NCBI GenBank assembly: GCA_019637975.1
Contig: JAHBUR010000028.1
Span: 1 to 50,688 of the forward strand
DNA from: Bacteroidota bacterium
Lineage (GTDB): Bacteria; Bacteroidota; Ignavibacteria; UBA10030; UBA6906
DNA: 50,688 nt
Direction: 5' to 3'
Numbering within the stretch: the stretch's first letter is position 1; every line of letters starts with the position of its first letter. Below are positions 1 through 50,688 of the stretch, in pieces. The notes beneath the pieces were generated by a model, which saw only the letters and a list, made by a program, of their open reading frames with translations, did no database searches and was not told where the DNA came from. Made by a program: the position numbers and the translations under genes.

Positions 1-2377
1 ACGCCTCTTTCACTTTGTGTTTGCTGAGTTCCTTTTTGAGGTCGGCCGTTTGCTTTGAGATCTGTTCGAGCGTATGCTCGCGCAGCGTCAATCCCGCCTC
101 AACAGCTTCAATCGCATCCCGCTGGTCGGACGGGAGAGAAATTGAACCGAGTGAGGGTCGGCGAGTCCCGATATGATGTTCGGAATATTTCTGCAACTCG
201 CGTTCAAGCATTTCCTTCTCTTCGATGAACTTCGCAAGCTGGTCGTCGAGTTGCTTTGCCTTTTTGAGCCGTTCGTCGATGTATCGCTGGACGCCTTCGC
301 CTGTGACTGCTTCAATGCGCCGCACGCCGCTGGCAATGCTTGATTCGGAGATGATCTTGAACAGGCCAATGTCTTTTGTGTTCCTGACATGCGTGCCGCC
401 GCAGAACTCGACACTGTATTTGTCGTCAATGGCAACAACACGAACTATGTCTCCGTATTTGTCTCCGAAAAACATTTTGACATTCGATCTCTTTCGAGCC
501 AATTCTATTGGCTCTTCGACTGTCTCTACTTCAATATCTTCCGCAATCTTGGCATTCACCATCTCTTCGATTGCTTTAATTTCTTCCGGAGTAATTTTGC
601 CGAAGTGGGGGAAATCGAACCGCAAATGATCTGGGGCTACAAGCGAGCCTTGCTGATGAACATGCGCGCCGAGTACGCGGCGCAGGGCTTCGTGAACAAG
701 GTGGGTGGCGGAGTGGTTGCGCTCTACGTTTCGCCTGCGAAATCTGTCAATCGATGCGATGACTCTCTTTTCTCTGATCTGGTCGAAGTTGTAAAATGTC
801 GCCGCTTTCCCATAATGGAGAATAACCGGTCCATCTTTCTTGGTATCCTGCACTTCAAACATGAACCCCTCCCCGCGAATCAGACCTGAGTCCCCAACTT
901 GACCACCTGATTCAGCATAGAACGGGGATTCGGTTAAAACGACAATATTCTCTCCAAATCCACTTATCATTGCTTCATGTTCATCAAATTGATAGCCCAC
1001 GAAGCGGGTCTCGATCGACTCTATTCTTCCCTTCTGATCAGGGTCAATACCGTACTCTCTTTGAATTGCCGCACGAGTGGCGATCCGAGACCTTTTCCGT
1101 TGCTCCTCCATGAGTTCAGTAAACTCCCCCACATCAACTCTCAGCCCCTTCTCCTCTGCCATTAATTGCGTCAGGTCAAGCGGAAACCCGTACGTATCAT
1201 ACAACTTGAACGCATCTTCACCGGGGAAGACTTTTGAATGTCCAATCCGCTCCACTACTGTCTCGAAAATCTCCAATCCTCTATCAAGCGTCGCGTTGAA
1301 ACTCTCCTCTTCCGCCTTAATCACTCGCTCAACATGCGCTTGCTTCTCTACAATTTCAGGGAATGCCTTCCCCATCGAGTCAACAACAGAAGATGTGATT
1401 TGATAGATGAACGGCTCGCGCATGCCTAAATTCCGTCCGAACCGCGCAGCGCGGCGGAGAATGCGGCGAAGAACGTAGCCGCGTCCCTCGTTGCTTGGGA
1501 TTGCTCCATCGGTAATCGAGAACGTGAGCATGCGGATGTGGTCGGCGATGACACGCATTGCAATGTCGGTGGGGGAGTCGAGCTTGCTGGTGTATTCCTT
1601 GCCTACAGTCTGCGCAATTTTGCCGATGATAGGCATGAACACGTCTGTGTCGTAGTTGGAGCTTTTCCCCTGCAGCACGGCACAAATGCGTTCAAATCCC
1701 GCGCCTGTGTCAACGTGCTTTGCAGGCAGATTCTCAAGCTCGCCTTTGTCGTTGCGGTTGTTCTGGATGAAGACGAGGTTCCAGATTTCCATTACTCTTG
1801 CGTCGCCCGCGTTGACGAGATTGCCGCCCGAGTAATCCAGAGTCAGGTCAATGTGGATTTCAGAACAAGGTCCGCACGGACCCGTTTCGCCCATCTCCCA
1901 GAAATTATCCTTCTTGCCGAACTTCTGAATATGCGCCGGGTCGATGTCGGTGACCTTTTTCCAGAGTTCAAATGCTTCGTCGTCGGTTTCGTACACGGTG
2001 GCATAGAGACGGCGCTTTTCCAACCCCCATTCCTTTGTCAGCAACTCCCACGCCCATGCGATTGCTTCTTTCTTGTAGTAGTCGCCGAACGACCAGTTGC
2101 CCAACATCTCGAAAAACGTATGATGGTACGTGTCGCGGCCGACCTCTTCGAGATCGTTATGCTTGCCGCTGACGCGGATGCACTTCTGCGTATCGGCTGC
2201 GCGGACGTAGTCGCGTTTGCCGGTTCCGAGAAACACATCTTTGAACTGGTTCATGCCGGCGTTCGTAAACAGCAGCGTCGGGTCGCCGTGAGGAATAACG
2301 GACGAACTCGGCACTATGCGGTGGCCGCGCTTCTCAAAGAAGTCAAGAAATGATTGTCGGATTTGGGATGATGTCAT
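1..2377 (-). CDS. alaS: Alanine-tRNA ligase (AlaRS), 3' end outside window
   Basis: Charges tRNA-Ala with alanine in the cytoplasm and edits mischarged Ser/Gly. About 792 codons are visible; the frame stays open to base 1, so roughly the last 80-100 residues (C-Ala region) lie outside, given a usual length near 870-890. The start at 2377 (MTSSQIRQSFLDFFEKRGH) begins the class II catalytic core, with FTNAGMNQFK and GETGPCGPCSEIHID following. The editing domain carries the zinc ligands in HSATHLVH (about residue 556) and CGGTH (about residue 661). The C-terminal part seen is coiled-coil rich. The gene follows the toxin-antitoxin pair by 22 bp on the same strand and may share its transcript. Identification is secure. 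Confidence 0.97.
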   Translation of the reverse strand, partial: MTSSQIRQSFLDFFEKRGHRIVPSSSVIPHGDPTLLFTNAGMNQFKDVFLGTGKRDYVRAADTQKCIRVSGKHNDLEEVGRDTYHHTFFEMLGNWSFGDYYKKEAIAWAWELLTKEWGLEKRRLYATVYETDDEAFELWKKVTDIDPAHIQKFGKKDNFWEMGETGPCGPCSEIHIDLTLDYSGGNLVNAGDARVMEIWNLVFIQNNRNDKGELENLPAKHVDTGAGFERICAVLQGKSSNYDTDVFMPIIGKIAQTVGKEYTSKLDSPTDIAMRVIADHIRMLTFSITDGAIPSNEGRGYVLRRILRRAARFGRNLGMREPFIYQITSSVVDSMGKAFPEIVEKQAHVERVIKAEEESFNATLDRGLEIFETVVERIGHSKVFPGEDAFKLYDTYGFPLDLTQLMAEEKGLRVDVGEFTELMEEQRKRSRIATRAAIQREYGIDPDQKGRIESIETRFVGYQFDEHEAMISGFGENIVVLTESPFYAESGGQVGDSGLIRGEGFMFEVQDTKKDGPVILHYGKAATFYNFDQIREKRVIASIDRFRRRNVERNHSATHLVHEALRRVLGAHVHQQGSLVAPDHLRFDFPHFGKITPEEIKAIEEMVNAKIAEDIEVETVEEPIELARKRSNVKMFFGDKYGDIVRVVAIDDKYSVEFCGGTHVRNTKDIGLFKIISESSIASGVRRIEAVTGEGVQRYIDERLKKAKQLDDQLAKFIEEKEMLERELQKYSEHHIGTRRPSLGSISLPSDQRDAIEAVEAGLTLREHTLEQISKQTADLKKELSKHKVKEA

Positions 2378-2399
2378 CGTTCAAAATTGGTCAACAAAA

Positions 2400-2735
2400 T
2401 TACTTGCTTAATATCAGCATGGACTCTATATGATCATTCTCGAAAGCGAGAATCCGATCCTTGTTTGCATTTAGGATGTTAGCAATCACGTTTGAGGGGG
2501 AGTTCCCTATTCGAAGAAAGATCACTTTAGAAGGATGGCCGCGAACTATACTCCTGTGTAGGAAGTCGGAATCCTTCGACACAATTGCGAAACCATGCTC
2601 TAAGGCAAATTGCCAGAGGTCTTCATCATCAGCTGTTGTCAAATCGAAGTCTCTTACATGTTTTGACTCTGCAAAAGCGTGGTCGAGTCTAGACAGCAGG
2701 CGAAAGGAAAGATGTTGATCGAGAATAAGCTTCAT
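2400..2735 (-). CDS. DUF5615 PIN-like toxin
   Basis: Small 111-residue protein of the DUF5615 (PIN-like) family, predicted ribonuclease toxin of a type II toxin-antitoxin pair. Acidic residues typical of the PIN-like fold are visible: D7 in the opening MKLILDQHLS, the DDEDLW segment near residue 37, and SKDSDF near residue 54. Its ATG overlaps the stop of the DUF433 gene by 4 bp (ATGA), the usual translationally coupled antitoxin-toxin order. RNase activity is inferred from the family; no toxin activity can be shown from sequence. It lies between clpS and alaS, an odd place for an accessory pair. Confidence 0.85.
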   Translation of the reverse strand: MKLILDQHLSFRLLSRLDHAFAESKHVRDFDLTTADDEDLWQFALEHGFAIVSKDSDFLHRSIVRGHPSKVIFLRIGNSPSNVIANILNANKDRILAFENDHIESMLILSK

Positions 2736-2950
2736 GCGGTTGTAAGCCTGCGCTCACGATCAGCGGCAAATGCCAGACAGGCATAGATGTCGTCACGCGT
2801 CAATTCAGGAAAATCTTCAAGTATCTGTTCCACTGTCATACCCGAAGCAAGATATTCAAGAACATCCAAAACGGTAATTCTCATACCCCGTATACACGGT
2901 TTTCCGCTCCGCTTGCCCGGCTCTATGGTAATTATCTTGCTGTAGTCCAT
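2732..2950 (-). CDS. DUF433 antitoxin
   Basis: DUF433 protein of 72 residues, a winged-helix-like fold found as the antitoxin partner of DUF5615 PIN-like toxins. The family signature is clear: ITIEPGKRSGKPCIRGMRI then VLDVLEYLASGMTVEQILEDFPELTRDDI. I start it at the ATG at 2950 (MDYSKIITIEP) because GGAG lies 6-9 bases upstream; an upstream start at 2989 would overlap clpS. It probably binds both its toxin and its own promoter, as is usual for the type, but no operator palindrome is evident. Confidence 0.87.
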   Translation of the reverse strand: MDYSKIITIEPGKRSGKPCIRGMRITVLDVLEYLASGMTVEQILEDFPELTRDDIYACLAFAADRERRLTTA

Positions 2951-2978
2951 TCCGTCTCCAGTCAAAAAAGTAATGCTG

Positions 2979-3257
2979 TTACACCTCAATCTGTGTCATC
3001 AGCTTAATTTCTTCCAACACGTTGCTCACTTGCATACACTTCACAAGTTCGCCTGTGTACACAGCGGCTTTGCCGTTGTTGTGAACATCCCACGCCAGAC
3101 TCTCAGCATGCTGGGAAGTACACTTCAGCGCCTTCATGAGCTGCGTTATAACCTCGTCGAACGTATGTTCGTCATCGTTGAAGAGGATGACTTTCGCCGG
3201 TTCCTGCACCAGTACATCCTCATCTTCTTGCTCAAGTTCGAGAGGTTTTGTTGCCAT
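2979..3257 (-). CDS. clpS: ClpS adaptor of Clp protease
   Basis: 92-residue adaptor that binds N-degron substrates (bulky hydrophobic N-terminal residues) and delivers them to the ClpA/ClpC N-domain. The family core is visible: KVILFNDDEHTFDEVITQL (about residues 22-40, the substrate pocket with NDDEHT) and WDVHNNGKAAVYTGE (about residues 61-75), where His and the GKA/VYTGE stretch match ClpS. A flexible acidic N-terminus (MATKPLELEQEDEDV) precedes it. First gene of a minus-strand group with the toxin-antitoxin pair and alaS, divergent from the aconitase gene with about 150 bp between starts. No clpA/clpC is in the window. Confidence 0.92.
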   Translation of the reverse strand: MATKPLELEQEDEDVLVQEPAKVILFNDDEHTFDEVITQLMKALKCTSQHAESLAWDVHNNGKAAVYTGELVKCMQVSNVLEEIKLMTQIEV

Positions 3258-3409
3258 GAAGTGACGGTTTTGGTTCTATTTTTCATCAAAATTACTCAAA
3301 AAGCGTCACCATTGCAAACTTGCAGACGCGGCGTACTCTTCGTATATTTTTGCATGTTTTTGTTGCACATCTCAACACAATCACCCCATCCCGAGAAGAG
3401 GTTGCTGAA

Positions 3410-5863
3410 ATGATATTTGATTTGGATTTGATTGAACGCGTGTATTCACGCACTCCCGGACGAGTGAAAGCCGCCCGGACGGTTGTTGGTCGGCCGCTGA
3501 CCCTCACCGAGAAGATTCTCTATGCCCACTTGTGGCGTCCCACGAAACAGCCGTATCAGCGTGGCCAATCGTACGTCGAGTTCGGTCCGGACCGCGTTGC
3601 GATGCAGGATGCAACGGCTCAAATGGCGTTGTTGCAGTTCATGTCTGCGGGGATTCCCAAGGTTGCCGTGCCGAGCACGGTGCATTGCGACCATTTGATT
3701 CAGGCGGAAGTCGGGGCGAGAGAAGATCTTGCGCAGGCATTTTCGGACAACAAGGAAGTGTATGATTTTCTCTCAAGCGTTTCGAATAAATACGGCATCG
3801 GCTTTTGGAAACCGGGTGCCGGCATCATTCACCAAGTCGTGCTTGAGAATTATGCCTTTCCCGGCGGGATGATGATAGGAACCGATTCGCATACCCCGAA
3901 CGCCGGCGGACTCGGGATGATCGCCATCGGCGTTGGCGGTGCGGATGCGGTTGATGTGATGGCGGGGATGCCGTGGGAATTGAAGTTCCCGAAAATTATC
4001 GGGATACATTTGAAGGGGCAACTCAACGGTTGGACTTCGGCGAAGGATGTTATTCTGAAGGTAGCCGGCATTCTGACGGTGAAGGGTGGAACCGGAGCCA
4101 TTGTCGAATATTTTGGAGAGGGAACGAAATCCATCTCTGCAACAGGCAAAGGGACAATCTGCAACATGGGAGCGGAGATTGGCGCGACGACTTCCGTCTT
4201 TCCGTATGATTCCCGCATGGCGGACTATCTTGCATCGACAGGGCGCATGAGAGTTGCCGAGATGGCAGATGCGATTGCGGAATTTCTTGCCCCCGATCAG
4301 GAAGTATTGGAGAATCCTCAAGACTATTACGATCAAATCATTGAAATCCATCTTTCCGAACTTGAGCCGCATATTAACGGGCCGTTCACGCCTGACAAGG
4401 CATGGAAGCTTTCAGAATTTGCTGAAGCGGTCCGGCAGAATGACTACCCGCAAGAGCTGCGCGTTGCTTTGATCGGCAGTTGCACAAATTCAAGTTACGA
4501 AGATATTCAGCGTGCAACCAGCATTGCGCGCCAGGCCCTGGAGAAAGGCGTGAAAGCAAAATCCGAGTTCACGATCACCCCGGGTTCCGAGCAGGTACGC
4601 GCAACAATCGAACGTGACGGATTATTACAGACTCTTACTGACGTTGGCGGAGTTGTGCTTGCGAACGCTTGCGGTCCCTGCATCGGCCAGTGGAAACGCC
4701 ATGATGTGCAGAAAGGCGATAAGAACTCCATCATCACATCATTCAACCGCAACTTCACCGGCCGTAACGACGGCAATCCCGACACGCACGCGTTCGTCGC
4801 AAGTCCCGAAATTGTAACGGCACTTGCGCTTGCGGGGAGACTTACCTTCAATCCGGTCACGGATTCTATTGTGAATGCAAGGGGGGAATTGGTGAGATTG
4901 GATCCACCTTCGGGAGATGAGTTACCGAAGAAAGGATTCACAGTTGACGATCCCGGTTACATCGCGCCGGCAAAGAACGGTAACAATGTCAAAGTAAGCG
5001 TCGAGCCAACGAGTGACCGGTTGCAGGTTCTGGCCCCGTTTTCTGCGTGGTATGGGAACGACATCATTGATATGCCCGTCCTCTTGAAAGCGAAAGGAAA
5101 ATGTACAACTGACCACATTTCGCCCGCAGGCAAATGGCTCAAATACCGCGGCCATCTCGATAATATCTCGAACAATATGTTCATCGGTGCCGTGAATGCC
5201 TACACGGGCGAGGCGGGCCGGGGCAAAAACGTGTTTACCGGCGAAACGAAAGAGTACTCTGCGGTTGCACGCGAGTACAAGGCGGAGGGCATTGACTGGG
5301 TCGTTGTTGGCGACGAAAACTACGGCGAAGGATCAAGCCGCGAACACGCGGCGATGGAACCGCGCTATCTCGGCGGCCGGGCCATAATCGTGAAAAGCTT
5401 TGCCCGCATTCACGAGACGAATCTGAAAAAGCAGGGAATGCTTCCGCTGACGTTTGCCAATCCTGCTGACTACGACAAGGTTCAGGAAGATGATCGGGTT
5501 TCGATCATCGGCTTGAATACATTCACGCCGGGCGTTCCGTTGCGCATGATTCTCAAGCATGCGGACGGGACTGTCGACGAGGTGATGCTCAATCATACAT
5601 TCAATGAAAATCAGATTCAGTGGTTCAGAGCAGGCAGCGCATTAAATTTGATTGCAGCGCAAGGAGCGAAGAAGCCTTCCTCTCCAAAACCAAAAACCGT
5701 CAAGAACGTCGTCAGGAAGAAGGCGGCGAAAGTGAAAAAGTCGGCAAAAAAGGCTGCAAGATCAGTCAAAAAACTCGTGAAGAAATCGAAGAGGCCTTTA
5801 CGGAAGAAACCTGTCAAGAAAGTCGTGAAAAAGGCACGGCGGAACTTGAGAAGCAGAAGATAG
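3410..5863 (+). CDS. acn: Aconitate hydratase with Lys/Arg-rich C-terminal tail
   Basis: TCA-cycle enzyme isomerising citrate to isocitrate through a [4Fe-4S] cluster. The 817-residue product resembles the mitochondrial-type aconitases (~750 residues). Cluster ligands are C358 (GSCTNSS) and C421/C424 ([11 protein letters not shown]); [10 protein letters not shown] (159-167) and GSSREHA (641-647) carry active-site residues. The ATG at 3410 is chosen because AGAGG precedes it and the product begins [20 protein letters not shown]; an upstream in-frame start would add unrelated residues. Residues 752-817 are an added tail with 23 Lys and 9 Arg in 66 positions, rich in KKxxKK and AxKK repeats like histone H1 or AlgP-type tails. 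The enzyme core is complete without it. Confidence 0.96.
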
Positions 5864-5949
5864 GTTCTTATATCGTAGTGATGGAGATAACCGGGATTCC
5901 TGTCCATCTGAAACACAACTGTTCATCAACATAATACAAAAGGAAGAGA

Positions 5950-6378
5950 ATGCGTTACGATGAGCGAGCGATTGCTCCATTTCGGGAGGAACTCACCCGG
6001 ATAGGATTTCGAGAACTCAAAAACGTGCCGGATGTTGACGCGGAGATCGGCAACAAGGAAGGAACCAGCCTGCTTGTTGTGAATTCCGTTTGCGGATGTG
6101 CCGCGGGAAAAGCACGTCCCGGAATTGCACTGGCATTACAGAAATCGGAGTTCAAGCCGGACCGCTTGACCACCGTGTTTGCCGGAGCTGATATTGAGGC
6201 GACTGCCCGTGCCCGTGAATTGTTCGGCAACATTCCTCCATCGTCGCCATCGATGGCATTTTTCAAGGACGGCGAGTTGGTTCATTTCATTCCCCGCTTT
6301 CAGATCGAGAACCGTGACGCCTACCAGATTGCACAGCATCTTCAGGAAGTATTCAAGGAATTCTGTGTGCCAGTGTAG
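5950..6378 (+). CDS. Bacilliredoxin (BrxA/BrxB, DUF1094 family)
   Basis: 142-residue thioredoxin-fold protein of the BrxA/BrxB (YphP/YqiW) family. Bacilliredoxins remove bacillithiol from S-bacillithiolated proteins in Firmicutes and some Bacteroidota. The active-site CGC is in VNSVCGCAAGKARPG (about residues 46-60), and the family's C-terminal FFKDGELVHFIPRFQIE follows. The ATG at 5950 has AAGGAAGAG just upstream. It lies 86 bp after the aconitase gene, possibly co-transcribed, which would suit repair of an oxidation-sensitive iron-sulfur enzyme; that link is inference. Whether this organism makes bacillithiol is not shown here. Confidence 0.92.
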   Translation: MRYDERAIAPFREELTRIGFRELKNVPDVDAEIGNKEGTSLLVVNSVCGCAAGKARPGIALALQKSEFKPDRLTTVFAGADIEATARARELFGNIPPSSPSMAFFKDGELVHFIPRFQIENRDAYQIAQHLQEVFKEFCVPV

Positions 6379-6400
6379 ATTACTCTCAGCAAGAAACTCC

Positions 6401-6429
6401 TTGTAAATGCTGCATCTTTTTGCTATTAT
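6401..6429 (+). promoter_or_regulatory. Promoter of tRNA-Asp
   Basis: TTGTAA (6401-6406), a 17-base spacer, then TATTAT (6424-6429) preceded by TGC. This is a good sigma70-like match and would start transcription near 6436, giving a ~38-base leader before the tRNA. Confidence 0.6.
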
Positions 6430-6473
6430 GTTGCAGCACTGAGTGGCAAAGTGCTTGAAGCGAGCAGAGAAAC

Positions 6474-6548
6474 GGGGTAGTAGCTCAGTTTGGTTAGAGC
6501 GCCTGCCTGTCACGCAGGAGGTCGCGGGTTCGAGTCCCGTCTACCCCG
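6474..6548 (+). tRNA. tRNA-Asp (GTC)
   Basis: Full cloverleaf. The acceptor stem GGGGTAG pairs with CTACCCC (6541-6547), with discriminator G at 6548. The D arm is GCTC/GAGC, the anticodon stem CCTGC/GCAGG encloses CTGTCAC with anticodon GTC, and the T arm is GCGGG-TTCGAGT-CCCGT. CCA is not encoded (GCA follows). A terminator comes directly after, so it is a single-gene transcript. Confidence 0.96.
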
Positions 6549-6551
6549 CAG

Positions 6552-6577
6552 AAACCCGAGCGATTCGGGTTTTTTGT
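6552..6577 (+). terminator. Rho-independent terminator of tRNA-Asp
   Basis: AAACCCGA pairs with TCGGGTTT around a short GCGAT loop, followed by a T-rich run (TTTTTTG). It lies 4 bases past the tRNA end. Confidence 0.85.
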
Positions 6578-6627
6578 TTATGAGAGAATTCACTCTCTCC
6601 TGACTACACATGAACAATGGAGACAGA

Positions 6628-6999
6628 ATGACGTATCCCGGTGAATCGACAACAAACGAGTTGCAAGCGATGCAATCCGGCTTGCAGTTTATCGATATGG
6701 TGGTAGGCAACGGCTCCGTACCGGAAACCGGAAACACAGTGACCGTGCATTATACAGGCTATCTGACCAACGGCAAGAAGTTCGACAGTTCCGTTGACAG
6801 GAGCCAGCCTTTCACATTCGTCATCGGATATGGACAAGTCATCAAGGGTTGGGATGAAGGCGTTGCATCCATGAAGATTGGCGGAAAGCGCAAGCTGATA
6901 ATTCCTGCCCAACTGGGATACGGTACGCGAGGTGCGGGCGGTGTCATTCCGCCGGGGGCCGAGTTGATCTTTGATGTTGAATTGCTTGGAGTGAAATAG
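6628..6999 (+). CDS. FKBP-type peptidyl-prolyl cis-trans isomerase
   Basis: Folding catalyst for Xaa-Pro bonds. The 123 residues form one FKBP domain: VTVHYTGYLTNGKKFDSS (near residues 40-57), VIKGWDEGV, then GYGTRGAGGVIPPGAELIFDVELL at the C-terminus. The aromatic pocket residues (Y, F, D of FDSS, W of GWDEG, Y of GYG) are present. Start at 6628 because GGAG (6619-6622) sits at correct spacing; an ATG 18 bases upstream has no Shine-Dalgarno. There is no signal peptide, so it is probably cytoplasmic. It is 13 bp upstream of the next gene and likely co-transcribed with it. Confidence 0.94.
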   Translation: MTYPGESTTNELQAMQSGLQFIDMVVGNGSVPETGNTVTVHYTGYLTNGKKFDSSVDRSQPFTFVIGYGQVIKGWDEGVASMKIGGKRKLIIPAQLGYGTRGAGGVIPPGAELIFDVELLGVK

Positions 7000-7012
7000 A
7001 AGAGGAGGGATT

Positions 7013-7465
7013 ATGTGGGGAAGGATTGTGGTGTTGCTGTTCGGCATCATGTTCTCAGTTGGAGATTTGTCCGCACAAACTCGCGGGTTCGGGCTTGGCG
7101 TGATACTGGGAGAGCCTACCGGCATCAGCGCAAAGGGCTGGGTGTCCGACCGGAATGCCATTGATGCGGGATTGGCTTGGTCGTTTCGTCAACGAGGCTC
7201 CTTTCATCTTCACGTTGATTATCTCTGGCATTTTCCGGAGGCCATCAAGTCGCCGGAGAGGTTTACGTTGTATGCGGGTCTTGGCGGGCGCTTTTCTGCA
7301 GGGCGACGCGATGGCATTCTTGGAGTGAGATTTGCCGGCGGGTTTGCGTGGTGGCCGCGGGGCATTCCGCTTGATGTATTCGTTGAGATTGCCCCGATAT
7401 TCGATATCGTGCCGGCGACTGAAGCCAGGGCCAACGGCGGCATTGGTATCAGGTACTTCTTTTAG
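7013..7465 (+). CDS. Predicted outer-membrane beta-barrel protein (DUF3996-like)
   Basis: 150 residues with a signal peptide (MWGRIVVLLFGIMFSVGDLSA then QT). The mature part alternates short aromatic/Gly-rich strands (GLGVILGEPTGISAKGW, HVDYLWHF, LYAGLGGRF, GVRFAGGFAWW) and ends in RYFF, as outer-membrane barrels end in an aromatic residue. The GEPTG-S-KGW opening resembles DUF3996-type small barrels; that family call is from memory. GGAGG precedes the ATG. Function unknown. Confidence 0.75.
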   Translation: MWGRIVVLLFGIMFSVGDLSAQTRGFGLGVILGEPTGISAKGWVSDRNAIDAGLAWSFRQRGSFHLHVDYLWHFPEAIKSPERFTLYAGLGGRFSAGRRDGILGVRFAGGFAWWPRGIPLDVFVEIAPIFDIVPATEARANGGIGIRYFF

Positions 7466-7521
7466 TTCTTCTACAATATACTCTTCCTGAATTCTTCACA
7501 ATTACATCCTACGGAGGATCA

Positions 7522-8940
7522 ATGCGCTCTGTTCTCGTTTTGACAGTTCTTCTCTCCATCCAGTTGGCGGCATCGTCTCAAACGTATCAACGGTTCTTTA
7601 CCGACAAAACAATGCGTGTGGACTATTATCATACTGGTACGAAAGGCCAGGAAACGTTCAGTCTTGATGAGGTGATCGAGGAAGGGGCATGGCCGGGCAG
7701 CAAAGTGAATCTCATCGACACTCTCAACCTGGGAGAGTATATGGTGAGAGTGTTTGATGTTCAGACAAATACAATGATTTTCTCACGCGGCTTCTCCTCG
7801 ATCTTCAACGAATGGCAGACAACCGATGAAGCAGCCGCAGGTTTATACAGAACATTTTCAGAATCCGTCCGGTTGCCGTTTCCCAAAGACAAAATCCAGT
7901 TTACGATAGCCCGGCGTGACAAACGAATGGAGTTCCACGAAGTATGGTCCATCATGATAAACCCCAATGCACCGATACAAGTGAAGAAGGGGGAGAATCC
8001 ATTTTCCTTCAAGGCGAACCGCATAATGGGCAGCGGCAACCCGGTTAACAAAGTTGATATCGTGATTGTTGGTGATGGCTATGCGAAGAGTGATATGGGA
8101 AAATTCCGCGACGATGCAAAACGCTTTAACGAGTCCCTGTTTGCAACGGAACCATTCAAGAGCCGCAAGAATGACTTCAACGTGTGGACTGTCGAAGCAG
8201 AATCGCATGAATCGGGAATTGACATTCCCGATGCAGGTGTGTGGAAAGATAACATTCTCGGTTCACGCTACAGTACGTTCGGTTCCGCCCGGTACGTCCT
8301 TACCACGGAGAACAAGACTCTGCGTGATATTGCATCGTTGGCACCGTACGATTTCATTTGCATTCTGATAAATGACTCCCGCTATGGAGGCGGAGGTATC
8401 TATAACTTGTACGCGACAACCTACACGAACGAACAAGTGAAAGGCCAGGAATGGCAAATGGATTACGTGTACGTGCACGAGTTTGGCCATTCATTCGGCG
8501 GGTTGGGAGATGAGTACTACGGCTCGAGTATTGCATACAATGATTTCTACATGCCCGGAGTGGAGCCGTGGGAGCCGAACGTGACGGCACTGTTGGACAA
8601 GAAAAATGTGAAATGGAAGACATTTGTCGATGCCGCGACAGCCATTCCAACACCGTGGGAGAAGGCGAAATACGACAGTCTTGAGGCGGAACGGGGGAAA
8701 CTCGATCGTCTGGCTGCCGATTACTATGAGAAACGCGAGCCGATCTTCAAAGCCCAGAAAGAAATTCTGAGTGATGCCCGCTTCGCGGGAAAAGTGGGGG
8801 CATATGAGGGATCAGGATATGCCGCGAAGGGTTTGTACCGCCCGGCACTCGATTGCAGAATGTTCTCGCTCAGCCTGATTGATTTCGATCCGGTGTGCAG
8901 CGAAGCTATAAAACGGGTGATTGATTTCTACTCCAAATAG
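7522..8940 (+). CDS. Secreted M64 family (IgA-peptidase-like) metallopeptidase
   Basis: 472-residue secreted zinc peptidase. It has a signal peptide (first ~20 residues, cleavage near ASSQ), an N-terminal M64_N beta domain (about 20-155) and a peptidase M64 domain. The zinc motif HEFGHSFGGLGDE (319-331) is intact, as is the family's KVDIVIVGDGY opening of the catalytic domain near 178. GGAGG lies before the ATG. M64 members include an IgA1 protease from Clostridium ramosum, but for an environmental FCB bacterium the substrate is unknown. No C-terminal sorting domain is visible, so export is probably to the periplasm or surface by Sec. Confidence 0.92.
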   Translation: MRSVLVLTVLLSIQLAASSQTYQRFFTDKTMRVDYYHTGTKGQETFSLDEVIEEGAWPGSKVNLIDTLNLGEYMVRVFDVQTNTMIFSRGFSSIFNEWQTTDEAAAGLYRTFSESVRLPFPKDKIQFTIARRDKRMEFHEVWSIMINPNAPIQVKKGENPFSFKANRIMGSGNPVNKVDIVIVGDGYAKSDMGKFRDDAKRFNESLFATEPFKSRKNDFNVWTVEAESHESGIDIPDAGVWKDNILGSRYSTFGSARYVLTTENKTLRDIASLAPYDFICILINDSRYGGGGIYNLYATTYTNEQVKGQEWQMDYVYVHEFGHSFGGLGDEYYGSSIAYNDFYMPGVEPWEPNVTALLDKKNVKWKTFVDAATAIPTPWEKAKYDSLEAERGKLDRLAADYYEKREPIFKAQKEILSDARFAGKVGAYEGSGYAAKGLYRPALDCRMFSLSLIDFDPVCSEAIKRVIDFYSK

Positions 8941-8967
8941 CTCTTCCGTTTGGGAGGATGTAAAGCA

Positions 8968-8999
8968 AAGAGGGCAACATCTCTCGATGCAGCCCTCTT
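8968..8999. terminator. Bidirectional terminator-like hairpin
   Basis: AAGAGGGC (8968-8975) pairs perfectly with GCCCTCTT (8992-8999) around a 16-base loop, between the convergent M64 peptidase gene and the coiled-coil gene. T-runs on both sides are short, so strength is uncertain. Confidence 0.5.
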
Positions 9000-9040
9000 C
9001 GTTTATCCATCTTGAACATGGATTCTTGGGGGTTGAAGAA

Positions 9041-10321
9041 TTACATATTCGTTTTTGCGGTGGCCGGTTGCTGTTCCGGTGATTTCTTCGGTTTGCGCGT
9101 GAGGATCCACCACCCGACAACCACAACAGCAACTACGTTGAACACCCAAAACACAATCTGCCAGTTGAATCTCTCCTTGTGCAATTGGCTTACGGTTTTG
9201 TCGAGAGAGGCATATTCAACTTTACCGAGCATGGTCTCGTTTTCAAGAGCGGCCTTCCAATCCTTGTCGACTCGCTGAATCCAAATCTCGTCAACAAACA
9301 CTCGCGTGTCAACGCCGCTCGCCTTGGCCGTTTCGACATAGGAGCGGACACTCGCTGCAAAACTCTTCGGGTCGTTGAACTGCTGAATACTGACACCGCG
9401 GTTGGAAAACTCGGCAGCGAGGCTCGCCCAGAATGATGATTCAAGTCTCGAGCGCCAAGTGGCAATTGTTGCGTCGACCTGTTGTGCCAGTTCTTCGCTT
9501 TCGGCCGCGGCTGTTTCCGTCGCTTTTTTCCTCTGCATCTTCGATTTCGTTATGGTATTGCGCGCTGCGAGTGCCGCCGTAACCTTGTCTCTCAACCCAT
9601 CCCAACGGTTCTTGAACTGATGATATTGACTGACCAGCACGCCGTAGTCCTTTGCTTCGAGGCGCGTCGATGAAAGAAATGCGATGTTATCTTCGGCAAT
9701 GCCCGCTATCCGGTTGACGATATCAGCTTTCTCCAGTTTCTTGCCGAGAGCATCTTTCTCCGCGACCGAAAGGGTCTCAATATTCCTGCCGAAGGGCAGA
9801 AAGATGGAGTCTATCATGGCGTTCACAAGCCGGTCATTGGCAGCGAGGTTCATGTTCAAACGATTGACCAGCTCGCGCTGTTCGGCCAGCGAGGTTTCTG
9901 TTGATTTCAATTTCGCGAGAAGGTCTTTCCGCTCGGCATACAACCGCTCCAACTCCGCATTCAGCGTGATCATGATGCCTTCCAACTCGATGATTCGTGT
10001 CCCCTGAGTCTGAATGAGCATGGCCTTTTCCTTCGCAAACGTATGGCGATCGCGCAAATCAGCAAGCATGTCGTTGAATGTTTTCGGGTAGAATGCCCCG
10101 GAGATCAACCGGCTATGATGGCTGTATTCGGATTCGAGACTCTCGATTCGGTGAGGAATCTGTGCAACCTGTTCGGCTGTTCGTGCAGAATCAATATCAA
10201 CGCGGATCGCATCATATGTAGCCTTGAAGCGCTCTTTTACCTCGAAGTCGGATTGCTGGGCAGAACTGTTTACTGCCGCAAGTGAAACCAATGCTACTGT
10301 CACAGATCTGATAAGCTTCAT
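9041..10321 (-). CDS. Exported coiled-coil protein with C-terminal membrane anchor
   Basis: 426 residues, no recognised family. It has a signal peptide (MKLIRSVTVALVSLAAVNSSAQ). A long coiled-coil follows (about 95-160, ELEGIMITLNAELERLYAER and on), then mainly helical sequence, and a single transmembrane helix near the C-terminus (WQIVFWVFNVVAVVVVGWWIL) before a short basic tail (TRKPKKS). This suggests a periplasmic protein fixed in the inner membrane at its C-terminus, perhaps a cell-envelope spacer. Its ATG overlaps the stop of the upstream lipoprotein gene (ATGA), so the two are translationally coupled and probably act together. Confidence 0.7.
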   Translation of the reverse strand: MKLIRSVTVALVSLAAVNSSAQQSDFEVKERFKATYDAIRVDIDSARTAEQVAQIPHRIESLESEYSHHSRLISGAFYPKTFNDMLADLRDRHTFAKEKAMLIQTQGTRIIELEGIMITLNAELERLYAERKDLLAKLKSTETSLAEQRELVNRLNMNLAANDRLVNAMIDSIFLPFGRNIETLSVAEKDALGKKLEKADIVNRIAGIAEDNIAFLSSTRLEAKDYGVLVSQYHQFKNRWDGLRDKVTAALAARNTITKSKMQRKKATETAAAESEELAQQVDATIATWRSRLESSFWASLAAEFSNRGVSIQQFNDPKSFAASVRSYVETAKASGVDTRVFVDEIWIQRVDKDWKAALENETMLGKVEYASLDKTVSQLHKERFNWQIVFWVFNVVAVVVVGWWILTRKPKKSPEQQPATAKTNM

Positions 10322-10818
10322 TTTCGTCCCTCCGCTTGCAAATCTTTTTCTTCGAGAATATCATCACTGGTCATGAGTAACCGGAGATTGCTGCCGTCAA
10401 TCAACTCCACATAAGGTTCGCGTTGATTGAGGGCGGGCCGGGCGAGTCCATGCTCGGAAACCTCATACTTCCTGTGGAGTTTCAACTCGCCGGCATTCGG
10501 AGCCATGACGTAGACATGTTTGAACCGTGGTCCGGTAACGTAGTACATGCCTTCGGTGCTTCTGAGAATGCGAATTTCTTTCCCTTTGAGCGCCTGAGGG
10601 TTTTCGAATTCCTCTTGCGCCAGCGGGGCCACATTGAAGGAGATAGCATACCGGCCCTCATTCACGGTGTTGTTTTCAGTAACGCTGAGGACGGTTTCTA
10701 CAGGCCATCCGTAGTCTACTTGAGGGAGGGAGAACGACGAACAGGCAGGGAGGACTAATGCCATTGCCGCAATTGTGATGGCGACCCGAGCAACGACAGT
10801 GGCTTGATTCTTCTTCAC
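10318..10818 (-). CDS. Lipoprotein, unknown function
   Basis: 166-residue predicted lipoprotein. I start it at GTG 10818 because GAGGA lies just upstream and the product then opens with a proper signal sequence (MKKNQATVVARVAITIAAMALVLPAC) with lipobox LPAC; an upstream start would add 23 residues in front of it. The mature protein is beta-rich (EIRILRSTEGMYYVTGPRFKHVYVM) with no family I recognise. It is translationally coupled to the coiled-coil membrane protein, which suggests a two-part envelope complex. Confidence 0.7.
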   Translation of the reverse strand: MKKNQATVVARVAITIAAMALVLPACSSFSLPQVDYGWPVETVLSVTENNTVNEGRYAISFNVAPLAQEEFENPQALKGKEIRILRSTEGMYYVTGPRFKHVYVMAPNAGELKLHRKYEVSEHGLARPALNQREPYVELIDGSNLRLLMTSDDILEEKDLQAEGRK

Positions 10819-11379
10819 ATATTCCTCAGGATTATTATGGATTCCAAATATCACACAAAAAATACGAACAGCGTTGACAGCCATCAAGTTAATTGTTCTT
10901 AATCGAATTTGAGCTAAAAATCAACACGCTCTGTGGTAAATCGGAAAAACAGCCCTCCTTATGGGCTGTTGTCGGTTTTCAAACCTCCAAATATGGAGAA
11001 AATCGGAATCGGCTTGGAGGGCCGTAGCGGGCGGAAGAGCAGTGGAAGAGCAGTGAAAGACAAGCGTGAGACAACACCCTTGGCCGGAACTTGTCAGCTT
11101 GCTAATGGATGTCGTGACCTCCGATCCGTCATCCAACAAACTGTGCTGAAGAGCATGACTGACAGTTCAATCGAATATTCGCGGGAGCGCGGCAACCGTT
11201 CAGTTGAATGGAATCCTTCATTGGCAGACTATGAACCGGAATCATCCTCTCATTGAGATACAACACTTTCCGGTTCAAGTTATCGAAGCAGTATTGACTT
11301 CCTACGCACATTCAGTTACCTTTGTGTGGTTGCTCTCCGTGCAACCCTCTCGTTTCCCAACCACTAATGATTTCCGTTC
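10819..11379. other. Intergenic region with one minus-strand terminator
   Basis: About 560 bp between the lipoprotein gene and the response regulator gene. No convincing coding frame on either strand. It holds a minus-strand terminator at 10944-10970 and a tandem GGAAGAGCAGTG near 11034-11057. A terminator on the minus strand with no gene upstream of it may mark a small RNA within about 10971-11379. Confidence 0.5.
10944..10970 (-). terminator. Minus-strand terminator without an obvious gene
   Basis: On the minus strand AACAGCCC (10970-10963), a 7-base loop, GGGCTGTT (10955-10948), then a run of T. It points towards the lipoprotein gene, which starts 126 bp downstream, so it would end a transcript coming from 10971-11379. 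Confidence 0.65.
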
Positions 11380-11817
11380 ATGTCCAAGGAAGCAAATGCC
11401 GCCGCCGCAAGGTCGGTACTTATCGTTGAAGATAGCGTAGACTTTTCCAATCTCCTCAAATACATTGTGGACGACATGGGCTATGAGGGTGTGCAGTTTG
11501 CCCTCGACAAAGAAGACATTGTCGAACGCTCGAAGGAATGTCACGCCGAAGCTGTACTCATGGATCTGCAGCTCCGCCGGAAAAACGGCATGCAATACAT
11601 TGAAGAGTTGAAAGCCGACCCGGCAACGAAGAACATTCCCATCATCATCATCAGCGGCCGGGAGTTGAGCCAGAAGGAGATACTCTCGCTGCAAATTCAG
11701 AATGTGAAATACCTCAGGAAGGGAAGAGTTGAGATGGATGAATTGAAGAAGGTAATCAGCGAAACACTTCACTCTCACGACTCCGCCGGAAACAGGGCGA
11801 AGAAGGTCAGCGGTTGA
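11380..11817 (+). CDS. Single-domain response regulator (CheY-like receiver)
   Basis: 145-residue receiver domain with no output domain. All key residues are present: acidic pair E17-D18 (IVEDS), phosphoacceptor D62 (LMDLQL), S92 (IIISG) and K114 (LRKG). It presumably relays phosphate from a sensor kinase to a partner protein. It is convergent with the glutamate dehydrogenase gene at 11842, with only 24 bp between stops, and near a protein that carries two receiver-like domains; a functional tie is speculative. No clear Shine-Dalgarno before the ATG. Confidence 0.9.
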   Translation: MSKEANAAAARSVLIVEDSVDFSNLLKYIVDDMGYEGVQFALDKEDIVERSKECHAEAVLMDLQLRRKNGMQYIEELKADPATKNIPIIIISGRELSQKEILSLQIQNVKYLRKGRVEMDELKKVISETLHSHDSAGNRAKKVSG

Positions 11818-11841
11818 TTGCGTCTTTCTGAAGGCCCGTTC

Positions 11842-13089
11842 CTACACCCAGCCACGCAACTTGCACGCCTCGGCAACACGGGCAACCCCGACAACCATCG
11901 CGGCCAGGCGGGGGTGCACGGATTTTTCGAGCATTGCTTCTTTCACACTGTTGTACGCTTTTCTCAGTTTCTCATCAAGCCGCTGATGGACGAGTTCCTC
12001 GCTCCAGAAATACGAGTAGCTATCCTGCACCATTTCAAAGTATGAAACAGTAACACCGCCGGCACTCGCAAGTATGTCGGGTATGACGTGAACGCCTTTT
12101 CTATGCAGAATCAGATCCGCGTCGGGAGTTGTGGGTCCGTTGGCGAGCTCGCAAACGATCTTTGCCTTGATGTCGCCGGCGTTCTTGTCATTGATGGCAT
12201 TTTCCAGCGCTGCGGGGTAGAGAATGTCAACATCAAGCCCGAGGACGGCGTCACGTAGAATTTCTTTTCCGCCGGGAAATCCCTTTACGGAACCCGTCTT
12301 CAATTTGTGTGTGACAAGATCTTTCGGGTTGAGACCCTCTTCCGAATATACTCCCCCTCGCGAGTCACACACGGCAATGAGGTTTCCGCCGCCCAACAGT
12401 TCTTCATGCAACAGTGCAGCCCGTTGTCCCGCATTTCCGAATCCCTGAATCGCGTATCGTCCCTTGGGGTCTATGCCGAACACTTTGCACGCTTCACCGA
12501 CGGTTATCACCCCGCCGCGTGCCGTTGCGTCTCTCCTGCCTTCCGTGCCGCCGATTTGCAGCGGCTTGTCCGTGAAAACCCCCGGTTGATGCCGTTGAAG
12601 CAATGTTTCATATTCGTCCATCATCCAGGCCATCGTTTGCGGGTTCGTATACACATCCGGTGCGGGAATGTCCTTATCAATCCCGATGTTCTGTACAACT
12701 GCGCGGACGTATCCGCGTGAGAGATTCTCCAACTCACGATCAGACATTGTTCGCGGGTCGCAAATAACGCCGCCCTTTCCTCCACCGAGCGGCAGGTCAA
12801 CAACGGCCGTTTTCCACGTCATCCAGCCGGCCAGTGCCCTGATTGTGTCAACCGTCTCATCGGGGTGAAAGCGAATGCCCCCCTTTGCCGGACCTCGTGC
12901 ATAGTTGTGTTGGATGCGATAGCCGTGAAAGATTTTCACTTCGCCGCTGTCCATTTTCACCGGGATCGTGAATTTGAACTCGCGTTGGGGCCACAACAAC
13001 AACTCAACAGTCGGGGCGTCGAGATTCAACAGCTTGGCTGCTTCCCGAACCTGCTGCTGTGTTACTTCAAAGGAGTTATACGACTTCAT
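11842..13089 (-). CDS. gdh: Glutamate dehydrogenase (Glu/Leu/Phe/Val family), paralog 1
   Basis: Catalyses oxidative deamination of glutamate to 2-oxoglutarate, or the reverse. The 415-residue size and sequence fit the short GDH type (GudB/RocG-like), unlike the two longer paralogs at 18532 and 36056. The substrate/catalytic motif LPLGGGKGGV (about 99-108) and the nucleotide-binding IQGFGNAGQ are intact. The start at 13089 (MKSYNSFEVTQQQVREAAKLL) matches the family's N-terminus; an upstream in-frame start would add 24 residues of low-complexity basic sequence. It lies at the end of a minus-strand run behind a zinc-ribbon gene and an ATP-grasp/receiver gene. Confidence 0.93.
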   Translation of the reverse strand: MKSYNSFEVTQQQVREAAKLLNLDAPTVELLLWPQREFKFTIPVKMDSGEVKIFHGYRIQHNYARGPAKGGIRFHPDETVDTIRALAGWMTWKTAVVDLPLGGGKGGVICDPRTMSDRELENLSRGYVRAVVQNIGIDKDIPAPDVYTNPQTMAWMMDEYETLLQRHQPGVFTDKPLQIGGTEGRRDATARGGVITVGEACKVFGIDPKGRYAIQGFGNAGQRAALLHEELLGGGNLIAVCDSRGGVYSEEGLNPKDLVTHKLKTGSVKGFPGGKEILRDAVLGLDVDILYPAALENAINDKNAGDIKAKIVCELANGPTTPDADLILHRKGVHVIPDILASAGGVTVSYFEMVQDSYSYFWSEELVHQRLDEKLRKAYNSVKEAMLEKSVHPRLAAMVVGVARVAEACKLRGWV

Positions 13090-13100
13090 GAGCGTGCGCC

Positions 13101-13301
13101 TTAGGGTTTGTCTTTCTTTGATTCTTGATCGAACACGTCGAGAATGATTCTGTACCAACACCGTTTACACATCAATGCCCGGTCCACGCTGAGCAAGACC
13201 TGTTCCCACGGGCTCAAGGGCGCTCCGCAATGCGGACAGGCATCCGGAGTCTTCGCACGCATTTCTCCTTGCGGTTGCTTCGTATTCTTGTCAGATTTCA
13301 C
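13101..13301 (-). CDS. Small zinc-ribbon protein
   Basis: 66 residues with two CxxC knuckles (CPHCGAP and CKRC) spaced like a rubredoxin-type zinc ribbon. Family unknown. The annotated start overlaps the upstream gene's stop by 11 bp; a shorter product from the internal Met (MRAKTPDACPHC) is also possible. It sits between the ATP-grasp/receiver gene and the glutamate dehydrogenase gene, 11 bp from the latter, so all three are probably one transcript. It may be an accessory or regulatory subunit; no direct evidence. Confidence 0.7.
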   Translation of the reverse strand: MKSDKNTKQPQGEMRAKTPDACPHCGAPLSPWEQVLLSVDRALMCKRCWYRIILDVFDQESKKDKP

Positions 13302-16300
13302 GTTGGTGCTCCGGTTTCAAAATGATGCCGCGATTTTCATGGCCGTTCATCATAACCGTAATCGGTGCCTCAAGGCGGATATGCCGTGTGAATGTTCCAT
13401 CTTTGAAAGCAGGCTGTTCGAGCAGCCACTTCCAATCAAGCGAACTCTTGCCTCTCTTCGAACTAACCGTGAAATAGCCGATCATGAAGGATGTAATGTT
13501 CTGGAAGAAATGCGAACCCTGCGACGGTTCGACATCCATATCCTTGAAGCCGGCCTCAATAATTGCCCGCGCTCCGGAAATCTGATCCCATCGAATCGGG
13601 ATTCCGAGCCACGGGTCGAGTGTTCCCCATCTGCCGACACCGACGAGCAGATACGGCCGCCGTTCCGCGAGAAGCTCGCCGTTGCAATGCGTCACTTCCA
13701 CTGCAACCTCCCTGCTTTTCGCACGGTCGAATTTGTTGATGTCAACAACCACAATATCGCGAATATCCCGGATAACGCCATTTCCAAGCACCTGTTCGCT
13801 GTAACAGAGGCAGGCATCCGGTTCAACCCGTTCGATGTTCAGCTCTACGGCTTCACGGCTCAGCACCAACGGCCGCATCTGCAACATGCCGAATTCCTTC
13901 GGCTGCCCGGTCGGTGTGTTCACATTCACCGCAAACTCAATCTCAACCGGCGTGCCCATACCCCACGTTCCCATATCTGTAAGCAAATCAATAATTTGCG
14001 GCAACGGGAACAGGCGGTGCCTGAGCAGCGGCCCGAAAGTGACCAGCCGGACTCCCTGCCGCGAAATGCCGTCTTGCACAACATCGTTGTCATGTGAATA
14101 CGTCGAGCCGAGCAGATGCAGTGTTGCGTCGCCTTCCGCTACATCCAGACCGTAGCGTTTGACAAGCATGTCATGCGTTTCAATGCCGAAGTCGGACGCG
14201 GCATCAAGTTGCAACGCAAAGAACTCGCGCTGAGTGGTGTCGAGCGATTCTTCCGCCGAGTAGAATTGAATGAGATCAGTCGGGTACTTCGGACAAAACC
14301 GCACGGCATTTCCTCCATCGACAACCCATTTGCCGAGACCCAATCCGACCGACACGATGCCGTCCGATGATTTTTGCGGCGGCAGCGGATAGAAATTATA
14401 CGATCGGGCAACGCCTGCAAAGTCGGGATAGAAGCGATGTTCGTGTGTACGTCCGACCATTCTCTGAACTATCACCGCCATCTTTTCCTCCTCAAGGCGG
14501 TAGGATGTTACTTTGATGTAATCCTTTGCACTTTGGTAGAAGGTGGAAGCGTACACGCGCTTGATTGTGTTGAGAAGGTCATTCAGCCGCACAAGAGGAT
14601 TGGGATGAATGTTCGGCAGCATATACGTTTCATACACGCCGGCAAACGGATGATACTGCGAGTCTTCAAGGAGGCTTGACGAACGGACCGCCAGCGGAGT
14701 CCGGATAATGTCGAGAAATGCGGCGAGGTTTCCCAGCACTTCCTCCGGGAAACGTTGCGCATCGAGAAAGCGGCGGGTGATCTGCTTGTCGTCATCGCAA
14801 TCCATGGCAAACCGGCGGAGATTGTTTTCATCGACAAACTGATCGAACACATCCGTACCGAGCACAACAGCAGGCGGGACGTGAATGCGCACTCCTTCAA
14901 ACCGGTCACGGACATTGTAATCATTTATCAGTGTGTTCACGAACCCGAGTCCTCGCGCTTTGCCGCCCAACGAGCCGCCGCCGATGCGGGCGAAGCTGCT
15001 TTCGGGATCGAACGTCTCCTTCGAAAAATCCATGATGATGCCGCGCTGCCTGATGATGCCGTAGGCGTGCAACGAACGGATCAGATCTTCGCGCAACGCC
15101 GTCAGGTTGGGGTAGTCGTTCACTTTGCGGGGCCGGAGTTGATGAGCCAGCCAGAATTCGGTGCGAGCCTTCAGCCAGTTGGAAAAGTGATTCCGCTCGG
15201 CATGAAAACGAATACTTTGTTCGGGTACGATATGCAGTTGTTCTTCCAGGCTCTTCAGGTCGCTTGCCCTTCCGATTTCGATTCCCTCCGGCGTCCGGAA
15301 GATAAAATCGCCGAAGCTGAAATGCTGTACCATGAAGTGACGCAGTTCATTGAGCAGCATCGGCGAGTCTTTCATCACGAATGCAGCCTGGACATCACTT
15401 GCCGCACGCTCATTGTCCTTGTTGTGCGAGAGGAGAAGAATCGGCAAGTCGGGCTGCTCGGACTTGACTACCCGGGCAAACTCAATGCCTGCCTGCGAAT
15501 CCTGCTCGCCGTTGCGGGGAAAATCAACATCCGAAATCACGCCGAGCATGTAGTCACGGTATTCGTCGTAATATTGCCACGCTTCTTCGTATGTGGAACA
15601 GAGAAGAATTTTCGGGCGGGCACGCATGCGCAGGAATTTGTGCGTCAGGTTTATTCCTTCGGAAATGAGGCGTTGTGATTGCTTCAGGATTTCCGTGTAG
15701 ATGTTCGGCAGCATCGAGGAATAGTACTTGACGCTGTCTTCTATGAAGATCACTGTCTGAACGCCGACCATGCGCGTGTCGTGATCGACATTCATCTTAT
15801 CTTCAAGATACTTGACGATGCCGATGATAATGCGGAAGTCGCCTGTCCAGATGAAAATCTTCTTGAATACCGACGCATCCTGATGGACGAGAAGTTCCTT
15901 CAACTCCCGGTTGTCGTGAGCAAGCAACACGATGGGAACGGTAATGCCTTGCTGCCGCGCCATCTTTGCAAAATTGACGGCGTGCATATCGTCGATATGC
16001 AGAGTTGTAATAATGAGATCGAAGCGGTTTTCTTCCTTGGCAAGACTGATCGCCTCCGAGCCGCTGGAGACTCTTGTCAGTTCGGGAGAGTGGGAGAGGT
16101 TGAAGCCCTGGTATTCGTTGCGAATCAATTCATACAAACGCCCGTCTTCCTCGAACAGATAGAGATCGTACAGGCTGGAGACAAGCAGGATATCGCGGAT
16201 ACGCAGCCGCATCAGATTTTGAAATCCCTGGAAGCGGTTGCCGTAGCCGTGCTCGACCCACAACGGATCGAAGCTGCTTTCTATCTGATCGAATGGATGT

Positions 16301-16314
16301 TTCGGGGTGGACAT
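13291..16314 (-). CDS. Two receiver-like domains fused to PEP-synthase-type ATP-grasp domain, paralog 1
   Basis: 1007 residues. Residues ~38-175 look like a receiver domain in which the phosphoacceptor position is lost (DLIITTLHIDD in place of LxxDxxMP). Residues ~185-335 are a second receiver with IEDS (191-194), D262 in ISDVDFP and K315 in VMKD, so it may still be phosphorylated; it has a long insert after the first strand. From ~435 on is a PPDK_N (PEP/pyruvate-binding, ATP-grasp) domain: GGKARGLGF (450-458), LAVRSSSLLEDSQ (541-553), FAGVYETYM. The phosphohistidine swivel and PEP-binding barrel of true PEP synthase/PPDK are absent. It is therefore not a complete PEP synthase; a regulatory or nucleotide-dependent phosphotransfer role is inference. 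Confidence 0.88.
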   Translation of the reverse strand: MSTPKHPFDQIESSFDPLWVEHGYGNRFQGFQNLMRLRIRDILLVSSLYDLYLFEEDGRLYELIRNEYQGFNLSHSPELTRVSSGSEAISLAKEENRFDLIITTLHIDDMHAVNFAKMARQQGITVPIVLLAHDNRELKELLVHQDASVFKKIFIWTGDFRIIIGIVKYLEDKMNVDHDTRMVGVQTVIFIEDSVKYYSSMLPNIYTEILKQSQRLISEGINLTHKFLRMRARPKILLCSTYEEAWQYYDEYRDYMLGVISDVDFPRNGEQDSQAGIEFARVVKSEQPDLPILLLSHNKDNERAASDVQAAFVMKDSPMLLNELRHFMVQHFSFGDFIFRTPEGIEIGRASDLKSLEEQLHIVPEQSIRFHAERNHFSNWLKARTEFWLAHQLRPRKVNDYPNLTALREDLIRSLHAYGIIRQRGIIMDFSKETFDPESSFARIGGGSLGGKARGLGFVNTLINDYNVRDRFEGVRIHVPPAVVLGTDVFDQFVDENNLRRFAMDCDDDKQITRRFLDAQRFPEEVLGNLAAFLDIIRTPLAVRSSSLLEDSQYHPFAGVYETYMLPNIHPNPLVRLNDLLNTIKRVYASTFYQSAKDYIKVTSYRLEEEKMAVIVQRMVGRTHEHRFYPDFAGVARSYNFYPLPPQKSSDGIVSVGLGLGKWVVDGGNAVRFCPKYPTDLIQFYSAEESLDTTQREFFALQLDAASDFGIETHDMLVKRYGLDVAEGDATLHLLGSTYSHDNDVVQDGISRQGVRLVTFGPLLRHRLFPLPQIIDLLTDMGTWGMGTPVEIEFAVNVNTPTGQPKEFGMLQMRPLVLSREAVELNIERVEPDACLCYSEQVLGNGVIRDIRDIVVVDINKFDRAKSREVAVEVTHCNGELLAERRPYLLVGVGRWGTLDPWLGIPIRWDQISGARAIIEAGFKDMDVEPSQGSHFFQNITSFMIGYFTVSSKRGKSSLDWKWLLEQPAFKDGTFTRHIRLEAPITVMMNGHENRGIILKPEHQREI

Positions 16315-16358
16315 TGCCGTTTCTTGTTTGGTGTAGAGACGTTTCCCGAACGTCTCTA

Positions 16359-18443
16359 TTAACGCAGCAGGACAAATTTCTTCGTTTGTGAAAAGTCACC
16401 TGCTTGAATGTGGTAGAAATAAACTCCGCTTGAGAGTGCGGACGCGTTGAACTGTGTTCTGTAGTATCCAGGTTGCATCGACTCGTTCACAAGGATTGCT
16501 ACCTCCCTTCCCACAATATCAAACACTTTGAGAGACACGATGCCAGCTTTTGGTAATGCAAACTCGATTGTAGTCGACGGGTTGAATGGATTTGGATAAT
16601 TCTGTTCAAGACGAAGATGCGATGGGTAGTCGTTTGATAACATTTTCACCGAGGTAAGGATCTCTGATACGGGTCGTTTCCAAACACCGTCACGATATGT
16701 TCCTGCAAAAATCTGTGTATTGCTTACAGCGAGTGAGTGAACAGTGGAATTCGGGAGCCCTGTATTAACCGATGTCCAGCTCACGCCGTTGTTGGTTGAG
16801 ACGAAGAAACCGCCTGCATTAGTGCCGGCAAAAAGGCCGCCGTAAGAAGAAGTGAGGCTGCGAACTTGTCGGTGGGATGGAAGGCCACTAACCGGGGTCC
16901 ATGTTGTGCCGTCGTCCGTGGAAAGAAACGCGCCGCCAAGGGTTCCAGCAATGACGTTCTCTCCGGCAACAGCAAGCGCGTAGACCAGGGTGTTCGTTAA
17001 ACCCGTATTAACAGCAGTCCAACTTGAGCCTTGGTTGCTCGAACGAAAAACTCCGCCCAGCGTTCCCGCAAAAACGTGATTGCTGGAAAAGGCAAAGGCA
17101 CGGATATTCTGGTTCGTCAGCCCTGTGTTGGCCGCACTCCATTCGGTGCCATTATCTGTCGTAAGAAAAACACCCGCCTCAGTACCCGCAAACAGAGTTA
17201 TTCCGGAAACACCGAGAGCCCATATATAGCGATTGGGTAAACCGCTGCTGGCGGCAATCCAACTTGTCCCGTTGTTCGTGGAACGAAAGACATAGTGTGT
17301 AGCGGCAAAGAGGTTCATGCCGGAAGTGGCGAGTGCGGTCACCCAGTAGTCCGGCAGACCTGTACTCACCTGAATCCAAGAGGATCCACTGTTGGACGAA
17401 AGGAAGACTCCGCCACCGTAGCTCGTTGCAAACAAATTTGTGTCAGAGATTGCAAAACTATTTGTCCATGTATTTGACAGCCGGGATTGAGTCCACGAAA
17501 TACCATTATCGGTCGAAACAAAAGCCCCGCTTCCCTCGGTTCCGGAAAAGAGAATTGTGTCCGATGGTCCGTTGGAGTAGATCGCAAGGGCATTGATTCC
17601 AAGGTTGGTCAAGCCGTTATTTACAGCTGTCCAGGTAGTCCCGCTGTTTGTGGAGAAGAACACGCCCCCGTAACGGCTTCCGGCGAAAACATTCGAGCCA
17701 TAACAAGCGAGAGCGTTAATTGTAAGACCCGTCAAGCCCGTACTTGCCGGAGTCCAACTCAAGCCATTATCGGTCGAAAGAAAAACATCACCGTCAGTAG
17801 TTCCGACAAAGAGATTCGCCCCCGAAAAGGAGAAAGCACGTATCTGCTTATTCTGCAACCCGGTGATTTCGCTTGACCAGCTTGAGCCGTTGTCCAGGGA
17901 ACGAAAAAGGCCTCCCGCCGTTCCCGCAAAAAGATACATATCGAAGACGGCAAGAACCCTTACTGTCATATTGGTTAAGCCATTGTTGATCTGCGTCCAG
18001 GTCATTCCGTCGTTGCTCGACCGGAAAGCACCGTTATCTGTTCCGGCAAAGAGGTTCGTCCCGCTGACCAAGAGTGAGTACACAACTGTCCCACTAAGAC
18101 CTGTACTCGCGTTCGCCCAAGTCGAACCGTTATCGGTTGAGCGATAGACTTCACCAAGGGTTCCCGCAAAAAGACTTGTTCCGCGAACTGCAAGTGAATA
18201 GATGTCGTCGGATATCATGCCTGTGCTTCGCCGGATCCAAGACTGTCCGTTATCGGTAGAAAGGAAGATGCCGCCTTGGGAAGTACTCCCGGCATAGATA
18301 TTTGTTCCGCCCACCATATTGGAAGATGTTGCAACCGCACGAATGTAACCGCCTGCCGGTCCGCCAGTTTGTACCCATTGGGCTTGGATCAATCCTGTAT
18401 TGATCCAACTTGTAAAAAGCAATATGTAGATTGCGTGCTTCAT
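16359..18443 (-). CDS. Secreted beta-propeller (BNR/YCF48-like) protein with type IX sorting domain
   Basis: 694 residues: a signal peptide (MKHAIYILLFTSWINTGLIQAQ), then about 13 repeats of ~44 residues of the form xSTDNGxSWTxxNxGLxNxxVxALAVxGxxLFAGT, i.e. BNR/YCF48-like propeller blades, probably two propellers. The last ~80 residues are a Por/type IX secretion sorting domain (QNYPNPFNPSTTIEFALPK, then GREVAILV, GVYFYHIQAG and a final KKFVLLR). It should be exported by Sec and then moved to the surface by the type IX system. GGAGG before the ATG at 18443 fixes the start. Its ligand is unknown. It separates the two ATP-grasp/GDH modules. Confidence 0.9.
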   Translation of the reverse strand: MKHAIYILLFTSWINTGLIQAQWVQTGGPAGGYIRAVATSSNMVGGTNIYAGSTSQGGIFLSTDNGQSWIRRSTGMISDDIYSLAVRGTSLFAGTLGEVYRSTDNGSTWANASTGLSGTVVYSLLVSGTNLFAGTDNGAFRSSNDGMTWTQINNGLTNMTVRVLAVFDMYLFAGTAGGLFRSLDNGSSWSSEITGLQNKQIRAFSFSGANLFVGTTDGDVFLSTDNGLSWTPASTGLTGLTINALACYGSNVFAGSRYGGVFFSTNSGTTWTAVNNGLTNLGINALAIYSNGPSDTILFSGTEGSGAFVSTDNGISWTQSRLSNTWTNSFAISDTNLFATSYGGGVFLSSNSGSSWIQVSTGLPDYWVTALATSGMNLFAATHYVFRSTNNGTSWIAASSGLPNRYIWALGVSGITLFAGTEAGVFLTTDNGTEWSAANTGLTNQNIRAFAFSSNHVFAGTLGGVFRSSNQGSSWTAVNTGLTNTLVYALAVAGENVIAGTLGGAFLSTDDGTTWTPVSGLPSHRQVRSLTSSYGGLFAGTNAGGFFVSTNNGVSWTSVNTGLPNSTVHSLAVSNTQIFAGTYRDGVWKRPVSEILTSVKMLSNDYPSHLRLEQNYPNPFNPSTTIEFALPKAGIVSLKVFDIVGREVAILVNESMQPGYYRTQFNASALSSGVYFYHIQAGDFSQTKKFVLLR

Positions 18444-18531
18444 ATGACCCTCCACTTCCGAGAAGTGTCAATAGTAGGCCTCGAATCACTGTAGGGACGT
18501 CCGAAAGAACGTCCCTACGGGAAGATTCACA

Positions 18532-19893
18532 CTACACAACCCCCTGATCCATCATCGCATCTGCGACCTTGAGGAAGCCGCCGATGTTCGCGCCGTTCAC
18601 GTAGTTGCCCGGCGTGCCGAACCGTTCGGCGACGATGACACACGTTGTGTGTATCTCCGTCATGATCATCCTCAGGCGGTTGTCAACTTCCTCACGCGTC
18701 CAGGGGAGACGCATGCTGTTCTGCGCCATCTCGAGTCCGGAGGTCGCCACGCCGCCGGCGTTTGCCGCCTTGCCGGGTCCGTACAGGATTCCGGCATCGA
18801 GAAACACCTTCACCCCGTCGAGTGTCGTCGGCATGTTTGCCCCCTCGGCAACGCAGTAGATGCCGTTACGCAACAGGTTCTGCGCGTCCTTGCCGTTGAT
18901 CTCGTTTTGTGTCGCACTCGGGAACGCGCAAGTTGCCTTGTGGTCCCACAGCGGATTGGAGTCGGCTTTCGGGTCTATCTCTTTGTACATGGCACCCTTG
19001 TACTTCTCCGCATACTCCTTAATGCGCCCGCGGCGGACATTCTTCAAATCCATAACAAACGCAAGCTTCTCTTTCGTTATTCCCGCTTCATCATAAATGT
19101 AACCATTGGAATCGGAAAGTGTTACCGCTTTGCCGCCGAGTTGGTTGATTTTTTCAACTGTAAATTGCGCAACGTTGCCGCTGCCGGAGACGAGGCACGT
19201 TTTTCCCTCGAGAGTCTGCTTGCGGGTCCCGAGCATTTCGGCCGCAAAGTACACCGCGCCATAGCCCGTTGCTTCGGGGCGTATGAGCGAGCCGCCCCAG
19301 TTCAGACCTTTGCCCGTGAGAACGCCGGTGAATTCGTTTCTCAGTTTCTTGTACATGCCGAACAAGTAGCCGATCTCTCGCCCGCCGACGCCGATGTCAC
19401 CCGCCGGAACGTCGGTGTCGGGTCCGATGTGACGGAACAACTCCGCCATGAATGCCTGGCAAAAGCGCATCACCTTCAAATCGCTTTTTCCTTTCGGATC
19501 GAAATCGGAGCCGCCCTTGCCGCCGCCCATCGGTAGCGTGGTGAGACTGTTCTTGAACACTTGCTCGAAGGCGAGAAACTTGAGAATTCCCTGATTGACG
19601 GACGGATGAAACCGCAATCCCCCTTTATAGGGCCCGATTGAGCTGTTCATTTCGATGCGGTATCCGCGATTGATGTGGGTTTCGCCCTGTTCATCAACCC
19701 ACGGAACACGGAAAGTAATGATGCGTTCGGGTTCGATGATGCGTTCGAGAATTTTCGCCGCCCTGTATTCGGGATGGCGTTCAAGCACGAGCGACAACGA
19801 CTCGGCCACTTCCTGCACCGCTTGGTGGAACTCCGGTTCTGCCGGATTCTTCGCCTTCACCTCAGCCATCAGGTCTTGCACGTAGGTTGACAT
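18532..19893 (-). CDS. gdhA: Glutamate dehydrogenase, hexameric 450-residue type, paralog 2
   Basis: 453 residues, matching the usual length of the NADP-type hexameric enzyme that assimilates ammonia into glutamate. The motifs LPMGGGKGGSDFDPKGKSD and GSGNVAQF (Rossmann) are present, as is PAGDIGVGGREIGYLFG. AAGGAG 7-12 bases before ATG 19893 fixes the start at MSTYVQDLMAEV. Coenzyme preference is not provable by eye. It lies 216 bp downstream of the second ATP-grasp/receiver gene on the same strand. It is closely similar to the gdhA at 36056, so one arose by duplication. Confidence 0.96.
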   Translation of the reverse strand: MSTYVQDLMAEVKAKNPAEPEFHQAVQEVAESLSLVLERHPEYRAAKILERIIEPERIITFRVPWVDEQGETHINRGYRIEMNSSIGPYKGGLRFHPSVNQGILKFLAFEQVFKNSLTTLPMGGGKGGSDFDPKGKSDLKVMRFCQAFMAELFRHIGPDTDVPAGDIGVGGREIGYLFGMYKKLRNEFTGVLTGKGLNWGGSLIRPEATGYGAVYFAAEMLGTRKQTLEGKTCLVSGSGNVAQFTVEKINQLGGKAVTLSDSNGYIYDEAGITKEKLAFVMDLKNVRRGRIKEYAEKYKGAMYKEIDPKADSNPLWDHKATCAFPSATQNEINGKDAQNLLRNGIYCVAEGANMPTTLDGVKVFLDAGILYGPGKAANAGGVATSGLEMAQNSMRLPWTREEVDNRLRMIMTEIHTTCVIVAERFGTPGNYVNGANIGGFLKVADAMMDQGVV

Positions 19894-20109
19894 ACTGTCT
19901 CCTTCTGGTGATGTTGTGTGTGATTGTTGATTCAATAAGCGCCACACAGGATTGCTTCGGCGAGTGTGGTGTGTGTTGGTGAGAACTCTCCAAGTGTCCC
20001 CTTCTCGTTCAACATCACACAAAGTGAGTTCTCAATACTTTTGCGGAACGTTCCGCTCTCGTCAGGAGAGGGAGGAGGGGTGGGTTTCTATGTGAAAGAA
20101 CGAGCCGGA

Positions 20110-23091
20110 CTATGTGCCCGGCTTGAGAATGACGCCGATGTTCTTGTGCCCGTTGATCTTCACGGTTATCGGATTTACAAAACGCAAATGCCTTGTGAAG
20201 TCAAGCTCTTCTATAGCGGGCTGTTGCGCCAACCACTCCCAATCAATGAAGCCCTGGTGATTGGCGGAGTTGACAGTGAAATAGCCGACACGAAACGATG
20301 TAATGTTCTGGAAAAAATGCGAACCCTGCGAGGGCGTAACGCTGAAGTCTTTGAAGCCCGACTCGACAATGGCCGCCGCACCCGAAATCTGATCCCACGT
20401 GACGGGAATGCCGAGCCAATGGTCGAGGCTTCCCCAGCGCCCGACGCCGATGAGTACATACGGCCTTTTCTGTTCAAGCAATTTCGTATTAAGTTGACTG
20501 ACTTCCTGGGCGACGCTGATGCTTTTGCCGCGTTCAAACTTCTCGATATCCACCACAATGACATCGTAGATGTCACGTATCGCTCCGTTGCCCAGCACCT
20601 GCTCGCTCTGGCAGATCAAATCGTTGGTGCTGACGGTATCTATTCGCAATTCTTCAGATTCGGCACTGAGCACAAGAGGCCTGATTTGCAGAAACGCAAA
20701 CTCGTTCGGTTCATGTGTTGTGACATTCATGTTGACGGCGAATTCGATTTCCACATGCGTTCCCATTCCCCACGTTCCCATATCGAGAACGAGATCGAGA
20801 ATATCGGCAAGCGGAAAGAGCTTGTGCTTCAGAATCGGGGCAAACGTCACGACACGCCTGCCCGGACGCGAGATGCCGTCGTACACTGAATCGTTTTCGG
20901 AGGAATAGGTTGACGCGACATAAAAGAGGGTCTCATCGACTTCAGCCGTCTTCACATCGTACAATTGAACAAACTCGTCGGGGGTATGGCCGTTCGATCT
21001 GTTGAGGCTTTCCTCAAGATTCAACGCATAAAACTGCTGCTGGGCGTTCTTGAGTGTCTCCTTTGCGGAGAAAAACTGCAGCATGTGTCGCGGATACTTC
21101 GGACAAAAACGAACCGTATTGCCGCCATCCACCACAATCTTTCCCAATCCCAACCCCACAAGCACGATGCCGTCGGTCGGTTTTTGGGGAGGAACGGGGT
21201 AGAAGTTGTACGATTTTGCGACTCCGGCGAACTCGGGATAGTAGCGCCCGTTGCGCGGCGAACCGACCATCTTCTGGATGATCACGGCCATCTTCTCTTC
21301 TTCAAGCCTGTACGCGGTTGCTTTCATGTAATCCCGCGCATGTTTCGAAAACGTCGAAGCATAGACAAGCTTGATCGCCTGCAGCAATTCGGCGAGCCTG
21401 ACATCAATGCTCGGGTTGTTGTTTGCGATCATGTATGTCTGATATACACCGGCAAACGGCTGGTACTGTGAATCCTCCAGCAGGCTTGACGAACGGACAG
21501 CGAGGGGAGTGTGGGTGATTTCGAGAAACTCACGGAGCTTCTGGACAATATCGGAAGGGAAGTGATGGGCACCGGAAAAACGATGCAGAAGTTCATGATC
21601 CTCAATGCTGCTGTGGGCGAATCCTTCCAGAGTATTGTCTTCAAGAAACCGGTCAAACACATCCGTGGCAATGACCACCGCCGAAGGCACGTGGATCTCG
21701 ACGCCGGGAAACTTGTCTCTGATGTTGTAGTTATTGATAAGCGTGTTGATAAATCCCAACCCGCGTGCCTTGCCGCCGAGTGAGCCGCTGCCGATTCGTG
21801 CAAAACTGTTCTGCGGGTCGAAAGTGTCCTTGCTGAATTCGGTGATCACGCCCCGCTGCCTGATCTCGCGGTATTTCTGCAGTGAGCTGATCAGCAGTTC
21901 CCGCAAACCCTGAACCGATTCAAAATCATCCACCTTCTGGGGCCGGAGCTGTTGGGCAAGCCAGAATTCCGTTCGTGCCTTCAGCCAGTTGGAAAAATGG
22001 TTGCGCCGGGCATGGTACACGATGCTCTCGTCGGGAACCACCCGGAGTTGTTCCTCCAACGTGCGCAGGTTGTTCGCACGGCCCACCTCGGCCCCGTCAT
22101 TCAACTTGAACACAAAATCACCGAAACCGAAGTGGTTGAGCATGTACTCGCTCAGGTCATGCAGAAGAGTGGGGGAACCTTTCAAGAGAAACGAAGCGCC
22201 TATTTCCTGCGCGCGTTGGGCATTTTCCGCATTGCTTGATTGGAGAAGAATCGGAATGTCGTCGTGGCGTTCCTTTACCAATCTCGCGAATTCAATCCCC
22301 GCATCCGTTTCCTTGATTCCCCCCTTGACGAAATTCACGTCCGAAATGATACCGAGGATAAAATCTTCATACTGCTCGTAGTACGCCTTCGCCTCCTCGA
22401 ACGTGGTACAGAGCAGAATTTTCGGGCGGGCCCGCATGCGCAGGAACCGGTGCGTGATGTTCACCCCTTCGGTGATGAGCCGTTGCGATTGCTTGAGGAT
22501 TTCCGTGTAGATGAGCGGGAGATAGACGGAATAGAACTGCACGCTGTCTTCCACGAGGATGATGGATTGCACGCCGACTGTACGCGTGTCGTTCTCGACA
22601 TTCTCCTTGTCTTCGAGGTATTTGATGATACCGATAAGAAGATGGTAATCCCCCTGCCAGATAAAAATCTTGTCGAATATCGAAATGTCGTGATTGGTAA
22701 CGAGTTCTTTCCGCTCCCTGTTGTCGTAAGCGAGCAACACAATGGGAATGGTGATGCCGGCTTCCCGTGCCTCCTCAGCAAATCGCGTGACGTGCATATC
22801 CTCGATATGCAGTGTGGTGATGATCAGATCAAATTGTTCACCGCTTTGCAGCAACTCGATGGCTTCACTGCCGCTGCTGATATGCGTGATTTCGGGAGGG
22901 TGGCTGAGGTTGAGCGTCTGAAATTCCGAGCGGATGAGTTCGTACAACCTGCCGTCTTCTTCGAACAGATAGCTGTCGTACAGACTGGAGACGAGCAAAA
23001 TATCCCTGATCTTGAACCGCATCAGTTTTTGGAACGTCTTGACGCGTGTTCCCTGGATATCCTCGATATTGAGGCGATCAATCTTGCTCAT
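20110..23091 (-). CDS. Two receiver-like domains fused to PEP-synthase-type ATP-grasp domain, paralog 2
   Basis: 993 residues, colinear over its whole length with the protein at 13291-16314. The first receiver-like domain again lacks the phosphoacceptor Asp (DLIITTLHIEDM). The second keeps VEDS, IISDVNF and LLKG. The PPDK_N part has GSLGGKARGLGF and LAVRSSSLLEDSQ. It also ends without swivel or PEP-barrel domains. I take the ATG at 23091 (MSKIDRLNIEDIQGTR); the frame extends 16 codons further to a TTG. The gene is followed by gdhA paralog 2, mirroring the order around paralog 1. An inverted repeat (23143-23203) lies in its leader. Confidence 0.88.
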   Translation of the reverse strand: MSKIDRLNIEDIQGTRVKTFQKLMRFKIRDILLVSSLYDSYLFEEDGRLYELIRSEFQTLNLSHPPEITHISSGSEAIELLQSGEQFDLIITTLHIEDMHVTRFAEEAREAGITIPIVLLAYDNRERKELVTNHDISIFDKIFIWQGDYHLLIGIIKYLEDKENVENDTRTVGVQSIILVEDSVQFYSVYLPLIYTEILKQSQRLITEGVNITHRFLRMRARPKILLCTTFEEAKAYYEQYEDFILGIISDVNFVKGGIKETDAGIEFARLVKERHDDIPILLQSSNAENAQRAQEIGASFLLKGSPTLLHDLSEYMLNHFGFGDFVFKLNDGAEVGRANNLRTLEEQLRVVPDESIVYHARRNHFSNWLKARTEFWLAQQLRPQKVDDFESVQGLRELLISSLQKYREIRQRGVITEFSKDTFDPQNSFARIGSGSLGGKARGLGFINTLINNYNIRDKFPGVEIHVPSAVVIATDVFDRFLEDNTLEGFAHSSIEDHELLHRFSGAHHFPSDIVQKLREFLEITHTPLAVRSSSLLEDSQYQPFAGVYQTYMIANNNPSIDVRLAELLQAIKLVYASTFSKHARDYMKATAYRLEEEKMAVIIQKMVGSPRNGRYYPEFAGVAKSYNFYPVPPQKPTDGIVLVGLGLGKIVVDGGNTVRFCPKYPRHMLQFFSAKETLKNAQQQFYALNLEESLNRSNGHTPDEFVQLYDVKTAEVDETLFYVASTYSSENDSVYDGISRPGRRVVTFAPILKHKLFPLADILDLVLDMGTWGMGTHVEIEFAVNMNVTTHEPNEFAFLQIRPLVLSAESEELRIDTVSTNDLICQSEQVLGNGAIRDIYDVIVVDIEKFERGKSISVAQEVSQLNTKLLEQKRPYVLIGVGRWGSLDHWLGIPVTWDQISGAAAIVESGFKDFSVTPSQGSHFFQNITSFRVGYFTVNSANHQGFIDWEWLAQQPAIEELDFTRHLRFVNPITVKINGHKNIGVILKPGT

Positions 23092-23400
23092 GCACTGAAC
23101 TCGATTGTGGTTCGTGGGAGGGTGTTTGTTTGGATGCAAAACAGGCGTATTTCACTGTCTGGACACCTCATCCCTATTGTAAAGTACAGTGAAGAATACG
23201 CCTATGGAAAGTTAGCACAATTAGGGGGATTGTGCAACCGGTAAAAAAGGAGCTCACCATCCGGCCACACTTACCGGAATAGCCAATGAAAACAATGGGT
23301 ATTTAGCTCACTCGTTACCGGCAAAAGGCCTTTGTTGGTGCGTGACGTGCGGGTTTATGGCCGGGATCGACACGGTAGGACCTTTACCTACCGATCGATC
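23092..23400. other. Intergenic region upstream of ATP-grasp paralog 2
   Basis: About 310 bp without a convincing gene. It contains an inverted repeat (23143-23203), three scattered copies of TTACCGG or its complement (near 23239, 23270, 23319), and GTAGG-ACCTTT-ACCTAC near 23374. It would be the 5' leader and promoter region of the minus-strand gene at 23091. Confidence 0.45.
23143..23203. promoter_or_regulatory. Inverted repeat in leader of ATP-grasp/receiver gene
   Basis: AGGCGTATTTCACTGT (23143-23158) is nearly the reverse complement of ACAGTGAAGAATACGCCT (23186-23203), with a 27-base loop. It lies 52-112 bp upstream of the start at 23091. It could be an operator or a leader hairpin; no T-run follows it on the minus strand, so it is not a terminator. 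Confidence 0.45.
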
Positions 23401-24246
23401 TTACCGCTTCATTAGCTCAATCACCTGTTGCAACTGACCTTTTTCAAGAAAATCCGAAGGCTGTTCAGCAATGTATGCGCCCACTTCTCTTCCGGCAACT
23501 TGTGCTTTGCCCATTCCCGAACGAGTGTCTGTTCTCAATATCATCACCCGCTCATCGCCTTTGCCGAGCTTCGGCGCACCGTAGAACGCGATATCCATCG
23601 ACATGGGGAAGCGGACGACAATCTCGGCGCCGTCGGGAATGCCCTTTACACCCTTACTCACCTTCACGATTGCGTCGTGCCATTCGGGGTCATGTTCGGT
23701 GATGCGCTTTTGCGTTTCCGGCGGAGATGGCTGAATGCTTGTGACTTTGCCCAGCGCTACGATGTCGGCACTGTCGATGCGGGCTCGAAATTGTGCCTCC
23801 ATCATCGCCTTGCGGGATGCAAAAAACTGCTTGCGCAGATCATCCTGTGCCGCCGGTGACATCGTTGCAGGAAGAGGCGTATGCCCGATTTCACGAAGGG
23901 CAACTCCTTGTCCCAATATCCAACCGTCGGTGTAGAAGAGTGACCGCGTACCCGGCGCCAGACTTGCTTTCAACTCCAGCGTGATTTCTTCTCCTTCCTT
24001 GATGGAGATTGCCGAAGGCTGTTGCAGAATCTGATCGACCTTCACAACGCTCGTGGTATTCGAGACAGGAACCTCGGCAAAGCTTGCCGCCCCCGTTTGT
24101 GAAATCGTTCCGACAAACACAACACTCGACTTCTTCATCATCTCCTGATCAATCGGCTGCGAGGAAGAGATGTTTTGGACCAGAACGAGCAAGGTCCCGG
24201 CGAATAGTGCTGAAAGATGTATTCTATACTGAGAGTTCTTCTTCAT
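23401..24246 (-). CDS. Secreted protein with two similar halves, unknown function
   Basis: 281 residues with a signal peptide (MKKNSQYRIHLSALFAGTLLVLVQNISSSQ). Two segments look related: SSVVFVGTISQTG...VVKVDQILQQP (about 40-78) and ADIVALGKVTSIQP...DAIVKVSKGVKG (about 165-205). Both have the pattern of a secreted OB-like/netrin-like module in which a stretch of strands is followed by a hydrophobic VxVxxxLxG strand. No catalytic motif. It sits 12 bp downstream of the propeller lipoprotein gene on the same strand, so the pair is probably one operon. Confidence 0.65.
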   Translation of the reverse strand: MKKNSQYRIHLSALFAGTLLVLVQNISSSQPIDQEMMKKSSVVFVGTISQTGAASFAEVPVSNTTSVVKVDQILQQPSAISIKEGEEITLELKASLAPGTRSLFYTDGWILGQGVALREIGHTPLPATMSPAAQDDLRKQFFASRKAMMEAQFRARIDSADIVALGKVTSIQPSPPETQKRITEHDPEWHDAIVKVSKGVKGIPDGAEIVVRFPMSMDIAFYGAPKLGKGDERVMILRTDTRSGMGKAQVAGREVGAYIAEQPSDFLEKGQLQQVIELMKR

Positions 24247-24258
24247 CTCTTTTCCTCC

Positions 24259-25719
24259 TTACCTGACGGGTACACTGAAATAAAAGGGATCGATGGACAC
24301 GCGGACAGTGCCGCCGCCGTTGTCCAGCAGTCTCTTGTTTGCGAAATCCACATTTCGCTGGTACGTGACGCCGTTCGGGAAATTGTCACGGTCGGGAAAG
24401 TTGTTGGCGGAGAACACGCCGCGGAACTCATTGCCGACCGCAACGAGAAAGTTGTAGTCGCCGATGTAGGGGAGAAACACCGGGTTCGGATCGTCGGCAG
24501 GAACATTGGCAAGCAGAATATTGTCGAACGTCGCAAAGCCGTCGGTTGATTGTTCAAGCCGGGTTTCCCATCTGCCGTTGCAAGGCGGCACAAGGGTTGC
24601 GGTTGTCACGTGTTGATAGAGGAACCCTGCGGTACCGTTGTCCGCAACGGCGACAGATGTGCATGTCGCGTTTCCTACAGTGCGCAAATCACCGGACCAG
24701 GTTTGTCCGCGATCGGTTGAGCGGCGAACGTGAAGAGTATAGGTGCTGTTCTGCCCGTCGGCCCATGCAACATAGACAACATTGCTGTTTGTCCGTTGCA
24801 CGGCAATCGAAAGCGTCGAGCCGATGCGCTCGTTGCCGAGTGTCGGGGAGTTCGACCACGGTATGCGGATTCCCGACACAACAATGCGGCCGGGGAGATT
24901 ATCCGACGGATCAGTCAAGTCTTGAAACGGTGTCGCCCCGGTTCCGCCGTTATCGTCACGCACCACGACAATATCGCCGAATGCCGTGCTGCTGATGAAC
25001 GAGCGCCACCCGAAATAGGCAACGTACACGGTGCCATCGTTAGCCACGGCAGGCCGGATCGAGGGCCCGTTCTGTCCTGCGCTGCCCGTGCTGCGCGGTT
25101 CGATGCGAACGGCACGAAACGTCGCCCCGCCGTCAAGCGAAACATCAACTGTTGCCGTTTTTCCGTCCGTCACGTTGAAGTCATTGTTGCCGACATAGAT
25201 GCGTTCGGAGTTGGCGACGGTTGCCGCCTGAATAAACGGCTGGTCGATCTGCGAACGTGAACGTAAGAGTGAGAGTGTTGAGCCGCCTGCAAAGTCATTC
25301 GAGGTCAGGACGTTCATCAAAAGGCTTCCCGGCACTTTCAGGATGCCGCTGTACAGGCGCAACGGTGAATGCGTTCCGGCGACCGTGATATCGCTTGTTC
25401 CGAATTCTCCGAAGCTCGGTACGGTGAAATTCAGAAACCACGAATCGCCGTTGTTCGTGCTGACATACACCGGCGCGTTGCCGCTTGTCCCGAACGGATT
25501 CGGCGTGAATGCCGTCCCCACCATCCGGGCAGGATTCGAGAAATCCACGGCAAGAAACGGCTCGCTATCCTGGCGGGTTTCGCTGCTGAATGCCGCAGGA
25601 ACCATGTTGACGAGCTTCACGCCGCTAAAGGGAGTGTGTGCAGGAGGCGGACAACTGCTGCAGGCGGCGAAGAATACGGCGAGCAAAGCAACGAGGGATG
25701 CAGAGATGACTCTCTTCAT
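24259..25719 (-). CDS. Sialidase-fold (BNR repeat) lipoprotein, unknown function
   Basis: 486 residues. The N-terminus MKRVISASLVALLAVFFAAC has a lipobox (FAAC), so a lipoprotein is likely. The rest carries BNR/Asp-box motifs (STNNGDSWF, SLDGGATFR, STDRGQTWS, STDGFATF), which mark a six-bladed sialidase-like propeller. The catalytic Arg triad and Tyr/Glu of true sialidases cannot be assigned by eye, so enzyme activity is not claimed. Upstream on the minus strand it is preceded by the REP-rich region at 25803, with about 80 bp between. Confidence 0.75.
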   Translation of the reverse strand: MKRVISASLVALLAVFFAACSSCPPPAHTPFSGVKLVNMVPAAFSSETRQDSEPFLAVDFSNPARMVGTAFTPNPFGTSGNAPVYVSTNNGDSWFLNFTVPSFGEFGTSDITVAGTHSPLRLYSGILKVPGSLLMNVLTSNDFAGGSTLSLLRSRSQIDQPFIQAATVANSERIYVGNNDFNVTDGKTATVDVSLDGGATFRAVRIEPRSTGSAGQNGPSIRPAVANDGTVYVAYFGWRSFISSTAFGDIVVVRDDNGGTGATPFQDLTDPSDNLPGRIVVSGIRIPWSNSPTLGNERIGSTLSIAVQRTNSNVVYVAWADGQNSTYTLHVRRSTDRGQTWSGDLRTVGNATCTSVAVADNGTAGFLYQHVTTATLVPPCNGRWETRLEQSTDGFATFDNILLANVPADDPNPVFLPYIGDYNFLVAVGNEFRGVFSANNFPDRDNFPNGVTYQRNVDFANKRLLDNGGGTVRVSIDPFYFSVPVR

Positions 25720-25802
25720 GGAACCTCCTTGTTGGTGAAGTGAGTGGACGGGGTATCATAAGGATTTTTGGTGAGAAAGTCGCAAGCGGAATTTGTTCAG
25801 GA

Positions 25803-26100
25803 TATATCCAACCCCTTCAGGGTTGCGGATTGTTGTGCCGTTGTTTTTAACCGGGGACTTCGTCCCCCGGCTATAATATCCGACCCCCTTGGGGTCATAT
25901 CGACCACATGTAGAACGATTCTCTGAATCGTTCCTTTCTGCTCGATCCCCGAGGGGTCAGCTACTGTCGCTTGCAGATCGATTCTCCGAATCGTTCCCAT
26001 GCAACCTGACCCCGAAGGGGTCAGATACTACAGGCAGGGGCGAAGCCCCTGCAAAAGATGATAAGGTGGATGCACTCACCCTGAAGGGGTGAGATACCAA
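25803..26100. repeat. Composite REP-like element, copy A
   Basis: Array of short palindromes: AACCCCTTCAGGGTT, CCGGGGACTTCGTCCCCCGG, GACCCCCTTGGGGTC, AACGATTC...GAATCGTT (twice), GACCCCGAAGGGGTC, GGCAGGGGCGAAGCCCCTGC, CACCCTGAAGGGGTG. The same order recurs in copies B and C. This copy has an extra ~70 bp with a second AACGATTC-like pair. It is probably mobilised by the neighbouring transposase. Confidence 0.85.
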
Positions 26101-26130
26101 ACGCCGCACAAGACCATGCGCGGCGCAACA

Positions 26131-26355
26131 ACATATCCAACCCCTTCAGGGTTGCGGATTGTTGTGTGGTGTTTGTTACCGGGGACTTCGTCCCCGGCTA
26201 TAATATCCGACCCCGTCGGGGTCGGTGTAGAACAATTCGCCGAATCGTTCGCATTAGCATGACCCCAAAGGGGTCAGATATTACAGGCAGGGGCGAAGCC
26301 CCTGCAAAAGGTCACAAAGGTAATTCCTTCACCCTGAAGGGGTGAGATTGTCATG
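26131..26355. repeat. Composite REP-like element, copy B
   Basis: Same palindrome order as copies A and C, starting ATATCCAACCCCTTCAGGG and ending CACCCTGAAGGGGTGAGAT. It reaches the stop codon of the transposase gene. Confidence 0.85.
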
Positions 26356-26811
26356 TCAATCCCATACATACCGCTCATCAAATTCCATCTCATATTCTCT
26401 CAACAATGCACGGTACTCATCTTGAAAAGTTGTTCGGCGATGATGTTCCTCTTGATTGCGTATGTAGTCAACAATGTGATTGATTTCTCCGCGACCGACA
26501 GAAAAAACGCCGTAGCCGTTTTGCCACGAGAACTTCCGCAACGTTGTTTTTTTCGTCTTTGCCCATTTGGATGATTGAACCTTGAGTTCCTGGATCAGGT
26601 TCGCAAGTGCCATTGTCCGGGAAAGTGAGCAGAGTAAGTGTACGTGATCGGCCACGCCTCCAATACACAGGACTGCGCAGCCACACGCTTTGGAAGTTCC
26701 TCCGAGGTATGCATGCAGTTCCGACCGAAAGTCCTTGTCGCCGAGGAACGGATATCGATCTTTCGTGGAAAACACGATGTGAACAAGTACATTGGCAAGC
26801 GATTGAGGCAT
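26356..26811 (-). CDS. REP-associated tyrosine transposase (RAYT, IS200/IS605 TnpA-like)
   Basis: 151-residue Y1/HUH single-strand DNA transposase. The HUH metal-binding motif is in ADHVHLL (about residues 58-64), and the catalytic Tyr is in NHIVDYIRNQEEHHRR (about 119-134). The opening MPQSLANVLVHIVFSTKDR is the usual first strand of this family, which fixes the start at ATG 26811. RAYTs act on the REP palindromes around their own gene; here copies B and C of the composite repeat abut it on both sides and copy A is just beyond. It looks intact, so the repeats could be mobile now or recently. Confidence 0.93.
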   Translation of the reverse strand: MPQSLANVLVHIVFSTKDRYPFLGDKDFRSELHAYLGGTSKACGCAVLCIGGVADHVHLLCSLSRTMALANLIQELKVQSSKWAKTKKTTLRKFSWQNGYGVFSVGRGEINHIVDYIRNQEEHHRRTTFQDEYRALLREYEMEFDERYVWD

Positions 26812-26832
26812 GTCGAATCTCCAGTAGGTTCG

Positions 26833-27058
26833 TGTATCCAACCCCTTCAGGGTTGCAGATGGTTGTGTGGTGTTTGTTACCGGGGACTTCGTCCCCGGCT
26901 ATAATATCTGACCCCGTTGGGGTCATATCGACCACATGTAGAACGATTCAATGAATCGTTCTGACCCCAAAGGGGTCAGATACTATAGGCAGGGGCGAAG
27001 CCCCTGCAAAAGATCACAAGATGGATCCCTTCACCCTGAAGGGGTGAGATACCAAACG
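26833..27058. repeat. Composite REP-like element, copy C
   Basis: Same series of palindromes as copies A and B, beginning GTATCCAACCCCTTCAGGG and ending in CACCCTGAAGGGGTGAGATACC. It lies just downstream of the cas9 stop codon and just upstream of the transposase start, so it would be in the 3' end of the cas9 transcript. Confidence 0.85.
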
Positions 27059-27061
27059 CCC

Positions 27062-27679
27062 TTACAAAACCCCGCCCGGCACAACCCCTTTACGAAACTG
27101 CGCAACTTGCGCATCCGCGAACGGCTTCGAAAACAACGACGCCTCTTCCGCATACGCCCTGAACAAATGCAAAATGTAATGCATCCGCTGGCGTAAATCC
27201 GCCCAATCCCTCGCGCCGCAATCGCTGGTTCCCGCCGGACACGTCTCATACTCGCGAAGAAAACCGGCAAGAACCGGATGCGGCGTTCCGGCGAACACAG
27301 GCGGCACGGGCGCATCAAGATTCTTCCCGAGCGCCAACACAACATCCGGCAACCTCAACACCATCATCGCCTCGGTGACAATCTCGCGTGTAATCTTCAC
27401 CGCGGCATTTCTAATCCGTGCCGCCAACCACCCGATTGCCGCGGCTGAAGGCTTACGGATCCACTCGTACCACCGCTCGGCACCCGGAATCAACTTGTGC
27501 AACACACGACCGCCAAGATCCTCCGCCGTCACCAACGGTGCATCGATTGCTTCGGCGATTTGCGGCTGCAAACGCGTCTGTTCGTGCAGCCCGATTTTCA
27601 GATTCGCCAGAAGCATCCACGCAGCCCGGGCGGCGGGATCGCTCTCGTACCTCTGCCAAGGTATTAGGCGAGGATCCAT
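27062..27679 (-). other. C-terminal domain of Cas9 that may also be translated alone
   Basis: The last 205 codons of the cas9 frame encode MDPRLIPWQRYESD..., with LLANLKIGLHEQTRLQPQIA near the start and DWADLRQRMHYILHLFRAY and LFSKPF near the end. This is helical, Trp-rich and unlike any Cas9 C-terminus I know. From memory it resembles the C-terminal half of a stand-alone uncharacterised family of ~400-residue bacterial proteins; unverified. The in-frame ATG at 27679 is preceded by AGGAGGAG at 6-13 bases, so an independent product is possible. Two rows counted by hand here are 58-60% GC against 38-42% in two rows of cas9 proper. Confidence 0.6.
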
Positions 27680-30600
27680 ATGCTCCTCCTCCCTTGGAAC
27701 GAACACGAGATCACTAGGGGAAAGCACTATTACCTTATGCTCAGGCAACGCATCCGCAAGCGGAGACCTATTGGCAAGTCGATTGATCGCATCAAGCAGG
27801 GGTAAAGTGAACATTTGCTTTCTTTCCGTTGTTCCAAGATGTTCATAGATGACGAAGTAAAGATTGCTACCCTTGTCGACTTCTACTAACCTGCCTTTGA
27901 ACTCCTCTTTATTGCCTACTTCCTCATAGATTGTAACTTTCTTAATTGGTCTTCCTCCGTTCTTCTTTTCTAACATCTCAAGCCCTTCTCCTTGGAAAGC
28001 CTCCTCGGGTTTGTCCTTATGCGCTTTCAAATGTGCATGCAGTATTCTAGCGAGAAGAGACTTCTCTGCATATGGAATTTTGTCGATCTTGTCGTGCGTA
28101 AATGATTTGTCTATGGCAACTCTCTTAGCCGCGTATGCTACGAACTCTGCGACTCTCACAGTTACAATCGCCTTTCCTTTCGAGTTTGTGAGGGGTACTT
28201 TTTTCAGTGCTCGTTTAATTGCTTCGAGATCGGCACCATGTTGCTTAATAACTTCTTTGATTTGAATTCGAGCATCCTTGTCATAAACGTAAGAAGACGT
28301 TTTCGCATCGATTGTACCCACCGCTTTTTGGCGCAAAATTTCAAGCTCAATTGCTCGCAGGGGCTTGACCTCTCTTATCTGTTTTAAGTATATGATGCCC
28401 AGCGGCTCTTTGAACATTGATTTGCGGATTGCCAGCCATTTCGCTGTAGCATCTTGCGGAGGAGTCTGCTCCACAAGTTCCTTCACCCATTCTCCCTTGG
28501 GATTTTGTACCCACTTCAAATAGCGATTGTCGGGCCTTGTTACCAGCCTATTGTTTGACTTGACGGAGCAAACCACTTCGTTTAGTTTATCTTTTGCGTC
28601 CTTTGCAAAGGCAGGCCACGGCAAAGCAAAGCCGCTGATCTTACGCTTCACGAGCCTAAGCTTTATCTCTCTCAGTTCATTCTTGCTGTCAACGGCATTC
28701 AATGAATTTAAATATCGGATGTGCTCCCGTGTTGTGGTTGCCACGATCAATGCATCTAATGCGTGATGTCGGTGGTCAATACGTTTCTCGTTTAGTCGAG
28801 GATTTTCCGGCACATTGTAGTGAAACTTGTTTGCATCCTTTTCATCCCGGAAGATCAGTTTCTTTCCAGTGATTTTTTCCAATCTCTCAAACCGGGGCCT
28901 GAGTAGCTCTTTCCAAACTCGATTGAGTCCCCATTGCGCTCTGAGATCTCCGGTTATACTTCCAATTGTAAACACCAAGCCTTCCTTATCTCTTGCAATT
29001 GGATAAAGCAATTCGTTTAGCTTTCTACTGATATATCGGGTGTCGTTGATTTGGCGCGAGATGAATTCGTCAGGAACGTCCTCCCGCAGCAGGTTTGCTC
29101 GTTTCCTCCCTCGGAAAGTTTTTTTGCAGTGCTCAACATAGGCCTCTTCCTCCAAGATTGTATATTCGATGCCGCCTATTCTTAGTGTCTGCCCGCTGAA
29201 TTGTCGGATGAAATGCCGGGCAAGTTTATTACCCTTGTATGGCTCGGGGTTAAGAGCGACCTCGCAGATCACAAGATTCTCAAAGGAGTCGTCCTTTAGC
29301 TTTGACTGCGGTATGATATGCTCTACCTGGTATTCATGCGTGAAAAGTTTGCTAATGGGAATGACTTTGCCGGTGTAAGGGGATATGCACTTCTGGCTCA
29401 ACCATAACGCATATTTCCGAATCTCTCTTCCCGTTGGTGTTCTTTTTCTGTCGTCAGTCCGGAAGAACTCAAAGAGCTCCTTGCGTCTTTCATCATCAAT
29501 ATTGTTCTCGCCAAGGCTCTTCCAGATTCGGAACTTCTCAATATCAGCCGGTGATTCAGGGTTTGGGTCCACTTCAAAGTGCGACGTGACTTTTTGGTGA
29601 TCCGAATATTCTTCAAAATCTCCGTTCATCAATTCATAGAGCAATTGCTTGATCCGTTGCTTCTCCGAGAAATTGGCACTGTTCCTCTCTGCGATTCTAC
29701 TTCGTTCTTCTGCATTCTTCTTTAGGTCTCGGGCAAGCTCAATGTGAATTTCATCAGGTCGCCCGTACTGCTTCCAGACATCTTTGACCAACCGTAATGT
29801 TTCCCGGACAATCTGCTCGACAATGGGATTGCGCAAGCTATTGTGTGGGACGAGTTTCATGACATCTATTTGCTGATATCCGCCATTGTCTGAGTATTTC
29901 TCATTCGATTCTCGCTCGGAGTGTCTTCCATAGACAACGTAACATGCCATCCAAACCGGCAGGCCTTGAAATTGCTCTCGCTCTCGAAATTGCCTCTTTT
30001 CAATAAACTCTCCGGTTTTCTTATCGATTTCAAAGTCCCATCCGTTGCTTCGAATATCTTCTATCCGTTCCCGCGTCTGCGCTGGAATAGCTTCCCAACT
30101 CCATTTGGCGCCACAGCGCATAACGGTCAACAATTTATTGATTGCCTTGGATGATAGCGCAGCATATTTCTTTGGCAGTTCAGGAAGTTTTGCCAAGTCA
30201 TCGATGACTGCCGGGGGCAAGTTGAAATCATGTTTTGGATTTCCGAGAGCTGACCTTATGCCCTTGTCCGAGATCTCCTTTTTTGACGAGCTTATTGAGT
30301 AGATGATATGCCATAACTTGTAGAATTTGATCTTATCGGCAAGTAGTTTACTTCCTTCCTCGTCAAAGCCATGTTTTTTGAACACTCGTCTGAACTGTTG
30401 CTTTGTTTCATTTCCCTTGAGTGCTTTTCGGTAGGGCGTAATGAGATTGATCGTATGTGTTTCTTCTGAAAGTGCCTTCTCATGTCGACATTCATTTAAC
30501 TTCTTGAAAATGTCACTTTGGTCGATTTCAGAAGAGGAGTCAAATAGATCAAAGAGAACCCCTTTGGTGCTTTCATCAATGAAGTCCTTTGTAACATCCA

Positions 30601-32047
30601 CATCAAACTGCGGTCGGCCGTCTACGAGTCTTTCTTTCTGGATTATGCGCAGGTTGTGGATGTCTTGCCAAATGCGGAACTCTTGAAACTCAGGGCTTGA
30701 AATAGGGGCCACCTTGACCCGTGACTTCCGTTCATTGCCGGCTTTCTTGTATGTGTGATACTCGAATTGACATCCGCCTACAAGTTTCTTCTGTGATCTC
30801 AACTCGCGCTGATAATAGATAATGTCATTAGCAAAAACATGAAAGAGATCATGGGACAGTATGTCCTTCAGCTTCTCCTTTTTCTCTCGTGTTTGAGTCG
30901 GATACAGTACTTGGGCGATTTGGTAGAGCTTGGATTTGTCCTTGAGTTCCGGCAAAAAAGCCTCTGCTTGTTTGTCCCATATGGCCTTAAGTTCCTTTTC
31001 ATATTTTTCTCTTCGAACTGCAGTTTGCCGTATGCGATAATTCTTATCCTCAACCAGTTTGCCCAAGAAAAACTCCCCCGGGTGTTTCTGTTCGGCATCA
31101 ATCTGGTTATCTAACGCAACCATTGCAAGTTCCCAATCACCTTCTTGTGGTGTTTGCGGCTTAAGTTGGGTTAGCTTGCCCTTCTTGTCTACCTTTTGGG
31201 TGACGACAAGCTTGAATTCTTTGCCTTCCCACTCGGGCTTCTTTTTTCTCTTTTCAACCCAAGGTTCTAGTCTAGGGTCAGAGGCAGTTATTGTAAATGA
31301 GAAATTGCCTTTGCTGTCTGTCTCTTTGCCATCCTGCTTGACGGATTTGATTTTGCTTATTGAAACAAACTTGGTTTCGAGCGCTTCACCTTTCCCCTCG
31401 GCATATTCTGGTGAATGACCGGCCTTGATCCTCTCATGGACCTTTATGAACTCATCATAGCTTAGTACAGTTGTCTCGCGGAGATCCTTTCTACTGCTTT
31501 TGAATCCACGCCTCTGGTTCATCATGTACAGTATTCGGGCAAGTTCTTTCAGCGTAATCTTCTTTGAAAGCGCTTTCTTGCGAAGATAGTATACGATCCA
31601 ATCGGGCGAAATCGGTAGTGTGCCATCTTTCTTTCTCTTGATCCCAAACTCACTTAGTGCTTCATCAATTGTGGTTTCGTCGAAGGGCAGATAGTTATTA
31701 ATATGGAACTTATAGTTGGGGTCTTCTTCCATTCTCTGCTTAAAGTCCTCAGGAAAGTCATCCGGTACCCATCCTAAGACCTTGAAGACTTCTATGAGTC
31801 TTGCTCGTCGAAGGGTGTAGCGATGTTTCAGTCGGCGGGCGCTCCGGGCTTTTGTTCTTGCCGCCGCTTTGGTCACTACCATTCCGCCGCATTCGAACTT
31901 TTGCAGCATTTCTCCATCCACAGGGATAATTCTGCTGCCCAGCCATTCGATCTTTCCTTCCTTTCCATACTGGTCGAGTGAACCAATCTTTACCAAAGCG
32001 CCACCAATGGAATTTGTTCCCAAGTCGAGGCCCAAGACAGTTTTCAT
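27062..32047 (-). CDS. cas9: Type II-C Cas9 with a foreign-looking C-terminal extension
   Basis: RNA-guided dsDNA nuclease, 1661 residues, longer than most II-C Cas9 (about 1000-1500). Catalytic residues are all present: RuvC-I D8 (GLDLGTNS), Arg-rich bridge helix ~60-90, RuvC-II E770 (HIELARD), HNH E909-H910 with N933 (YQVEHIIPQSKLKDDSFEN), RuvC-III H1095 and D1098 (HHALDA). REC lobe ~95-750. The PAM-interacting region runs normally to VLSPSDLVFVPREEE, where Bacteroidota Cas9s usually continue for another ~100 residues; here a different 205-residue sequence follows from 1457. ATG 32047 is preferred over 32062 because AAGGAG precedes it. No cas1, cas2 or array is present. Confidence 0.93.
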   Translation of the reverse strand: MKTVLGLDLGTNSIGGALVKIGSLDQYGKEGKIEWLGSRIIPVDGEMLQKFECGGMVVTKAAARTKARSARRLKHRYTLRRARLIEVFKVLGWVPDDFPEDFKQRMEEDPNYKFHINNYLPFDETTIDEALSEFGIKRKKDGTLPISPDWIVYYLRKKALSKKITLKELARILYMMNQRRGFKSSRKDLRETTVLSYDEFIKVHERIKAGHSPEYAEGKGEALETKFVSISKIKSVKQDGKETDSKGNFSFTITASDPRLEPWVEKRKKKPEWEGKEFKLVVTQKVDKKGKLTQLKPQTPQEGDWELAMVALDNQIDAEQKHPGEFFLGKLVEDKNYRIRQTAVRREKYEKELKAIWDKQAEAFLPELKDKSKLYQIAQVLYPTQTREKKEKLKDILSHDLFHVFANDIIYYQRELRSQKKLVGGCQFEYHTYKKAGNERKSRVKVAPISSPEFQEFRIWQDIHNLRIIQKERLVDGRPQFDVDVTKDFIDESTKGVLFDLFDSSSEIDQSDIFKKLNECRHEKALSEETHTINLITPYRKALKGNETKQQFRRVFKKHGFDEEGSKLLADKIKFYKLWHIIYSISSSKKEISDKGIRSALGNPKHDFNLPPAVIDDLAKLPELPKKYAALSSKAINKLLTVMRCGAKWSWEAIPAQTRERIEDIRSNGWDFEIDKKTGEFIEKRQFREREQFQGLPVWMACYVVYGRHSERESNEKYSDNGGYQQIDVMKLVPHNSLRNPIVEQIVRETLRLVKDVWKQYGRPDEIHIELARDLKKNAEERSRIAERNSANFSEKQRIKQLLYELMNGDFEEYSDHQKVTSHFEVDPNPESPADIEKFRIWKSLGENNIDDERRKELFEFFRTDDRKRTPTGREIRKYALWLSQKCISPYTGKVIPISKLFTHEYQVEHIIPQSKLKDDSFENLVICEVALNPEPYKGNKLARHFIRQFSGQTLRIGGIEYTILEEEAYVEHCKKTFRGRKRANLLREDVPDEFISRQINDTRYISRKLNELLYPIARDKEGLVFTIGSITGDLRAQWGLNRVWKELLRPRFERLEKITGKKLIFRDEKDANKFHYNVPENPRLNEKRIDHRHHALDALIVATTTREHIRYLNSLNAVDSKNELREIKLRLVKRKISGFALPWPAFAKDAKDKLNEVVCSVKSNNRLVTRPDNRYLKWVQNPKGEWVKELVEQTPPQDATAKWLAIRKSMFKEPLGIIYLKQIREVKPLRAIELEILRQKAVGTIDAKTSSYVYDKDARIQIKEVIKQHGADLEAIKRALKKVPLTNSKGKAIVTVRVAEFVAYAAKRVAIDKSFTHDKIDKIPYAEKSLLARILHAHLKAHKDKPEEAFQGEGLEMLEKKNGGRPIKKVTIYEEVGNKEEFKGRLVEVDKGSNLYFVIYEHLGTTERKQMFTLPLLDAINRLANRSPLADALPEHKVIVLSPSDLVFVPREEEHMDPRLIPWQRYESDPAARAAWMLLANLKIGLHEQTRLQPQIAEAIDAPLVTAEDLGGRVLHKLIPGAERWYEWIRKPSAAAIGWLAARIRNAAVKITREIVTEAMMVLRLPDVVLALGKNLDAPVPPVFAGTPHPVLAGFLREYETCPAGTSDCGARDWADLRQRMHYILHLFRAYAEEASLFSKPFADAQVAQFRKGVVPGGVL

Positions 32048-32065
32048 TTTTTCTCCTTGCATTTA

Positions 32066-32210
32066 TGAAGGGACAACACTATCTTTCCTCCGAAGCAAAC
32101 TACAATAAGGATTATTCCGTAGCGAAGCTTCGGCTTCAACAGGTTCGCCCTCGTCCTTTAACGGGGGCATTTTTGTTTTCTGGTGCCCCGGTTCTTCCGG
32201 GGCTTTTTGT
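32066..32210 (+). ncRNA. tracrRNA for Cas9
   Basis: Divergent from cas9, starting ~20 bp from its start codon. Elements in order: anti-repeat (about 32071-32105, ending GCAAACTACAATAAGG), nexus GGA-TTAT-TCC (32109-32118, in AAGGATTATTCCGT as in other type II tracrRNAs), GAAGC-TTCG-GCTTC tetraloop hairpin (32124-32137), GCCCTCG/CGGGGGC hairpin (32147-32168) with a T-run, and a strong terminator. The matching CRISPR repeat should start TTGTAGTTTGC, but no such repeat occurs in the window. The promoter would lie in or next to the 5' end of cas9. Confidence 0.8.
32185..32208 (+). terminator. tracrRNA terminator
   Basis: GCCCCGG (32185-32191), loop TTCTT, CCGGGGC (32197-32203), then TTTTT. Confidence 0.88.
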
Positions 32211-32575
32211 TTCTATCCGTTATGCAAACATCGACAGACCGCCCCTGACGCAGTTGTCTTGGTCCAATTAAGTGGGGAGTAATATTTCTCGCGTCCCGGT
32301 GCCTTGCACTGCCCATAGGCAAGTTCAACAATCAGTGTTCAAGTACACCCCGCATAGGACACAGCGGGGCAACGTAATCAAGTATAAATATATACGCCCC
32401 CTCACTCCGCCCTGTGTGCATGTTCCTGGTCATGCAAACCGTGAGGGGACAGATAACGTCTGCCCTGTCCGTAGTAAGTGTAGCAAATGCGATTGGTATT
32501 TGCAAGCGGAATTATGGAGAGTCAAGCATCAGCCGTTTCCGGCCTGTGGCGTTAACCCTTTTTGCTGTTTTGATC

Positions 32576-32880
32576 TATGTCGTCGAAATCGTCGGGAGTG
32601 AGGGTGGGGACGATCTATCGAAGCGTTTGGATTTCGGCAGACAGCCGATTTACACTCGGCCGAAATCCACGGCCGTGCGTGGGAGATGGATTGGCGTGTC
32701 ATCCGTTCCGACGAAGTCGGAACGAGATCTCGTTCCCAAAGGGAACGGACGATTTCGACATACATTTTGCCGCAACAATCAAAATAGGATTGAGCGGCAT
32801 CCCGCTTTGCCGGACTTTCGTCCATTTTTCGCTTTCCAGAATCTCGCTTCAGGCGAATCCTGAGAGCGGACTTTTCTAAA
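32576..32880. repeat. Nested hairpin element, copy 1
   Basis: Outer arms TATGTCG(TCG)AAATCGTC (32576-32593) and GACGATTTCGACATA (32748-32762). Inside are CGATCTATC/GATGGATTG (with two G-T pairs), then GGATTTCGGC/GCCGAAATCC, and an apical GCCGA...TCGGC. A side palindrome TCCGTTCCGAC...CGGAACGAGA and CGTTCCC-AAA-GGGAACG follows. A 3' tail has GCCGCAACAATC...GATTGAGCGGC and terminal arms GTCCATTT...AAATGGAC. Confidence 0.75.
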
Positions 32881-33167
32881 GAAATGGACAACAAGAAGCC
32901 CAGCAACATCAATCGCTGAAATCGCCTTTCACCTTGGGCGTCACGGACCACTCCGTGACGCTACTATGTTGACCCTTTCTTTAGGAAAGAAAGGGTCGAA
33001 AGAAACGTGCATTGAAATCGTAACGCACGGCTCAGAGAAGTCAGGCTCTGGATGAAGACGATTTCAGTTTGAGAAGCAACTGAAATCGTAAGCACGGTTG
33101 TTTCCGGCGCGCATGCCGACGATTTCAATGCGAGGTTCAACGAAGCTCCGCACGACAATCATTGACC

Positions 33168-33460
33168 ATGTGTCGTCGAAATCGTCGGCTCTGCGGGAAG
33201 GGGAATCAATCGGAGGGTTTAAGTTTCGGCACCCGGGATTCATCACCGCCGAAACTTACGGCCTGTGCGGTGGCGATTGTCCGAAGGACCCCCTTCGGGG
33301 ATTCCGAAAGGGTATCCGTTCCGACGTAGTCGGAACGAGATCTCGTTCCCAAAGGGAACGGACGATTTAGACAAGTTCTCTCCCGCATCAATTCAAATTC
33401 TGATTGAGCGGGATCCCGCTTCGGCGGATTTGGTACTTTCTCTTCCAAGGAGAAAGTACA
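33168..33460. repeat. Nested hairpin element, copy 2
   Basis: Same architecture as copies 1 and 3 with diverged bases: opening GTGTCGTCGAAATCGTC and closing GACGATTTAGACAAG, CAATCG/CGATTG in place of CGATCCATC/GATGGATCG, AAGTTTCGGC/GCCGAAACTT in place of GGATTTCGGC/GCCGAAATCC. The tail hairpin is GTACTTTCTC...GAGAAAGTAC. Stems stay paired although the bases differ. Confidence 0.7.
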
Positions 33461-33706
33461 TCGGGCCGTGACATCCGTGTGCAAATCCGCGTTAACACAC
33501 CCCGTCACGCCTCCGCCAAACAGACGGCGGACAGGTCGGCGTGACACCCCTCTCAAGAGGGGAGTATGTGTTCAGCGCAGAAAAAGAATCACTGATTGAC
33601 GCACTCCCCTCTGTGCGTTAGCTCGCGCGTAAGCGAGAGGGGAGACGGAGGGGTGTGTTATCATGCGATCACAGAAAAAGAAAACCACGCCTGCGATCTA
33701 CAATAC

Positions 33707-33980
33707 TGTGTCGTCGAAATCGTCGGGGCCGTGAGCGTGGGGACGATCCATCGAAGCGTTTGGATTTCGGCAGACAGCCGATTTACACTCGGCCGAAATC
33801 CACGGGCCGTGCGTGGGAGATGGATCGGGGGCTTACGATTTCGACAGGGTTTTGCCGCAACAATCCAAAACAGAATTGTGCGGCATCCCGCTCTGCGGGA
33901 CTTTGGTTACTTTTTCCGCTTTTTGAATCCGCATTGAGCGGAATCCAAAGAGCGGGGCTTCGCCCACAAAGAAAGTAACA
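33707..33980. repeat. Nested hairpin element, copy 3
   Basis: Nearly identical in its core to copy 1: TGTCGTCGAAATCGTC and ACGATTTCGACA outer arms, CGATCCATC/GATGGATCG, GGATTTCGGC/GCCGAAATCC, apical GCCGATTTACACTCGGC. It lacks the TCCGTTCCGAC side palindrome of copies 1 and 2. The tail is GTTACTTT...AAAGTAAC. Confidence 0.75.
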
Positions 33981-34022
33981 CACAACCCTGCCGTGACACC
34001 CCTCCCTTTCACTCACTTCACT

Positions 34023-34213
34023 CTGTGCAAATCCGAACAATCCGTGTCATCAGCGTTCGATATCACCCGGGTTCCAGAATCCGGCCCTGCGAACTGTAGA
34101 GCGAGTCTCCGACTCGCTCATTGTAGAGCCAAACTGGAGTTTGGCTCTACAAGTTTCTCTCGCGTGTGTGAACCAATCTGTGCAAATCCGAACAATCCGT
34201 GTCATCTGCGTTC
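34023..34213. repeat. Duplicated 36-bp sequence enclosing two palindromes
   Basis: CTGTGCAAATCCGAACAATC and the following 16 bases occur at 34023-34058 and again at 34178-34213 with one mismatch; a decayed third copy lies near 34688. Between the copies are GAGCGAGTC-tcc-GACTCGCTC (34099-34119) and a perfect 15-bp-arm palindrome TTGTAGAGCCAAACT...(34121-34152). Confidence 0.75.
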
Positions 34214-34233
34214 TATCTTCTCACCCGAACTGC

Positions 34234-34554
34234 TCAGCCACCCTGTTTTGCCGCGGCCAGCGCCTTCAACCGCTTCATCTCTTCACCCACAATCGTGTTG
34301 AAAACCGATTTCCCTTCGGTACGAGCCTGCTCCTCGTATGCGGCGCGGAGCTGCGGATTGCGTATCGCCTGCTTGGCGTACTGTACCGCTGCGCGAAATT
34401 GGTCAACTGACTCTTTTTGTTCAACACTCAGCTTGCGCTTGCTGAAATCAGGGCATTTGGATAGATACACCTTGCCGTTTCTCCGCTTATACACCCATCC
34501 GCCCGACTTGCCGCTAAGTCCTTGAAACATCGCATGTAGCTGAACCGTTGCCAT
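34234..34554 (-). CDS. Small conserved-looking protein, unknown function
   Basis: 106 residues, cytoplasmic, basic and helical. AAAGGAG sits 8 bases before ATG 34554, so translation is likely. The N-terminal pattern QGLSGKSGGWVYKRRNGKV then LSKCPDFSKRKLSVEQ recalls the G-x-x-G...VxRxxxGK...xxPxxxxxxSxxQ start of a widespread Bacteroidota family that includes DUF6266-like proteins (from memory). The rest, FRAAVQYAKQAIRNPQLRAAYEEQ, is helical. It stands alone between the palindrome island and the gdhA remnant, a typical accessory-gene setting. Function unknown. Confidence 0.7.
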   Translation of the reverse strand: MATVQLHAMFQGLSGKSGGWVYKRRNGKVYLSKCPDFSKRKLSVEQKESVDQFRAAVQYAKQAIRNPQLRAAYEEQARTEGKSVFNTIVGEEMKRLKALAAAKQGG

Positions 34555-34819
34555 ATCTTCGCTCCTTTATACGTGGCTCTGATCTTCTCCGCTTCTGCTC
34601 CGCATCTCCTCCGCTTCCGGGTTATAGCTGAACCATTGCAGAATTTGTGCCAGTACGTGGGCGGCAGCGCCTCTATATTTTGTGAGAATCAGGACAATCC
34701 GTCTCATCTGTGTTCCATTTCCTTGTTCTCACCTGGGAACATCGCACCGGCCAAAAAGAAACGGCCCTCTCTGAATAGAAAGGGCCGCAATCCGTAATCC
34801 GAAATCGCCAATCCGGAAT
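34555..34819. other. Non-coding stretch
   Basis: Contains the promoter side of the small gene at 34554, a decayed copy of the CAATCCGTCTCATC repeat near 34690, and a minus-strand terminator at 34757-34787. Nothing coding is seen. Confidence 0.5.
34757..34787 (-). terminator. Minus-strand terminator
   Basis: On the minus strand CGGCCCT, a 12-base loop, AGGGCCG, then TTTCTTTTT. It lies downstream of the gdhA remnant and of the secreted-protein gene at 34930, whose transcript it would end. Confidence 0.75.
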
Positions 34820-34920
34820 CTACACCAATCCCTGATCCAGACAGTTGAGGCCATACTGTTCTGGCTCATCTCAAGGCCGGAGGTTGCCACGCCGCCTTCA
34901 TTGGATGCTTTGCCGGGCCT
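34820..34920 (-). pseudogene. Remnant of a glutamate dehydrogenase gene
   Basis: Minus-strand translation gives GKASNEGGVATSGLEMSQNS, matching the gdhA at 36056 (GKASNAGGVATSGLEMSQNS). After this, about 60 codons are missing and the frame shifts to CLDQGLV-stop, matching the end of the same protein (MMDQGLV-stop). So an internally deleted fourth copy of the gene's 3' end remains. It is not translatable as an enzyme. Confidence 0.88.
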
Positions 34921-34929
34921 AAGAGGTTG

Positions 34930-35853
34930 TTACTCCTTTATCTCGATCACTCTTGTTTCAATTCTTGACCCACCCTCTGCCGTAATCTCACGAGTACTGA
35001 TCGAGTACAACACCCATCCCGAAGGACCGTGAATTTGTGTGGCAGTCCGATCTTCGATGCTCACCGGCGGAATAGACTCCCGCGTGGGGGGCGTTAATCC
35101 TGACGTCTCTGCAGCCTTCTTCAAGAACTCGTACGAAGCATTCGTTGCCTGGTCCGAGTCAACCGTCATCCAGACCCGGAGTATCGCCTCTTCATACTCC
35201 TCGTCTATCTCCTCCAATAATACCGTCATTTCGGCGTCGAACGGTTCGCCTCCGAATATGTTGGGCAATTGCGTCTTGCCGGAGTATTCAAGGTCGAGTT
35301 TGTACCTGCCGCCGTGAAACGTGTAGAATTGCTGTATTTCCTTGATGGCCGCGGATTCTATCGCCTCCTTTGACGAGAACATTGCGACCATATTTGCTAT
35401 GAGCTCTCCTCCATTCGGGACGGGAGGGAGATCGGAGGTAATGAGCTGAACACTTCTGTGCATGAAGTCTCGAACCTCTTGCCAATTCGCCACCTCGAGA
35501 AATCCTCCGAATTCGTCGGTGCGGATCACGACCTTCATATTCTCCGACGCGGAGGCGAGTTTCTTGAGCAGTTGATTGTTGCCTTCCACGGAAAAATTCT
35601 TGTACAGCCACTCGATTGTATAAGAACTCGCCGTCGAATCTGCTACGGTGATTTCAACGTCGTATGACGACTGATCGCGGGAGGTGGTATCCCCGCTTTG
35701 TATCCTGAATGTTTGCTCTGTGATGGAGTATGTCTCCTTGTCTCCCCTGTTCCAGTATCCGATGACCTGCACAGTTGAATCGGCTCGATTGATTTGTGCG
35801 TGACCGGTTAGCGTGAGGAGAGATGCAAGAATGATGGCGCTGCCTGTTCTCAT
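34930..35853 (-). CDS. Secreted protein, unknown function
   Basis: 307 residues with a signal peptide (MRTGSAIILASLLTLTGHAQ). The start at 35853 is chosen to put this signal at the N-terminus; an upstream in-frame start would bury it. The mature part is beta-rich and acidic (TVQVIGYWNRGDKETYSITE..., DQSSYDVEITVADSTASSYTIEW), similar in feel to DUF6263-like secreted proteins of Bacteroidota, but I do not assign a family. It lies between gdhA paralog 3 and the gdhA remnant, as if carried in a duplication of the gdh region. Confidence 0.7.
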   Translation of the reverse strand: MRTGSAIILASLLTLTGHAQINRADSTVQVIGYWNRGDKETYSITEQTFRIQSGDTTSRDQSSYDVEITVADSTASSYTIEWLYKNFSVEGNNQLLKKLASASENMKVVIRTDEFGGFLEVANWQEVRDFMHRSVQLITSDLPPVPNGGELIANMVAMFSSKEAIESAAIKEIQQFYTFHGGRYKLDLEYSGKTQLPNIFGGEPFDAEMTVLLEEIDEEYEEAILRVWMTVDSDQATNASYEFLKKAAETSGLTPPTRESIPPVSIEDRTATQIHGPSGWVLYSISTREITAEGGSRIETRVIEIKE

Positions 35854-36014
35854 TGGTATTCTGCCGATTGGTTGTGAGTTCCTCGGAAACCTGTGGCCGT
35901 TACTTTGCTTTCTGACGTTCCCGGCATGCAACAGACGGTGGGTTTACATTGCGTGTCCTTTCGAGTCGGGAGATGTGTGGAAGAGTGTTTTCGTCTCACG
36001 CACGGGAGAAACGA

Positions 36015-36044
36015 AAAAGGACGAGGGGTCTGCCTCGTCCTTTT
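36015..36044 (-). terminator. Terminator of gdhA paralog 3
   Basis: A 12-bp perfect stem AAAAGGACGAGG/CCTCGTCCTTTT with a 6-base loop. T-runs occur in both directions; on the minus strand it ends the gdhA transcript 12 bp past its stop. Confidence 0.85.
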
Positions 36045-36055
36045 GTTGTTTGTTG

Positions 36056-37396
36056 CTACACCAATCCCTGATCCATCATGGAATTTGCCACTTTCAGGAA
36101 TCCGGCGATGTTGGCACCGTTCACGTAGTTGCCGGGTGTGCCGTACTGTGCCGCAGTTTCCACGCACATGTTGTGAATGCTGCTCATGATTTCGTGAAGC
36201 CGTCTGTCCACTTCCTCGGCGGGCCAGTTGAGCCGCATGCTGTTCTGACTCATCTCCAGTCCGGAGGTTGCCACGCCGCCTGCATTGGACGCTTTGCCGG
36301 GTGAGTAGAGGATCTTCGCCTCTTCGAACACTTTCACTCCTGCAAGTGTCGTCGGCATATTGGCGCCTTCACACACGCAGATGCAGCCGTTCTTTACGAG
36401 TTCGCGGGCATCGTTTTCGTCGAGTTCGTTTTGCGTAGCGCAGGGCATTGCCACATCAACAGCGATGCTCCATGGCCGCTTGCCAGCATGGAACGGCACC
36501 TTGAACTTATCGGCATAGGGCTTCACCGCGTCCATTGCGCTGGCGCGGAGTTCCAGCATGTAGTCGATCTTCTCACCCTTCACACCGTTTTCATCGTAGA
36601 TGAAGCCGTCGGGACCGGAGAGTGTAACCACTTTGCCGCCGAGTTGAGTCACCTTCTTTGCTGCGCCCCAGGCGACGTTGCCGAATCCTGAGATTGCAAC
36701 CCGCTTTCCATCGAACGCCATCCCTTTCGTCTTCAACATTTCTTCGGCGAAGTATGTTGCGCCGAATCCGGTTGCCTCCGGTCGGACAAGCGAGCCTCCC
36801 CAGTTCAGTCCCTTTCCGGTAAGAACTCCGCCGAACTCGCGGGTCAAACGTTTGTACTGCCCGAAGAGGAATCCGATCTCCCGTCCGCCAACGCCTATGT
36901 CGCCTGCAGGTACGTCAACATCCGGCCCGATATGGCGGAAGAGTTCGGTCATGAAGCTCTGGCAGAACCGCATCACTTCGCTGTCGCTTTTGCCTTTAGG
37001 GTCGAAATCCGAACCGCCTTTTCCTCCGCCCATCGGCAGTGAGGTAAGGCTGTTCTTGAACACCTGCTCGAACGCAAGAAACTTCAGGATGCCGAGCGTG
37101 ACGGAGGGGTGGAAGCGCAGCCCGCCTTTATACGGCCCGATGGCGCTGTTCATTTGAATGCGGAAGCCCCGGTTAATGTGAAACTCCCCCTGATCGTCCT
37201 GCCAGGGAACACGGAACATCACCACGCGTTCGGGTTCCACCATGCGTTCCAGGATTCTGGCCGACCGGTACTCGGGATGCCGGTTCAGCACCAACTCCAG
37301 CGATTCTGCCACTTCCTGAACAGCCTGATGGAACTCGGGTTCAGCGGGATTTTTCGCCTTTACTTGTGCGATGAGATTCTTTACATAGTCTGACAT
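36056..37396 (-). CDS. gdhA: Glutamate dehydrogenase, hexameric 450-residue type, paralog 3
   Basis: 446 residues, homologous along its length to the product at 18532. It has LPMGGGKGGSDFDPKGKSD, GDIGVGGREIGFLFG and the Rossmann motif GFGNVAWGAA. The ATG at 37396 (MSDYVKNLIAQVKAKNPAEPEF) aligns with MSTYVQDLMAEVKAKNPAEPEF of paralog 2 and has AGAGG upstream. Compared with paralog 2, the nucleotide-binding half diverges more (for example LRASAMDAVKPYADKFKVPFHAGKRPW), so cofactor or regulation may differ. It has its own terminator and is a single-gene transcript. Assimilatory role inferred from family. Confidence 0.96.
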   Translation of the reverse strand: MSDYVKNLIAQVKAKNPAEPEFHQAVQEVAESLELVLNRHPEYRSARILERMVEPERVVMFRVPWQDDQGEFHINRGFRIQMNSAIGPYKGGLRFHPSVTLGILKFLAFEQVFKNSLTSLPMGGGKGGSDFDPKGKSDSEVMRFCQSFMTELFRHIGPDVDVPAGDIGVGGREIGFLFGQYKRLTREFGGVLTGKGLNWGGSLVRPEATGFGATYFAEEMLKTKGMAFDGKRVAISGFGNVAWGAAKKVTQLGGKVVTLSGPDGFIYDENGVKGEKIDYMLELRASAMDAVKPYADKFKVPFHAGKRPWSIAVDVAMPCATQNELDENDARELVKNGCICVCEGANMPTTLAGVKVFEEAKILYSPGKASNAGGVATSGLEMSQNSMRLNWPAEEVDRRLHEIMSSIHNMCVETAAQYGTPGNYVNGANIAGFLKVANSMMDQGLV

Positions 37397-37738
37397 GCTT
37401 TGCCTCTTGATTGAATAATGTTTGGAATTGTGAAGCGAATTCGCGCAGTTCGCAATGCGGTAAGAACGGAGTGTAAAAATAGCCTGATTAAAAGTAGGAA
37501 AGTCCGGCTGCATTTGCAAGATGACAAAAAGGTGTTGAAATCGGGCCAAAACCGGAGGAGCAGCGGCAGTTTGCGGACTTGACTTCGGACATGGAGAATC
37601 CTATCTTACCCACCCAAACGGATACGATGTCTCTTCGTATCGACGCATATTACGTTCCCTTCCGGGGAATTCATCGCTTTCGAAATCGCTGTATCCGAAC
37701 CGGCTGTCTTTCACAAACCAACCACAAGGAGGAGTCAG
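37397..37738. other. Divergent promoter region between gdhA 3 and sulfurtransferase
   Basis: About 340 bp of non-coding DNA. It contains a sigma70-like promoter for the plus strand at 37579-37607 and, close to the predicted transcript start, a hairpin GATACGA-TGTCTCT-TCGTATC (37621-37641). No coding sequence seen. Confidence 0.5.
37579..37607 (+). promoter_or_regulatory. Promoter of sulfurtransferase gene
   Basis: TTGACT (37579-37584), 17-base spacer, TATCTT (37602-37607). A transcript from about 37614 would have a ~125-base leader with a 7-bp hairpin at its 5' end. Confidence 0.5.
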
Positions 37739-38584
37739 ATGAAAAGCTACGCAAATCCCCAGATGCTCGTCTCAACGGAATGGGTCGCCGAACATATGCG
37801 AGATCCGAATCTCGTCATCGCCGAAGTCGACGTCGATACGGCTGCGTACAGCGAAGGGCACATTTCCGGTGCCGTGGGCTGGAACTGGCAAACACAACTC
37901 TGCGACACGGTGCAGCGCGACATCATCAGCAGAACTGCGCTCGAGGAACTCCTCGGTTCTTCAGGAATTTCCAATGACACAACCGTGATTCTGTACGGCG
38001 ACAACAACAACTGGTTTGCGGCGTGGGCATTGTGGCAGTTGAAGATGTACGGGCACAAGGATGTTCGTATCATGAACGGGGGAAGAAAGAAATGGCTGGC
38101 CGAAGGACGTGAACTGGCGAAGGACGTGCCGTCGCCGAAGCGTGCGGCGTACAAAGTTGCGGGCTTCCACGAAAAATACCGTGCGATGATGAATCAGGTG
38201 CAGAAAGCGATGGAAATGAAGAACGTCGTGCTTGTCGATGTCCGCTCGAATGATGAGTTCACGGGAAAGATTCTCTCGCCCCCCGGTCTGCCGGAAACAT
38301 GCCAGCGCGGCGGGCATATTCCGGGCGCGAAGAACATTCCGTGGGCACAGGCCTGCAACGACGACGGCACATTCAAGAGTGCCGACGAACTTGAAGCTCT
38401 GTACAGCAGCAAAGGCGTTACGCGTGAGAAGCCCGTCATTGCCTACTGTCGCATCGGCGAGAGATCAAGTCATACGTGGTTTGTGTTGAACGAACTGTTA
38501 GGCTATCCCAACGTCTCCAACTACGACGGCTCGTGGACGGAATGGGGAAATCTCGTCGGGGCGCCTGTTGAGAAGGGAGCGTAA
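37739..38584 (+). CDS. Thiosulfate/3-mercaptopyruvate sulfurtransferase (double rhodanese)
   Basis: 281 residues with two rhodanese domains, the N-terminal one structural (about 8-125) and the C-terminal one catalytic (about 155-275). The active-site Cys is C237 in YCRIGERSSHTW; CRxGxRS-type loops favour thiosulfate, CG(S/T)GVT-type loops favour mercaptopyruvate, so thiosulfate is more likely. AAGGAGGAG lies just before ATG 37739. No signal peptide, so the enzyme is cytoplasmic. It transfers sulfane sulfur to cyanide or thiols. A small gene follows within 5 bp. Confidence 0.93.
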   Translation: MKSYANPQMLVSTEWVAEHMRDPNLVIAEVDVDTAAYSEGHISGAVGWNWQTQLCDTVQRDIISRTALEELLGSSGISNDTTVILYGDNNNWFAAWALWQLKMYGHKDVRIMNGGRKKWLAEGRELAKDVPSPKRAAYKVAGFHEKYRAMMNQVQKAMEMKNVVLVDVRSNDEFTGKILSPPGLPETCQRGGHIPGAKNIPWAQACNDDGTFKSADELEALYSSKGVTREKPVIAYCRIGERSSHTWFVLNELLGYPNVSNYDGSWTEWGNLVGAPVEKGA

Positions 38585-38588
38585 GAAC

Positions 38589-38786
38589 GTGAAAGCAGAA
38601 GAGTTCGCAACCGAAAAGCAACTACTCAACGGGATCGATCTTGAACTGACAACATACAGAATCGGCGATGAGTATTACTGTCACGTTTCGAACCTGAATC
38701 CCGGCGCCACGATTGCGCGTGCCGGAGGAAAAAGCCGAGACGAGGCCGTCCATCTTGCGCTTGAAAGGGTAAAGCAGCGGCTGTAA
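38589..38786 (+). CDS. Small protein downstream of sulfurtransferase
   Basis: 65 residues from GTG 38589, with AGGGAGC about 9 bases upstream; an in-frame TTG further upstream would overlap the sulfurtransferase stop. The sequence (VKAEEFATEKQLLNGIDLE..., YRIGDEYYCHVSNLNPGATI, SRDEAVHLALERVKQRL) has a beta-rich middle and a C-terminal helix and ends just before a terminator. The layout resembles small HicB-like or dsRBD-like folds, but I cannot name it. It is co-transcribed with the sulfurtransferase. Confidence 0.72.
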   Translation: MKAEEFATEKQLLNGIDLELTTYRIGDEYYCHVSNLNPGATIARAGGKSRDEAVHLALERVKQRL

Positions 38787-38810
38787 TCGAACGCACGGAA
38801 ACCGTGAAAG

Positions 38811-38836
38811 AGGCGGGGACTCTCCCCGCCTTTTTT
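38811..38836 (+). terminator. Terminator of the sulfurtransferase operon
   Basis: AGGCGGGGA / TCCCCGCCT with a 3-base loop, then TTTTT. Stem and U-run are both strong. Confidence 0.9.
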
Positions 38837-38854
38837 GTGCCAATGGATTAAGAA

Positions 38855-38875
38855 GAATTAAGTGTAACTTAATTC
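38855..38875. promoter_or_regulatory. Perfect 9-bp dyad upstream of lipoprotein gene
   Basis: GAATTAAGT-GTA-ACTTAATTC. It is too AT-rich and has no T-run, so it is not a terminator. It lies 76-96 bp upstream of the next start codon and fits an operator for a dimeric regulator. Confidence 0.55.
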
Positions 38876-38950
38876 GGCTACAGGGGATTTCGTGTATCTT
38901 TTTTACGCCTCAGGTAACTATCCCCTTACAACAATACAGGAGAAACCCCG

Positions 38951-39454
38951 ATGAGAATCATTTCCGCTATGCTGGTTGCATTGTTCGTTCTAACCTTTAT
39001 CGGTTGCGGACCGACGGAAGAGCAGAAGAAGATGGTTGCAGATCTCACAACTGAAGTAACGACCATGGTGAATGATGCGACATCATCGCTCGGAAACCTC
39101 GACAACGTGGCCGGCGAAATTACAACAGCCATTTCCGGTGCGCAGGAACTCTCAACACAATTCCCCAAGGAAGCAGGCACAATTACCGACGCGGTTACAA
39201 AATTGACTGCCGCAAAAGACCGGCTGACCGGCGTGAAGGATAATGTGAGCGCCTGGATCCAGAACTACAAGACGCCCGATCTTGCTACCATGAAGTTTGA
39301 TGAGGTTATTTCCAAGCTCAAGACAAGCAAGGATGAGTTGACGACGGCCACCTCGGAGATTCAGGGCGCCCTCGGAGCGGCACAAACGGCGTTGGGCGAT
39401 TACAAGGGTATCGCCGACGGATTGTTAGCAAAAGCAAGGCCCAGAGGTAAGTAA
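38951..39454 (+). CDS. Small coiled-coil lipoprotein
   Basis: 167 residues. The signal peptide MRIISAMLVALFVLTFIGC ends in a lipobox (FIGC), giving Cys19 as the lipidated residue. The mature chain is almost wholly alpha-helical with heptad-like spacing (MVADLTTEVTTMVNDATSSL, ITDAVTKLTAAKDRLTGVKD, LKTSKDELTTATSEIQGAL). A methyl-accepting-protein-like or Lpp-like envelope rod is possible; function unknown. GGAG lies 12-9 bases before the ATG, and a terminator follows. Confidence 0.75.
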   Translation: MRIISAMLVALFVLTFIGCGPTEEQKKMVADLTTEVTTMVNDATSSLGNLDNVAGEITTAISGAQELSTQFPKEAGTITDAVTKLTAAKDRLTGVKDNVSAWIQNYKTPDLATMKFDEVISKLKTSKDELTTATSEIQGALGAAQTALGDYKGIADGLLAKARPRGK

Positions 39455-39491
39455 ACTGAACCGTTGAACGTGCAGAGGAAGTAAAGCGATT

Positions 39492-39523
39492 CCCTCTCCC
39501 CGTAACAGGGGGGAGGGTTTTTT
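39492..39523 (+). terminator. Terminator of lipoprotein gene
   Basis: CCCTCTCCCC pairs with GGGGGGAGGG (one G-T pair) around GTAACA, followed by TTTTTT. Confidence 0.88.
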
Positions 39524-39597
39524 ATTGGGGGATTGAAGCTTGTTTCGCTATTCCGTTTCTTGTAGTACCAACCCGACTACCACACAACGAATCCAAC

Positions 39598-40230
39598 ATG
39601 TTCAGTGCATGGCGTACAGCCTTTCGCAATCCCGCTTTCCGGCTGCAATTCATGATTTCCGTGATTCTGCTTGTTGTCATGCTGAACGCATTCACGCGCT
39701 TTCTTGAATGGGTGGAGTTGCGTGACGGAGCCGTGTTGCCCGACCCGCTTCTGGAAATGATACCACCGAGGGATTTTACGTGGGTAACGTTCGGGATAAT
39801 TTATGCCGGACTTCTGCTTGCTATCGTCTATCTCGCGAACAGCCCCGAACGCCTTCTGCTTGCGGTTCAGGCGTACATGCTGATGTTGGCTGTGAGGGCG
39901 TTCATGATGTACCTGACTCCTCTGAACCCGTCGCCGGGCCTGATTGTCTTGCGGGACCCTCTCGTGGAATTTGCAGGTGACGGCAATGCCCCCACGAAAG
40001 ATCTCTTCTTCTCGGGACACACGTCAACGATGTTTCTGCTTTCGCTGGTTATTTCCCGCAAATGGGTGAGACGTGTCTATCTTCTCTTCACGATTGTTGT
40101 TGCGGTGTGTGTGGTGTGGCAGCACGTTCATTACGTGATCGACGTGCTGGTGGCGCCGTTTGTTGCGTTTGTCTGCTACCGGATGGCGCGCCAGTTTCAA
40201 CAGAAGACTCTCGGCGAACCGGCTTCTTGA
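39598..40230 (+). CDS. PAP2/sphingomyelin-synthase-like membrane phosphatase
   Basis: 210 residues with about six transmembrane helices. The lipid phosphatase signature is in KDLFFSGHTSTMFLL (about 139-153) and in WQHVHYVIDVLVAP (about 178-191), i.e. the SGHT and HxxxD parts of the PAP2_C/PAP2_3 branch. It probably acts on a phospholipid or polyprenyl phosphate in the inner membrane; the substrate is not predictable. There is no strong Shine-Dalgarno. It converges with the TPM gene at 40242. Confidence 0.8.
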   Translation: MFSAWRTAFRNPAFRLQFMISVILLVVMLNAFTRFLEWVELRDGAVLPDPLLEMIPPRDFTWVTFGIIYAGLLLAIVYLANSPERLLLAVQAYMLMLAVRAFMMYLTPLNPSPGLIVLRDPLVEFAGDGNAPTKDLFFSGHTSTMFLLSLVISRKWVRRVYLLFTIVVAVCVVWQHVHYVIDVLVAPFVAFVCYRMARQFQQKTLGEPAS

Positions 40231-40241
40231 TTTACGGCAGA

Positions 40242-40904
40242 CTATGTTGTGCTTCTGCGGAGCGTATTCGGCAATTCGTCGGAATCGTCCTGCTTGCGGG
40301 AAACTCCCTCGCGCTTCAAGAGTTCGCCGCATTGCCGGATTGCGTCGATCAGTCCTTCGGCGGGTTTTCCCGAGCGGATTCCCTGTACAATCGTCTTCAC
40401 AATTCCATCCCATTCTTCCTGCTTCACGTTGGCATTGATCCCCGAGTCACCAAGGATCACGACTTCGTGCTCAAGCAGGCTGAGGAAAATCAATATGCCG
40501 GTACGGTCGCGGGTGTTGAACACCTCCTCGGTCAGGAACGCCCCGGCAGCCCGTTGTCGCGCACGCCGGTCCATCTCCTCTCTTCCTGCAAACAATCTTC
40601 TGACCGGCTCTGAAAAGCGCGCAAGCAAAGCCCCGATGGCTCCGGCTCCGAGCGTCACGAAGGCAATGTGCATCATCTCAAACGGCTGCCACGACGCCGA
40701 GAAGTTGTGAAAGAGAACGAATACCGTCAACGCGCAGGCCCCCACAGCGGCTCCGGCGCGCCACATCGCTTCGTCGTACGTGTCGCTCATGTGGACAACA
40801 TAGGGCACGATCTCGCCCGAGGTTTCCTGCTCGGCGGATTTCACCGCCTCTTCGATTCGCTTCAAATCTTCCGCGGAAAAGTACTTTTCAAAGCTGGCCG
40901 GCAT
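40242..40904 (-). CDS. TPM-domain membrane protein
   Basis: 220 residues. There are two transmembrane helices (AGAAVGACALTVFVLFHNF and AFVTLGAGAIGALLA, about 50-98). A TPM (TLP18.3/Psb32/MOLO-1) domain follows, with the conserved hydrophobic GILIFLSLLEHEVVILGD (about 135-152) and the late GxxxGxxxxGLxxxI helix. TPM proteins often accompany LemA and may act in membrane protein quality control or as phosphatases; here there is no LemA neighbour. Last gene of a six-gene operon starting at the pyrophosphatase. Confidence 0.88.
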   Translation of the reverse strand: MPASFEKYFSAEDLKRIEEAVKSAEQETSGEIVPYVVHMSDTYDEAMWRAGAAVGACALTVFVLFHNFSASWQPFEMMHIAFVTLGAGAIGALLARFSEPVRRLFAGREEMDRRARQRAAGAFLTEEVFNTRDRTGILIFLSLLEHEVVILGDSGINANVKQEEWDGIVKTIVQGIRSGKPAEGLIDAIRQCGELLKREGVSRKQDDSDELPNTLRRSTT

Positions 40905-40935
40905 AGGTTTCCTTTGTTAGATGATAGTCAGATAC

Positions 40936-41664
40936 TCAGACTCTTCCTTTCAAGACAAACAGGAGTTGTCCTTCGGGTGCCTGGAGAATGGCTCCTTCTG
41001 TTGTTCCGGACGCATCCTTCAGCTCGCGGAGGTTCCGGAATGAATCATACTTGAGGAGTTGAACTCTCTCATATACATCTGTAGCGTAGTAGGTCAACGC
41101 CGGGGTTGTGAACGACGATGTTTGATGAAAGCCAACCGTCATCACGCCATCGGCCATGATGGCCCACGGGTACGGCTTCTCTCCGCGGTTGAGAAGCGTG
41201 AAATCAAATTGTTCCCAGAAGTCAACACTTGAGCCGAGATTCTCCGTGTTTATACTGAGTTCGCCAAACGTTCCCAGTCTGCAGCGCAGATCCCCGTCAG
41301 GTTTCGGCATCTCCGCATCATTGTGATGCATCAGCATAATCAGAAACTCGCTCGGATCGGCGATCGTACTCTGCACGCGGTGGCCATCCTTGCTTGTCTG
41401 CTGCCCCGGCCTGATTCCGAGGCGCATGAGTTCAAGAACCTTGTCCTGCATGTGGTTCGAGAAATAATGCAGGGCAGGAGACACAAACGAGAATTGGTAC
41501 AAATGAATGTTTACAGACCCGTCTGTGAACAGCGCCCACGGATGCGGTTCGTTGTTCCCGTACAGAATTTTGAAACCCAGCAGCTCATAGAAGCGCGATG
41601 ATTCCTGCAAGTCGGTGACGGAAATCGAAATATGAGCGTAGTTGCCAAGCTTGATTGTGTGCAT
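40936..41664 (-). CDS. VOC (glyoxalase/dioxygenase fold) protein
   Basis: 242 residues made of two vicinal-oxygen-chelate modules. The first starts GNYAHISISVTDLQESSRFYELLGFKIL (with H10), the second LGTFGELSINTENLGSSVDFWEQFDFTLL. Metal-binding His/Glu positions are only partly visible, so a lyase, dioxygenase or binding role is open. It starts 8 bp after the methyltransferase stop and so is co-transcribed. Confidence 0.85.
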   Translation of the reverse strand: MHTIKLGNYAHISISVTDLQESSRFYELLGFKILYGNNEPHPWALFTDGSVNIHLYQFSFVSPALHYFSNHMQDKVLELMRLGIRPGQQTSKDGHRVQSTIADPSEFLIMLMHHNDAEMPKPDGDLRCRLGTFGELSINTENLGSSVDFWEQFDFTLLNRGEKPYPWAIMADGVMTVGFHQTSSFTTPALTYYATDVYERVQLLKYDSFRNLRELKDASGTTEGAILQAPEGQLLFVLKGRV

Positions 41665-41672
41665 TCTGAAAC

Positions 41673-42413
41673 TTACCTCTTTTGAGCGACAAACGCGATC
41701 CAGGGGCTCAAGTGCGGCATTTTGCGCAACCCCATCTGCTCTTCCAAACGCGCAAGTTGCGGTATGAGGAAGAAGTCACTCTTGCGCTGGAACGGGAGCC
41801 AGCACATGCCTTCTTCATGTATGACGGAAAGACCCCGATGCTCCATTTGATTTTTCCAATCGGTATACGCATTTGTATAGAGATAACGTTTGTCGAAAGT
41901 CGCGTTTCGCTCACGGTCGATTGTATGAATGATTTTGGCGGCGACAGAGCGGATCGAGTTTTTGTTTTGTGCAACTCCGATGACTACACCTCCGGGACGC
42001 AGTATGCGGGTTGCCTCCGGCAGGAACCATCCCGAGTTGATTACGGGAAATACTTCGATACACAACATCAACCCGACGGTTTCCGGCGCACAGGGCAGCG
42101 TTGTAGACTCGGGCGAAACGTGAATACACGTTGCCGAAGGTACCCGTTGCCTGCACAGAGCGAGAGCATGTTCATCAACGTCAGTACAAATTACTTTCCA
42201 GCCATACTCAACCAGTTGCCTTGTCCAATAACCCCCTTCTGTCCCGATTTCGAGAGCCACAGAAGGGCTTTGAGCAGCCCGCAACGCTTTGTGAAAGGCG
42301 TTCTCTTCGATCGCATGAATATACTGTCCCCATTTGGTATTGTGTCTCACGTTCTCCCAAAACGTGAGAGGGTTTGCGGGTTCCATGCGTTCAGTGCCGG
42401 AGGTGTTGAACAT
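41673..42413 (-). CDS. Class I SAM-dependent methyltransferase
   Basis: 246 residues. The Rossmann core has motif I VALEIGTEGGYWTRQL (about residues 52-67), motif II acidic DVDEHALALC and the GVVIGVAQNK strand. An N-terminal helix (NPLTFWENVRHNTKWGQYI) precedes it. Substrate unknown. Start at 42413 (MFNTSGTERMEPANP) or at the internal Met 42386; neither has a strong ribosome site. Gap of 8 bp to the upstream membrane protein gene. Confidence 0.88.
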   Translation of the reverse strand: MFNTSGTERMEPANPLTFWENVRHNTKWGQYIHAIEENAFHKALRAAQSPSVALEIGTEGGYWTRQLVEYGWKVICTDVDEHALALCRQRVPSATCIHVSPESTTLPCAPETVGLMLCIEVFPVINSGWFLPEATRILRPGGVVIGVAQNKNSIRSVAAKIIHTIDRERNATFDKRYLYTNAYTDWKNQMEHRGLSVIHEEGMCWLPFQRKSDFFLIPQLARLEEQMGLRKMPHLSPWIAFVAQKR

Positions 42414-42421
42414 GTTTTGAT

Positions 42422-42847
42422 TTATGAAAGAACATCGGAGTAGCTTGCAATCGCGGATTCGTACTCCTTTGCCACCTCTCCGGTTTCACGGTTGGTGACT
42501 GTCAAAGCAAATTCCAGCGATCGGAGTTTGCCGGCACACGCGACAGCTTTTGCATATCGTTCGGTTACTGAAAGCTGCTTTTGCAACCCGGTCGTCACCG
42601 TTGCGACACCTGTGCACAGGGCGATGAAGCCGCAGGTCAGCTTCCATGCCGGTGCCCCCTGCCCGATAATCGGGCCTATCGAGGCAACAGTGGCGGCGAT
42701 GACCGTGCTCAGCGCACCTGCGACAATTCCCGTTGTCGAGTACCGGGAATTCTTCTTTTTGAGACCGGCGGATTGCGTTTCTGCTGTACGAATGCCTTCG
42801 CGAATGCGTTCGAGAAGTGCCGAGCGAGGGTCGGGGGAGTGTTCCAT
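42422..42847 (-). CDS. Small two-helix membrane protein (SLATT-like layout)
   Basis: 141 residues from ATG 42847 (MEHSPDPRSALLERIREGIR), chosen because GGAGG lies at good spacing; a longer reading would extend 81 codons back over the preceding gene. An N-terminal helix is followed by two transmembrane segments (TTGIVAGALSTVIAATVASI and TCGFIALCTGVATVTTGL) and a C-terminal helical region. The layout resembles SLATT-like domains known from conflict systems, but similarity is only structural impression. Confidence 0.65.
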   Translation of the reverse strand: MEHSPDPRSALLERIREGIRTAETQSAGLKKKNSRYSTTGIVAGALSTVIAATVASIGPIIGQGAPAWKLTCGFIALCTGVATVTTGLQKQLSVTERYAKAVACAGKLRSLEFALTVTNRETGEVAKEYESAIASYSDVLS

Positions 42848-42879
42848 GACTCTGCCTCCAAGCTGGTTGTACATGAATG

Positions 42880-43350
42880 CTATGTAATCTGCGAGATCTC
42901 TGTCAGAAGGTGCCTCCGGTTCCAATAGCTCCGGAAAAACACGGAACTTGACAGCAGCAGTGTTCCGCCCATCGCAAAGTAGGGGAGAACGAGGTACTGA
43001 CCGGGCAACGAACTGCGGAGCACAATGCCAAGCAGGATCATCACGCCGATAATTCCATACCCGCGCCAGGCAGAAAATGCAAACATGCATGCTCGTTCAG
43101 GCAGGCGGGAGATTCTCTCGACGTTTCGATGTGCAATTCGTCTGAACATGAACCGGCTTGACACAATTGCCACTATCGCGCCCGTTGCCACCAGCAGTGC
43201 TGCAGTAGCACCGGGCAACGGCGCAAGCCAATCTGCAGCCCGGATGCAGAGAAACATGCCAGCCGCCGCCCATACAACGCCTGCAAGCAACAGAAGCCGG
43301 GAACTGTGCACAGCCGGATCGTACTTGTAAAGAACAGCTTTCAAACTCAC
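42880..43350 (-). CDS. Multi-pass membrane protein, unknown
   Basis: 156 residues. Its GTG at 43350 overlaps the pyrophosphatase stop (GTGA), which argues for this start instead of one inside the pyrophosphatase gene. About four transmembrane helices ([63 protein letters not shown]). No family recognised. It is translationally coupled to ppa. Confidence 0.7.
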
Positions 43351-43958
43351 CTGCCGTATACCTCGTCGTAATCCTGAATCGCGGCGCTGACAACTTTCAG
43401 AGCGTGGGAGCAATCGTAGATGCGTTCGATCGAGACTTCCGAAGACTCCCCCGGCATTGATTTGTACGTGGCGAAGTAATGACGCAACCGTTGAACCACA
43501 ACAGATGGTACATCGGCGATATCCCGTGTTGCATCCCACACGCTGTCGTTGGCCAGAACAGCAATGATCTTGTCGTCCGCTTCACCGTGGTCAATCATGT
43601 GAATCCCGCCGATAACGCGGGCGTTAAGAATTACTTCCGAACGGTTGATCGGTCGCTCGCTCAACACACAAATATCGAGCGGGTCCCCGTCGCCTCTGTC
43701 GGCAACTCCCGACAAGTCCTTTACGCGGCTTGCGCAATACGTTCTCGGGATGAATCCGTACAGGGAAGGCGGCAACGAGGATGTTCGCTGCGGCCTGTCC
43801 ACCCGAAGATAGCCCGTAGTTTTGTCGACCTCATACTTCATCAGGTCAAAGGGAGTTATTTCAATGAACGCATGAATGATGTGCGGCGGTTCCGGTCCGA
43901 GCTCAAGTCCGTGCCAGGGATGCGGCCGCCACCGGTAAAACGGGCTGGGAAAACCCAT
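43347..43958 (-). CDS. ppa: Family I inorganic pyrophosphatase
   Basis: 203 residues. Hydrolyses pyrophosphate to drive biosynthesis. Key residues: K/E of the [20 protein letters not shown] segment, Y in YGFIPRTY, the metal-binding [12 protein letters not shown] (about 89-100) and [15 protein letters not shown] (about 120-134). The N-terminal [21 protein letters not shown] is longer than in the E. coli enzyme and typical of a subgroup in which the protein starts with a W/H-rich strand. First gene of a likely six-gene operon; divergent from alr with about 230 bp between. Confidence 0.95.
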
Positions 43959-44191
43959 ACGGGATGACTACCCTCTTGTGAACAACGCTGTGAAATTGTT
44001 ACAAATTTGGTGAAATTGTGTTGCATCTGCAAGGAGTTCTTTTGAGCGAAGTTGCTTCACCTATATTCTCATATTCAACAGGATATCGCACCGGAAAAGG
44101 CTCTGTCTTGCTAATCAGCAATTCCGTTTAGATATTGAAACTGTTTGCAATAGGATTTCAGACGAATTACTGATTACGGCAGCCCTCGACA

Positions 44192-45325
44192 ATGAATGTT
44201 CCCGTTCCCTCAATCCACCCGACCCGCGCAATCATCAACCTTGCCGCACTGCGACACAATCTTCATCGCGTCAAAACCTACGTCGGGCCAATGACGAAAA
44301 TCATGGCTGTTGTGAAATCGCATGCCTACGGCCACGGCGTGCGGACCATCTCGCATGAAGTCGTACGTGGAGGCGTGCACTATCTTGGCGTTGCTCGTGT
44401 GGAGGAAGGTTTGGAACTCCGGCAGGATGGCGTTGATACGCCGATTCTTGTCTTCGAAATAGCGCCCGAGGGACAGTGTGAATGGGCGATTTCCGCCGAC
44501 CTCGAACTAAGTATCAGCTCGCTTGAGCAGGCGCGGTGGCTTGCTTCTCTCGCTCAACGGATGGGCCAGACGCTTCGCGTTCATGCCAAAGTTGATACAG
44601 GCATGAGCCGGCTCGGGCTTTCGCACGAAGCAGCCCCGGAGTATATTGAGCAGATGGCGCGTTTGCGAAGGCTCGAGCTTGCAGGCGTGTACAGCCATTT
44701 TGCAACGGCAGAGGACGATGATCAGAGTTTTGCCCTCCGGCAATTGCATTGCTTCAATCGTGTACTTGAAGAACTCGACCGGCGCCGCATTACGGTTCCG
44801 CTGCGGCACATGGCAAACAGCGCTGCAACTATTACGCTGCCCGATTCTCATTTTGATATGGTCAGACCGGGGATTATGCTCTACGGATACGGCCCAACGA
44901 AAGAACTGGCATCCGAGGCTCAGTTGAAGCCCGTCATGTCGTTGTTCTCCCGCATCACGCTGATGAAGAAAGTCCCGGCCGGAACGGCTATTTCGTACGG
45001 ACGGCGTTTTACGACACAACAAGAAACCTGGATTGCAACCGTGCCCGCGGGTTACGGTGATGGCTATTCGCGCATGCTGACCAACAAAGCCGAGGTTCTC
45101 ATCCGCGGAAAGCGCTATCCCGTTGTCGGAACAATCTGCATGGATCATTGCATGATTGATGTCGGTACTTCGGGCGAAGTCCGGCTTGGCGACGAGGTGA
45201 CCCTGTTGGGCGGAACGGGAGACGAATGGATCAGCGCGTGGTCGATTGCAGAACAACTCGGCACTATTCCTTACGAGGTAACCTGTATGGTCAGCGCCCG
45301 TGTTCCCCGCACGGTGCTTTCTTGA
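44192..45325 (+). CDS. alr: Alanine racemase
   Basis: 377 residues, PLP enzyme making D-alanine for peptidoglycan. The PLP Lys is K42 in VVKSHAYGHG; the opposite catalytic Tyr is Y269 in AISYGRRF, and GYGDGYSR and CMDHCMIDV complete the C-terminal domain. A family signature is normally AVVKANAYGHG; here S replaces AN-type spacing (VVKSHAYGHG), with H in place of N, a mild variant. No strong Shine-Dalgarno upstream. It heads a plus-strand envelope/translation run with tsaD and mltG. Confidence 0.95.
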   Translation: MNVPVPSIHPTRAIINLAALRHNLHRVKTYVGPMTKIMAVVKSHAYGHGVRTISHEVVRGGVHYLGVARVEEGLELRQDGVDTPILVFEIAPEGQCEWAISADLELSISSLEQARWLASLAQRMGQTLRVHAKVDTGMSRLGLSHEAAPEYIEQMARLRRLELAGVYSHFATAEDDDQSFALRQLHCFNRVLEELDRRRITVPLRHMANSAATITLPDSHFDMVRPGIMLYGYGPTKELASEAQLKPVMSLFSRITLMKKVPAGTAISYGRRFTTQQETWIATVPAGYGDGYSRMLTNKAEVLIRGKRYPVVGTICMDHCMIDVGTSGEVRLGDEVTLLGGTGDEWISAWSIAEQLGTIPYEVTCMVSARVPRTVLS

Positions 45326-45390
45326 TACTCAGGCTCGCTTTGATTACCATAGTACGCTCCCATCAAGTAAAATCCCTGTGAGTTGAACCC

Positions 45391-46404
45391 GTGGTTGTTC
45401 TTGGAATAGAAACATCATGCGATGAAACATCGGCAGCTGTGCTTGAGAATGGTGTCGTGAAATCCAACGTCATCTCTTCGCAGTTTGTGCATGCAAAGTA
45501 CGGGGGCGTGGTTCCCGAACTCGCGTCACGTGCCCACCAACGGATGATTATTGACGTGGTGGAAGAGGCGTTGCAACGAGCCGGAATCTCGAAGGATCAA
45601 CTCTCCGGAGTTGCCGCGACGCAAGGTCCGGGGCTTGTCGGAGCGTTGTTGGTGGGGCTGAATTTCGCCAAAGCAACGGCTTACGGACTGAACATTCCCT
45701 TCGTCGGTGTCAACCATATGGAAGGGCATTTGTACTCGGTGTTTCTCGAGGGGAGGGTTCCTTCGTATCCGTTCGTCTCGCTTATTGTTTCGGGGGGGCA
45801 TTCGATGCTGGTGCATGTACGCGAGCCCTTTCAGCATGCGATTCTCGGACAGACACGCGATGATGCCGCAGGCGAAGCATTTGATAAGGTTGCGAAAATG
45901 TTAGGGCTTGGCTACCCGGGGGGACCTGTGATCGACAAACGAGCAGTGCCCGGCAATCCCTCAGCCATCAAATTTCCCCGGACGTTTCTCGAAGAAGGCT
46001 CGTTTGATTTCAGCTTCAGCGGCGTGAAGACTGCCGTCCTTTACTATTTGAAGAAGAACAATCTTCTCGACACTACAACTTCCATCAGTGCAGCGTTGAT
46101 GGCCGACATTTGCGCAAGTTTTCAGGATGCAGTTGTTGATGTGCTTGTTGGTAAAACATTGTTCGCCGCCGATGAAATGAATGTCAAAGATATAGCGATT
46201 GCAGGCGGCGTTTCGGCAAACTCACGACTGCGAAAGAGAATGTCGGAAGAATGTGAACGGAAAGGCTGTCGCCTCTTCTACCCCAAACTCGAATACTGCA
46301 TGGACAACGGCGCTATGATAGGGTATGTTGGTTGGATGAAACTTGTGCGAGGTGAGACGTCGCCGTATGAACTCTCTGCAGTCGCAAACCTGGAACTTGC
46401 CTGA
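45391..46404 (+). CDS. tsaD: tRNA N6-threonylcarbamoyladenosine transferase
   Basis: 337 residues. Transfers threonylcarbamoyl to A37 of ANN-decoding tRNAs together with TsaB/TsaE. ASKHA fold; metal ligands H109 and H113 in NHMEGHLYS, and the C-terminal Asp in YCMDNGAM. The start is GTG 45391, giving MVVLGIETSCDETSAAV, the normal N-terminus. Stop and next start overlap (TGATG), so the downstream membrane protein is translationally coupled. Confidence 0.97.
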   Translation: MVVLGIETSCDETSAAVLENGVVKSNVISSQFVHAKYGGVVPELASRAHQRMIIDVVEEALQRAGISKDQLSGVAATQGPGLVGALLVGLNFAKATAYGLNIPFVGVNHMEGHLYSVFLEGRVPSYPFVSLIVSGGHSMLVHVREPFQHAILGQTRDDAAGEAFDKVAKMLGLGYPGGPVIDKRAVPGNPSAIKFPRTFLEEGSFDFSFSGVKTAVLYYLKKNNLLDTTTSISAALMADICASFQDAVVDVLVGKTLFAADEMNVKDIAIAGGVSANSRLRKRMSEECERKGCRLFYPKLEYCMDNGAMIGYVGWMKLVRGETSPYELSAVANLELA

Positions 46405-48398
46405 TGCACGAATTCCTCGAACGCTACAAATACATCCTGCTTGCGGCGGTGGTGATAGCAGGGGCAGTCTTCTCGTATCTCTTCGGTTCGCATGCATACG
46501 AAACAAACAAGCAATCCGGTTTTCCGCTGGATGATCCGTGGATTCACCTGCAATTTGCGAAGAATCTGTACGAGTACGGCAGCTTCTCATACTACAAGAA
46601 TGAAATGGTTACCGCCGGCTCAACATCGCCGCTCTATACCATCCTTCTTGCCATCGGCTTCTTCTTCACCTCAAACGAAATGATGTTGAGCTACGTGCTC
46701 GGCGTGGGGTTTCTCGTGCTCGCCGCGTTCTTCATATTCAAAATCGTTTCAGAGCTTCATTCGAAGGACTCGTCCTCCGGCTCTATTCTGTTGGGATTAG
46801 GCGCTTCATTGTTGCTTCTGCTTGAGCCTCGCATGCAGTGGGCTGCGCTTTCAGGAATGGAGACGACGCTGTTTATGTGTGTATTGCTTGCCACTCTGTA
46901 CTTCTATCATGCGAGGCAAGCAATTGCGTTTGGCGTTGCAGCGGGATTACTGGTGTGGACGCGCCCGGAAGCGGTTATACTCTTCGCGGCCATAGCGCTT
47001 GATGTGATCTACCATTCACTGTGGGTCTTATCACGAAAAACCAAAAGGAAATCCGACAAAACTGTACCGCCATCTTCTGCCTGGCTCAAAACGCCTCTTG
47101 GTATTGCGGCGCTGTTCTCTGTTATTTATGCCGGATTCAATCTGTACCTGTCCGGTTCAGTCTTCCCCAATACATTTGCGGCCAAGCTGAAATATTATGG
47201 CGCAGGCACTTCCGCCAACTTCCCGACACACGTATTCCATTTTCTTGTTGACGGGCAGATGATGCTGATTGCGGTGTTTGCCGGAATCGGCATTGCAGTG
47301 GTGTTGTTTCGGGCTTTCAAGCGTGAGCAGCAGTCTCATCTTACCGTCCTGCTGTTTTCATTCGGGTTGTTTCTCGCATACTGGTTGAAGCTTCCTTATT
47401 TGTATCAAGAGGGGAGATATATGATGCCGCTCGTACCGTTTGTGTTGATGCTCGGCGTGTTCGGATTGCAGACTGCAACGGCAGCGAGAAAGGGGCTGTT
47501 CAAGTCGATCCGCCCCTCAAGGGTTCTCGCTTTTCATACAATATTTTTCCTGGTCATAGGAACTCAGTTTGCCAACGCGTCGTTGGAGAAACGAAACGAC
47601 TATGCCGGAATGTGTCTCTACATCAACGACCGGCAAGTACAAACGGCCAAATGGTTGCGCGACAACACGCCGGAAGATGCAATTATCGGCACGCACGATA
47701 TCGGGGCCATTGCGTACTACTCGGAACGCAAGATTGCCGATATGGTTGGACTTGTGTCGCCGGAGATGATCGAACGGATTGGCAGCCTGAACAAACTCCA
47801 CCAGTTTCTTGTCGAGAAGAATGTTTCCCATATCGCCGTGCTGCGCAACTGGTTCGAGATTGCGAATCAACAACCGCAGTTTCAGACGGACGAACGTGAT
47901 CCGGAAATCATGGAAGTATTTCTCTTCGACAGGCAACAGACTCATTTTACGCCTCAGGAAGCAAGCCGAATGATCGCCGTAGCGGGCCAATATCTGTACC
48001 AGAATCAGTTCAACGCTGCAATGGATCTCCTCGGTCGTGCGCTCTCTGTTGATCCGCGGAACTCCAAGGCACATCATTTCCTCGGCATTGCCCTTATGAT
48101 GTCGGGAAGATTCGACGAAGCAACGCGTGAATTTGACACCGCCCTGCGAATATATCCGGAGTATCTGGATGCGAGAATCGGTTTGGCGCAGGTTGCAGCC
48201 AGCCGCGGGGACTCCTCAAGCGCAATCATCCAACTTGAAACCATCATGAACGAGCATCCTGAATATCCGAAAGTCTATCAGGCGCTCGCTGACGTGTACG
48301 CAAAATTCCGTCTCGACAACGGGAAGGAGCGTCTGTACGTTCAGCGCTATCAGGAGCTTATGAATTCGAAGCAGAAATCAACCGGAGGGGGAAAGTAG
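46404..48398 (+). CDS. Polytopic glycosyltransferase-like protein with C-terminal TPRs
   Basis: 664 residues. N-terminal ~380 residues hold about ten transmembrane helices with a loop DDPWIHLQFAKNLYEYG after the first helix, where GT-C (GT39/ArnT-type) enzymes have their catalytic DD or DE acid. A periplasmic domain with HDIGAIAYYSERKI follows. The last ~150 residues are three TPR units (QYLYQNQFNAAMDLLGRAL, AHHFLGIALMMSGRFDEATR, DARIGLAQVAASRGDSSSAI). It is predicted to move sugar from a lipid carrier to lipid, glycan or protein outside the membrane. Coupled to tsaD; mltG follows. Confidence 0.78.
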   Translation: MHEFLERYKYILLAAVVIAGAVFSYLFGSHAYETNKQSGFPLDDPWIHLQFAKNLYEYGSFSYYKNEMVTAGSTSPLYTILLAIGFFFTSNEMMLSYVLGVGFLVLAAFFIFKIVSELHSKDSSSGSILLGLGASLLLLLEPRMQWAALSGMETTLFMCVLLATLYFYHARQAIAFGVAAGLLVWTRPEAVILFAAIALDVIYHSLWVLSRKTKRKSDKTVPPSSAWLKTPLGIAALFSVIYAGFNLYLSGSVFPNTFAAKLKYYGAGTSANFPTHVFHFLVDGQMMLIAVFAGIGIAVVLFRAFKREQQSHLTVLLFSFGLFLAYWLKLPYLYQEGRYMMPLVPFVLMLGVFGLQTATAARKGLFKSIRPSRVLAFHTIFFLVIGTQFANASLEKRNDYAGMCLYINDRQVQTAKWLRDNTPEDAIIGTHDIGAIAYYSERKIADMVGLVSPEMIERIGSLNKLHQFLVEKNVSHIAVLRNWFEIANQQPQFQTDERDPEIMEVFLFDRQQTHFTPQEASRMIAVAGQYLYQNQFNAAMDLLGRALSVDPRNSKAHHFLGIALMMSGRFDEATREFDTALRIYPEYLDARIGLAQVAASRGDSSSAIIQLETIMNEHPEYPKVYQALADVYAKFRLDNGKERLYVQRYQELMNSKQKSTGGGK

Positions 48399-48401
48399 TT
48401 C

Positions 48402-49433
48402 GTGTCAAAGATCGTCAAGATTGTTGCAGCCTTCGTTGCTGTGCTTGTTCTTGCTGCTGCCGCACATCTGTACAATATCTTCTACGGTGAAAACACGTTT
48501 GCCGGACTTGAAAAGAGAAACATGTACGTGATGAAAGGGCAGACGTGGGACCAGGTTGTTGATTCGTTGGAATCCCAAGGTATCATACGCAACAGGGAAT
48601 GGTTCGATTTTGTCGTCAGAGTCTTGAACAAGGGGAAGCAGACGCATGTCGGCAAGTACGAGTTTACAAGCGGGATGTCGAATGTTGAACTGTACAACGC
48701 GATGCGGACGGGAAGCGGCATTGTTCCGATATCAGTCACGCTGCGGGAAGGCCGCCGCGCAATTGTGTTTGCCCGGGCGTTTCACAGGATGTTGGGGTCT
48801 GACACCGTTCGCTTCATGAACCTTGTGCAGGATGCGGCGTTTGCGCGTTCCCTTGGTGTCGATGCAAGTACGCTCGAAGGCTACCTCTCGCCAAATACGT
48901 ATCGCTTCAACTGGCAGGCTGATGAAGAGGATATCATCAAGCGACTTGTACAGCAGACGCTCAGCGTGTTCAATGACTCTCTTCTTGAGCGATCTCGCGA
49001 ACTCAGAATGTCTGTTCACCAGGTTCTTACGCTTGCATCAATCATCGAGGGGGAGGCATTTCTTGACGAAGAGCGGGCCACGATATCCGGCGTCTATCAC
49101 AACAGGCTGCGCAAAGGGATGAAACTTGAGGCAGATCCAACGATTCAGTTCATTATTCCGGACGGGCCGCGTCGATTGTTGTACAGGGATTTGCAAGTGA
49201 GAAATCCTTACAACACATACCTGAACTACGGATTGCCCCCCGGACCAATCAGCAATCCACGAAGGGCTTCCATTGTTGCCGCCTTGTTTCCTGAGAGTCA
49301 TGACTATCTTTTTTTTGTGTCCAACGGACGAGGCGGACATTGGTTTGCTAAAAATTATGCGGACCATTTGAGTTATGTGAGGAGGTTCAGAAGGGAGAGG
49401 GCCGAGCAGTTGCGTAATCAGCAATCGGGATAA
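48402..49433 (+). CDS. mltG: Endolytic peptidoglycan transglycosylase MltG
   Basis: 343 residues. Cuts nascent glycan strands at the inner membrane and so sets chain length. One N-terminal transmembrane helix (IVKIVAAFVAVLVLAAAAHL), a LysM-like subdomain (about 40-100, YVMKGQTWDQVVDSLESQGI), then the YceG domain with catalytic Glu in ASIIEGEA (212-219). YHNRLRKGMKLEADPTIQF and YNTYLNYGLPPGPISNP are the family signature. GTG start at 48402 with GGAGGGGG upstream. Confidence 0.96.
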   Translation: MSKIVKIVAAFVAVLVLAAAAHLYNIFYGENTFAGLEKRNMYVMKGQTWDQVVDSLESQGIIRNREWFDFVVRVLNKGKQTHVGKYEFTSGMSNVELYNAMRTGSGIVPISVTLREGRRAIVFARAFHRMLGSDTVRFMNLVQDAAFARSLGVDASTLEGYLSPNTYRFNWQADEEDIIKRLVQQTLSVFNDSLLERSRELRMSVHQVLTLASIIEGEAFLDEERATISGVYHNRLRKGMKLEADPTIQFIIPDGPRRLLYRDLQVRNPYNTYLNYGLPPGPISNPRRASIVAALFPESHDYLFFVSNGRGGHWFAKNYADHLSYVRRFRRERAEQLRNQQSG

Positions 49434-49438
49434 AAAAG

Positions 49439-49513
49439 GGGTGTTCCGGCAATCACTCTCACGTCACCACCCACCATCAACGACGTCTCCACATCACCGA
49501 TTCCGGAACACCC
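49439..49513. terminator. Long-loop inverted repeat downstream of mltG
   Basis: GGGTGTTCCGG(C)AATC at about 49440 pairs with GATTCCGGAACACCC at about 49499-49513 across a loop of about 43 bases. No T-run follows on the plus strand, so it may be a weak terminator or an mRNA end hairpin. Confidence 0.45.
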
Positions 49514-49597
49514 AAATGCAACTTGAAATTGCTATATTTCAGATGTCTCAACAACTATAACCCCATCCGTTCTGAAAGAGTTCCGCCAACAAGAAGA

Positions 49598-50688
49598 ATG
49601 GTCAAAAAATTTCTCTTCTCCATTGTTTTCGTATCCTTGGCGATATTGTTGGCTTGCTGCGCAGGACAAGTTCCTCCTGGTGGAGGGCCGCCGGATACAA
49701 CCCCGCCGACTGTTATGTTCACCGATCCCGACACGAACTCTGTCAATGTTCAAACAAACAGAATAGTTCTCGAATTCAGCGAATATGTTGACCGGCGTTC
49801 GGTAGAGGAATCGATTTTCATATCACCCTATCTCGGTCAGCTTGAATTTGATTGGAGCGGGAGAGAGGTTGAGATATCTTTCACGGAACAACTGAAACGT
49901 AATACAACCTACGTCGTGAATCTCGGAACTGACATCGTCGATATTCGGGCTCGCAACCGCATGGAAGGAGGATTTACTCTCGCTTTTTCAACAGGTGAGA
50001 CGATCGATCAAGGCATGATACAAGGGAGAGTATTCGATGATAAGCCGGAAGGCATCATGATGTTCGCCTACGCGCTCGGAGATATTGATCCCGACACACT
50101 TGATCCGAGCACAACGAAACCGGATTATATCATGCAGACAGGAACGAACGGGCGCTTCACCTTCTCGAACATCCGCTTTGATGCATACCGGGTTTTTGCG
50201 GTTAGGGACGAGTATCGAAATCTCATCTACGACAAACAAATCGATCAGTTTGGAGTGACAACGGGCGATGTAACGCTGAATGATACCAACCCGCGTGCGT
50301 CGGATCTCTGGTTCCGGCTTTCGGCGGAAGACACGGCCAAGCCGTTTCTGACGCGTGTTGTTCCTCAGACACAAACCCTTTTACAGGTTCGATTCAGCGA
50401 ACCGTTGGATACCGCCTCGTTTACCCGATCAACAATGATATTGCAGGATACGCTGACGTTGCAGCCGGTGGATATCCTCCTACGGTCACTCGACCGTTCC
50501 GATTCAACCACGGCGTTGGTGATTACGTCCGTGCCGCTCGACAGCGGGCGTGCATACCGACTGTCCGTCAGGAACGTGAAAGACAGGGTAGGTAATGAGA
50601 TTGATACGGTGAATGCGAGCTTTGATTTTCTCGGCGTGAGCACGCCGGATACGCTTGCACCGCATTTGCAGGTTGTCGGGCTGCGTGA
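49598..50688 (+). CDS. Ig-like (Big_5) domain lipoprotein, 3' end outside window
   Basis: At least 363 codons, open to the right edge. The signal peptide MVKKFLFSIVFVSLAILLAC ends in a lipobox (LLAC, lipid on C20). A Gly/Pro spacer (GQVPPGGGPPDTTPPTV) leads into an SbsA-type Big_5 domain (about 40-130, VNVQTNRIVLEFSEYVDRRS...TYVVNLGTDIVDIRARN), a beta-rich carboxypeptidase-regulatory-like part (MIQGRVFDDKPEG...TGTNGRFTFSNI) and the start of a second Big_5 domain (LLQVRFSEPLDTASF). Such proteins are common cell-surface lipoproteins in Bacteroidota. Role unknown. Confidence 0.88.
   Translation, partial: MVKKFLFSIVFVSLAILLACCAGQVPPGGGPPDTTPPTVMFTDPDTNSVNVQTNRIVLEFSEYVDRRSVEESIFISPYLGQLEFDWSGREVEISFTEQLKRNTTYVVNLGTDIVDIRARNRMEGGFTLAFSTGETIDQGMIQGRVFDDKPEGIMMFAYALGDIDPDTLDPSTTKPDYIMQTGTNGRFTFSNIRFDAYRVFAVRDEYRNLIYDKQIDQFGVTTGDVTLNDTNPRASDLWFRLSAEDTAKPFLTRVVPQTQTLLQVRFSEPLDTASFTRSTMILQDTLTLQPVDILLRSLDRSDSTTALVITSVPLDSGRAYRLSVRNVKDRVGNEIDTVNASFDFLGVSTPDTLAPHLQVVGLR

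What the first reader, a model, noticed from the sequence alone, without database searches (positions are those of the whole stretch)
27062..27690. Cas9 ends in a 205-residue domain that does not look like Cas9
Cas9 is normal up to VLSPSDLVFVPREEE, where Bacteroidota II-C Cas9s usually run on to a conserved last segment of the PAM-interacting domain. Here the frame continues into MDPRLIPWQRYESDPAARAA... to the stop, a Trp-rich helical sequence. Two rows counted by hand in this tail are 58-60% GC (27061-27120, 27481-27540) against 38-42% in cas9 proper (28021-28080, 29581-29640). From memory, the tail resembles the C-terminal half of a stand-alone uncharacterised bacterial family. Either a deletion fused cas9 to another gene in frame, or a domain was recruited that changes PAM reading or adds a partner.
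Basis: partly seen in the sequence, partly recalled or inferred. Interest (0 to 1): 0.85.

Follow-up and report, generated by a model that had tools for sequence, protein, structure and literature searches.

The report
Broken Cas9 fused to neighbour gene
A bacterial Cas9 gene has lost its last 80 or so codons and reads straight into the second half of a neighbouring chromosomal gene, most likely the scar of a deletion that also removed the rest of its CRISPR system, rather than a newly evolved Cas9.

Summary
The 1666-aa ORF (27062-32062, minus) is Cas9 to about residue 1469. The last 197 residues are not Cas9. They are the C-terminal half of a separate, unannotated helical protein, intact in the sister species 'uncultured Chlorobi CHB1' (86% identity) and in Actinobacteria. 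In CHB1 that gene lies at the same chromosomal place, beside a type I-C CRISPR array. Both flanks of the window are colinear with CHB1, and cas9 sits where CHB1 has its I-C locus. All 14 Cas9 homologues compared run 72-165 residues past the junction point; most end in a conserved segment missing here. In the closest homologues the order is cas9-cas1-cas2-array, so one deletion from late cas9 into the neighbour gene would remove the Cas9 end, cas1, cas2, the array and half the neighbour. No type II cas1 and no matching array were found in the genome. Best reading: an in-frame deletion scar that leaves an orphan Cas9, probably unable to read a PAM. The tail shows no sign of decay (dN/dS 0.08; no acceleration), so the event is recent or the product is still used. 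A functional chimera is not excluded, but nothing specifically supports it.

The parts
27656..32062 (-). Truncated type II-C cas9, codons 1-1469; RuvC and HNH catalytic motifs intact; last ~80 codons of the PAM-interacting domain missing
   Evidence: GLDLGTNS, IHIELARD, VEHIIPQS and DHRHHALDALI motifs present; 14 of 14 homologues extend 72-165 aa further
27655..27660 (-). Fusion point between cas9 and the neighbouring gene; no spacer; frame of the second gene kept
   Evidence: DNA homology to the sister-species gene starts at codon 1470 (CAG); Cas9-like residues up to about 1466-1469
27062..27655 (-). C-terminal half (residues 248-445 of P0003) of a stand-alone helical protein of unknown function
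   Evidence: 85-86% identity to CHB1 protein L002:7257-8594; 49% to a Thermoleophilia protein; dN/dS 0.078
27677..27694 (-). AGGGAGGAGGAG-CAT-ATG: Shine-Dalgarno-like stretch and ATG (codon 1462) that could start a 205-aa tail-only product
   Evidence: Read directly from the sequence; the purine run encodes Cas9's own Glu triplet, so it may mean nothing
26133..27061 (.). Downstream region: IS200/REP-type Y1 transposase (26356-26841, minus) between two copies of one intergenic sequence
   Evidence: Y1_Tnp 4.9e-24; 26133-26348 and 26832-27061 both match G001 57427-57722
32185..32508 (.). Upstream edge: synteny with CHB1 resumes about 120 bp before cas9
   Evidence: 32185-32508 matches G001 41392-41072 at 87%

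Best explanation
This is a deletion scar. An ancestor carried a type II-C locus (cas9-cas1-cas2-array, with the tracrRNA probably beyond the array) next to a chromosomal gene transcribed in the same direction. One deletion ran from near the 3' end of cas9 into the middle of that gene. It removed the last ~80 codons of Cas9, all of cas1, cas2, array and tracrRNA, and the N-terminal half of the neighbour. The remaining halves happened to join in frame (a 1 in 3 chance). Shown: the identity of both halves, the shared chromosomal site, the missing Cas9 end, and the failure to find a type II cas1 or a matching array. Inferred: the single deletion, its order of events, and that the product no longer works as an RNA-guided nuclease, because the final part of the PAM-reading domain and its guide RNAs are gone.
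For: (1) The tail aligns in frame with residues 248-445 of an intact 445-aa protein in CHB1 and with stand-alone actinobacterial proteins; the N-terminal half is absent from the whole own genome. (2) Window 6533-27655 and 32185-50688 are colinear with CHB1 contig 74697-56822 and 41392-25220; the gap holds CHB1's I-C cas4, cas1 and array. (3) 14 of 14 Cas9 homologues have 72-165 more residues; CbCas9 of 1442 aa aligns up to residue 1347. (4) In G278 and G360 cas1 and cas2 follow cas9 directly, then a long-repeat array, with a tracr-like anti-repeat beyond the array in G278. (5) The only cas1 genes in the genome belong to a type I-B and an RT-Cas1 type III locus. (6) A whole-genome search for the II-C repeat motif gave chance-level hits, and a scan of 51% of the assembly, including nearly all small contigs and many contig ends, found only those two systems' arrays. 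(7) GC steps near the join.
Against: No decay is visible: the 5-kb frame is open, Cas9 catalytic motifs are intact, tail dN/dS is 0.078 and 61 of 63 family-invariant tail residues are kept. The event must then be recent, or selection persists. No relative with the intact II-C locus at this site was found, so the pre-deletion state is inferred.
Confidence: 0.83

Rival explanations
1. A functional chimera: the helical tail replaces the last part of the PAM-interacting domain or brings a partner, giving a Cas9 with altered or no PAM reading, perhaps guided by RNAs from elsewhere.
For: Open frame, intact nuclease motifs, tail under purifying selection (dN/dS 0.078) with no rate acceleration (5-7 window-lineage against 4-6 sister-lineage changes).
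Against: The tail is only half of its parent protein and joins without a linker; the Cas9 PAM domain is cut in mid-domain; no type II cas1 or matching array found; no second genome with the fusion. The selection signal may all predate the fusion.
Confidence: 0.08
2. Assembly chimera: the join is an artefact of a draft assembly and both genes are intact in the organism.
For: The genome is a 68-contig draft; reads are not available; cas9 and tail differ in GC.
Against: Both sides of cas9 are colinear with the sister genome at the two edges of the same locus, so a random chimera is unlikely. The missing halves were not found elsewhere: the neighbour's N-half in the whole genome, the Cas9 end in the 51% scanned. 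Arrays usually break assemblies rather than join them.
Confidence: 0.06
3. The tail is made as its own 205-aa protein from ATG 27679 inside the end of cas9, so the fusion matters little and only the half-protein is under selection.
For: AGGGAGGAGGAGCATATG precedes codon 1462; the tail is conserved.
Against: The purine run encodes Cas9's Glu triplet. The half-protein lacks the conserved N-terminal half.
Confidence: 0.03

Closest known systems
Type II-C Cas9 of Bacteroidota, CbCas9-like (PDB 8iyq, 1442 aa)
   Same: Phmmer 1e-169, best over the nuclease lobes; RuvC and HNH motifs conserved; alignable up to CbCas9 residue ~1347
   Different: Lacks the terminal ~80 residues of the PAM-interacting domain; no cas1, cas2 or array beside it
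Unnamed stand-alone helical protein (CHB1 P0003; Thermoleophilia P0004; N-terminus of P0004 weakly DUF2515-like, below cut-off)
   Same: The tail is its C-terminal half, 86% and 49% identical, with 61 of 63 invariant columns kept
   Different: N-terminal half with the NWCTFATWASRQAG motif is missing and replaced by Cas9
PcrIIC1-associated Cas9 with a C-terminal helical (CTH) domain (described in PMC13153721)
   Same: A II-C Cas9 with a helical C-terminus
   Different: From the description, the CTH is a conserved part of those Cas9s that binds PcrIIC1; here the PAM domain is cut short and the helices come from an unrelated gene
Degraded CRISPR-Cas loci (Mollicutes, PMC6882279) and truncated Fp1Cas9 in Flavobacterium psychrophilum (PMC10309648)
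   Same: Cas9 loci that lost parts are reported repeatedly; at least 8 of 21 Mollicutes systems were predicted to be inactivated or degraded
   Different: Here the break is an in-frame fusion to a neighbour gene with the frame still open

Membership tests
Type II-C Cas9 | RuvC I-III and HNH catalytic motifs | tested here: met
   GLDLGTNS, IHIELARD, VEHIIPQS, DHRHHALDALI
Type II-C Cas9 | Complete PAM-interacting domain to the conserved C-terminus | tested here: not met
   72-165 residues missing compared with 14 homologues
Type II-C CRISPR-Cas locus | cas1 and cas2 beside cas9 | tested here: not met
   cas1 only in I-B and type III RT-Cas1 loci of the genome; none in the window
Type II-C CRISPR-Cas locus | CRISPR array and tracrRNA | tested here: not met
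   None seen in the window; repeat motif at chance level in the whole assembly; general array scan covered 51% of the assembly
Stand-alone helical family (P0003/P0004) | C-terminal half with HEQTRLQP and DWADLxQRMHYI motifs | tested here: met
Stand-alone helical family (P0003/P0004) | N-terminal half | tested here: not met
   only residues 248-445 found in the genome
PcrIIC1-associated Cas9 | Conserved CTH that binds PcrIIC1, with PcrIIC1 encoded in the locus | tested here: inconclusive
   The tail is traced to another gene; a PcrIIC1 model was not searched for specifically
Functional RNA-guided nuclease | Guide-dependent DNA binding or cleavage | not testable with these tools
   Needs biochemistry

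The most novel reading that the evidence does not exclude
The fusion protein is used: an orphan Cas9 whose PAM-reading end has been replaced by a conserved helical half-domain, giving a PAM-relaxed or non-cutting DNA-binding protein, or a Cas9 body serving as a carrier for the tail's own function.
Probability: 0.08. Interest if true: 0.65.

Novelty: new member of a known kind. Interest (0 to 1): 0.27.

Why it matters
It is a clear example of how CRISPR-Cas loci are lost, here by a deletion that turned cas9 into an in-frame chimera. It also warns that an open 1666-aa 'Cas9' ORF in a database can be a truncated remnant. If the product were functional it would show that a Cas9 can tolerate replacement of its terminal PAM domain.

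Tried and rejected
Tail as a normal Cas9 C-terminus: rejected, it does not match the end of any of 14 homologues. Tail as a known family: no Pfam, NCBIfam, PADLOC or PHROGs hit. AlphaFold2 of the stand-alone parent had only 3 sequences and mean pLDDT 49, so no fold search was made; it indicates only a mainly helical protein, with the join inside a predicted helix. Viral-contig scans for the Cas9 and the parent protein found no relatives. Rfam found nothing above gathering scores near cas9. An anti-repeat search beside cas9 gave only weak AT-rich matches. A Cas9 structure job was not run because the homologues came from sources the tool does not accept.

Full report
What is there. The ORF 27062-32062 (minus) encodes 1666 residues without a stop. 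The NCBIfam Cas9 model matches residues 9-1359 (8e-115), the closest solved relative is CbCas9 (1e-169), and the RuvC and HNH motifs are intact. The tail has no match in Pfam, NCBIfam, PADLOC or PHROGs.

Where the tail comes from. A genome scan found two relatives of the tail. In 'uncultured Chlorobi CHB1' (G001, same genus) it is residues 248-445 of an intact 445-aa ORF (86% identical); family homology begins near residue 71, so the true protein is probably about 385 aa. In a Thermoleophilia genome it is a 380-aa stand-alone protein (49%). Further stand-alone members occur in other genomes of that phylum and in Nonomuraea. No member other than the window's was seen fused to Cas9. The N-terminal half is nowhere in the window's genome.

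Same place in the sister genome. Window 6533-27655 and 32185-50688 are colinear with CHB1 contig 74697-56822 and 41392-25220. Between these edges CHB1 has about 15 kb with type I-C cas4, cas1 and an array of about 41 repeats; the window has only cas9. So cas9 occupies the CRISPR site, and its 3' end runs into the gene that borders this site in CHB1.

What Cas9 lost. All 14 homologues aligned run 72-165 residues (most about 80) past the position equivalent to residue 1466, most with a conserved 'RIYKMV ... C.K..VDRLGN' ending. CbCas9, 1442 aa, aligns up to residue 1347. The residues 'HMDPRLIPW' still resemble Cas9, and DNA homology to the second gene starts at Q1470, so the halves join directly. 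In Cas9s with known structures, PAM-reading residues lie in this terminal region (general knowledge of SpyCas9, SauCas9 and NmeCas9, not tested here), so loss of PAM reading is expected but inferred.

How it arose. In the two closest relatives the order is cas9-cas1-cas2-array, with cas1 starting 8 bp after cas9 (G278) or overlapping its stop (G360) (Cas1 and Cas2 of G278 confirmed). In G278 a tracr-like anti-repeat lies beyond the array. A single deletion from late cas9 into the neighbour therefore explains every missing element at once. The window's genome has cas1 only in a type I-B and an RT-Cas1 type III locus. The II-C repeat motif occurs at chance level in the whole assembly. A general array scan of 51% of the assembly, including nearly all small contigs and many contig ends, found only the arrays of those two systems.

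Is it decaying? The tail against CHB1 has dN/dS 0.078 (neighbours 0.03-0.15), no gaps, 61 of 63 invariant columns kept, and no lineage acceleration. That fits either a recent fusion or continued use; most divergence may predate the fusion. The join keeping frame has a prior chance of one in three, so it is not evidence of selection by itself. The two other frames of the tail region hit stops.

Assembly. An artefact cannot be excluded without reads. But the contig continues on both sides of cas9 into the two edges of the same CHB1 locus, and the missing halves were not found elsewhere. Only one sister genome informs the ancestral state; the other held genome of the genus (G002) lacks both the parent of the tail and the adjacent 486-aa gene.

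Precedent. Degraded CRISPR-Cas9 loci are common in Mollicutes (PMC6882279), and truncated Cas9s are reported in Flavobacterium psychrophilum (PMC10309648). PcrIIC1-associated Cas9s have a genuine C-terminal helical domain (PMC13153721), but that is not the origin of this tail.

Noticed in passing
window 27655-32185; L002 1-7250: Two species of one genus carry different CRISPR types (II-C remnant against I-C) at the same chromosomal site, as if this were a preferred landing place.
   Followed up: partly
window 26133-27061: A Y1 (IS200/REP-type) transposase sits between two copies of one ~215-bp intergenic sequence rich in short palindromes, present once in CHB1.
   Followed up: partly
window 32509-36009: Palindrome-rich dispersed repeats (families of 75-90 bp), mostly absent from the aligned CHB1 region, fill the stretch upstream of cas9.
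   Followed up: no
window 23401-24246 and 27062-27655: The 281-aa gene and the Cas9 tail both show dS about 1.1 against CHB1, while surrounding genes mostly show 0.4-0.8, suggesting local recombination.
   Followed up: partly
L002:7257-8594, L003:6372-7514, L074, L075: A helical protein family with conserved NWCTFATWASRQAG and DWADLxQRMHYI motifs and no significant match in the protein family libraries searched, scattered between one Chlorobi-type genus and Actinobacteria.
   Followed up: partly
window 13291-16314 and 20110-23139; 11842-13161, 18532-20022, 36056-37549: Paralogous pairs of large PEP-synthase-like proteins (66% DNA identity) and three glutamate-dehydrogenase-like genes lie close together (names by eye, not searched).
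   Followed up: no
L041 8087-13060: The closest Cas9 relative (G278) appears frame-broken in table 11 (ORFs of 624, 101 and 924 aa), possibly sequencing error or another decaying cas9.
   Followed up: no
L024: A Bacteroidota Cas9 (1603 aa) with about 80 extra residues after the usual VDRLGN-type ending.
   Followed up: no
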